A stretch of 38,775 nucleotides of DNA from a bacterium (lineage in GTDB: Bacteria; UBA4055): the NCBI GenBank assembly GCA_029559475.1, contig JAKQBN010000070.1:1-38775 (forward strand), in the 5' to 3' direction. This document shows positions 1 through 38,775 of this stretch, in pieces; position 1 is the first letter of the stretch, and each line of letters starts with the position of its first letter. Made by a program: the position numbers and the translations under genes. Under the pieces are notes generated by a model. The model had not been told where the DNA came from, searched no databases, and was given only the letters and a program-made list of their open reading frames with translations.

Positions 1-413
1 ATATTGGAAGTTATCCTCGGACCTTTTGATCCTATCGGCTCTTTTATCGCCTGGCACATCGCTTTCATACCCTTTTCCAGCCTCTTCCAGTCCTTACTCT
101 CGTTTTCGACCGGCAGTATATCTTCGTCGATCGATTTAAAAATATACTTGCCTTCGAGAGCTTTTTTCGGAAGCATCTCCCTTCTGAAATCCTCAAGGTG
201 GGAAAATCCGTTCTGTTCTTCTCCGATATTGACGAAAACTGAATTCATGCCCGGTACGACATTATCAATAAATCCCGCGTAAATATTACCGATCTTCCTT
301 TCGTTGTCTGGTCTTTCGATGAACATTTCTACAAGCCTGCCGTCCTCAACTATAGCGACCCTTGTCTCGTTCGTCGAAACATTAATAAAGATTTCTTTTA
401 AGTTCTCCTTCAT
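1..413 (-). CDS. rng: Ribonuclease E/G, N-terminal part (runs off the window)
   Basis: Only the first 137 residues lie in the window. The reading frame starts at an ATG at 413 and stays open to position 1. The protein begins MKENLKEIFINVS and then shows the RNase E/G pattern: RVAIVEDGRLVEM, an S1-like segment with GNIYAGFIDNVVPGMNS and FVNIGEEQNGFSHLED, and later the family block GSKGPRITSN. The family makes endonucleolytic cuts in single-stranded A/U-rich RNA during rRNA maturation and mRNA decay; the catalytic DNase I-like part is outside the window. The start codon overlaps the stop of the upstream PTS IIB gene (ATGA), so translation is probably coupled. RNase G is more likely than RNase E because the N-terminus is short, but the missing C-terminus would decide. 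Confidence 0.88.
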   Translation of the reverse strand, partial: MKENLKEIFINVSTNETRVAIVEDGRLVEMFIERPDNERKIGNIYAGFIDNVVPGMNSVFVNIGEEQNGFSHLEDFRREMLPKKALEGKYIFKSIDEDILPVENESKDWKRLEKGMKAMCQAIKEPIGSKGPRITSN

Positions 414-889
414 TGTTCCTTCCATTTATTAAAAACATATTCAAGTCCGTATCTGGCATTTGTCGGCAGGTCCTGAACGAATATCTCGGGCACCAGAACT
501 TCAAGTTCTTTTAGAAGCTGTATATCCGTTTCATTCAGAAATATATAGTTATTGATCTGCTTTCTTCCTTCTGTGTAGTGTATCCCGCCGATATTGAGTT
601 TCTTATACGAAAAACCTCCTTTCAGAAGTCTGACGGCAGCTTCGAGTGATCTTAAAACGAGAATATACGGTTCGGCATTGCAGGATGTAAAAAATGATCC
701 CGCATCTTTAACCGCAATCGCTCTTCCTACGCATCCGAAAGGCACTCCGGTCAGATATAATTCGGAATCGTTTTTGTCTGCCGCTATTTCATCGTCCGCT
801 ATGATCATAAATCTGGGTCTTATATAACCGCACCATCCTACAGCTACCTGGCCGTGGATCAGCCTGTCGTCAACTCTTATCAGGTTCAT
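410..889 (-). CDS. PTS mannose/fructose/sorbose-type IIB protein
   Basis: A 159-residue protein, the normal length for a free-standing IIB domain of the mannose family. It opens with MNLIRVDDRLIHGQVAVGW, the family signature; His12 in DDRLIHGQ is the residue that carries the phosphoryl group. In classical systems IIB passes phosphate from IIA to the sugar taken up through IIC/IID. No IIA, IIC or IID gene is visible nearby. It sits between an ElbB-like gene (12-nt gap) and ribonuclease G (ATGA overlap). An orphan IIB in such a setting may be regulatory rather than a transporter part; that is an inference. Family assignment is strong, substrate unknown. Confidence 0.88.
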   Translation of the reverse strand: MNLIRVDDRLIHGQVAVGWCGYIRPRFMIIADDEIAADKNDSELYLTGVPFGCVGRAIAVKDAGSFFTSCNAEPYILVLRSLEAAVRLLKGGFSYKKLNIGGIHYTEGRKQINNYIFLNETDIQLLKELEVLVPEIFVQDLPTNARYGLEYVFNKWKEQ

Positions 890-901
890 CTCTATGCCCT
901 T

Positions 902-1564
902 TCAGATCTTGTCTGAGATATATTTCACAAGCTTGTCTATTCCGGTATAGACTTCAAATAACGCCGCATTGCTGTTCATGTAGGCCGGCGCGCTGACGAT
1001 CCTGTTCATCTCGTCTACGCAGATCTCGGTTGAATCTAAAAGAACCGCGGTAACGCCTATGCTGCTCAATTCATCAGCGGTTTTCGGCGAGTGTCCCGGA
1101 GTAATTTTCAGCCCGGTAGCTTCGCCTTTTAGAGCCATCGCCACCATTATCGGTGAAATGCAGATCGCCCCGATATATTTGTCCATTTCGTAAAAATCCA
1201 GAATTACGCTCTTTACCTGTTCAGAAACACTGCCGTTAATGCCTTCGAGTCCGTAGGTAAAAAGGTTTTTCGCGACCCCGAATCCCCCCGGAATTATTAA
1301 AGCGCCGTAATTGTTCGGATCAAGTTCAGAAATGTCCTTGATCTTTCCGCGGGCAATCCTCGCTGCCTCGACGAGCAGATTTCTCGTTTCCTTTGTTTTA
1401 ACTTTTTTAAGATGGTCCATAACATCATACTGCGCGGAATCGACCGAGAAACATTCATAGTCTACGCCGTACCTGCTCAGCGCAATAAGTGCCGATACCG
1501 ATTCCTGGATCTCCGATCCGTCCGCATGGCCGCATCCGGCAAGTAAAACCGCAACGCTCTTCAT
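902..1564 (-). CDS. elbB: ElbB-like DJ-1/PfpI family protein (glyoxalase/isoprenoid-associated)
   Basis: A 220-residue single-domain protein of the class I glutamine amidotransferase-like (DJ-1/PfpI) superfamily. It begins MKSVAVLLAGCGHADGSEIQ, and Glu18 lies in the conserved GSEIQE block. The nucleophile-elbow cysteine is Cys135 in IGAICISPIM, and IIPGGFGVAKNL near residues 90-101 is typical of ElbB. E. coli ElbB (YhbL) has weak glyoxalase activity and a historical, poorly defined link to isoprenoid synthesis. The gene is 18 nt downstream of rarA and 12 nt upstream of the PTS IIB gene, so all are likely on one transcript. Size and motifs fit the family well; the physiological role is unclear even in model bacteria. 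Confidence 0.85.
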   Translation of the reverse strand: MKSVAVLLAGCGHADGSEIQESVSALIALSRYGVDYECFSVDSAQYDVMDHLKKVKTKETRNLLVEAARIARGKIKDISELDPNNYGALIIPGGFGVAKNLFTYGLEGINGSVSEQVKSVILDFYEMDKYIGAICISPIMVAMALKGEATGLKITPGHSPKTADELSSIGVTAVLLDSTEICVDEMNRIVSAPAYMNSNAALFEVYTGIDKLVKYISDKI

Positions 1565-1582
1565 ATTACGCCCCCTTTAATA

Positions 1583-2914
1583 TTAATATCTCTTTCTGCC
1601 TTTCCATTTTGATGCAAGTCTTTCCTTTATCTGCTTTTCCATGCCTTCTTCTGTCGGAAAATAGAACTGTTCGTTCTTTATCTTTTCGGGTAAATAATCT
1701 TCAGCTACAAAATGGCCTTCAAAATCGTGAGGATACTTATATTCCTTTCCGAACCCGAACTCCTTCATCATTTTTGTAGGCGCGTTCCTCAGGTGCAGGG
1801 GAACTTCGGCATTGTCACCTTCTCTTTCCACTGTCTCGAAAGCTTTGTTCAGAGCCATATACGAGGCATTGGATTTCGGCTGGGAAGCGAGATAGGTTGT
1901 GCACTGCGCAAGAATTATTCTGGCTTCCGGCATACCTATTACCGAAACCGCGTTGAAGCACGTCTGAGCCATCACGATCCCGTTCGGGGATGCGTTACCC
2001 ACGTCCTCAGACGCGAAAATGATCAGCCTTCTGGCAATGAATTCCGGATTTTCGCCCGCGTCGAGCATCCTGGCGAGGTAATAAACTGCCGCGTCAGGGT
2101 CCGAGCCTCTCAGGCTTTTTATGAAAGCGCTGATCACGTCATAATGATAATCGCCTGATTTATCGTATTTCTTTCTGTTGTCGGTAAGCGCTTTTTTAAG
2201 TTCGGGCTGCGATATGACCGCATTCTGCTGATCCTCCGAGAATTCTACCGCAAGTTCGAGCGTATTAAGCATTTTCCTCGCGTCCCCGCCGGATGATTCA
2301 AGAAGTATCTTCCTTGCTTCATCAGTGATCTTTACTCTCTTAGATCGTATGATCTCATCATTTTCAAGCGCCCTGTCGAGAATTTTGTCGAGGGCGTTTT
2401 CGCTTAAAGGCTTTAATTTAAGAACTTTGCTTCTTGACAGCAGAGCCGAATTTACCTCGAACGACGGATTCTCCGTAGTCGCGCCGATAAGCCTGATGAT
2501 GCCTTTCTCGACAGAATTCAAAAGCGCATCCTGCTGTCCTTTGTTATACCGGTGTATCTCGTCGATAAAAAGGACGGCCGATTCTCCGTTCCTTGCGGCT
2601 ATACCGGCATTGAATATCACTTCCCTAAGATCCTTTACGCCAGAACTTACTGCGCTTAATTTATAGAATTTCGATCCTGATTCTTTCGCGATCAACTTTG
2701 CCAGCGTGGTCTTTCCGCTTCCGGGTGGTCCCCACAGGATCATCGAGAATACCGACTTGTTCTTTAGCATCCGGTCAATTATCTCGCCTTCACCGGTAAT
2801 ATGTTCCTGGCCGACTACATCAGCCACCTTCTGCGCTCTTACCCGTTCTGCGAGCGGTATGAATTCTTCCGGCACATCCTCCAGACTGTCTTCGCCGAAA
2901 TTGAATAATTCCAT
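1583..2914 (-). CDS. rarA: Replication-associated recombination protein RarA (MgsA), AAA+ ATPase
   Basis: A 443-residue clamp-loader-like AAA+ ATPase acting at stalled replication forks. The N-terminal segment contains PLAERVRAQKVADVVGQEHI, characteristic of RarA/WRNIP1. Walker A is WGPPGSGKTTLAK (residues 61-73) and Walker B is VLFIDEIHRYNKGQQD (about 114-129). Sensor 1 is GATTENPSFEVNSALLSRS. The C-terminal half has the family's tetramerisation region, with SGDYHYDVISAFIKSLRGSD and DPDAAVYYLARMLDAGE. Length is normal. Translation starts at an ATG at 2914 with only a weak Shine-Dalgarno sequence. It is the first gene of the minus-strand run ending in ribonuclease G, and a plausible promoter lies just upstream. 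Confidence 0.95.
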   Translation of the reverse strand: MELFNFGEDSLEDVPEEFIPLAERVRAQKVADVVGQEHITGEGEIIDRMLKNKSVFSMILWGPPGSGKTTLAKLIAKESGSKFYKLSAVSSGVKDLREVIFNAGIAARNGESAVLFIDEIHRYNKGQQDALLNSVEKGIIRLIGATTENPSFEVNSALLSRSKVLKLKPLSENALDKILDRALENDEIIRSKRVKITDEARKILLESSGGDARKMLNTLELAVEFSEDQQNAVISQPELKKALTDNRKKYDKSGDYHYDVISAFIKSLRGSDPDAAVYYLARMLDAGENPEFIARRLIIFASEDVGNASPNGIVMAQTCFNAVSVIGMPEARIILAQCTTYLASQPKSNASYMALNKAFETVEREGDNAEVPLHLRNAPTKMMKEFGFGKEYKYPHDFEGHFVAEDYLPEKIKNEQFYFPTEEGMEKQIKERLASKWKGRKRY

Positions 2915-2943
2915 TCAATACCCGTAATTTTCTACAAATATGG

Positions 2944-2972
2944 AAAATACGAAATTTTACCTGCATATTCAA
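2944..2972 (-). promoter_or_regulatory. Candidate promoter for the rarA run
   Basis: On the minus strand TTGAAT (2972-2967) and TATTTT (2949-2944) are separated by 17 nt, a sigma-70-like arrangement about 30 nt before the rarA start. It overlaps the T-tract side of the groESL terminator. Assigned by eye only. Confidence 0.35.
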
Positions 2973-3009
2973 TAAAATAAAAACGGACCGGAATTATTTC
3001 TCCGGCCCG
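2970..3009 (-). terminator. Rho-independent terminator of groES-groEL
   Basis: Read on the minus strand, a 9-bp stem (3009-3001 pairing with 2992-2984, one G-T wobble, G+C-rich) closes an 8-nt loop. It is followed directly by TTTTTATTTTATTG. It lies 134 nt after the groEL stop, downstream of a long inverted repeat, and ends the chaperonin transcript before rarA begins. Confidence 0.85.
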
Positions 3010-3041
3010 CTGCTAAACATTGAAATATATTTTAAGTCTGC

Positions 3042-3142
3042 AAATCGCTTAATCGCAAGGAGAAGCGCAGTTTCCGAAATGGAGTTTGCTTAAAGGCAAA
3101 TAACATAAGGAAACAAGCTTCGACGCAGCAATTATGCGATTT
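3042..3142. repeat. 101-bp imperfect inverted repeat between groEL and its terminator
   Basis: The outer arms are AAATCGCTTAATCGC (3042-3056) and GCAATTATGCGATTT (3128-3142). They are complementary at 13 of 15 positions. Further in, GAAGC pairs with GCTTC, GTTTCC with GGAAAC, and the centre TTTGC pairs with GCAAA around TTAAA. The whole segment can fold into one long interrupted hairpin on either strand. It begins at the last bases of the groEL stop and ends about 30 bp before the terminator. It could be a MITE-like or REP-like intergenic element, or a 3'-UTR structure stabilising chaperonin mRNA. No second copy was seen in the window. Confidence 0.6.
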
Positions 3143-4816
<1,674 letters not shown>

Positions 4817-4827
4817 TCAGAAATTTA

Positions 4828-5109
4828 TTATTTTACGACTGCCAGCACGTCTTCGAATTTTAAGATGAGATATTTCTTTTCATCCAGCGTTATCTCAGTG
4901 CCGGAATATTTGGCGTAAATGACTTTATCGCCGACTTTTACTTCTTTTTTTAACTCTTCGTCGTTTCCTACCGCTACTACTTTACCGAGCTGAGGTTTTT
5001 CTTTTGATGATGTGTCGGGAAGTATAATTCCGCCTTTCGTTTTGTTCTCGATCTCTTCGATCATTTCAAGAACGACTCTGTCCTTGATCGGTTTTAAATT
5101 TACTGCCAT
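4828..5109 (-). CDS. groES: Co-chaperonin GroES (Hsp10)
   Basis: The 93-residue lid of the GroEL folding chamber. The ATG at 5109 is chosen because it follows an AGGAG ribosome-binding site and the protein then begins [16 protein letters not shown], as in other GroES proteins. An upstream in-frame ATG at 5175 would add 22 residues with no homology character. The mobile loop that binds GroEL is [19 protein letters not shown], and the C-terminal block [14 protein letters not shown] is canonical. First gene of a groES-groEL operon. I see no CIRCE element (TTAGCACTC-N9-GAGTGCTAA) upstream, so HrcA control is not supported. Confidence 0.97.
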
Positions 5110-5139
5110 TTTGATTCTCCTCTTTTTTAATTTAAAAGT

Positions 5140-5170
5140 TTGCATTACATTATTGCAATTACCTTGCCAA
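5140..5170 (-). promoter_or_regulatory. Candidate groESL promoter with overlapping inverted repeat
   Basis: On the minus strand TTGGCA (5170-5165) and TAATGC (5147-5142) are 17 nt apart, 32 nt before the groES ATG. A short perfect inverted repeat, TTGCA-N9-TGCAA (5140-5158), covers the -10 region. Its 9-nt spacer equals that of CIRCE but the arms differ, so it may be an operator for another repressor or coincidence. Confidence 0.3.
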
Positions 5171-5500
5171 TTCATTTTTAAGGCTGATCTTTTACTTTCC
5201 GGGTCATTGAAATGTTCATTCTGTCAGACCCTGTCAGTTGTTGTCATATCCCCAATCATTCTATATTGCTCGGCATAAGTTCATTCATGATCTCATCCTG
5301 CAGCCATCCGTTCAATCGCTTCTTTTTAGCGTGTTTCGCACCGGCGTGATCAAATACGTAACGGATGTCGATCCTTCATGAATTATGTCTCGCTGCTTGA
5401 CCGATGGAGGTTATAAGACGAGTCATATATTTTGAGAAACGGGATTGCATCCTTGTTTTGCCGCAGGTACGTGTTATCTCTAAATCATTATACAATTAAT

Positions 5501-5516
5501 GCCGGCTTAAGCCGGC
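5501..5516. repeat. 16-bp perfect palindrome
   Basis: GCCGGCTTAAGCCGGC reads the same on both strands. It lies 36 nt downstream of the stop of the zinc-ribbon gene, so on the minus strand it could form a 6-bp G+C-rich hairpin with a TTAA loop. The following bases (ATTAATTGTATAAT) are A+T-rich but not a clean T-run. It may be a weak terminator or a protein-binding site. Confidence 0.5.
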
Positions 5517-5552
5517 TGCAGATCGTTTCGAGAAATGATATGACGAGTGATC

Positions 5553-6221
5553 TCACCGTATACCGAGCTTCCACCTGCTGATGCCTCTGAAGAACATCAG
5601 AATAGTGAACGGCACAACGAACTGCCCTTCCATGATCCTGTTCGACGTAGAAAGGATCAGCCAGGCCTTATCGATCTCCTTCTTCCTGTAATACTTTAAA
5701 AATACGACCATAAGTGTTTTGGAAAATTCCCTGAAACGCCTGTCGCTCATGATCAAAGTAACGGCATTATCATAATATTTAGTACCTTCTTCCGTATGGA
5801 ACCAGCCTTCAATCGAGCCGGGCTCTCCGAATTCTTTAATTATAAGTTTAATCTCATCGTCAGAAAAAAAGAATTCATTAAATTCATCCGTGTTAAAGAA
5901 TTCAAAACTTTCATTAATGAACTTGTCCGCATTCTGATCATATTCCTTCCCCGTCTGAGCGTAAGAATTCATAAGATCCATTGAAGCTTCCATAACGCTC
6001 TTCTGCATAACCGGACTCCCGAAATAAGAAGAAGGGGTCGCTGTTTCTTTTTCCAGTTTCTTCTGCTGAAATTCTGCCGATACCTGATAATACTGACATT
6101 CGCCGCAGTCTTCATTTCTAATTGTCGCGCAGCAGACCGGACAGATCAGTTCTCCGCCTTTAATGATACATTTCCTCTTTCCGGGTTTCGCATTGCAGTT
6201 AATGCATTTATCCTTTGCCAT
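5553..6221 (-). CDS. Uncharacterised protein with N-terminal eight-cysteine zinc-ribbon-like domain
   Basis: A 222-residue cytoplasmic protein I cannot assign to a named family. The first 42 residues carry eight cysteines: C6-x2-C9, C18, C27-x2-C30-C31 and C39-x2-C42, the last in DCGECQYY. This strongly suggests one or two structural metal sites. The remainder is acidic and predicted helical, with no recognised catalytic motif. No signal peptide or membrane segment is visible. It is the last gene of the pgi run, 21 nt after the YgjP-like gene, and ends just before the palindrome at 5501-5516. A nucleic-acid or protein-binding role is possible from the zinc-ribbon look, but that is an inference. 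Confidence 0.75.
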   Translation of the reverse strand: MAKDKCINCNAKPGKRKCIIKGGELICPVCCATIRNEDCGECQYYQVSAEFQQKKLEKETATPSSYFGSPVMQKSVMEASMDLMNSYAQTGKEYDQNADKFINESFEFFNTDEFNEFFFSDDEIKLIIKEFGEPGSIEGWFHTEEGTKYYDNAVTLIMSDRRFREFSKTLMVVFLKYYRKKEIDKAWLILSTSNRIMEGQFVVPFTILMFFRGISRWKLGIR

Positions 6222-6242
6222 AAATATACTCCGAATAATAAA

Positions 6243-6749
6243 TTAAATATCAGCCGCCTTCATGCCTTTAGCCAGCAGGTAGCCTGTTGCCCTCTCCTTT
6301 AATCTGTACCTTGAAACCAGATTTCTGAAATTCTTTCCGTGGTCGGGATAGATCAGATGAGCGATCTCGTGAATAATTACAAGATCCAGCACCCAAAGCG
6401 GAAAATCCTTAAGCTTAGGATTAATTATAATGTTTCTATCCCTGACAAAACACTTTCCCCATGTGGTCCTCAAAGAATCCGAATAGGCTATATTAAAATC
6501 AGGAGCTTCGGGAATGAATCTGTTCCTAAGTACACCAGCCCTTTCTGAAAGAGTGCCGCTTTCGCCGGATATCCTGGTTCTGACTCTCAGCTTTTTAACG
6601 GATTTTTTAATAAAATCATCAATTAAGGTCTGATCAGAATGATAAGGCGCCATGACCTTGATAGTTTTTTCATCAAGCAGTTTAGCCTGAATAGTTCTCC
6701 TTCTCGCTTTCGACCTGACAAGCAGTATTTCAAATCCCTCTATCTCCAA
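6243..6749 (-). CDS. YgjP-like (DUF45/M48-related) zinc metalloprotein
   Basis: A 168-residue protein of the YgjP/WSS1-like metallopeptidase family. Zinc ligands are visible as HEIAH (His127, Glu128, His131) followed by His137 in PDHGKNF, the arrangement of this family. The N-terminal block EILLVRSKARRRTIQAKL and the central RTTWGKC segment are also typical. The start is a TTG at 6749 placed directly after the TAG of the preceding gene (TAGTTG). There is no in-frame ATG before the domain, so coupled translation is likely. YgjP-type proteins are annotated as UTP pyrophosphatases in some databases, but the reaction in this organism is uncertain. Confidence 0.82.
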   Translation of the reverse strand: MEIEGFEILLVRSKARRRTIQAKLLDEKTIKVMAPYHSDQTLIDDFIKKSVKKLRVRTRISGESGTLSERAGVLRNRFIPEAPDFNIAYSDSLRTTWGKCFVRDRNIIINPKLKDFPLWVLDLVIIHEIAHLIYPDHGKNFRNLVSRYRLKERATGYLLAKGMKAADI

Positions 6750-8108
6750 CTAGAAATTACTTTTTTTAATTTTCGACTGCCAGTTCGGATCGTTCTTTTC
6801 GCCGGGATAATCAGAATGAACCAGCTTGAATTCTCCGAATCCGTGAACATCGGCGAATACGAAAGTATAATTCCCGGTAAAATAAGTCCATATCTCATGA
6901 TCTTTATATTCGTTATTGTAAGTCTCGATATCTTTCTTGCTCGGAGCTCCCATCTTCAGATATATCCTCCCGCGGTCGGTCTTCCATCCTTCGATCTTAC
7001 TTGTTGAAAAATCCGCATTGATCTTTTCAATATTCTGCTTGAACAGCTTTCTTGAATTTTCCTGAGTTTTCTCTTTTTCAGCCCAGTATCTTTTCAAAAA
7101 CTCCCTTTTCCCGGTCAGTAAAAGATTGGTATATTTGTCCTGCTCCTTTTTATCAAGCGTCAAAAATACCTGATCGTACTCTGTAAGAAGATCGCTGTCC
7201 TTCATAATATCAAGCTCTAAAGAATCTTTCGAAGAAATGGGCATATTTTCATCTTCGACTATCCTGTCTTTTACAAAATCCAGCTTCCTGTAAACAAAGA
7301 AGTTGTTCTTTCCTTCGATGGTCCTGCCGGTCTTTTTATTGTTTATTTTCAGCGTAAAATTATATGCTCCGGTCTGAAGTCCCGGTATCGATATCCTGTC
7401 AGCCAGTACAAGAGATAAACCAGTAGATCTTTTTGTTTCTACCGCGCCTGTTTTTACTTCTTTTCCTTCTGCTGTGGAAATAGTCCAGTCGTATTCTATT
7501 TCATCGTCCTTATCTAAACCGTAAAGCTCATTATAATAATATAAGAACGGTCTGCTCGTTCCGTAGATCTTGCTGGGATTAGGCAGTATTATTACACCCT
7601 GTTTAAAAAATTCTGATTTATTATCGGGTTTATCTGTTATAATTCTGGAAGCGAGCTGGATGGTGGACATAGAGAATTTGTCTTCAAATCCGGCGACCAT
7701 GAACATCTTCGAATCCTGCGGAACTTCGAGCACGTCTATCTGCTTATCGGAATTAAGATCGTCAACTTCCACAACGAGCCTGTAATATCCCGGAGGAAGC
7801 ATCATTCTGGACATAACGGGTATTTCTGCGCCTGAATACTTGTCCTCATCTTTCGAAATTGAATACTTCTGCTTCCATTTGTCTTCGGCAACAAGATTAT
7901 CTTTGTCGTACACGAACACCTTCATCGAAAATGTGCTCGACATGTTCTTGTCGAATTCAAGATAATAGATGGGTATGGAAATGTAAATCTCGGTTCTTGT
8001 CACTCCGGTTTTATCGGTTTTGTAACATGCGTAATCTGTATAAAAGAACTCTTTGGCCGCTAAACTGATGATCATTATCAGCAGTGCTAAAACAATTAAT
8101 TTCTTCAT
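6750..8108 (-). CDS. Secreted GWxTD-domain protein
   Basis: A 452-residue exported protein. The N-terminus MKKLIVLALLIMIISLAAKE is a Sec signal peptide; no lipobox is seen. The middle is beta-rich, resembling carbohydrate-binding or Ig-like folds. Near residues 365-400 it has EGWKTDRGRIYLKMGAPSK followed by DHEIWTY, the defining motif of the GWxTD domain. That domain is found mainly in Bacteroidetes/Chlorobi/Fibrobacteres, Acidobacteria and related groups, and its molecular function is unknown. The start overlaps the stop of the NlpC/P60 lipoprotein gene (ATGA), so the two are translationally coupled and probably act together in the envelope. Domain assignment is firm; role is not. Confidence 0.87.
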   Translation of the reverse strand: MKKLIVLALLIMIISLAAKEFFYTDYACYKTDKTGVTRTEIYISIPIYYLEFDKNMSSTFSMKVFVYDKDNLVAEDKWKQKYSISKDEDKYSGAEIPVMSRMMLPPGYYRLVVEVDDLNSDKQIDVLEVPQDSKMFMVAGFEDKFSMSTIQLASRIITDKPDNKSEFFKQGVIILPNPSKIYGTSRPFLYYYNELYGLDKDDEIEYDWTISTAEGKEVKTGAVETKRSTGLSLVLADRISIPGLQTGAYNFTLKINNKKTGRTIEGKNNFFVYRKLDFVKDRIVEDENMPISSKDSLELDIMKDSDLLTEYDQVFLTLDKKEQDKYTNLLLTGKREFLKRYWAEKEKTQENSRKLFKQNIEKINADFSTSKIEGWKTDRGRIYLKMGAPSKKDIETYNNEYKDHEIWTYFTGNYTFVFADVHGFGEFKLVHSDYPGEKNDPNWQSKIKKSNF

Positions 8109-8590
8109 TTTTGTATCCTCCTCCCTTCGATGTATCTGTCTTTATAATAATCCGTAGTCAAAAGGTTGATCTCCGGACCTTTAGTTGTTGAAGCGTGAAG
8201 GAATTTCCTGTCGTATAGATAGATCCCGACGTGGGATACGCCTTTTCCGTTCGTATTAAAAAAAACGAGATCGCCGTACTTGAGATCGCCTTTATCCTTT
8301 ACCGGCGCACCCTGCAGGAACTGGCTTTGTGAAGATCTGTGTAACTTTATTCCGTAAACTTCTTTATAAGCAAGCTGTACGAATCCGCTGCAGTCGAACT
8401 CATCCGGACCTGTCGCGCCTATCTTATAATCGGCTTTCTTGTACTTTTCGTAAAATTTTTCGAAGCTTTCGGTTATCTTGAAACCTTCTTTTCTCAGCTG
8501 TTTATCCCGTTCGGAAAGAGCTTTTGATGACGAACAGGATATCAGAAGCATTACCGCTGAAAATAAAAGTGCGTATTTTATGAATTTCAT
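8105..8590 (-). CDS. NlpC/P60 cell-wall peptidase lipoprotein
   Basis: A 161-residue lipoprotein. The signal peptide ends in the lipobox LLISC, so Cys19 would be lipid-modified after cleavage. The catalytic domain follows directly. The nucleophile is Cys67 in DEFDCSGFVQLAY, the general base His120 in GVSHVGIYLY, and the third residue His132 in FLHAST. KYGDLVFF is a further family block. Such enzymes cleave gamma-D-Glu-diamino-acid or related bonds in peptidoglycan stem peptides from the periplasmic side. The gene overlaps pgi upstream and the GWxTD gene downstream, each by ATGA. The catalytic triad is complete, so it should be active. Confidence 0.93.
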   Translation of the reverse strand: MKFIKYALLFSAVMLLISCSSSKALSERDKQLRKEGFKITESFEKFYEKYKKADYKIGATGPDEFDCSGFVQLAYKEVYGIKLHRSSQSQFLQGAPVKDKGDLKYGDLVFFNTNGKGVSHVGIYLYDRKFLHASTTKGPEINLLTTDYYKDRYIEGRRIQK

Positions 8591-10233
8591 TTTCCGCCTT
8601 TTCTTAGATGTTTTAACAAACCTTCTGTCGAGCAGTCGTGCGGAGCTTCTACTTTTTTATCCTTCAGTTCGGACAGTATCTTGCCCGCAAGCTCTTTTCC
8701 CAGTTCAACGCCCCACTGATCAAAGCTGTAAATGTTCCAGATCACTCCTTGAACGAAAACTTTATGTTCGTACAATGCGATCAGTTTTCCGAGCGCATAA
8801 GGAGTAAGTTTATCATAAATGATCGAATTTGTCGGATTGTCACCTTTGAAAACCTTATGCAAATAAACTTTTCTTGCTTCAGTTTCCGGAACGTTCGATT
8901 TTTCGAGCATTTCGATCACTTCATCCTTCGTTCTTCCGATCATTAATGCTTCGGTCTGAGCCAAAAAATTCGACTGAAGCTTACAGTGATGATCCGCCAA
9001 TTCGTTTAGCGGTTCTTTCGCGCAAAGAAAATCTGCGGGAATTAAATGCGTACCTTGATGAATTAGCTGGTAGAATGAATGCTGACCGTTCGTTCCCGGT
9101 TCTCCTAAGAGTATCTGCCCTGTCCTGTAATTGACTTTTGAACCGTCCCTCGAGACCGATTTTCCGTTGCTCTCCATGCTCAGTTGCTGAAGAAAAGCCG
9201 GAAATCTGTGAAGATACTGATCGTAGGGCAGTACCATTTCGCATTCAGCGCCGAAGAAATCGGCGTACCACACACCCAGCATTCCCATAATTACAGGAAT
9301 GTTCTTCTTATAATCAGCCGTTCTGAAATGATGATCGGCAGCTTCGGCGCCTTTTAGAAGCTCTTCGAATCTTTCGTAACCTATTGAAACAGCTATGGAC
9401 ATACCTATCGCGGACCAGAGGGAATATCTGCCGCCGACAAAATCCCAGAATTCAAAAATGTTCTCTTTATCAATTCCGAACTCGACGACTTTTTCAGTAT
9501 TCGTCGAAAGAGCGGCAAAATGTTTTTTTACCTGTTTTTGATCTTTAGCTTTCTTCAGAAACCAGTCACGAGCCGTGAACGCGTTCGTCATCGTTTCCTG
9601 AGTAGTAAAAGTTTTCGAAGCTATAAGAAAAAGCGTGGTCTCCGGGTCGAGTTTTTTAAAAGTTTCAGATATATGGGCTCCGTCAACGTTAGATACGAAA
9701 TGCAGATCCGGTCCGTCAGCGTAATGTTTCAGAGCTTCGCATACCATATATGGTCCAAGATCCGATCCTCCGATACCGATGTTAACGACATCGGTGATCT
9801 TCTTTCCGGAATAACCTATCCATTTTCCCGATCTGACATCATTTGAAAAAGATCTCATTTTGTTTCTTACGTTCTCGATGTTCTTGTATAATTCATGGCT
9901 GCCGGTATGTACATATTTTTGCTTAAAACTTCTTAGCGCCGTATGAAGCACCGCCCTGTTCTCTGTCTCATTGATCCTGTCGCCCTCGAACATCGACGCT
10001 ATTGCTTTTTCCAGAGCCATTTCGTCAGCGAGCTCGATAAAAAGCTCTATCGTTCTCTCATTTATTTTATTTTTTGAGTAATCGAAAAGAATGTCTTCGA
10101 ACTCTATTGAAAACTTTTCGAATCTTTTTTTGTCTTTGAAAAGATCTTTAAGGTGAACTTTTTTTATCTCTTTATAGTGTCTGAGAAGTTTTTCCCAGGC
10201 CATCGTATGAGTCGGGTGGATTTTTTTAAGCAT
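8587..10233 (-). CDS. pgi: Glucose-6-phosphate isomerase
   Basis: A 548-residue enzyme interconverting glucose 6-phosphate and fructose 6-phosphate in glycolysis. It is full length and close to E. coli Pgi. The start is MLKKIHPTHTMAWEKLLRHY. The two family signatures are present as IGIGGSDLGPYMVCEAL with DLHFVSNVDG, and VGGRYSLWSAIGMSIA. The C-terminal signature region is FDQWGVELGKELAGKI. The ATG at 10233 follows a GAGGTGA ribosome-binding site. It heads a five-gene minus-strand run including the NlpC/P60 and GWxTD envelope genes and is divergent from the DUF4153 gene. Together with the phosphofructokinase gene at 24153 it gives the window two consecutive glycolytic steps, though not in one operon. 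Confidence 0.98.
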   Translation of the reverse strand: MLKKIHPTHTMAWEKLLRHYKEIKKVHLKDLFKDKKRFEKFSIEFEDILFDYSKNKINERTIELFIELADEMALEKAIASMFEGDRINETENRAVLHTALRSFKQKYVHTGSHELYKNIENVRNKMRSFSNDVRSGKWIGYSGKKITDVVNIGIGGSDLGPYMVCEALKHYADGPDLHFVSNVDGAHISETFKKLDPETTLFLIASKTFTTQETMTNAFTARDWFLKKAKDQKQVKKHFAALSTNTEKVVEFGIDKENIFEFWDFVGGRYSLWSAIGMSIAVSIGYERFEELLKGAEAADHHFRTADYKKNIPVIMGMLGVWYADFFGAECEMVLPYDQYLHRFPAFLQQLSMESNGKSVSRDGSKVNYRTGQILLGEPGTNGQHSFYQLIHQGTHLIPADFLCAKEPLNELADHHCKLQSNFLAQTEALMIGRTKDEVIEMLEKSNVPETEARKVYLHKVFKGDNPTNSIIYDKLTPYALGKLIALYEHKVFVQGVIWNIYSFDQWGVELGKELAGKILSELKDKKVEAPHDCSTEGLLKHLRKGGK

Positions 10234-10263
10234 GGTTCACCTCTTTCATAATTAGTAATCCGG

Positions 10264-10292
10264 AATTTAATTAAAAAAACACTATTCTTCAA
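10264..10292 (-). promoter_or_regulatory. Candidate pgi promoter
   Basis: On the minus strand TTGAAG (10292-10287) and TAAATT (10269-10264) are 17 nt apart, 30 nt before the pgi start. It is arranged back to back with the promoter for the plus-strand run. Confidence 0.45.
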
Positions 10293-10300
10293 GTATGATT

Positions 10301-10328
10301 TTGAAAAAACTCTATTAGTGGTTATATT
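10301..10328 (+). promoter_or_regulatory. Candidate promoter for the DUF4153-lipid gene run
   Basis: TTGAAA (10301-10306), a 16-nt spacer and TATATT (10323-10328) lie 26 nt before the chosen start. The same hexamers with the same 16-nt spacer occur before the large GLUG gene at 37077-37104. It is the only clear promoter-like sequence before the ten-gene plus-strand run. Confidence 0.5.
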
Positions 10329-10354
10329 GTACTTAACCTATGGAGGATATTTTC

Positions 10355-12223
10355 ATGGAAATCTTAAAACGTGTTTCTATAAGAGCTGTTATCGAAAGTT
10401 TTTTTAATACCGTAAAACGTTTTACTTTACCTGTGATATTCTCAATTATAACAAGCATCCTTATTATCGTTCTGATAGAAAATCAGGAAAATAAACCTTC
10501 TCCGTTAATAACGAAAAGCATTTTCGTATCGATACTGGGATTTTTCTTTACTCTTGTATCCACCCTTTACATTGAAAGATCAGAAAAAGCGGGAAAAATT
10601 AAATATCTCTTTCAGATTATAATGCTCACGCTGATTGCGTATTTATTCTTTACTCTGCCATCTAATTTCAGGCAGAACGATTATGTCACTTTCTCGGTTT
10701 TTCTTGCCGCAGCTGTTTTCGCTCTTATGTTCGTATATATTAAAAAAGATGACGATGAATCCGGATTCGGCATCTACAATATCAACCTTTTCATGCGAGG
10801 TTTTACGAGTTTTGTATTCGCAGTTGTCCTGTTTTTGGGAACTGCTTCTGCTCTTTTTGCTGTTCAGGAACTTTTCCTGAATAACAATTTCCATGAGGAG
10901 CTCTATGGAGACGCCTGGGTAATTTGCGCCGTATTTTTCGCTCCTTTGTATTTTCTTTCCGGACTGCCTGGTAGAAGTTTTTCTTCCGAGGAATCATTTA
11001 CTTATCCGAAACCGTTAAAAGTGCTGCTTCAGTTTATCATTGTACCGCTTATAGCATTATACCTTATAATCCTCTACAGCTACACGGTAAAAATCCTTAT
11101 AACCCAGAACTGGCCGGAAGGAATAGTTTCGTATATGATAATATCCTTCTCGCTTGTAGGAATATCATCGGTCATACTTCTTTCTCCTCTAAAAGATTCC
11201 GAACAGTTCAATTGGATAAATTCGTTCTCGAAGTATTTTTTCATGGCTCTTGTTCCGCTGATCATTGTTCTTTTTATGGCGATAACGGAAAGAGTTTCGC
11301 AGTATGGAATAACCGAAAAAAGATATTTTATTTTCCTGCTTTCATTCTGGCTCGCGGGAATTACGGTTTATATGATATTCAGCAAAACCAAGGACCTTAA
11401 AATGCTCCCTGTCACTCTCTGTATTATATCGGTTCTTTCGCTTTTCGGACCGTGGAGCTGTTTTTCTATTTCAAAATCCAGCCAGCTTTCGATACTGGAA
11501 GGTCTTTTAACAAAGAACGGTATCCTCTTAAACGGTGAAATCGTTCAGTCAGATAAAATTATTTCTTTTGCGGACAGAAAAAGTATTTCATCGATAATTT
11601 CATACTTTTATGACAGCCACGGGATAGCCGCCGTAAACTATCTTAAAACAACGTATCAGAAACTCGCCGCGGAAAATAAAGACTATAAAAATTCGAAGCC
11701 CGAATATGCATTCTACAGGGATGAAGATGAAGCGGTTCCGAGAAGAGCGCTTGTCAAAGACGGACTCGGATTCGATTTTATTAATGAGTGGCAGAATGAA
11801 AGCAGTTCGGATCAATTGAATCTGGCCGTAAAATATTTTCATGACCCGGCTGTTGAAAATATATCTGAGTACGATTCATATATAGACTGCAGGGACAATT
11901 TGATCAAAGCGAGAGTACTTGACAGCCTGAGTAATGTTTATATTAAGTATGATTCCGATAATTTTATGATCACTTTCGAGAAAGAAAATAACACGACTAT
12001 AGACTCGATAGATCTTAAGCTTCTTACCGGCAAGATAATTGCGGGAAATATCTACAACAACGGTAAAGACCAGATCGAACCTTCGGAGATGAAAGTATCG
12101 AATGAAACTGATAAAATGAAGTATCTGATCCTGTTCAGAAATCTAAGCGCTAAAAGGGATAATGAAAAAGATCCGTATAAGCTTACGAGCGCCTATTTCG
12201 GACTTTACTATAAAATTAAATAG
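10355..12223 (+). CDS. DUF4153 polytopic membrane protein
   Basis: A 622-residue integral membrane protein. The ATG at 10355 is preferred over the one at 10340 because GGAGGA (10342-10347) sits 7 nt before it and overlaps the earlier ATG. Residues up to about 390 form roughly a dozen hydrophobic segments. They include the DUF4153 features YGITEKRYFIFLLSFWLAG and LFGPWSCFSISKSSQ. The last 200 residues are hydrophilic and probably lie outside the membrane. No biochemical function is established for DUF4153. It ends 11 nt before the UbiA-type gene on the same strand and may share its transcript. Whether it takes part in the downstream pathway, for example as a lipid carrier or exporter, is speculation. 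Confidence 0.82.
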   Translation: MEILKRVSIRAVIESFFNTVKRFTLPVIFSIITSILIIVLIENQENKPSPLITKSIFVSILGFFFTLVSTLYIERSEKAGKIKYLFQIIMLTLIAYLFFTLPSNFRQNDYVTFSVFLAAAVFALMFVYIKKDDDESGFGIYNINLFMRGFTSFVFAVVLFLGTASALFAVQELFLNNNFHEELYGDAWVICAVFFAPLYFLSGLPGRSFSSEESFTYPKPLKVLLQFIIVPLIALYLIILYSYTVKILITQNWPEGIVSYMIISFSLVGISSVILLSPLKDSEQFNWINSFSKYFFMALVPLIIVLFMAITERVSQYGITEKRYFIFLLSFWLAGITVYMIFSKTKDLKMLPVTLCIISVLSLFGPWSCFSISKSSQLSILEGLLTKNGILLNGEIVQSDKIISFADRKSISSIISYFYDSHGIAAVNYLKTTYQKLAAENKDYKNSKPEYAFYRDEDEAVPRRALVKDGLGFDFINEWQNESSSDQLNLAVKYFHDPAVENISEYDSYIDCRDNLIKARVLDSLSNVYIKYDSDNFMITFEKENNTTIDSIDLKLLTGKIIAGNIYNNGKDQIEPSEMKVSNETDKMKYLILFRNLSAKRDNEKDPYKLTSAYFGLYYKIK

Positions 12224-12234
12224 GCTGCAGTCAT

Positions 12235-13230
12235 ATGAATAACGACTTTCAATTATTATCTTTTTTAAAGCAGTATATAAAATCCATGAGGCTGTATTAC
12301 TCCTTCGTGACAGGTATCGCCGGCTGGCTCGGATTCGCTTTCTATGAGCATATCGCGACCGATTTCAGAACAGTGGAGATATTTCCTTCTGTTGAGAAAA
12401 AAGCTCTAATCATCTCCCTTCTTTTCCTTAGCTGGGGCATAAATCAAATCGTGAACGATTACCTCGGGTTGAAAGAAGACCGTATAAATGCTCCTGAAAG
12501 ACCTATGGTAACGGGTAAGCTTGATCCTAATGCGGCTTTGTTATTGTCAGCGGCTCTAATGTTATTCGTCTGCGGAATTACTTATTTCTATCTCGAACCC
12601 GTCGCGCTGATACCTCTTGTTCTCGGAGTTTTGCTGAATGTGGTTTATGAATATTCAAAAGCTTTCGGAATCTGGGGAAATATTATTTTCGGACTTATGA
12701 TCACTATGTGTACAGCTTTCGGTTTCCTTGCCGCCGGTCCGACTGAAGCTCCGTATTTTACGAGCAGCAGGATAGCAGTCCTGGTTGTAGTATGGCTTAT
12801 GAACGGACTTATGACATTCTATACTTATTTTAAGGATTATGAAGGCGATAAGGCTGCGGGGAAAAATACTATTATAGTAAAATACGGTATTGAGAGATCG
12901 CGTATCATAGCTATTTTTTCGGCATTTCTGCCTGCTGTTCTGTTTATAGCCGTTTACAGCTTAGATATGATAGAAGCTCCTCTTAATACGACTTTTTTTG
13001 TACTTGCGGTTCTGACCCTGTTTTTAGAAATCCAGACCGGCTGGTTATATTATAAAAACCCGAAAGGACAAGTCACGTATTACTCACTGGCGACAAATTT
13101 CAGATCCTGCGCGTGCGGTCAAGCCACTTTCATCGCTCTATTCAATAGAGAGCTGTCACTGATCCTGTTCCTCGTTTCGTATATTTTCGTCGGATTTCTT
13201 TTCAACCTCCATAACAACAGCAGATCATAA
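12235..13230 (+). CDS. UbiA-family prenyltransferase
   Basis: A 331-residue membrane protein with about eight or nine hydrophobic segments. Members transfer a polyprenyl chain from its diphosphate to an aromatic or glyceryl acceptor within the membrane. The first Asp-rich motif reads NQIVNDYLGLKEDRINAPER (residues 70-89). Against the family pattern NDxxDxxxD it keeps Asn74, Asp75 and Asp82 but has Gly78 in place of the middle Asp. The second motif is present as YFKDYEGDKAAGKNT. The Shine-Dalgarno sequence is weak. It is the first of nine tightly packed genes, and its stop is immediately followed by the next start. Acceptor and prenyl donor cannot be read from sequence. A digeranylgeranylglyceryl-phosphate synthase-like role is one option. 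Confidence 0.85.
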   Translation: MNNDFQLLSFLKQYIKSMRLYYSFVTGIAGWLGFAFYEHIATDFRTVEIFPSVEKKALIISLLFLSWGINQIVNDYLGLKEDRINAPERPMVTGKLDPNAALLLSAALMLFVCGITYFYLEPVALIPLVLGVLLNVVYEYSKAFGIWGNIIFGLMITMCTAFGFLAAGPTEAPYFTSSRIAVLVVVWLMNGLMTFYTYFKDYEGDKAAGKNTIIVKYGIERSRIIAIFSAFLPAVLFIAVYSLDMIEAPLNTTFFVLAVLTLFLEIQTGWLYYKNPKGQVTYYSLATNFRSCACGQATFIALFNRELSLILFLVSYIFVGFLFNLHNNSRS

Positions 13231-14415
13231 ATGATTAATATCGAAAAAGAAATATCCGATCATATTTTCAGATCGGCGACTTTTGAGGGTATGGCCGATA
13301 ATAAGGGATTTCCATCTGAAGATTATCTTCAGCTTTATAAAAAACTCGCCTCTAACGGCGTTAAGAATATTATTACAGGATTTACATACGTTTCTGAAAA
13401 CGGTAAAGCCGTTCATCCGGGTCAGGCCGGGATCGACAGTCCGGAAAAGGTCCCTTATTTCAGAAAGATAACGGACGCTGTTCATGAATACGAAGCCCGG
13501 ATCTACATGCAGCTGGCACACGCCGGTCGTCAGACATCAGAACGCGTTACGGGACATCCTGTCGTCGGAGCATCAAATAAAAGGTCCTCTTATTTTCAAA
13601 GCACACCGAAAGAATTAACCGCATCTGAAGCCGGAGATATAATTAATTCTTTTGCCGATTCTGCATTTTATGCAAAGAATGCGGGATTTGACGGAGTGCA
13701 GCTTCATGCGGCTCACGGATATCTCATTCATCAGTTTATTCATCCGTACATAAACGACAGAAAAGATGAATACGGTATCGATCCCGGAACAGGCATTGGA
13801 GACAGATTTCTAAGACAAACCGTAGAAGCTGTCAGGAGCCGTTGCGGCCAGGATTATCCTGTTCTTGTCAAGATCAGCGCGTCAGACGACTTACCGGTAA
13901 AGTTCTCGGAAAATAATTTCATTTCCCTGATTAAAGTTCTTGATGAATTAAAAGTCAGTTCGATAGAGATCAGTTTCGGCACCATGGAAAATGCCCTGAA
14001 TATTTTCAGAGGAAATTCGGTGCCTGCTGACGCCGTACTTGATTACAATTTCAGATACGGCACTAAAAGCATTATAAAAAGAAATATTACAAAATTCGCA
14101 ATCATGCTGTTTTTAAAAAAGGATCTTATTCAATTCAGTAATACTTACAATCTAAAATACGCTGTGACCGCAAAAAAACATACTCATATACCTGTTATAA
14201 GCGTCGGGGGATTCAGAAACGGACATGATATCTACGGCGCTATTACATCAGGATCCTGTGATCATGTAAGCCTGTGCAGGCCTTTTATCTGCGAACCGGA
14301 TTTTATGATCAGACTTAAAAATGATCCTGAATATATCTCAGAATGTTCAAACTGCAATTACTGCGCTGTAATGTGCGATTCCCCGTTTTCTACAAAATGC
14401 TGCAAACATAAATAA
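13231..14415 (+). CDS. OYE-family flavin oxidoreductase with C-terminal cysteine cluster
   Basis: A 394-residue FMN-dependent TIM-barrel enzyme of the old yellow enzyme/NADH:flavin oxidoreductase family. Typical blocks are YMQLAHAGRQ (92-101), GFDGVQLHAAHGYLIHQFIH (152-171) and VISVGGF with GSCDHVSLCRPFICEPD. The C-terminus ends in a cysteine cluster, CSNCNYCAVMC plus CC (Cys372, 375, 378, 382, 390, 391). This resembles the 4Fe-4S site of 2,4-dienoyl-CoA reductase-like members. The second FAD/NAD(P) domain of those enzymes is absent. It probably reduces an activated C=C bond or acts as a dehydrogenase fed by an external electron donor. It abuts the UbiA gene with no spacer and no clear ribosome-binding site, so it is translated by coupling. 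Confidence 0.87.
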   Translation: MINIEKEISDHIFRSATFEGMADNKGFPSEDYLQLYKKLASNGVKNIITGFTYVSENGKAVHPGQAGIDSPEKVPYFRKITDAVHEYEARIYMQLAHAGRQTSERVTGHPVVGASNKRSSYFQSTPKELTASEAGDIINSFADSAFYAKNAGFDGVQLHAAHGYLIHQFIHPYINDRKDEYGIDPGTGIGDRFLRQTVEAVRSRCGQDYPVLVKISASDDLPVKFSENNFISLIKVLDELKVSSIEISFGTMENALNIFRGNSVPADAVLDYNFRYGTKSIIKRNITKFAIMLFLKKDLIQFSNTYNLKYAVTAKKHTHIPVISVGGFRNGHDIYGAITSGSCDHVSLCRPFICEPDFMIRLKNDPEYISECSNCNYCAVMCDSPFSTKCCKHK

Positions 14416-14427
14416 TCCGGAGTGAAT

Positions 14428-14664
14428 ATGGAATCAATAGAAAAAATAAAAAAGATCATATTCGATAATATCGACAATAAGGTTAATATCGAAGATTCAA
14501 CGGATCTGAGAACCGGTATTCAGATAGACTCGTTCGACGCGCTGATGATAATGACAGGAATAGAGGATGAATTTAAGATCACTCTGGAAGAAGATGAATT
14601 TAAAAAAGTCGGCACCCCTTTGCAGATCCTGTCGCTTCTGAAAGAAAAATATGGTGTAAAATGA
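14428..14664 (+). CDS. Acyl carrier protein
   Basis: A 78-residue acidic carrier protein. The attachment serine for 4'-phosphopantetheine is Ser35 in GIQIDSFDALMIM; the usual DSL is DSF here. The ATG at 14428 is chosen because GGAG lies 5 nt before it; a GTG at 14422 would add only two residues. It overlaps the downstream oxoamine synthase gene by ATGA. A dedicated ACP placed directly before an alpha-oxoamine synthase is the arrangement used where the synthase takes its acyl chain from ACP rather than CoA, as in the Caulobacter sphingolipid locus. This is not the housekeeping ACP setting, since no fabD/fabG/fabF block surrounds it. Confidence 0.92.
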   Translation: MESIEKIKKIIFDNIDNKVNIEDSTDLRTGIQIDSFDALMIMTGIEDEFKITLEEDEFKKVGTPLQILSLLKEKYGVK

Positions 14665-15860
14665 GAAAAGAGGAAAGATTCGAGTTCAATTTTACTGAAG
14701 AGAACCGGCTTGTAGATGAAATCGGTTTCAATCCTTATTATCAGAAGATCTCTTCGGGAGCCGGATTATATGTCAGGATCGGAAATGATGACTATCTTAA
14801 TCTTGCTTCAAATAATTATCTCGCTCTGGCGGACGATCCTGAAGTTATATCGGCGATGAAGAAGTGCCTCGACAAATACGGCGTATCAATGTGCGGGACT
14901 CCTGTAGCTTGCGGTTATTCTGATATATATGAGACGGCTTCAAGAACGGTTTCTGAATTTCTGGGACTTGAAGATACTCTATTCTATCCTTCCTGCTATC
15001 AGGCGAACATGTCTATCTTCAGATCGCTCGCAAGACCCGAAGACGTTATTTTTGTTGACCGTTACGCACATTCGTCTTTGGTCGAAGGTATAAGATCACC
15101 CGGATGCAGGATAAAACCTTTCAGGCATAACGATGCTGATCATCTTGAGAGCCTGCTGAAAAGCAGCGGGGCGTTCGAAGTTAAATTCGTCGTGACTGAA
15201 TCTGTTTTTTCTACTGAAGGAACTATAGCGCCTTTTGATGAATTAAATGAACTCTGTAAAAAATACGGCGCTATACCGGTTGTAGATGATTCCCACGGAA
15301 TCGGAACTATCGGGAGGTCGGGAAAAGGTATCCTTGAAGAAAAGAACATTAAAGATTACAGCGGTATCTATACGGCATCAACCGGAAAAGCGCTCGGTAT
15401 TTCAGGGGGGATTGTAAGTGCGCCTGAAACAATAATAAATTATATACGGTACAACTCGCCCGGCCTGATCTATTCAACTGCGGTCCCGCCTGTACTTCTT
15501 GCCGGAACGATCAGAGCTCTTGAGATCATCGGTAAAAAAGGAGCGCTGTTTTCTGAAAGACTGACAGCTAACAAATTAAAAATACATACAGCTTTGAGCT
15601 CTCATGGATACGATCTTGCATCGGGCGATGCTCCCATCTGTTCAGTTAAAACCGGATCTAATGAGATAACGCTTAAGATCTGCAGATCCCTTTATGAAAG
15701 AGGAATACTTGCCACCCCTTTCATATATCCTTCTGTTTCAAGGAACAAAGGCATTATAAGAATGATCCCGCGTATCGATCTTGAAAGCACTCATCTTGAT
15801 CATATTTTAAGATCATTCGCCAATATCAGAGCGGAAAATCCGGAACTATTCATAAAATGA
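14661..15860 (+). CDS. PLP-dependent alpha-oxoamine synthase (Spt/BioF/Kbl family)
   Basis: A 399-residue class II aminotransferase-fold enzyme that joins an amino acid to an acyl thioester with loss of CO2, giving an alpha-amino ketone. The PLP lysine is Lys243 in TASTGKALGISGG. The cofactor-binding Asp-His block is VVDDSHGIGTIG (207-218), and the ring-stacking histidine is His137 in DRYAHSSLVEGIR. The details (DDSHGIG, TGKALG) resemble Kbl as much as serine palmitoyltransferase. Context argues against threonine degradation or biotin: an ACP overlaps it upstream, a lipid kinase overlaps it downstream, and no tdh or bio genes are near. The most likely role is the first committed step of a sphingoid-like or other long-chain amino-ketone lipid. 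Confidence 0.9.
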   Translation: MRKEERFEFNFTEENRLVDEIGFNPYYQKISSGAGLYVRIGNDDYLNLASNNYLALADDPEVISAMKKCLDKYGVSMCGTPVACGYSDIYETASRTVSEFLGLEDTLFYPSCYQANMSIFRSLARPEDVIFVDRYAHSSLVEGIRSPGCRIKPFRHNDADHLESLLKSSGAFEVKFVVTESVFSTEGTIAPFDELNELCKKYGAIPVVDDSHGIGTIGRSGKGILEEKNIKDYSGIYTASTGKALGISGGIVSAPETIINYIRYNSPGLIYSTAVPPVLLAGTIRALEIIGKKGALFSERLTANKLKIHTALSSHGYDLASGDAPICSVKTGSNEITLKICRSLYERGILATPFIYPSVSRNKGIIRMIPRIDLESTHLDHILRSFANIRAENPELFIK

Positions 15861-16801
15861 AAAAATATTTTTTCATAATAAATCCCGGATCGAATCACGG
15901 GAAAAGCAGAAAAAGCCTGAAAAAGATAACAGAGTTCATGGCTTTAACGAATATTCCGTTCGAATATAAAGAAACAACGACACTCGATCATGCGTATGAA
16001 CTTTCAAGAAAAGCCAATCTTGAAGGACATGAAGTAATAGTCGCCGTAGGGGGAGACGGCACGATAAACAAAGTAATAAACGGATTTTATGACAGCTTCG
16101 GCAAACGGTTATCAAAGGCCGTCCTCGGTGTGATCCATACGGGAACTAGCCCTGATTTCTGTAAAAGCTACGGCATTCCGTCTGATCTGAAAAAAGCGCT
16201 TGATACTTTACTGAAAGTCTCGAAAAAACAGATCAGTATTGCTAAAATTGAATATCTCAAGGCTGATGAGAAAAAGGCAGTCTATTTTGCCTGCTGCGCC
16301 AGCTTAGGCCTAGGCGCACATGTGGCTGCTTACGCCAATTCAGGCGTCAGGAAATATTTCGGTGATACATTAGGAACGCTTATCTCTATTATCAGATCTC
16401 TGGCCGTTTACAGATCTGATGATCTTGTTTTAGTTACTGACGGTAAAGAATCAGAAGTAAAAAACAACTGCATTACTTTTATCGGTAAAACAACTTATAT
16501 AGCCTCGGGACTAAAGATCAGCAATGACCTTACGGCAGATGACCGGCGGCTTTTCGTAGTCAGCATAAGAAATGTAAATTTAATGAATTTTATCCCTGTA
16601 TTAAATACCTTATATTCCGGTAAACCTGTAATTCCCGGTGATCATATTTCTTTTGAATATGCCGGAATAATTCAAATAAAAAGTTTAAAATCAAATTCCA
16701 AAATCGAATTAGACGGCGATCCTTTGAACGCAATGCCGCCTTGCACGGTCTCGGTCGCGGAAGATAATCTGGAGGTAATTACAGATGAAGATGAACTATG
16801 A
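15857..16801 (+). CDS. Diacylglycerol/sphingosine-kinase-family lipid kinase
   Basis: A 314-residue soluble kinase of the DAGK catalytic family (DgkB, YegS, LcbK, bacterial ceramide kinase). The N-terminal NPGSNHGKS motif (9-17) and the nucleotide-binding GGDGTINKVINGF (65-77) are clear. The next family block, usually GTGNDFA, reads HTGTSPDFCKSYGIP (94-108), an altered acceptor-side segment. The C-terminal lobe ends in SKIELDGDPLNAMPPCTVSV, as expected. The gene overlaps the oxoamine synthase by ATGA and the ThiL-like gene by 17 nt. With an oxoamine synthase next door, phosphorylation of a sphingoid base, ceramide or similar lipid alcohol is the best guess; diacylglycerol is the alternative. 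Confidence 0.88.
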   Translation: MKKYFFIINPGSNHGKSRKSLKKITEFMALTNIPFEYKETTTLDHAYELSRKANLEGHEVIVAVGGDGTINKVINGFYDSFGKRLSKAVLGVIHTGTSPDFCKSYGIPSDLKKALDTLLKVSKKQISIAKIEYLKADEKKAVYFACCASLGLGAHVAAYANSGVRKYFGDTLGTLISIIRSLAVYRSDDLVLVTDGKESEVKNNCITFIGKTTYIASGLKISNDLTADDRRLFVVSIRNVNLMNFIPVLNTLYSGKPVIPGDHISFEYAGIIQIKSLKSNSKIELDGDPLNAMPPCTVSVAEDNLEVITDEDEL

Positions 16802-17798
16802 GTCACGCGTGATCGAAATGATCAATTCCGTTATGCCTGATTCTCCTCTTAGAATAAGCCGTTGCTTCGAGTCTGACTCGGAGGTCATTTATCTGGGCGG
16901 AAGAAAATATCTTTTCACTACAGATGATTTTTCAAAAGAGGATCTTTTTCATGAAAAGGATCCCTATGTTCTGGGCTGGAACATAGGGTGCGCATCCGTC
17001 AGTGATATTATAGCTGCCGGAGGCATACCCCTTATCTATTCTCATTCAATGGTCATATCAAGGAACTGGGAAGATAAATATATAGAGGCATTCGCAAAAG
17101 GAATAGCGGAGGTTCTTAAAACATATTCGATATCATTTGCCGGCGGAGATCTCGGGATCTCTGAGAACTGGCGCTATACATCTACAGTTATAGGAAAATG
17201 CGGAGATAAGATACTAAACAGAAAAGGCGTACAACCCGGCGATTCTATCTTTTTAACAGGCGAGATCGGAAGGGGGAATCTTAATGCCGCTCTGAGTTTA
17301 TTTTCTTATGACCCGCGAATTAAAGAATTATCCGTCAGTGAAAAAAATATTTTCAGGACCCACGAGCATATTGCTAGAGCATTATCGAAATATGCTTCAG
17401 CAGCTATAGATACGAGCGACGGTGTTTATTCTGCGCTTAGAATTTTATCTGAACTTAACGGTAAAGGTTATATAATAGATTCACTCCCGTTCATTGCGGG
17501 CGGCGTCCGTGTTTCAAAATCTTTGAACCTTCCTTCAGAACTTCTTTTTTTAGGTGATTGCGGCGAGTACGAGATTCTTTTTACTGTCGGCGATAATAAA
17601 AAATCCGAACTGATCAAAGAAATACACGATCTCGGTCTGACGGTCTATGAGATCGGAAAATTTACCGGTAACAGCGATGAGAAGATTATACTAATGAACG
17701 GAAAACGAACAAACCTGAAAGATTATGATCTTAATGCGAGAGATTTCGTTGATGTAAAAGAATACCTGGGCGAACTGATCGCATGGGTGAACAGATGA
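16785..17798 (+). CDS. ThiL/PurM-superfamily ATP-dependent enzyme of unknown substrate
   Basis: A 337-residue protein with the AIR synthase-related fold, closest in pattern to thiamine-monophosphate kinase ThiL. Metal/ATP motifs are LFTTDDFS (43-50), SVSDIIAAGGIP (71-82), FAGGDLG (118-124), PGDSIFLTGEIG (151-162), AIDTSDGV (207-214) and GDCGEYEILFTV (257-268, ThiL GGEDYELLFTV). The ATG at 16785 follows GGAGG with a 9-nt gap. No thiamine gene is nearby; instead it lies between a lipid kinase and a ketoacyl synthase, overlapping the former. Superfamily members phosphorylate their substrate or activate an amide oxygen with ATP. It is probably recruited to the lipid pathway, but a plain ThiL cannot be excluded. 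Confidence 0.8.
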   Translation: MKMNYESRVIEMINSVMPDSPLRISRCFESDSEVIYLGGRKYLFTTDDFSKEDLFHEKDPYVLGWNIGCASVSDIIAAGGIPLIYSHSMVISRNWEDKYIEAFAKGIAEVLKTYSISFAGGDLGISENWRYTSTVIGKCGDKILNRKGVQPGDSIFLTGEIGRGNLNAALSLFSYDPRIKELSVSEKNIFRTHEHIARALSKYASAAIDTSDGVYSALRILSELNGKGYIIDSLPFIAGGVRVSKSLNLPSELLFLGDCGEYEILFTVGDNKKSELIKEIHDLGLTVYEIGKFTGNSDEKIILMNGKRTNLKDYDLNARDFVDVKEYLGELIAWVNR

Positions 17799-19051
17799 AA
17801 AGAAGAACGGTAATAACGGGAATCGGGCCTGTAACTTCCGCAGGGATTGGAAAAGACAGATTTTGGAAAGCGCTTTTGTCCGGAATAATTCCCGAACGTA
17901 AAAACGTTCCGGATAAATTTAATTCCAAATCAAAATTCTACATTCCTTTTCCTGAATTCAGCCTTGAAGAATATAACATTCCTGAATATTACAGATTTCT
18001 GCAGCCCGAGGATAAGCTTGCTGTAATATGCACTAAACTCGCGCTTGCAGATGCCGGAATTGAACTTTCCCCGGAGAAAAATAAATTCACATCTGAAAAC
18101 ATTTCTCATGCTTCAGTAATAATAGGTACGGGATTTACCGGGCTGGAAACGGCATTTAATTCATACCTGGCTCATTTGGGTATCGAATATTTCTCGCAGA
18201 AATATAATAAGAATGTTTCTTTTAACAGAATGGTGATCCCGATGCTTATGATAAATTCGCCGGCAGCATGGATATCGATCATGTTCGGTCTGAAGGGCGA
18301 AAGTTTTACGGTTAACGCAGCCTGTGCTTCAGGCACTTTCGCTCTCGGTCAGGCGTACGAGAAGATAACGAACGGAAGATCGGACATCGTCATTACGGGA
18401 GGTGTTGAAAACCTTCAGGAAGAAAACTTTTCAATTTTTCGCGGCTTTGATGTTCTCGGCGCTCTAACAAGATCGCCTTCGGGTGATCCCCAGCCTTTCT
18501 CTAAGAACAGAAGCGGATTTTTATACTCCGAAGGCGGAGGTTGCGTTCTTGTGCTTGAAGAACTTTCATCCGCGCTTAAAAGGAATGCCCGGATTTATGC
18601 CGAGATCCTCGGTTATCATTCGAACAGCGACGCCTATAATATAGTCCAGATCGAGCCTGAGGGAACCCGGATTTCAGAACTGTTCAAAAATCTGTCAGGA
18701 GACAATAAAATCGATTATCTGAATTCACACGGCACAGGCACAGTCCCGAACGATGAAATAGAATCACAGGCCATTATCCGGCATTTCGGGCATGCTCAGG
18801 ATCAGCCTTTCATAAATTCGACCAAAGGCAATCTCGGTCATACGATAGGCGCGAGCGGAGCGATAGAGACCGCTGTTACAGCGCTTTCGGTCATCAGCGG
18901 AGATATTCATCCGAACTTTATAAATGATCCTATCGATGACCTTAATCTGGTTCTGAAAACTCAGAAAGCAGACATCGAGAAAGCCTTATCTGTATCCTAC
19001 GGTTTTGGAGGCCATAACGCGGGACTGCTTTTAGGAAAATTTCATGGGTAA
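17795..19051 (+). CDS. Beta-ketoacyl-ACP synthase (KAS I/II type)
   Basis: A 418-residue condensing enzyme. The catalytic triad is complete: Cys177 in TVNAACASGTFALG, His312 in NSHGTGTVPNDEIES and His349 in KGNLGHTIGASGAIET. The C-terminal glycine-rich block is SYGFGGHNAG. It should carry out decarboxylative Claisen condensation of malonyl-ACP with an acyl thioester. The ATG at 17795 is preferred (ATGA overlap with the ThiL-like gene, family-like MKRRTVITGIGPVTSAGIG); an ATG at 17783 would add four residues. The N-terminal third is more divergent than in FabF, suggesting a specialised acyl substrate. It probably builds or extends the chain presented on the neighbouring ACP. Confidence 0.92.
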   Translation: MKRRTVITGIGPVTSAGIGKDRFWKALLSGIIPERKNVPDKFNSKSKFYIPFPEFSLEEYNIPEYYRFLQPEDKLAVICTKLALADAGIELSPEKNKFTSENISHASVIIGTGFTGLETAFNSYLAHLGIEYFSQKYNKNVSFNRMVIPMLMINSPAAWISIMFGLKGESFTVNAACASGTFALGQAYEKITNGRSDIVITGGVENLQEENFSIFRGFDVLGALTRSPSGDPQPFSKNRSGFLYSEGGGCVLVLEELSSALKRNARIYAEILGYHSNSDAYNIVQIEPEGTRISELFKNLSGDNKIDYLNSHGTGTVPNDEIESQAIIRHFGHAQDQPFINSTKGNLGHTIGASGAIETAVTALSVISGDIHPNFINDPIDDLNLVLKTQKADIEKALSVSYGFGGHNAGLLLGKFHG

Positions 19052-20081
19052 AGTCCTTATCACAGGAGCATCCGGATTTATCGGAAGTCACATTGTGGAG
19101 CTTTTCGCGGATAAACATATCCCCGCGGTATGTCTTGTACGAAATTCCTCCGATACGGCTTTTCTGAAAAACCTCGGTCTTGAACCGGTATATGGCGACA
19201 TAAAGGATACAGAATCCCTGAGATCGGCTCTGAAAGACATTGATTTCGTGATCCATACGGCAGGTAAATCGTCTGACTGGGGCGGATATCAGGATTTTTA
19301 TGATAATAATGTATCAGGAACTATCAACATTCTTGAAGCTTCTATATCAGCAGGCATAAAAGATGTTATTATCACAGGTTCGGTCTCCTCTTACGGGGAA
19401 GAAGATTGTTCGAGCGTAAAAAACGAAGATTCACCTTATAATTCCCATTACAGATACTTCTGCGGCAGGATCTTCCCGTCTGCCATGAATCATTACAGGG
19501 ACACTAAAGCGCTGCTGACTCAAAAAAGCATAGAGTTCGCGGAAAAAAATAAAATCAATCTGACCATAATCGAGCCAGTCTGGGTTTACGGCGAAAGAGA
19601 GTTCAGTTCCGGATTCTACGAATATCTAAAGACCGTACATTCAGGTATCAGATTCATGCCGGGATCACCATCAAATAAATTCCATGTCATCTATGCCGGA
19701 GATCTCGCACAAGCCTATCTTGCCGCATATCTGAAAAAGCAGAAAGGAGTCAGCCGTATAATTATCGGCGATCCTAAAGCTCAAAATATGAATTATATTC
19801 ATTCGCTGTTCTGCTCGAACGCAGATTTGAAACCGCCTGCGCTTTTGCCTAAGTTCTTGACTTATCCTGTCGGGATCTGCCTTGAACTGGCAGCTTCACT
19901 ATTCAGATCTGAAAAGCCGCCGCTTTTAAGCAGAGCTCGTGTTAACATGATGTACGACAGCATAGAATATTCGACAGCCAGATCTGAAAAACTTCTCGGA
20001 TTCAAAGCGGTCACACCTTTAGAAGAAGGCATCAAACGAACAGTTGATTGGTATAAATCTAACGGATTTCTGGAGGATTGA
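19044..20081 (+). CDS. Extended SDR (NAD-dependent epimerase/3-beta-HSD type), CerR-like candidate
   Basis: A 345-residue Rossmann-fold oxidoreductase. The cofactor-binding motif is ITGASGFIGSH (6-16). Catalytic residues are Tyr151 and Lys155 in HYRDTKALLTQ, with the serine in TGSVSSYG (111-118). The sequence type is that of 3-beta-hydroxysteroid dehydrogenase-like SDRs, which include OleD and the bacterial ketoceramide reductase CerR. It overlaps the ketoacyl synthase by 8 nt, and its stop is followed at once by the radical SAM start. In this context the likely job is reduction of the ketone left by the oxoamine synthase or the ketoacyl synthase. Other sugar- or steroid-type substrates are not ruled out by sequence alone. 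Confidence 0.87.
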   Translation: MGKVLITGASGFIGSHIVELFADKHIPAVCLVRNSSDTAFLKNLGLEPVYGDIKDTESLRSALKDIDFVIHTAGKSSDWGGYQDFYDNNVSGTINILEASISAGIKDVIITGSVSSYGEEDCSSVKNEDSPYNSHYRYFCGRIFPSAMNHYRDTKALLTQKSIEFAEKNKINLTIIEPVWVYGEREFSSGFYEYLKTVHSGIRFMPGSPSNKFHVIYAGDLAQAYLAAYLKKQKGVSRIIIGDPKAQNMNYIHSLFCSNADLKPPALLPKFLTYPVGICLELAASLFRSEKPPLLSRARVNMMYDSIEYSTARSEKLLGFKAVTPLEEGIKRTVDWYKSNGFLED

Positions 20082-21368
20082 ATGAATAAAAATATAATTG
20101 ACGGATATAAAAAATCCATGTTCATCTTAAAGCTGAAGCTCATAGTCGCTTTACATTTCATGATACATTACAGATCCAAAAATCTCAGAGAATATTTTCT
20201 TTTATTAAAGCGGCTGAATTATTTTATCGGTAAACTTGAGCATAATAAATTCGTCAGGCAGGGAAAATACACCAAGATCGAACTGTATGTGCCTAAATTC
20301 CCGTCCGATGCTTTTTTTACTTCATGCAATAAATTCGCAGTGTTCGGCGAAAAACTCCCCTGCACTACCGTTCTGCTATCGGTGACCTCAGCCTGCAGAT
20401 ATAACTGCGCTCACTGCTATCAGAGGCTCGATAAAGGAAAAGATATTGATCTTGAAAAACTCATCCCGATAGCAAAATACCTTCAGGATCAGGGAGTTGC
20501 GTTCTTCAATATCGAGGGTGGAGAACCTTTCCTAGTATTCGACAGGCTTCTGGCTTTGTGTAAAGCTGTAGATAAAAGATCGGAGATCTGGGTGAATTCT
20601 ACAGGCGACGGAATGACGGCTGAAAGGCTTGCGGAATTAAAGAAAACCCAGCTTGCAGCAGTTATGTTCTCCCTGCATTCCCACGATCCTGAAAAGATAA
20701 ATGCCTTCATGGGATATGACAAAGCCTGGGAAAACCTTGAAAATGGGGTCAAACTTTGTCACGAAGCAGGCATTACGGTCACATTCAACACCTGCCTGAT
20801 GAAAGAGGATTCTTCCAACGGCAATTTCGAGAAACTGATGGACAAAGCAAAATATCTCGGTGGATCATTAATACAGCTGATCAAACCGAAACCATCAGGC
20901 GCATGGCTGGAAAGTGGAACCGATGTTTATTCGGAAGAGGACTTTGTTCTGGTCAAAAATAAAGTCAATATGTACAACAATAACAAAAAGTATATCGAAT
21001 ATCCTGCTATTGCCGCGCAGATAATCGAAGAAGATCCAGGCATGTTCGGATGCACGTCAGGTGGAACCGACAGATTTTATATCAACGCGAAGGGGGATGT
21101 CCAACCCTGCGAATTTCTCAATATCTCTTTCGGCAACATAAACGAGGAGAAGTTCGAAAAAATTTACAGCCGAATGAGAAAGGTCTATGATATCCCCGGG
21201 ACCTGCATACTCTGCGAAGAGCTTTCTCAAGAATTAAGAAATATCTGCAGAGAGAACGACCTTAAAACCCTTCCTCTTGATAAAGAACTTTCAAAGCGCT
21301 TCTACGATAAAATCAAGAACTGCACGCCTACCGAAATGTACCGGAAGGTCGAAAAAGAAATGATATAA
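20082..21368 (+). CDS. SPASM-type radical SAM enzyme
   Basis: A 428-residue enzyme. The 4Fe-4S/SAM site is Cys105, Cys109 and Cys112 in TSACRYNCAHCYQ, followed by IEGGEPF (144-150). A C-terminal auxiliary-cluster (SPASM-like) region has Cys324 in MFGCTSGG, Cys343 in GDVQPCEFL, and Cys375/Cys378 in GTCILCEE. The first 60 residues are a hydrophobic-basic helical extension (ILKLKLIVALHFMIHYR) that could attach the enzyme to the membrane. A GGAGG ribosome-binding site lies inside the end of the SDR gene. No short peptide gene is next to it, so a peptide-modifying role typical of SPASM enzymes lacks a visible substrate. Modification of the lipid product or precursor is the contextual alternative. 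Confidence 0.9.
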   Translation: MNKNIIDGYKKSMFILKLKLIVALHFMIHYRSKNLREYFLLLKRLNYFIGKLEHNKFVRQGKYTKIELYVPKFPSDAFFTSCNKFAVFGEKLPCTTVLLSVTSACRYNCAHCYQRLDKGKDIDLEKLIPIAKYLQDQGVAFFNIEGGEPFLVFDRLLALCKAVDKRSEIWVNSTGDGMTAERLAELKKTQLAAVMFSLHSHDPEKINAFMGYDKAWENLENGVKLCHEAGITVTFNTCLMKEDSSNGNFEKLMDKAKYLGGSLIQLIKPKPSGAWLESGTDVYSEEDFVLVKNKVNMYNNNKKYIEYPAIAAQIIEEDPGMFGCTSGGTDRFYINAKGDVQPCEFLNISFGNINEEKFEKIYSRMRKVYDIPGTCILCEELSQELRNICRENDLKTLPLDKELSKRFYDKIKNCTPTEMYRKVEKEMI

Positions 21369-21509
21369 TAAGTTTTGTCCGTATTTTTCTGCTTTTCATC
21401 TTATTATTTAAGCATTTCATATATTATTATCTTTATTATAATAAATTAATATTTTATCTTTAACAGCCCTTATAAACGACAGAAAAAATTAAAATAGAAC
21501 GGAGAAAAA

Positions 21510-24098
21510 ATGAAAAAACTGGCAGTTCTGGTCCTAGCTCTGACATTTATACTGAGCGGGCAGGATATTCTTACAAAAACCCTTCCTAACGGAATGGAAG
21601 TCATCGTTAAAAAGAACACGAGCAACAGATCGGTAGTTTACAACTGCTTCGTGAAAACAGGATCGATACACGAAGCGGAATATTCGGGAAAGGGATTATC
21701 GCATTACCTGGAACACATAGTTTCGGGCGGATCGACAAAAAGCCACAGTGAACAGTGGCATCAGGATAAAAGAAAGGAACTCGGAGCAATCACCAACGCA
21801 TATACGACTTTCGGAGCTACTGTTTATTACATTCAGTCCGACAAACAGTTCGCGGATTCCTGCCTTTACCTCATGGCCGATAATGTGATGAACTGCGCAT
21901 TTGACCCGAAGGAAGTTGAAAGGGAGAAGGACGTTATCGTAAAAGAATTCGTGTACCGTGTAGCATCCCCGATGGCAAAACTGTATAACGGTATGTGGTC
22001 ATCGACTTTTTTAAGATCGAACGTAAAGAACGAAGTGATCGGCGATATAGAATTATTCAAGCAGAATACGCGCGAAGAAATGATGGCATACTATAAAAAG
22101 AGATATCTGCCGAACAATATGGTATTTGTAGCTGTAGGCGATCTTGAACCCGCAGAAATGATGACTAAGATCGAGAACACTTTTAAGGATTTCAAACGCG
22201 GAGTCCTTGAACCTGTTTATCTTCCTGATGAGGCGATCAGACCCGGCAACATTAAGTACATAGAAGAATACGAAGTACAGCAACCGAGAGCTTTCATAAC
22301 GAAGCTTGTTCCCAGAGCCGAACATGATGATTACGCGGCTATTTCTATGGCCGGCCAGATACTTTTCGAGAAAAGGAACTCTCCCGTTCAGTACAAGCTT
22401 GTTGAACAGGAAAAGATAGTGAACTGGATTTACGGTTATTTTAACGACGGCGGCAGATTCCCCGAACCGATGATCCAGATAGGTTTCGAGACTAAAGATT
22501 CCAAGAACCTCGATAATGTTGTAAAAAGAATTGACGAGATCATAGCTGAGATAGCAAAGAAAGGTGTTACCCAGCAGCAGATCAGCGAAGTTATCGCGAG
22601 GGAAAAAGCTCAGAAGATCTTAAGAACCCCCGATTCAGACAGAGAAGCTGACAATCTCGGATGGAACATGATGGTCTACGGCATTCCCGAAATTTTCGAC
22701 ATGCAGATGGCTCAGTACGAAAAACTGACCCCCGAAGATGTAAATGAAGCTATTAGAGAGTATTTCGTGCCGGATAACAGAGTAATATTCTTTGGAGTTC
22801 CGCAGGGAGAAAAATCTAAGATACAGTCTTCTGAAAACGCGATAACAAAAACCGAAGTCGAGAAAATAACCGTTGATAAAAACCTTACGGTCCTTCATAA
22901 ACAGAACACGAAAGACCCGGTAATTCAGGGGGAGATCTTTCTGCCGGTATCATCGGATTATGAAACTCTCGAGAACGCTGAAACTTTCAAGTTCGTTGCG
23001 GACATGCTCGGAACCGGCGGAACTAAAAAGTATTCTTCGATGGATCTCACATCCTGGATAGAGGATCACGCAGTAAGAATGTCAACTGAAGTCGGACCTG
23101 TAGGAATGACGATCAGCTTCAAATGCGTAAAAGAAGATTATCCCGAACTGATGAAAAGAATATACAGCATGATGAATGAACCGCTTTTCGATAAAAAGGA
23201 AATTCAGCTGGCAAAAGAACGTGCCGATGCTGATTATAAAAGGAACCTGAGCGATCCCGAAGAAGCTTATTCAGAATTCAGAGCTTCTATACTTTACAAG
23301 GGTCAGAAAGCCGGATTAAGCTCGAAAGAGAAGAACGACATAATCCAGAAACTCACTCAGGAAGACCTGATCGCTATTTATAAAAAATATTTCAAGGCCG
23401 ATAACCTCATAGTAACTCTGTTCGGCGACCTGACTAAAGAACAGGCTATAGCCTACGCGAAAGAATTCAAAAGCAAAGTACCTTCAGGCAAGATCAGCGG
23501 AACAAGAACCCCGATCGTCGTTCCCAAGCTTAATGAAACATTCGTGAACGAATGCGAATTCGAGCAGGTCAATGTTGAGATCAATTACCTCGCTCCGTTG
23601 CAGGACGATCCGGATTATTACACAATGACAGCTTTGAACCAGATAATGTCGAACAGCTTTTCAGGAAGGCTTATGAAAGCTACCAGGATCGATAATGACC
23701 TTGTATATTCAGCATATTCATATTATTCGGGAAACAAAGATTACGCTTTCTACAGGGTCATTGCACAGACCTCACTTGCTAAAAAAGACAGACTGGTTGA
23801 AGTATTGAAAAACGAAGTTCAGAAGCTCATAAACGGAGAGATCACTCAGGAAGAGATCAGTATATCTGTCGAGTCATACGCGATGATGCTCGACAGCTAT
23901 TTTACCGACGAGAACCTCGCGGGAATAATGACATCCTACGAATCAAGAGGACTCGGCTACAATTTCCTTAAAGAATCATTAAAGGATCTCAAAAAAGTAA
24001 CACCTGAAATGATAAAAGCCGTAGCTAATAAATACCTTAAAGACGCCGCGATATTCATATCTCAGCCCAATAAGGACGTAAAACGGGTAGTTGAATAG
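21510..24098 (+). CDS. Secreted M16-family zinc peptidase (two-domain)
   Basis: An 862-residue insulinase/pitrilysin-type peptidase with a Sec signal peptide (MKKLAVLVLALTFILSG). The inverted zinc motif HYLEH lies at residues 65-69 with a further glutamate in the EREKDVIVKE segment, so the N-terminal half is catalytically complete. The second half (from about residue 450) repeats the M16 fold without the motif, as usual. It probably degrades or processes peptides in the periplasm or outside the cell. A GGAGA ribosome-binding site precedes the ATG. A 141-nt, very A+T-rich gap with a 12-bp palindrome (TTATTATAATAA, 21433-21444) separates it from the radical SAM gene, so it is likely its own transcription unit, ending at a bidirectional terminator. 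Confidence 0.93.
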   Translation: MKKLAVLVLALTFILSGQDILTKTLPNGMEVIVKKNTSNRSVVYNCFVKTGSIHEAEYSGKGLSHYLEHIVSGGSTKSHSEQWHQDKRKELGAITNAYTTFGATVYYIQSDKQFADSCLYLMADNVMNCAFDPKEVEREKDVIVKEFVYRVASPMAKLYNGMWSSTFLRSNVKNEVIGDIELFKQNTREEMMAYYKKRYLPNNMVFVAVGDLEPAEMMTKIENTFKDFKRGVLEPVYLPDEAIRPGNIKYIEEYEVQQPRAFITKLVPRAEHDDYAAISMAGQILFEKRNSPVQYKLVEQEKIVNWIYGYFNDGGRFPEPMIQIGFETKDSKNLDNVVKRIDEIIAEIAKKGVTQQQISEVIAREKAQKILRTPDSDREADNLGWNMMVYGIPEIFDMQMAQYEKLTPEDVNEAIREYFVPDNRVIFFGVPQGEKSKIQSSENAITKTEVEKITVDKNLTVLHKQNTKDPVIQGEIFLPVSSDYETLENAETFKFVADMLGTGGTKKYSSMDLTSWIEDHAVRMSTEVGPVGMTISFKCVKEDYPELMKRIYSMMNEPLFDKKEIQLAKERADADYKRNLSDPEEAYSEFRASILYKGQKAGLSSKEKNDIIQKLTQEDLIAIYKKYFKADNLIVTLFGDLTKEQAIAYAKEFKSKVPSGKISGTRTPIVVPKLNETFVNECEFEQVNVEINYLAPLQDDPDYYTMTALNQIMSNSFSGRLMKATRIDNDLVYSAYSYYSGNKDYAFYRVIAQTSLAKKDRLVEVLKNEVQKLINGEITQEEISISVESYAMMLDSYFTDENLAGIMTSYESRGLGYNFLKESLKDLKKVTPEMIKAVANKYLKDAAIFISQPNKDVKRVVE

Positions 24099-24119
24099 AT
24101 CTATAATTTAGGTTAAATG

Positions 24120-24149
24120 AAAAGTGCGGTCAAATTGAACCGCCCTTTT
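24120..24149. terminator. Bidirectional rho-independent terminator between convergent genes
   Basis: AAAAG-T-GCGGT (24120-24130), an 8-nt loop, and ACCGC-C-CTTTT (24139-24149) form an interrupted 10-bp stem. A-runs and T-runs on either side make it work on both strands. It lies 21 nt after the M16 peptidase stop and 3 nt before the end of the phosphofructokinase gene. Confidence 0.85.
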
Positions 24150-24152
24150 CGT

Positions 24153-25511
24153 TTATCTCATTTTCGCTTTGAGTGTGATGTCATCTCCCATGTATCTCGG
24201 TTGTCCCGTTGAGAGCAGTACGCTGAGCCAGAATTCGCCTTCGATGTCTATTTTTTTCCGTTTGCCGACCACCGATCTGATCGGTACATGCGTGAATTTG
24301 CCGTTCCAGTAGCCGATCATTACCTCGGTTTTTCCCGACATCGCGGCATGAGCGGCATTCTGGGCGAGATTTGAGCAGAACATCGAATCTATCGGCGCGG
24401 CCGGGAGCGATCTTATCATATAGCTCGGGTCGATATATTTTATTGTATGATCGACCTTTTCCTTTTTGAAGTATTCGCTGACCTTATCTTTTATGAGAAG
24501 TCCGATGTCTTTATGAAGCACGTTGCCTGACTGATCTTTTTTTACTTCGGCAGTTTTGAACAGGTCCTGACCGGCTCCTTCGGCTACGACTATGACAGCA
24601 TGATGCTTTTCTTTTATCCTTTTCTTTAACAGGTTGAAAAGACCGTCTCTGCCTTCAAGCTCGAACGGGCTTTCGGGAACAAGAACGTAGTTCGCGTCCT
24701 GGGATGATACTGATGCTGAAGCTGCTATATAGCCCGAATCTCTTCCCATTAGTTTGACTATGCCTATTCCGTTTAATGCGCCTCTTGCTTCAACATGAGC
24801 TGAAGTAATGGCTTCCACCGCGGCTGAGAACGCTGTCTGGTATCCGAAAGTGTGCTCAACGAAAACAATGTCGTTATCTATTGTCTTCGGAATGCCTACC
24901 ACTGCTATATCAAGCTTCCTTTCGGCTATGATCTCGCATATCTCATTCGCGCCTCTCATAGTGCCGTCTCCGCCTATGACGAACATAACGGATATTTTTA
25001 ACTTTTCGAGATAATCCACGATTTTATTCGTATCCTGATTGCCTCTGGATGAACCGAGAATGGTGCCTCCTTTAAGATGTATGTCCTCAACATTCTTCGG
25101 ATTTAATAAAAGAGGCGCAGGTTCGTTGCCCTCCACCATTCCCCTGTAGCCGTACATGAACCCGTAGAATTTATCGCATTTGTACCAGTAGTGCATCGCG
25201 TTGACGATCCCTCTGACGACGTTGTTTATCCCGGGGCATAAGCCTCCGCATGTAACTATCCCGCATGAGATTTTACCGGGCTCGAAGTGAAGCAGTTTTC
25301 TAGGTCCTGCAAGCTCGAATGAAGGCAGTTTATCAAGTTCTTCTGAATGTTTTTTAATATTCTCAATATCAAGATCGAAAAGCACCCTTTCATCATCCCT
25401 GACGAAGTTGGCGAAAATACTGCTGTCTTTAAATGACAGCGGAATGGGAGATTTAAAATTGCAGTCGCCGAGACTTTTTACATCCGTATTATCAAAAATA
25501 TAGCCGTTCAT
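24153..25511 (-). CDS. pfk: 6-phosphofructokinase, plant/trypanosome-like ATP type
   Basis: A 452-residue phosphofructokinase, longer than the 320-residue E. coli PfkA. Key blocks are GIVTCGGLCPGINNVVRGIV (84-103), IGGDGTMRGANE (179-190), GIPKTIDNDI (206-215), KLMGRDSGYIAASAS and PESPFELEGRDGLF. In the nucleotide site the motif is GGDGT with Gly (PPi enzymes have Asp there), while PKTIDND carries Lys instead of Gly. This Gly/Lys combination is that of plant and trypanosomatid ATP-dependent enzymes, so ATP use is predicted but not certain. The ATG at 25511 follows CGGAG. It is only 18 nt downstream of a secreted-protein gene with no terminator between, so it may be partly co-transcribed with it. 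Confidence 0.93.
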   Translation of the reverse strand: MNGYIFDNTDVKSLGDCNFKSPIPLSFKDSSIFANFVRDDERVLFDLDIENIKKHSEELDKLPSFELAGPRKLLHFEPGKISCGIVTCGGLCPGINNVVRGIVNAMHYWYKCDKFYGFMYGYRGMVEGNEPAPLLLNPKNVEDIHLKGGTILGSSRGNQDTNKIVDYLEKLKISVMFVIGGDGTMRGANEICEIIAERKLDIAVVGIPKTIDNDIVFVEHTFGYQTAFSAAVEAITSAHVEARGALNGIGIVKLMGRDSGYIAASASVSSQDANYVLVPESPFELEGRDGLFNLLKKRIKEKHHAVIVVAEGAGQDLFKTAEVKKDQSGNVLHKDIGLLIKDKVSEYFKKEKVDHTIKYIDPSYMIRSLPAAPIDSMFCSNLAQNAAHAAMSGKTEVMIGYWNGKFTHVPIRSVVGKRKKIDIEGEFWLSVLLSTGQPRYMGDDITLKAKMR

Positions 25512-25529
25512 GCATTTTCTCCGGTCGTT

Positions 25530-27281
25530 TTATTTGTTGGTAATCCCTTCAGATTTCTTCTGTATCTGATATTCTATACCCATATCCTCTTTTTTTCCGA
25601 AAGAATCAGGGTGAAGATAATATCCTTTTTCATCAACTTTCTTGAGTGTTTCATTAATAATCGGATTAGCTTTAGCGTGGCTGTCGTTCCTTATAGCAGT
25701 GACCTGCCAGGATACTTCCATTCCGGAAACGCCGCCTGAAATAGAGAATCTGTTCCCGCTGATCTTTTTAGAAATATACAGATTAGGTCCCGGAGCACCG
25801 ATCGCAGTCAGCTGATATCTGAAATCCTTATTACCTGCTTCACACCACTCCGGCAGGACGATTTCGGCATTTCCACTTTCGTCAAGCTCTGCGTTACCAT
25901 GAAATATATTCGTCATCTGATCGCTTGCAACGCCTGACAAACTCAGATATTTATTTTCAGGGTCCAGCGGGTGATCGATCTTCACATCACTTTTTCCGTA
26001 TGTAATCGTACCGTTCACATACACGTTCCCGTTAAAATAACCCGACCAGTTCGTACCCGTACCTGAAGCACCGGCTCCGTAAATGCTTACATTCCTTGTC
26101 GTTCCACCGTTCCCGTCGCCATATAAACCGTATGTGTAAGCGTTTGTTGTTGTAGTAACAGTTCCCAGCACCCCGTAGTAATCATTACTGACATATAGCC
26201 CGTAATAGCTGTATGGTGTGTAATTAATACCAACATGTCCATTAATCTTAACCAGATCATTAGCGAAATCACCCCATATCAGCGGGGTTGCTGAATCTGA
26301 ATTTTCAATATACAGTTTATCAGAAGTAGTCTCGCTGTGACCGGCATCTTTACCAATAAAAATATTTCCCGAACCGGCGAGATTCGAATAGCCTGCTCTG
26401 TATCCCAGCATCACATTGTAATCTCCGGTTCTCAGATTGTTTCCTGCCGAATTTCCGAACAGGCAGTTTCCTGAGTATGAATTATAATAATATCCGTGGC
26501 CGGCACTCGACCCGAAGATCGAGTTATTGCTTCCGTTTTCATTGCAGTAAGCAGCGCCTGACCCGAAAACTGCATTATTGCAACCCCAACTGTTAAATAA
26601 CCCCGAGTTATCTCCTACAAATGTATTCCCCATACCACCAACGTTTTCTTTTCCGCTGTTGAATCCTACGAAAACATTAAAATTCTCATTTGATTTATAA
26701 CCGGCTTCGTTGCCGATGAACACATTGTTAGCTCCATATGTATTAGTAAATCCCGCATTATTTCCGATAAACACATTGTTCTTGCCGTTCAGGTCATAAA
26801 TGGGCGCGGTTGATTTTCCGGCATTTAGCCCTATAAATGTATTATACCTGTTGAAAGTTGTATATCTACCGCCAAGTGAATCCTGCATTCTAGTAGTATT
26901 GTCAGAAACTTTAAGAAGGTTTGTCACTCCGGATTTTGTAGCTGCGCTGTTAGTGTTTACTCCGAAACCCGATCCTGTATCACTTATCCAGAATCTGGTG
27001 CTGTCAGAAGTCAGTTTCATCAGATCGGTCCCGGTTCCTTTTGATGAAGCAGTTGATATGCAAAAAGACCGTGATAATCCTTTACTGCTCTCAAGATTAG
27101 CTTTTATCTCATTTGTGCTTATTACCATGAGAGTATCTCCCATGTTCAAAATCCTGAGACCGTCTGTCGATACATCAAGAACTTTATTGTTAGATGAATC
27201 CTTGACTTCGAATAAAGTTTCTGAATGCAATGAAGAAAACAATAAAAATACAAATATTACCGGGATTCCGTATAGTTTCAT
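25530..27281 (-). CDS. Secreted YadA-head-like repeat protein with conserved C-terminal domain
   Basis: A 583-residue exported protein. A signal peptide (MKLYGIPVIFVFLLFSSLHS) is followed by the module shared in this locus (VSTDGLRILNMGDTLMVIS, then GLSRSFCISTASSKG at about 69-83). Residues about 140-330 are short head repeats of the form NNVFIGNNAG with variable linkers, resembling the left-handed beta-roll of trimeric adhesin heads. The last 150 residues begin KIDHPLDPENKYL and include FRYQLTAIGAPGPNLYISKK and EKGYYLHP. The gene at 37140-38775 ends in the same domain. No membrane anchor, S74 domain or T9SS signal is seen. The ATG at 27281 has GGAGG before it. Probably a trimeric surface or extracellular fibre; function unknown. 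Confidence 0.82.
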   Translation of the reverse strand: MKLYGIPVIFVFLLFSSLHSETLFEVKDSSNNKVLDVSTDGLRILNMGDTLMVISTNEIKANLESSKGLSRSFCISTASSKGTGTDLMKLTSDSTRFWISDTGSGFGVNTNSAATKSGVTNLLKVSDNTTRMQDSLGGRYTTFNRYNTFIGLNAGKSTAPIYDLNGKNNVFIGNNAGFTNTYGANNVFIGNEAGYKSNENFNVFVGFNSGKENVGGMGNTFVGDNSGLFNSWGCNNAVFGSGAAYCNENGSNNSIFGSSAGHGYYYNSYSGNCLFGNSAGNNLRTGDYNVMLGYRAGYSNLAGSGNIFIGKDAGHSETTSDKLYIENSDSATPLIWGDFANDLVKINGHVGINYTPYSYYGLYVSNDYYGVLGTVTTTTNAYTYGLYGDGNGGTTRNVSIYGAGASGTGTNWSGYFNGNVYVNGTITYGKSDVKIDHPLDPENKYLSLSGVASDQMTNIFHGNAELDESGNAEIVLPEWCEAGNKDFRYQLTAIGAPGPNLYISKKISGNRFSISGGVSGMEVSWQVTAIRNDSHAKANPIINETLKKVDEKGYYLHPDSFGKKEDMGIEYQIQKKSEGITNK

Positions 27282-27311
27282 GATGCGCCTCCATGCCTGA
27301 TATTAAATAAA

Positions 27312-30302
27312 TTATTTAGATGTACTTTTCACAGCAGATCGTTCAGCAGCCTCTCTAGTTAAATTCGTAGCTGTTATATAATAGAATTTCTTTGTCAGTG
27401 AAACCGCAGCTGTCCACTGAGTTCCATTGAATACTCCTGAACTGTCTAAAGTAAATGATCCGTAGGGGGAAGAAGATGAATATACTTTATATCCTGCCGC
27501 TCCTGACACAGGGCTCCATGAAATCGTTACATTCCCTGAAGAGTAAGAGATATTTACATTAGCTGGTGCTCCCAAAGGAGTTCTCTGCTCCCAAGCCAGA
27601 TACGGATATCCGCCATTTATACCACTATTGATCTCCCAGATTGGCGTTGTTGTAAAATCCCACCCGATATATGTGGTCGCATCATTATGCACGTATGTCA
27701 TATCGTCCGTCGTCCTTCCGTATCCTGCCCCTGAAGATATCTGCCCGCTTGTTTCGGTATCCCAGTAGCATTCATAAACATATCCTGAATCATAATACCC
27801 TAAAAAACCGCCGACATTCGCACCTGAACCTGAGACTGCACCGTTCGAGTAACATCTGAAGATATTTGCCTGATAACTGTAGCCTGCCATTCCGCCGGAA
27901 TAATCTACCGATGATACGGAACCTGATGTGTAGCAGTCAGATATCGTGCACTGTGAAATATATCCTGCAAGACATCCTGCATAACTCCATTCCCACAAAG
28001 AAGTAATGTCAGCTTCAGAATAACATTCAGTGACCGATGAATTGCAAATATTGCCTGCAATGCCTCCCGTATAGCTGTTTGCAGTTAGATTTCCGGAAAC
28101 ACCGCAGTTGAATATTGTAAGAGAATCGCAGTATCCTATTAGAAGTCCCGTGTTAGAGTATCCTGCAACCTGCGCACCTGCAATTTTGATCTCTTTAATA
28201 ACCGCACCTCTTACAATACCGAAAAGACCGGTATAATTGAACGCCATCGAATCTCTTTCCATCGTAAGGTTGTTGATGATATGGTAATCCCCGTCATATT
28301 TTCCTCTGAACGGTGACATCCAGTCCGTACATATCGGATCCCATCCTGCGTCTTCGTTCCACGGAGCTGTACCGAGATCGATATCCACTGTCTGCCTGAA
28401 AGATTTCGTTCTGTAATATCTGACATTATTAAGCTGTTCCGCATTAGAAACAAGGAACGGATCCTCGTCAGTGCCTTTTCCGCCTGCAAAATTCGTGTTC
28501 GGAATGTTCTGCCACTTAAAATAAGGATAGCCGTCGTTTATATTATGGTTGATCTCCCAGATCGGAATGGGTGATCCGAAATCCCACCACACATATGTAT
28601 CGGATGAATGTTCGAACGTCATCTCGTCCGTTGTCCTTCCGAACCCGCCTGCAGAAAAGACTTGTCCGCTGGTCTCTGTGTTCCAGTAAGATGCGTTGAC
28701 CGCTATGTCAATTCCGCCGCCTATCAGTCCTCCGCAAGTTCCGGAACCGGATACAGTTCCTATAGAATAATTATTCATAATGCTCGACATATACGCATAG
28801 CCGATAAACCCGCCCGAATATACTGATCCTGACACGCTTCCGTACGCGAAATTGTCATATATATATGAGCCGTTGTCACTGCCTATAAATCCGCCTGAAG
28901 TTGAACCGGTCACATCGCTTTCTGAATAACAGTAATTGAAATAACAGTTCTCAGAATAACCTGCAAAACCTCCCGTATAAAGCTGTCCCTGTACTGAACC
29001 ATCGGAACGGCATTTCGAAAAAGATGTTGAGAGCAATGTCCGCCCGGCCAATCCGCCTGAATAGTCCAGACCGGTGACTGATCCTGACACAAAACAGCTG
29101 TCAAGATAATTGTACTGGTATGCCGAGCCGGTTATGATTCCTGTATAATTTGCGCCTGTAATGTTTGCTCCAGTTACGTTTATCTTCCTCAGATATGTAT
29201 CGCTTACATTTCCGAACAGGCCTGTATAATCCTCGGACGGTCTGTTGATCGTTATGTTGCTGATTGAAAATCCGTTCCCGTTATAGTTCCCCATGAACAG
29301 GTTGTTCTGATCACCGACCGGATCCCAGCCTAATCCCGAGTTCCAGGGAGCTAACCCGAGATTTATATCCGCTATCTGTTTAAAATAGCAATCGTTCCAT
29401 TCTGAGCCGAGATAATATCTCAAGCTGTCAAGATGCTGGGCTGTCCTTATCAGGTAAGGTTCTTCTTCTGTGCCTTTTCCGCCTGCGAAATACGTATCCG
29501 TATTATTTACAGTATAACCTGTAGCTGCATCCAGCGTAAAAGTCACGGTCATTGGATCTGAGACTGTAACGAAATCCGCTGTAGCCAGTGAATCCCATGT
29601 TCCGGAATATTTCCAGACACGCAGGTGATCTTTTCTGTTTCCGTTGTCCTCTATGCTTAACCAGTCAGCCGTTACGTTTCTCGTTCCGGAAAATGGAATT
29701 GAAGTCTCGATCTTCCACTGCCTTTTTATTCCTTCTGATCCTAGTATAGTCTCCTGACTGCCGTCGCCTGTTTTTCTGTGCAGTGTTACAGTGCCGATAT
29801 CGATTCCTGTGTTATTGATTGTAAATCCCGCGCCTCCGAAATGTCCTGTAGCTGCAGATGTTCCGGTGCCTATATATCTGATTACATTTAGATTACCGAG
29901 GACAAGTCCGAGAGCATTTTCGCCTGTTACAGAAGATGATGTACCAGTAAGCTTCAACGAATCGCTGCCTGTTAATATATTACCCGATATGAATTCAAGA
30001 ATACCTGAAATCATTAGATTTTGGTCAAGATAAATATTTCCGCCCTTTTTATCGACTTTCACATTGTTCAGTAAATCAATATTTTTCAGGCTGTCATCGA
30101 AAGATCCGATAAAGCACAATCTCGATGAAGAATCAAAATATATCCCGGCAGCTTTTACCTGTTTAGCCTGCTCTACTTCTATTCCTCCCGCAAGAGTTAC
30201 ATCATAAGGTCCGAATCTGATCTCAGAAACAGGATTTATCCACATTCCTGCAAATGTCATCTGTATCAGGATCAGCAGGCAAGACAAAGTTATCTTTTTC
30301 AA
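27312..30302 (-). CDS. Secreted GLUG-repeat protein with C-terminal FN3-like domain
   Basis: A 996-residue exported protein starting at a TTG (30302) 6 nt after AAGGAGG; no in-frame ATG fits. Signal peptide MKKITLSCLLILIQMTFAGM. The first 220 residues look like a beta-helical domain. Two copies of a block follow, from AGGKGTEEEPYLI (about 275) and AGGKGTDEDPFLV (about 605). Each carries an IADINLG/VDIDLG line, several GLUG-type repeats (TGLFGNV, SGGLAGRT, TGGFAGYS) and an ending with ETSGQ, GRTTD and WEIN. The C-terminal 95 residues are FN3-like (VTISWSPVSGAAGYKVYSSS). GLUG repeats occur in large extracellular adhesins and peptidases; no catalytic domain is present. A paralogue lies at 33839-37030. 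Confidence 0.83.
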   Translation of the reverse strand: MKKITLSCLLILIQMTFAGMWINPVSEIRFGPYDVTLAGGIEVEQAKQVKAAGIYFDSSSRLCFIGSFDDSLKNIDLLNNVKVDKKGGNIYLDQNLMISGILEFISGNILTGSDSLKLTGTSSSVTGENALGLVLGNLNVIRYIGTGTSAATGHFGGAGFTINNTGIDIGTVTLHRKTGDGSQETILGSEGIKRQWKIETSIPFSGTRNVTADWLSIEDNGNRKDHLRVWKYSGTWDSLATADFVTVSDPMTVTFTLDAATGYTVNNTDTYFAGGKGTEEEPYLIRTAQHLDSLRYYLGSEWNDCYFKQIADINLGLAPWNSGLGWDPVGDQNNLFMGNYNGNGFSISNITINRPSEDYTGLFGNVSDTYLRKINVTGANITGANYTGIITGSAYQYNYLDSCFVSGSVTGLDYSGGLAGRTLLSTSFSKCRSDGSVQGQLYTGGFAGYSENCYFNYCYSESDVTGSTSGGFIGSDNGSYIYDNFAYGSVSGSVYSGGFIGYAYMSSIMNNYSIGTVSGSGTCGGLIGGGIDIAVNASYWNTETSGQVFSAGGFGRTTDEMTFEHSSDTYVWWDFGSPIPIWEINHNINDGYPYFKWQNIPNTNFAGGKGTDEDPFLVSNAEQLNNVRYYRTKSFRQTVDIDLGTAPWNEDAGWDPICTDWMSPFRGKYDGDYHIINNLTMERDSMAFNYTGLFGIVRGAVIKEIKIAGAQVAGYSNTGLLIGYCDSLTIFNCGVSGNLTANSYTGGIAGNICNSSVTECYSEADITSLWEWSYAGCLAGYISQCTISDCYTSGSVSSVDYSGGMAGYSYQANIFRCYSNGAVSGSGANVGGFLGYYDSGYVYECYWDTETSGQISSGAGYGRTTDDMTYVHNDATTYIGWDFTTTPIWEINSGINGGYPYLAWEQRTPLGAPANVNISYSSGNVTISWSPVSGAAGYKVYSSSSPYGSFTLDSSGVFNGTQWTAAVSLTKKFYYITATNLTREAAERSAVKSTSK

Positions 30303-30316
30303 AATATCCTCCTTTT

Positions 30317-31987
30317 TTATCTGCTAGAGAAACCCGATAACTGGTTTTTGATCTTTTCAATTTCGGTTCTCAGATTTTCAAGTTCCGAAACTTTATTTTT
30401 AAGCTCAATGTTTTCTTTGATCAGAATCCCGATCTTTTCGTTCTGGACGTCGATGGTCTTTTTATTTTCAGATTCTTTCGATTCGAGTGCGGCGACGTTA
30501 GCGTCGGCCTGCTTCTTCAGATCTTTTACGGCTTCTACAAGAACAGCTGTAATCGTTGAATACTGCATGGTATATCTGTCGCTTTCTGCATTATAATCAA
30601 CAGCTTCAGGGATTATATCTTTAGATTCCTGAGCGATAAAACCCATTTTTCTACCCTTTTCATGTTTTTCGGGATCTTTCCATTCGTAAGTTACGCCTCT
30701 GAGCTTCATCACTTTATCAAGCGCTCCATCAATTGTCAGTATGTTCTTTTTAAATCTTTCATCACTATCATTGTACCATGCAGTTGTTCCCCCCGCGGAA
30801 CCGTTAACAAAGAATTTTCTGGAGTTGGTATTATCATCAAGATTGCCGTCAACCACCAGTTGTTTTGGTGTATCCAGCCTTCCATAGAGCAGATCTCCAT
30901 AAGCGCCGCCGATGGCGAGTCTGTATGAATCTGTTGTAAGAGTTGCATCTGCACCATCTCCTATAAATATATTATGGTTTCCGGTAATCGGATCATTATA
31001 TTCATTGCTTCCTGCTCCCACTCCGATACAAATATTATTATCGCCGGTGTTAAATCTTCCGGCATCTTTTCCTAAGAAAACATTGTAACCGCCATCGCTT
31101 TCTAATAAATAGTTTTCTCCTGCTGCTTCGCCGATCATTATATTGTAGTCTCCGTTAACTCTTAACCCTGCTACAGCTCCGAGAAATATGTTACCATATG
31201 AAACTTGAGTGTTTGAAGGAGACGCTCCCGCTTTAAATCCTATCATTATATTTCGATGGCCGTCAGTCAAGCTGTCCGCTGCCCCTTCGCCTATAAATAC
31301 GTTCCCGTAAGTTCCGTTAAATAATCTGCCTGCAGATTCACCGATCATAACGTTATTAGGACCTCCCTGATTGCTCATACCCGCATAATTACCCATTATT
31401 GTATTACCTGAACATGAAGTTATAGCTTGTCCCGCATTTAGTCCAAGCAAAATATTCTCAGGGCTGAAATTTGTGTATAAATCCCCAGACTGCCCCATTG
31501 TTGTAGAACCGGTTCCGATTTTTGTTGAATCAGTACTGATATTAAATATATCCGCGCTTCCTTTTGACGATGCTGTGGAAATACAGAAAGAACGTGAAAG
31601 TCCTTTTGAACCGCTTGCAATGTGAGCTTTTATCGTTCTTGAACTTATTGTCATCAGTGTGTCACCAAGCGCTTTTGATGCAAGACTTTGATCATAGATT
31701 CTCATTCCGTCAGTAGTAACATCTAGTACGCTTGATGCAGAGCCTGTTGAAGTACTTACGCTGAATGTTCTTGGAAGAGCTTTGCTTTCATCAATGTAAG
31801 CTTTGATCGCAGTCGAACTTATAACCATAAGCGTATCAGCGCCGTTCAGAATTCTTAATCCGTCCGAAGATACTACAAGAACAGGATTGCCGGCTTCATC
31901 TTTGATCTCGAATAATGTGACTGCCATAACATTAGTACTGAAAATAAGAATCATCAGAGTTAGCCATATCGCATATTTCTTTAACAT
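30317..31987 (-). CDS. Secreted head-repeat fibre protein with S74 intramolecular chaperone domain (copy A)
   Basis: A 556-residue exported protein. The ATG at 31987 is chosen (GGAGGA 6 nt upstream); a GTG two codons earlier is less likely. After the signal peptide come two copies of the locus module (SSDGLRILNGADTLMVIS and TTDGMRIYDQ...GDTLMTIS). Head repeats of the type NNVMIGESAG and GNIFLGAVAG follow at about 180-350. The C-terminus is a Peptidase_S74 domain beginning NDSDERFKKNILTIDGALDK, with MGFIAQESKDIIPEAV, and ends in a long coiled coil (about 485-550). In phage tailspikes this domain drives trimer folding and then cuts itself off at the Ser-Asp step; the corresponding dipeptide here is Ser408-Asp409. 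Likely a self-trimerising extracellular fibre. Confidence 0.88.
   Translation of the reverse strand: MLKKYAIWLTLMILIFSTNVMAVTLFEIKDEAGNPVLVVSSDGLRILNGADTLMVISSTAIKAYIDESKALPRTFSVSTSTGSASSVLDVTTDGMRIYDQSLASKALGDTLMTISSRTIKAHIASGSKGLSRSFCISTASSKGSADIFNISTDSTKIGTGSTTMGQSGDLYTNFSPENILLGLNAGQAITSCSGNTIMGNYAGMSNQGGPNNVMIGESAGRLFNGTYGNVFIGEGAADSLTDGHRNIMIGFKAGASPSNTQVSYGNIFLGAVAGLRVNGDYNIMIGEAAGENYLLESDGGYNVFLGKDAGRFNTGDNNICIGVGAGSNEYNDPITGNHNIFIGDGADATLTTDSYRLAIGGAYGDLLYGRLDTPKQLVVDGNLDDNTNSRKFFVNGSAGGTTAWYNDSDERFKKNILTIDGALDKVMKLRGVTYEWKDPEKHEKGRKMGFIAQESKDIIPEAVDYNAESDRYTMQYSTITAVLVEAVKDLKKQADANVAALESKESENKKTIDVQNEKIGILIKENIELKNKVSELENLRTEIEKIKNQLSGFSSR
31814..31921 (-). repeat. Locus N-terminal module, copy in S74 protein A
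   Basis: This 108-bp stretch encodes 36 residues running from VTLFEIKDEAGNP through LMVISS. The same 36 residues are encoded at 33606-33713 in the neighbouring paralogue, although 24 of the 36 codons differ. Related, less exact copies occur in the same proteins further on and in the gene at 25530. Confidence 0.85.
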
Positions 31988-32015
31988 GATCACTCCTCCA
32001 TTATATCATTTAATA

Positions 32016-33779
32016 TTATTTTTCAGTATACTGATGCAGCTGTTTCTTAATAAGTTCGATCTCTGCATGAAGTTCTTTTAATTCATTAACTTCTTTCTGA
32101 AGTTTTTTATTCTCCTGCTGAAGCTGTCCGATCTTTTCACTCTGATCTTTAATTGAGTTTTGATTCTCTTTTATAGTAACATTTCTTGAATCGGCTTCTT
32201 TTTTCAGTTCTTTGAGAGCTTCTATTAAAACCGCTGTGATTTCGCCGTAATTTATTCCTTTATATCCATCAGCTTCGTTCGTGAAAACAAGCTCGGGAAG
32301 AACTTTCTCAACTTCCTGAGCGATCAGACCTATCTTTTTTTGATGTTTTTCGTCTGATTTCCATGTGTAGTTAACACCCCGCATCTTCATAACTTTATCA
32401 AGACCTTCTTCAATAGGCTTAATGTTTTCCTTCAGACGAATATCTGATGAACTCGCAACGAGATGTCCTGTAACTGGATTTCTGTAAACAGGGTTACCAA
32501 ATCCGGAAACGAGAGAAAGTACTTTTACCGTATCAGCATTCAAAGCAAGGTATTTATTTGGGAACCACCCGTGTATCAATGGTGTCTCTGTATCTGAATT
32601 AGCTATATAAAGCCTGTCGGATCTGCTATTATTCAAATAATTACTTCCGGCGCTGTATCCTAGAAAAACATTCCCGTTCCCCATATTAGCGTTTCCCGCG
32701 CCATATCCGAGATATGTATTATTGTTCGTTTCTACATATACAGAAGATCCTGCATTCGCTCCAATAATGGTATTATAATTTCCGGTAGGTCTGGATTCCC
32801 CAGTACCGCACCCAATGTAAGTATTATAACTGCCGTTGTTTGTATATCCCGAATTTTTACCGATAAAAGTATTATTTTCACCTGTGTCATTATTCATACC
32901 TGCCCTGCATCCGAAAAAAGTATTCCCAAAAGCTGAGGTTGTAAGTTTTCCGGCTTCATTTCCAACGAAAGTGTTTTGAACTCCGGTAGTCATCATACCG
33001 CTTTGATCCCCTATAAAAACATTCCATGAGCCAGTCTGATTTGTATAACCGCTTTTATAACCGAGAAAAATATTGTTTCTTCCCCAAGTGTTAGTATATC
33101 CGCTTTCATGACCTATAAAAATATTTCTGGAACCCATATCAGAACTCTGATTATAAAATCCTCCTAAAGTATTGTAACCGGCGCTGTTCCCTACGAAAAC
33201 ATTATATAGTCCTTCAGTAATTGAATTACCAGCCTGAGATCCAAGAAAAATATTTTCCGGACTGAAATCTGAATAATCATTCCCGTCAGTGCCTGATCTC
33301 ATTGCTGTCGAATCAATAGCGACCTCGAGCACCCTGGATTCGAGTCCTTTTGACGATGCAGTTGAAATACAGAAGGAACGCGAAAGTCCTTTTGCGCCAC
33401 TCTTAATGTGTGCTTTGATCGTTTTTGAACTTATTGTCATTAATGTATCACCAAGCGCTTTTGAAGAAGGGTTCTGGTCAAATACGTTAAGACCGTCAGT
33501 CGTTACATCAAGAACATTTGATAAAGATCCTTTAGACGAAGTTTTAGTAACGCTGAATGACCTTGATGATGCCTTACTGTCATCGATAAATGCCTTGATC
33601 TGACTTGAGCTGATTACCATAAGAGTGTCAGCACCATTTAGTATCCTCAATCCGTCAGATGAAACGACAAGAACAGGATTGCCTGCTTCATCCTTTATTT
33701 CAAAAAGCGTAACAGAGTAAGCCGTAAAAAAAGTAAACAACACGATAAATGCCGAACACAGTTTCGATCTATTTAACAT
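32016..33779 (-). CDS. Secreted head-repeat fibre protein with S74 intramolecular chaperone domain (copy B)
   Basis: A 587-residue paralogue of the gene at 30317. Signal peptide MLNRSKLCSAFIVLFTFFTA; two N-terminal modules (SSDGLRILNGADTLMVISS, then TTDGLNVFDQ with GDTLMTISSKTIKAHI) and GLSRSFCISTASSKG. Head repeats (NVFVGNSAG, NIFIGHESG, NNIFLGYKSG, NTFVGNEAG and others) run from about 175 to 385, more of them than in copy A. The S74 domain begins ASSSDIRLKENIKPIEEGLD, with the Ser445-Asp446 cleavage-type dipeptide and KIGLIAQEVEKVLPELV. A coiled coil ends the protein (about 520-580). The ATG at 33779 has GGGAGG before it. It lies just downstream of a terminator that follows the GLUG gene, so it may have its own promoter or depend on read-through. 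Confidence 0.88.
   Translation of the reverse strand: MLNRSKLCSAFIVLFTFFTAYSVTLFEIKDEAGNPVLVVSSDGLRILNGADTLMVISSSQIKAFIDDSKASSRSFSVTKTSSKGSLSNVLDVTTDGLNVFDQNPSSKALGDTLMTISSKTIKAHIKSGAKGLSRSFCISTASSKGLESRVLEVAIDSTAMRSGTDGNDYSDFSPENIFLGSQAGNSITEGLYNVFVGNSAGYNTLGGFYNQSSDMGSRNIFIGHESGYTNTWGRNNIFLGYKSGYTNQTGSWNVFIGDQSGMMTTGVQNTFVGNEAGKLTTSAFGNTFFGCRAGMNNDTGENNTFIGKNSGYTNNGSYNTYIGCGTGESRPTGNYNTIIGANAGSSVYVETNNNTYLGYGAGNANMGNGNVFLGYSAGSNYLNNSRSDRLYIANSDTETPLIHGWFPNKYLALNADTVKVLSLVSGFGNPVYRNPVTGHLVASSSDIRLKENIKPIEEGLDKVMKMRGVNYTWKSDEKHQKKIGLIAQEVEKVLPELVFTNEADGYKGINYGEITAVLIEALKELKKEADSRNVTIKENQNSIKDQSEKIGQLQQENKKLQKEVNELKELHAEIELIKKQLHQYTEK
33606..33713 (-). repeat. Locus N-terminal module, copy in S74 protein B
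   Basis: Protein-identical to 31814-31921 over 36 residues but with 24 synonymously different codons, by codon-by-codon comparison. Confidence 0.85.
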
Positions 33780-33803
33780 ATTTCCTCCCTTTTCTCTCTT
33801 ATT

Positions 33804-33831
33804 AAAAAAAGGGCGTTCGCTACGCCCTTTT
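33804..33831 (-). terminator. Rho-independent terminator inside the secreted-protein locus
   Basis: On the minus strand AAAAGGGCGT (33831-33822), a 5-nt loop and ACGCCCTTTT form a 10-bp stem followed by further T's and AATAAG. It lies 8 nt after the stop of the GLUG gene ending at 33839 and about 25 nt before the next start. It splits the locus into at least two transcription segments or acts as an attenuator. Confidence 0.85.
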
Positions 33832-33838
33832 CATATTC

Positions 33839-36800
33839 TTATTTCTTTAACTGATGAGCTGAAATGTTTCTCGGGATTGTCTTTGTAGAATTTGTTGCTG
33901 TAACGAAATAGAACATTCTTGATCCGTTCAGCGTACCTGTCCACTGCTCATTTGTAAATACTCCTGATTCATCAAGAGTGAATGTCCCGTAAGGATCCGC
34001 TGATGAGTATACCGCGTAACCTGCAGCATTTGTAACAGGGTCCCAAGTAATGATCAGATCAGTTCCGCTTACTGCTAATGTTATATTTGTAGGAGCTTCG
34101 ACTGGCATCCTGTATTCCCAGTTCAGATACGGGAAACCGCTGTTAAGACTGGTATGCATGTTCCAGTAATCGTTCGTTCCGTTAACGCTCTCGCCATAAA
34201 AATCCCAGCCGGCATTAGTAAATGTGCTAGAAGTTCTCATCTGACTGCTGGTTATTCCTGTTGCTGTACCCGTTACGCCATTTCCGGTTTGTTCGGAAGT
34301 TTCTGTGTTCCAGAAATTTCCGTTCATAACATAACCCGTAATAATAGAAGCTATGAAACCTCTGTTGGTCAGATTCGTACCGTCAGCATGTTTAACGCTA
34401 CCTGCAGAATAACAATTGTTTATAGTACCCGAATAATTCTGCCCTACAAATCCCGCGAAATATGTTAATGTACCTGACAGCCTTTTTACATTCGATAGAG
34501 AATAACAGTTTTCGATCAGGCATGATGTGTAATTCTGCCCTATAAAACCCCCGACATAATTAATACCGGATATCGTTCCTTTTGCAAAAGAATCACTAAT
34601 CGTTGATGAAGTAATGCTTCTTCCAGCTATACCGCCCACGTATGTTGTTCCGGTAACATTTCCTGTCGATGAACATCTAGTTATTGAAGATGAATAATAG
34701 TTATAACCAGCTATACCGCCGATAAATTGATCCGATCCTGTTACGTCTGCATTGCTGATGCAATCTGTAAAAATTGAACTGTAATTATACCCGGAGATGC
34801 CTCCAGTGAATCTTGATCCGGAAATATTTCCTCCAGTCGTACAATTATTAACTTCAGAATCATTGATATAGCCTGAAAGAACACCCGTGTAATATTGATT
34901 GCTGGTGACATTAGCATTACTTAATATAATATGAGAGATTGTACTACCCTGAACATATCCGAAAAATCCGCTATATTCTGTCGTCCTGTTTATATAAAGA
35001 CCGTCAATTGTATATCCCTGACCGTCGTAAGATCCTGTAAATTTTGTTGTTACGCTACCTATAGGTAACCACCCTCCGCTTTTCCATGCTGCAGTTGGTG
35101 TGGCATCTATATCTGCCGTCTGCAAAAAACTGCTGCTCATCCAGTTTCTGACACTATCCAGTTGTGTTAGGCTGGAAACCATGAACGGTTCTTCTGAACT
35201 GCCGATACCTCCTGCAAAAGGCGAAGGTCTGTGCCTTAAACCTTCCCAGCTCAGGAAAGGATAACCGCTGTTAAGTAATCCGTTTATTCCCCAGAGATCT
35301 TCTGTTCCGTTAACTGATTCTGCCTGAAAATCCCATGCCGCATTTGTAAAAGTTAACAATGTTCTCATCTGCGTTTTAGTCAAACCTGTTGCACCGACAG
35401 AAGTAAGTTGCCCTGAGGTTTCGGTATTCCAGAAGTTTCCTGAAACTGTACCGGGAGTATATGATGTAAAACCTTTGTTCGTTGGATCAGTAGCGCCCTC
35501 GTAATGAACTGAGCCTGTGGAATAACACCTGTATATCTGACCTGAACCGTGATAACCGCAAAATCCTCCAACGTACTGATAAGTACCACCTGAAGACCTT
35601 GTTACTTCAACATTCGAATAACAGTCATAAATATTGCTTCCGGTTGTTGCGTAAGCTACTAATCCACCAGCCAAATAACCGGTCGAAGATTTTATCTGTC
35701 CTTCAGAATAGCAATTTCTTAATGTACCTCTATTCATTCCGATCAATCCGCCCGTATAGTCGCCTCCGGTAAAATTAACATTTTCAAGACCAAGATCTTT
35801 GATCTCGCTTCCTGATGTCGTATAACCGAAAAGTCCTACATACTGTGTCCCAGCTCTGCTTATAAAAAGATTCGATATAGTGTGACCGTCACCGTTAAAT
35901 TTTCCGGTAAAATTGTTTATAGGGATCCAGCCTGCATTGCTGTTCCATGTTGAAGTTGCCGAAGCATCAATATCCGCTATCTGAATGAAATGGGCCGAAG
36001 GGAAGTTTCTGACATTATTTAGCTGCTCAAGTGTCTCTACCTGGTAAGGATTAGCCTCTGTTCCCGCTCCGTCGGAAAATGCATTTGTAGCTGAACAAAT
36101 AGTGTATGATGTTTCTCCGTTTATTGTGTATGTCGCCGATCTTGGTGAAGATGCCGTACTAAAAGTAGCTCCGTCAACTTCTACCCAGTACAGATTTTTG
36201 CTGCCATCCTGTGAGTGGTCTAATTCAATTACTTCTACTTCAGGCTCTGCTGAATCGGGAGTTTGTGATCCTTCTATGCCTTTTGATTTCGCAACTGCAA
36301 TATTTTCAAGATCGAATTTGATCTTTTTTATTTCACGTATGTCCTTGATTTCCCCCGAACTTTTCGCCGTCTCATATTTCCATACTTTTAAAGATGAAAG
36401 GTTATTCCCGTTGTCCTCGTTTGAAAACCAGTAGGATGTAACTGTTCTGTCACCTGAAAAAGCGTTGGAAGTCTCGACCGTCCATTTTCTCCAGATCCCT
36501 TCTGTCCCGTAAATTAAAACTTCACTACCGTCTCCGGTATAACGGTAAACTGTAACTGTTCCCAAATTTCCGGTTCCTGATCCGAGTGAATAACCGATCC
36601 CTCCAAAAGTATTAGAACCCGTTCCGACAGCTCTTGCGGCTTTAACAGTGCCTACGATATAGCCTGTCGTCGATTCTCCCGTAACAGTCGCTGCCGACCC
36701 GACTTCAAATGTATTCGCTCCCGTCAGAATATTGCCTTTTGTAAAAGCAATATTTCCTGTGACTGATAAATTCTGCATCAGCCTAAGATTGCCGGCGGAT

Positions 36801-37030
36801 TTATTCATTGTGATATTAGGAAATGTTGTAATGTTGAAAACCGAATCCTGAGCGGAACCGAGAAAACTTAACCTCGAAGTTGTAGCAGTAGTAATTGTGC
36901 CCAGATTTTTTAGATTTCCGTATACACCGACATTCGCATTACCGAAATTTACTCTACTTCCGGTGCCGAATGTGATGCCTGCCTGAAGGAATGTCAGCAT
37001 TACCAAAATAGCCGTTAAAACTTTTTTCAT
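33839..37030 (-). CDS. Secreted GLUG-repeat protein with C-terminal FN3-like domain (larger paralogue)
   Basis: A 1063-residue exported protein, the largest in the window. Signal peptide MKKVLTAILVMLTFLQAG. Residues 20-220 form a beta-helix-like domain (SRLSFLGSAQDS, GNILTGANTFEVG) matching that of the 996-residue paralogue. A charged segment at about 222-277 (GEIKDIREIKKIKFDLENI, EPEVEVIELD) is absent from the paralogue. Two GLUG blocks follow, from GAGTEANPYQVETL (about 321) and from the GIGSSEEPFMVSSL segment, each ending with an ETSGQ/ETSEQ and NAxWDF line. The end is FN3-like (DLIITWDPVTNAAGYAVYSS). GGAGG precedes the ATG and a TTGAAA-N16-TATATT promoter candidate lies upstream. Probably an extracellular adhesin-like or matrix protein; no enzyme domain is seen. 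Confidence 0.83.
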   Translation of the reverse strand: MKKVLTAILVMLTFLQAGITFGTGSRVNFGNANVGVYGNLKNLGTITTATTSRLSFLGSAQDSVFNITTFPNITMNKSAGNLRLMQNLSVTGNIAFTKGNILTGANTFEVGSAATVTGESTTGYIVGTVKAARAVGTGSNTFGGIGYSLGSGTGNLGTVTVYRYTGDGSEVLIYGTEGIWRKWTVETSNAFSGDRTVTSYWFSNEDNGNNLSSLKVWKYETAKSSGEIKDIREIKKIKFDLENIAVAKSKGIEGSQTPDSAEPEVEVIELDHSQDGSKNLYWVEVDGATFSTASSPRSATYTINGETSYTICSATNAFSDGAGTEANPYQVETLEQLNNVRNFPSAHFIQIADIDASATSTWNSNAGWIPINNFTGKFNGDGHTISNLFISRAGTQYVGLFGYTTSGSEIKDLGLENVNFTGGDYTGGLIGMNRGTLRNCYSEGQIKSSTGYLAGGLVAYATTGSNIYDCYSNVEVTRSSGGTYQYVGGFCGYHGSGQIYRCYSTGSVHYEGATDPTNKGFTSYTPGTVSGNFWNTETSGQLTSVGATGLTKTQMRTLLTFTNAAWDFQAESVNGTEDLWGINGLLNSGYPFLSWEGLRHRPSPFAGGIGSSEEPFMVSSLTQLDSVRNWMSSSFLQTADIDATPTAAWKSGGWLPIGSVTTKFTGSYDGQGYTIDGLYINRTTEYSGFFGYVQGSTISHIILSNANVTSNQYYTGVLSGYINDSEVNNCTTGGNISGSRFTGGISGYNYSSIFTDCISNADVTGSDQFIGGIAGYNYYSSSITRCSSTGNVTGTTYVGGIAGRSITSSTISDSFAKGTISGINYVGGFIGQNYTSCLIENCYSLSNVKRLSGTLTYFAGFVGQNYSGTINNCYSAGSVKHADGTNLTNRGFIASIITGYVMNGNFWNTETSEQTGNGVTGTATGITSSQMRTSSTFTNAGWDFYGESVNGTNDYWNMHTSLNSGFPYLNWEYRMPVEAPTNITLAVSGTDLIITWDPVTNAAGYAVYSSADPYGTFTLDESGVFTNEQWTGTLNGSRMFYFVTATNSTKTIPRNISAHQLKK

Positions 37031-37076
37031 ATTGTCCTCCGTATCTCTAGAAAATTATTCATTTTTCCCTGATTAT

Positions 37077-37104
37077 AATATACACCTATTGTAAGATTTT
37101 TCAA
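37077..37104 (-). promoter_or_regulatory. Candidate promoter for the large GLUG gene
   Basis: On the minus strand TTGAAA (37104-37099), 16 nt, TATATT (37082-37077), 46 nt before the start. An overlapping TATAAT at 37077-37072 would need a 21-nt spacer. Hexamers and spacing equal those at 10301-10328. Confidence 0.45.
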
Positions 37105-37139
37105 AAGCAATTTCTGTGACTCACTTCACAATTATCATT

Positions 37140-38775
37140 TTATTTATTTGATTTATCTAAACCTTCTTCCATTTGCTTTTCATTTTTGTAGTCAATTCCT
37201 TTTTCTGCAGATAATCCGTAAACCTCAGGATGAAGATAATAACCCTTTTCTTCATACTTTTTCTCTTCTTCGTTCCTGACTGGATTTGCCTTTGCGTAAT
37301 TATCTTTTCTTACAGCTGTTATCATCCAAGAAACTTCCATACTGGCTGATCCGCCTGAGATATCGAAAGAGTTCCCCGACACCTTTCTTGCAATATAAAG
37401 GTTCGGGCCGGGAGCTCCGATGGCTGTCAGCTGGTATTTAAAATCTCCGTTGAAAGATTCAAACCATTCAGGCAGTTTTACTCTTGCCTTACCGTCGGTA
37501 TCTAAAACTACATTGCCGTTATAGACCGTCGTCATCTGATCACTGATAACACCTGTGTGAGATAGATATTTATTCTCAGGATCTATAGGGTGGTCAATTT
37601 TTACTTCATCTGAAGTTTTAACAATATTGCCTGTCACATTAATATTGCCGCTAAAATATCCCGCCCAATTTGTCGTACCCCCTCCGGCTACTCCGTAAAT
37701 TCCGTAATTTGTGTTAGATCCGCCGTAACCCCGACCATAAACTCCGTAAGTATATGTTCCCGAAGATGTCGATACATAGCTCCTGATTCCATAATAATCG
37801 TCCTCTACATACAATTTGTATGAAGGGCTTGTTCCCCCGCCAACACCAACATGGCCATCCTTGCTTACTGTAAAGGCATTTGACCTGTCAGTATCGCTAG
37901 ATCCGTTCCCGACAACGAATAGCGGGTCCATATCCTGCCAGCCAGTAGCTAAGCCGCCTACGATATTCCATCTACCTACAACAAAAGAATTGTACGCTTG
38001 AGATGTAACCATATTTCCCAAAGCCATTGAATACATACCGGAAGAAATAGTTGAGCTCCCTATTGATGTAGAATAATCTCCGGTTGACTGGCTAAATAGT
38101 CCCATTGATCTTGAACCATAACCTGATGCTGTAGCATAAACTCCTAAAGCCTGTGTGTATGTATTCTGGGCTTTGCAGAATCCGCCTATTGCAGAAGAAT
38201 TCAACCCTGATGCTATCGAACTGTTCCCTGCTGCCAAAGATCCTGATCCGGAAGCTTCAGTGCCGGTACCTATCGCAAAAGAATTCGTCTGTGATGCAAT
38301 TGAATTATTACCTGATGCGAATGCGTTAGATGCTGTGGCTTTTGACTTGTAACCTAAAGCTGTCGAGTATTTTCCCGTTGCTTCGCATTTATAACCTGAA
38401 GCAAAAGAAGCCTGCCCGACATTTGTGCCTCCAGTGGTTATATAAACATGACCGACCCTGAAAGCATTTTTTTCTTTATACCAAAGCATAGTAGAATCGC
38501 TTATTGCGTCAGCCGTTGCTTTAGAAGAGACCTTCATCAGATTACTATTAGACTTGGATATCACATCGTCATTTACAAGAAATTCTCTTCCCAAAGACTG
38601 GTTCACATTCGCAGTTATGCTGTTTTTGTGAATACTGAATATTTTATCTGTGCTGTTGCTCGGATTATAAAAAGTAGCGCCTTCATCTTTAGCTATCTCG
38701 AAAACTTTATTCTGTGCTTTTGTATCGCCATCTTTTGAAGATGCTGTTGAAATACAAAACGATCTTGAAAGACCT
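37140..38775 (-). CDS. Secreted YadA-head-like repeat protein with conserved C-terminal domain (5' end outside window)
   Basis: At least 545 residues; the frame is open to the window edge. A GTG at 38606 is not the true start, because upstream codons encode GLSRSFCISTASSKDGDT, the module shared by the other head proteins. Residues encoded around 38400-37950 are classical YadA/Hia-type 14-residue head repeats (ALGYKSKATASNAFASG, SFAIGTGTEASGSGSLAAG, SSAIGGF). A linker then leads to the same C-terminal domain as in the 25530 gene (VKIDHPIDPENKYLS, YQLTAIGAPGPNLYIARK, EKGYYLHP). No outer-membrane YadA anchor is present. A small inverted repeat, TGTGA-N6-TCACA, follows the stop. Likely a trimeric extracellular fibre component. 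Confidence 0.82.
   Translation of the reverse strand, partial: GLSRSFCISTASSKDGDTKAQNKVFEIAKDEGATFYNPSNSTDKIFSIHKNSITANVNQSLGREFLVNDDVISKSNSNLMKVSSKATADAISDSTMLWYKEKNAFRVGHVYITTGGTNVGQASFASGYKCEATGKYSTALGYKSKATASNAFASGNNSIASQTNSFAIGTGTEASGSGSLAAGNSSIASGLNSSAIGGFCKAQNTYTQALGVYATASGYGSRSMGLFSQSTGDYSTSIGSSTISSGMYSMALGNMVTSQAYNSFVVGRWNIVGGLATGWQDMDPLFVVGNGSSDTDRSNAFTVSKDGHVGVGGGTSPSYKLYVEDDYYGIRSYVSTSSGTYTYGVYGRGYGGSNTNYGIYGVAGGGTTNWAGYFSGNINVTGNIVKTSDEVKIDHPIDPENKYLSHTGVISDQMTTVYNGNVVLDTDGKARVKLPEWFESFNGDFKYQLTAIGAPGPNLYIARKVSGNSFDISGGSASMEVSWMITAVRKDNYAKANPVRNEEEKKYEEKGYYLHPEVYGLSAEKGIDYKNEKQMEEGLDKSNK

Follow-up and report, generated by a model that had tools for sequence, protein, structure and literature searches.

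The window analysed here is a stretch of 38,775 nucleotides (contig JAKQBN010000070.1). It contains a packed run of nine open reading frames on the forward strand at positions 12235-21368. We assigned the ORFs to families by Pfam and NCBIfam profile searches, which backed all of the family calls of the original prediction. The compact layout it described was confirmed as well. The junctions between neighbouring genes, read 5' to 3', are 0, +6, -4, -4, -17, -16, -8 and 0 nt. The genes are:

12235-13230, +: membrane transferase forming a distinct subfamily within the UbiA superfamily; core (PF01040, 1.6e-27)
13231-14415, +: OYE ene-reductase with a C-terminal four-Cys, [4Fe-4S]-type motif; dispensable module (PF00724, 7.5e-48)
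14422-14664, +: dedicated ACP with a D36-S37 phosphopantetheine site (PP-binding, PF00550, 1.7e-4)
14661-15860, +: alpha-oxoamine synthase (AOS; PLP) of a new clade; core, presumed first committed step (PF00155, 8.7e-43)
15857-16801, +: DAGK/YegS-type lipid kinase with a GTSPDF motif; core (DAGK_cat, 3.4e-25, and YegS_C)
16785-17798, +: ThiL-like kinase of the AIR-synthase superfamily (AIRS/AIRS_C, Pfam 4.3e-13)
17783-19051, +: FabF-type KAS with intact Cys-His-His-Lys (PF00109/PF02801)
19044-20081, +: extended SDR resembling HpnA/OleD/CerR, presumably the ketone reductase; core (Epimerase, 3e-30)
20082-21368, +: radical SAM/SPASM enzyme (rSAM) with an N-terminal two-helix extension (Radical_SAM, 8.3e-19, and SPASM)

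A gene for a DUF4153 membrane protein (10340-12223) stops 11 nt 5' of UbiA and may be co-transcribed with it. It was rejected as a tenth member of the operon because it does not adjoin UbiA in relatives; in Delongbacteria L049 the position is occupied by a different gene, presumably, from our reading, a glutamate dehydrogenase.

Conservation of the operon and its core

All nine genes were found in identical order and on the same strand in 30 of 52 independently fetched loci, which is far beyond chance and agrees with the gene-order conservation expected in relatives. The remaining loci were mostly collinear up to a contig end, circularly permuted, or short of one or two genes, and the permutations preserved the ring order. 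Hosts of the full locus set belong to about 15 phyla, mostly of anaerobic bacteria. Identity among relatives was 28-71% for eight of the genes and 48-83% for UbiA. The spread is patchy, with carriers making up 2 of 13 genomes of the source phylum and 14 of 73 in the Desulfosporosinus order. No UbiA relatives were found on the viral contigs searched. The operon AOS was absent from plasmid records, where all 700 matching records were below 60% identity and those among the matches listed were BioF/Kbl/ALAS/SPT-like.

This patchiness would suit a group of chance neighbours, or passengers of a mobile cassette, that share no common pathway. Against such a reading, the order is kept over about 15 phyla at the identities given above, the genes overlap, the circular permutations respect the ring, and natural fusions occur. 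We consider it vanishingly improbable and, in practice, already refuted by these data.

Divergent clusters in Omnitrophota were reduced to AOS-DAGK-SDR-UbiA, and neither an operon-type ThiL nor an operon-type OYE was found elsewhere in these genomes. UbiA is therefore a core enzyme and not a tailoring one. The original prediction had placed it among five genes that tailor or feed the product; this fails for UbiA. The dispensable modules are OYE, the ThiL-like kinase, KAS with ACP, and rSAM. OYE was missing from Latescibacterota G067 and Delongbacteria G003, and ACP and KAS were jointly lost, with AOS retained, in the Ignavibacteria/Bacteroidetes type and in Spirochaetes L092. DAGK lay directly 3' of AOS in every collinear locus. 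ACP and AOS are naturally fused in L131 (by reading, likewise in L128) and SDR and rSAM in L129, indicating that each pair is functionally coupled.

Features of the individual enzymes

We built a tree of 60 AOS sequences, comprising 45 from the operon and references that included six SPT, BioF, Kbl and ALAS. The operon sequences formed their own clade on a long stem (support 100/100), with all SPT, BioF, Kbl and ALAS references outside it and the six SPT grouped together. The tree thus excluded the enzyme as BioF, Kbl, SPT or ALAS, and the prediction survived one of the risks it had named, a synthase nested inside BioF or Kbl. Some references were approximate, being taken from HMMER alignments (at least one residue is wrong in the Thermus reference, possibly others), but such errors should not move the 100/100 split. 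The AOS scored 232 bits with the SPT model NF047600, whose cut-off is 640; SPT references of Roseomonas and an E. coli plasmid passed NF047599. Operon AOS scored 545-675 bits versus at most 293 for other paralogues, which marks them as a discrete family, and Kbl-like paralogues were located separately from the operon (G000:C42). The PLP lysine (K243) is conserved, and a CGTP-type motif replaces the GSR-type motif. These sequences would make up a further subfamily of alpha-oxoamine synthases. As in the sulfonolipid/capnine pathway (cysteate fatty-acyltransferase, CFAT), aminolipid synthesis would start with an AOS that joins an amino acid to an acyl thioester; unlike that pathway, the operon lacks sulfonate genes, and its AOS matched CFAT less well (131 bits) than it did Sphingobacterium SPT (171) or Kbl (218).

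The nearest relative of the operon UbiA, by sequence and by Foldseek, was archaeal digeranylgeranylglyceryl phosphate (DGGGP) synthase, with the Mj enzyme as the closest solved sequence. Its AlphaFold model matched archaeal UbiA folds with Z of 19-21 (for 4od5, Z 21.3 and 3.0 Å over 268 residues of the predicted fold). VIA-align with this model also gave prenyl synthases (Z about 14), as expected for helical bundles. All operon UbiAs share a derived motif, ND-x-LG-xx-ED. The DGGGP-synthase motif 1, D66-xxx-D70, is not preserved: the Mg-binding Asp equivalent to D66 is Gly78 in 51 of 51 orthologues. The D70-equivalent (D82) and the second Asp motif are retained. In Mj DGGGPS, mutants in motifs 1 and 3 were impaired in binding of GGGP, the acceptor, with GGPP little affected, and UbiA enzymes group by acceptor (PMC9385802); an altered motif 1 with the rest intact therefore fits a different lipid-phosphate acceptor. 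Loss of the Mg-binding Asp could also signify another donor or another chemistry. The operon enzymes would extend the UbiA superfamily by a variant active site.

The likeness to the archaeal ether-lipid pathway (PMC9385802) extends to the N62-, Y/K- and motif-3-type residues, which are kept, and to the proposed lipid-phosphate acceptor. The operon differs from that pathway in the Gly of all operon UbiAs, in pairing UbiA with AOS/SDR/DAGK and not with glycerol-1-phosphate and GGGPS, and in having an OYE-type reductase, not GGR.

Catalytic residues were conserved in KAS (C181/H316/K348/H353) and SDR (YxxxK), the latter being nearest to the NCBIfam models HpnA and OleD, both below cut-offs. The four-cysteine cluster of OYE (C372/C375/C378/C390) was conserved in at least 95% of sequences. 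The ThiL-like kinase retains most ThiL motifs, and its best NCBIfam match was thiL (TIGR01379), at 130 bits versus a cut-off of 184. Given this score, it was not accepted as a curated ThiL. It is moreover an extra paralogue: the operon copies in carriers scored 468-523 bits, and several of these genomes encode weaker ThiL-like proteins at other sites. Its substrate is thus likely to be a phosphate other than thiamine phosphate, and the enzyme would add to the ThiL family a kinase with a new substrate. In rSAM, CxxxCxxC and the SPASM cysteines are conserved, as are about 100 positions in at least 95% of sequences. Its AlphaFold model (pLDDT 80) has helices at 8-30 (hydrophobic) and 35-54, and the best matches in a fold search (SkfB, SuiB, BlsE, viperin, anSME) indicated no specific function. 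It would contribute a radical SAM step on a lipid, probably tied to the reductase.

A proposed amino-lipid pathway and its alternatives

We tentatively propose, as a plausible reading somewhat short of a probable one, that the nine genes act as a single operon making a hitherto undescribed amino-lipid, with four core enzymes and add-on modules. The individual reactions, their order, the final lipid and the identities of the amino acid and prenyl donor are all inferred. KAS and ACP would supply an acyl-ACP, which AOS would condense with an amino acid to an alpha-aminoketone. Ketone reduction by SDR would yield a 2-amino-3-hydroxy, sphingoid-like base, and the DAGK-type kinase would phosphorylate a hydroxyl. 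The DGGGP-synthase-like UbiA would then take the lipid phosphate as acceptor in the membrane and attach a prenyl group, in the same manner as archaea prenylate geranylgeranylglyceryl phosphate; an isoprenoid tail is thus the probable addition made by UbiA. The rSAM may act on what SDR makes or on an intermediate further along, OYE may reduce C=C double bonds, while the ThiL-like kinase may add or activate a phosphate. The analysis itself shows that the operon is conserved, that four genes form its core, that its AOS make up a clade, that its UbiA has a subfamily and predicted fold of its own kind, and that natural fusions couple ACP to AOS and SDR to rSAM. Several points count against the model: the AOS is not an SPT and so does not fix the amino acid, the scheme gives neither the ThiL-like kinase nor rSAM a clear role, and the operon contains neither a prenyl-diphosphate synthase nor an N-acyltransferase. 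The scheme also leaves unexplained a second UbiA-like membrane protein upstream in three of the four minimal clusters.

The locus had been likened to bacterial sphingolipid loci through four core genes. The Caulobacter-type ceramide pathway uses AasR, CerR, AcpR, Spt, CerS and a ceramide kinase (PMC11324152), and the operon recalls it in three respects: a dedicated ACP adjoins the AOS, the SDR is of the extended type, and the lipid kinase belongs to the DAGK family. This part of the comparison held; the placement of the synthase with SPT did not, and SDR and kinase proved to be distant relatives. SDR shared 23% identity with its counterpart in a genuine SPT cluster (E 5e-14 over 310 aligned columns), and the kinase matched the SPT-cluster kinase over 54 residues only. 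Also unlike the Caulobacter set, the operon has UbiA in its core and KAS, rSAM, OYE and a ThiL-like kinase in addition, and lacks an acyl-AMP ligase and CerS. YghO, encoded beside the E. coli SPT cluster, is our sole, putative candidate for a ceramide synthase; with it as the N-acyltransferase query, no similar gene was found in 11 of 14 carrier genomes, G000 included. An ordinary ceramide phosphate locus, whose extra genes merely decorate the ceramide, is for these reasons very unlikely, the AOS lying far under SPT cut-offs.

The adjoining, overlapping DAGK and ThiL-like genes raise another order of events, in which DAGK would form a lipid monophosphate, the ThiL-like kinase would add a second phosphate, and UbiA would use the lipid diphosphate as donor, passing its lipid chain to some acceptor. 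ThiL acts similarly on thiamine phosphate, and tocopherol synthesis employs phytol kinase, phytyl-phosphate kinase and homogentisate phytyltransferase. The logic of two kinases and a UbiA-family phytyltransferase is that of phytol salvage, although the operon kinase families are unrelated to those of salvage and minimal clusters lack the ThiL-like gene. UbiA enzymes do take diphosphate donors (PMC9385802), and the retained ThiL motifs and extra paralogue fit such a relay; however, minimal clusters keep UbiA, DAGK and SDR with operon-type ThiL absent genome-wide, which weakens it as an obligate mechanism. Since a saturated amino-alcohol diphosphate would moreover be non-allylic and a poor donor, we hold this order to be unlikely. 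AOS products can also cyclise, which favours a route where the aminoketone (or a diketo-amine via KAS) closes to a heteroaromatic or quinone-like ring, to be prenylated by UbiA and adjusted by rSAM and OYE, yielding a redox-active anaerobe lipid. Many characterised UbiA enzymes use aromatic acceptors (PMC9385802), and anaerobic redox chemistry is a natural setting for rSAM and an OYE of the iron-sulfur type, but the minimal set retains a lipid kinase and UbiA is closest to the DGGGPS group with its lipid-phosphate acceptors, making a ring decidedly unlikely.

Returning to the prenylated amino-lipid, its product might be a new hybrid class of membrane lipid: a phosphorylated sphingoid-like amino-alcohol with an isoprenoid chain added by the DGGGPS-like UbiA, modified by rSAM, and made in anaerobes of at least 15 phyla by one horizontally spread operon. 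We regard this fuller picture as possible but on balance doubtful. No description of the gene combination was found in the open-licence PMC papers searched, in line with the view that the locus encodes a conserved, apparently undescribed lipid-type pathway. Conservation of a nine-enzyme pathway without a described product in many anaerobic phyla suggests that current lipidomics lacks a class of lipid or lipid-derived cofactor. Some carriers are in culture (Desulfosporosinus hippei, D. lacus, D. nitroreducens, Petroclostridium and Acetivibrio alkalicellulosi), so the pathway is directly testable.

Conservation and distribution of the operon

All nine open reading frames were found on the forward strand where the original prediction had placed them (12235-21368), in the order UbiA, OYE, ACP, alpha-oxoamine synthase (AOS), DAGK-type kinase, ThiL-like, KAS, SDR and radical SAM (rSAM), with junctions of 0, +6, -4, -4, -17, -16, -8 and 0 nt. 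Pfam and NCBIfam backed each family name. Among the matches listed, none of the nine proteins reached an NCBIfam equivalog cut-off, and no known enzyme name can therefore be given to any of them. A DUF4153 membrane protein gene (10340-12223, forward strand, Pfam 3.7e-23) stops 11 nt before UbiA and is possibly co-transcribed with the operon in the window; a different gene takes its place in L049, the locus of a Delongbacteria relative.

We used UbiA as a query against 84,980 species genomes and mapped all nine proteins on the resulting 52 loci. Gene order proved to be conserved in relatives, as anticipated: 30 of the 52 loci carry all nine genes in identical order on one strand, and most of the others are collinear but interrupted by contig ends. 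Five loci (L075, L085, L087, L091, L093) are circularly permuted to ThiL-(KAS)-SDR-rSAM-UbiA-OYE-(ACP)-AOS-DAGK. OYE is missing from L082 and L049 and KAS from L080; in L095 and L097 the gene order has been rearranged. In one Neomarinimicrobiota genome the operon is divided between two contigs, with UbiA-OYE at L077 and the seven remaining genes at L124. Median identity to the window proteins was lowest for ACP (38%) and highest for UbiA (65%).

The UbiA tree covers 15 named phyla. Judged by UbiA, carriers made up 2 of the 13 genomes of its own phylum (G003 and the window's own genome, G000, of 2.28 Mb in 83 contigs) and 1/392 Planctomycetota; the figures were 14/73 for the Desulfosporosinus order (at least 614 bits) and 6/384 for Omnitrophota. 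This patchy occurrence, combined with strong colinearity, may reflect horizontal spread plus loss. An HTH gene lies ahead of UbiA in 18 loci, all from Bacillota, and MarR genes are found in Omnitrophota; these are dedicated regulators accompanying it. The UbiA, KAS, SDR and rSAM frames of L100 (Spirochaetales Zod_Metabat.855) are short and broken, and this operon looks decayed or poorly assembled.

The oxoamine synthase and UbiA

In a maximum-likelihood tree of 60 AOS sequences, the 45 from operons grouped into a single clade (100/100) whose stem measures 1.84 changes per site. BioF and Kbl fell outside it, as did ALAS and Thermus AOS. So did all six SPT references, at odds with the SPT-type synthase implied by the original prediction. 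The AOS family profile scored operon AOS at 545-675 bits; every other AOS in those genomes stayed at or below 293. The PLP lysine, stacking histidine and Asp/His pair are kept; where SPT, ALAS and many BioF have a GSR-type motif, the operon AOS has (C)xTP, and 'DGVFSM' has become 'ESVFST'. With catalytic residues retained and motifs changed, the protein is an active-looking synthase of its own kind.

Among the operon loci, the rearranged Phycisphaerae locus L095 is alone in having a synthase beyond this clade; its position close to SPT is weak. L095 / L126 (Phycisphaerae MAG24) have the order UbiA-rSAM-DAGK-ThiL-OYE-AOS, and their synthase was possibly swapped. Elsewhere in G000 (contig C42, L033:9003-11549), a tandem pair of oxoamine synthases adjoins an acetyl-CoA-synthetase-like gene; both cluster with E. 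coli Kbl (100/99), and such pairs occur in most genomes of the family. A Sumerlaeota carrier (G069:C90:142-2443, L142) has an additional AOS adjoining a YghO-like gene, and may hold a separate SPT-type locus alongside the operon.

The archaeal digeranylgeranylglyceryl phosphate (DGGGP) synthase was the sole PDB sequence match and top Foldseek match of operon UbiA; in VIA-align, archaeal UbiA homologues gave Z 21.3-21.2 and DGGGP synthase 19.2. All 51 full orthologues carry the motif ND-x-LG-xx-D, with E preceding the last D in 50. The Mg2+-binding Asp of the first motif (D66 in the M. jannaschii enzyme) is Gly in every one, and N74, D75, D82, K200, D201 and D205 are invariant; other UbiAs of the phylum have the canonical NDIIDIxID. 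In DGGGP synthase, motif-1 and motif-3 mutations impair binding of the acceptor GGGP and barely change that of the donor GGPP, and UbiA enzymes group by acceptor (PMC9385802). The derived motif 1 would thus fit a new acceptor, for which the lipid phosphate from the neighbouring kinase is the obvious candidate. A second UbiA of G000 (L048, G000:C4:23737-24300), common to the family, has the canonical NDILDIDID and may belong to another prenyl-lipid pathway.

Obligatory genes and modules

Divergent relatives (388-430 bits) were found in small Omnitrophota clusters, arranged AOS-DAGK-SDR-UbiA in L128, L130 and L131 and AOS-DAGK-[SDR-rSAM fusion]-UbiA in L129. Operon-type ThiL (best 96 bits versus 468-523 in carriers) and OYE were absent from these genomes. 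ACP and KAS are absent together from four Ignavibacteria/Bacteroidetes loci, of which L087 is truncated at a contig end, and from Spirochaetes L092. From these patterns, the obligatory set is AOS, SDR, DAGK and UbiA, KAS and ACP are one supply module, and rSAM, ThiL-like and OYE are modifiers; UbiA, originally counted among the tailoring genes, belongs to the core. Natural fusions of ACP with AOS (identified by Pfam in L131 and by reading in L128) and of SDR with rSAM (L129) tie neighbouring steps.

A polytopic membrane protein of 410-500 aa, possibly a second UbiA-type step, lies upstream of AOS in three of the four minimal clusters:
L128:4299-5801, polytopic membrane protein, Pfam UbiA-like 5e-18
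L130:9557-10795, polytopic membrane protein
L131:1610-3043, polytopic membrane protein

Directly after rSAM (or UbiA), Omnitrophota encode a conserved hydrophobic protein of 125-132 aa without a Pfam family, whose copies in minimal and full clusters share 62-65% identity:
L074:12546-12929, hydrophobic protein
L076:19221-19610, hydrophobic protein
L078:19328-19705, hydrophobic protein
L129:14412-14810, hydrophobic protein
L132:16260-16637, hydrophobic protein

The ThiL-like protein mostly retains ThiL motifs; its GDD, VNLSD and GxHF sites are altered. Because it does not reach the curated ThiL cut-off and carriers, including G066 and G067, have further ThiL-like genes, it is a specialised paralogue. 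The rSAM, a SPASM-type enzyme, is extended by two helices at its N-terminus (model pLDDT 80), and a fold search gave no functional match for it. The OYE cluster motif is C-x2-C-x2-C-x11-C.

Proposed pathway and alternatives

The scheme that we favour, tentatively and from the genetics, runs through the four obligatory enzymes. AOS would convert acyl-ACP to an aminoketone, SDR would reduce this to an amino alcohol, DAGK would phosphorylate it and UbiA would prenylate the phosphate, with modification following. A diphosphate relay is an unlikely alternative to these steps, and a heteroaromatic redox lipid slightly less likely still. Ordinary ceramide synthesis is the least probable. The Caulobacter ceramide set comprises AasR, CerR, AcpR, Spt, CerS and a ceramide kinase (PMC11324152), and overlaps with the operon in the kinds of enzyme; however, the operon departs from that set at the defining synthase, and its SDR and kinase are distant. 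A sphingolipid survey of the Black Sea took oxoamine synthases beyond its Spt-like clade for enzymes that probably have no part in making sphingolipids (PMC11334938). No published account of the gene set was found in the open-licence literature. The favoured AOS-to-UbiA route would belong with the AOS-initiated aminolipid pathways.

On the reverse strand of the window (25530-38606), five large, repetitive, secreted-looking proteins were seen by eye in a row; two finish with a chaperone-type tail, 'D(I/E)R(L/F)K', like that of S74 peptidases, and the others resemble GLUG-repeat adhesins.
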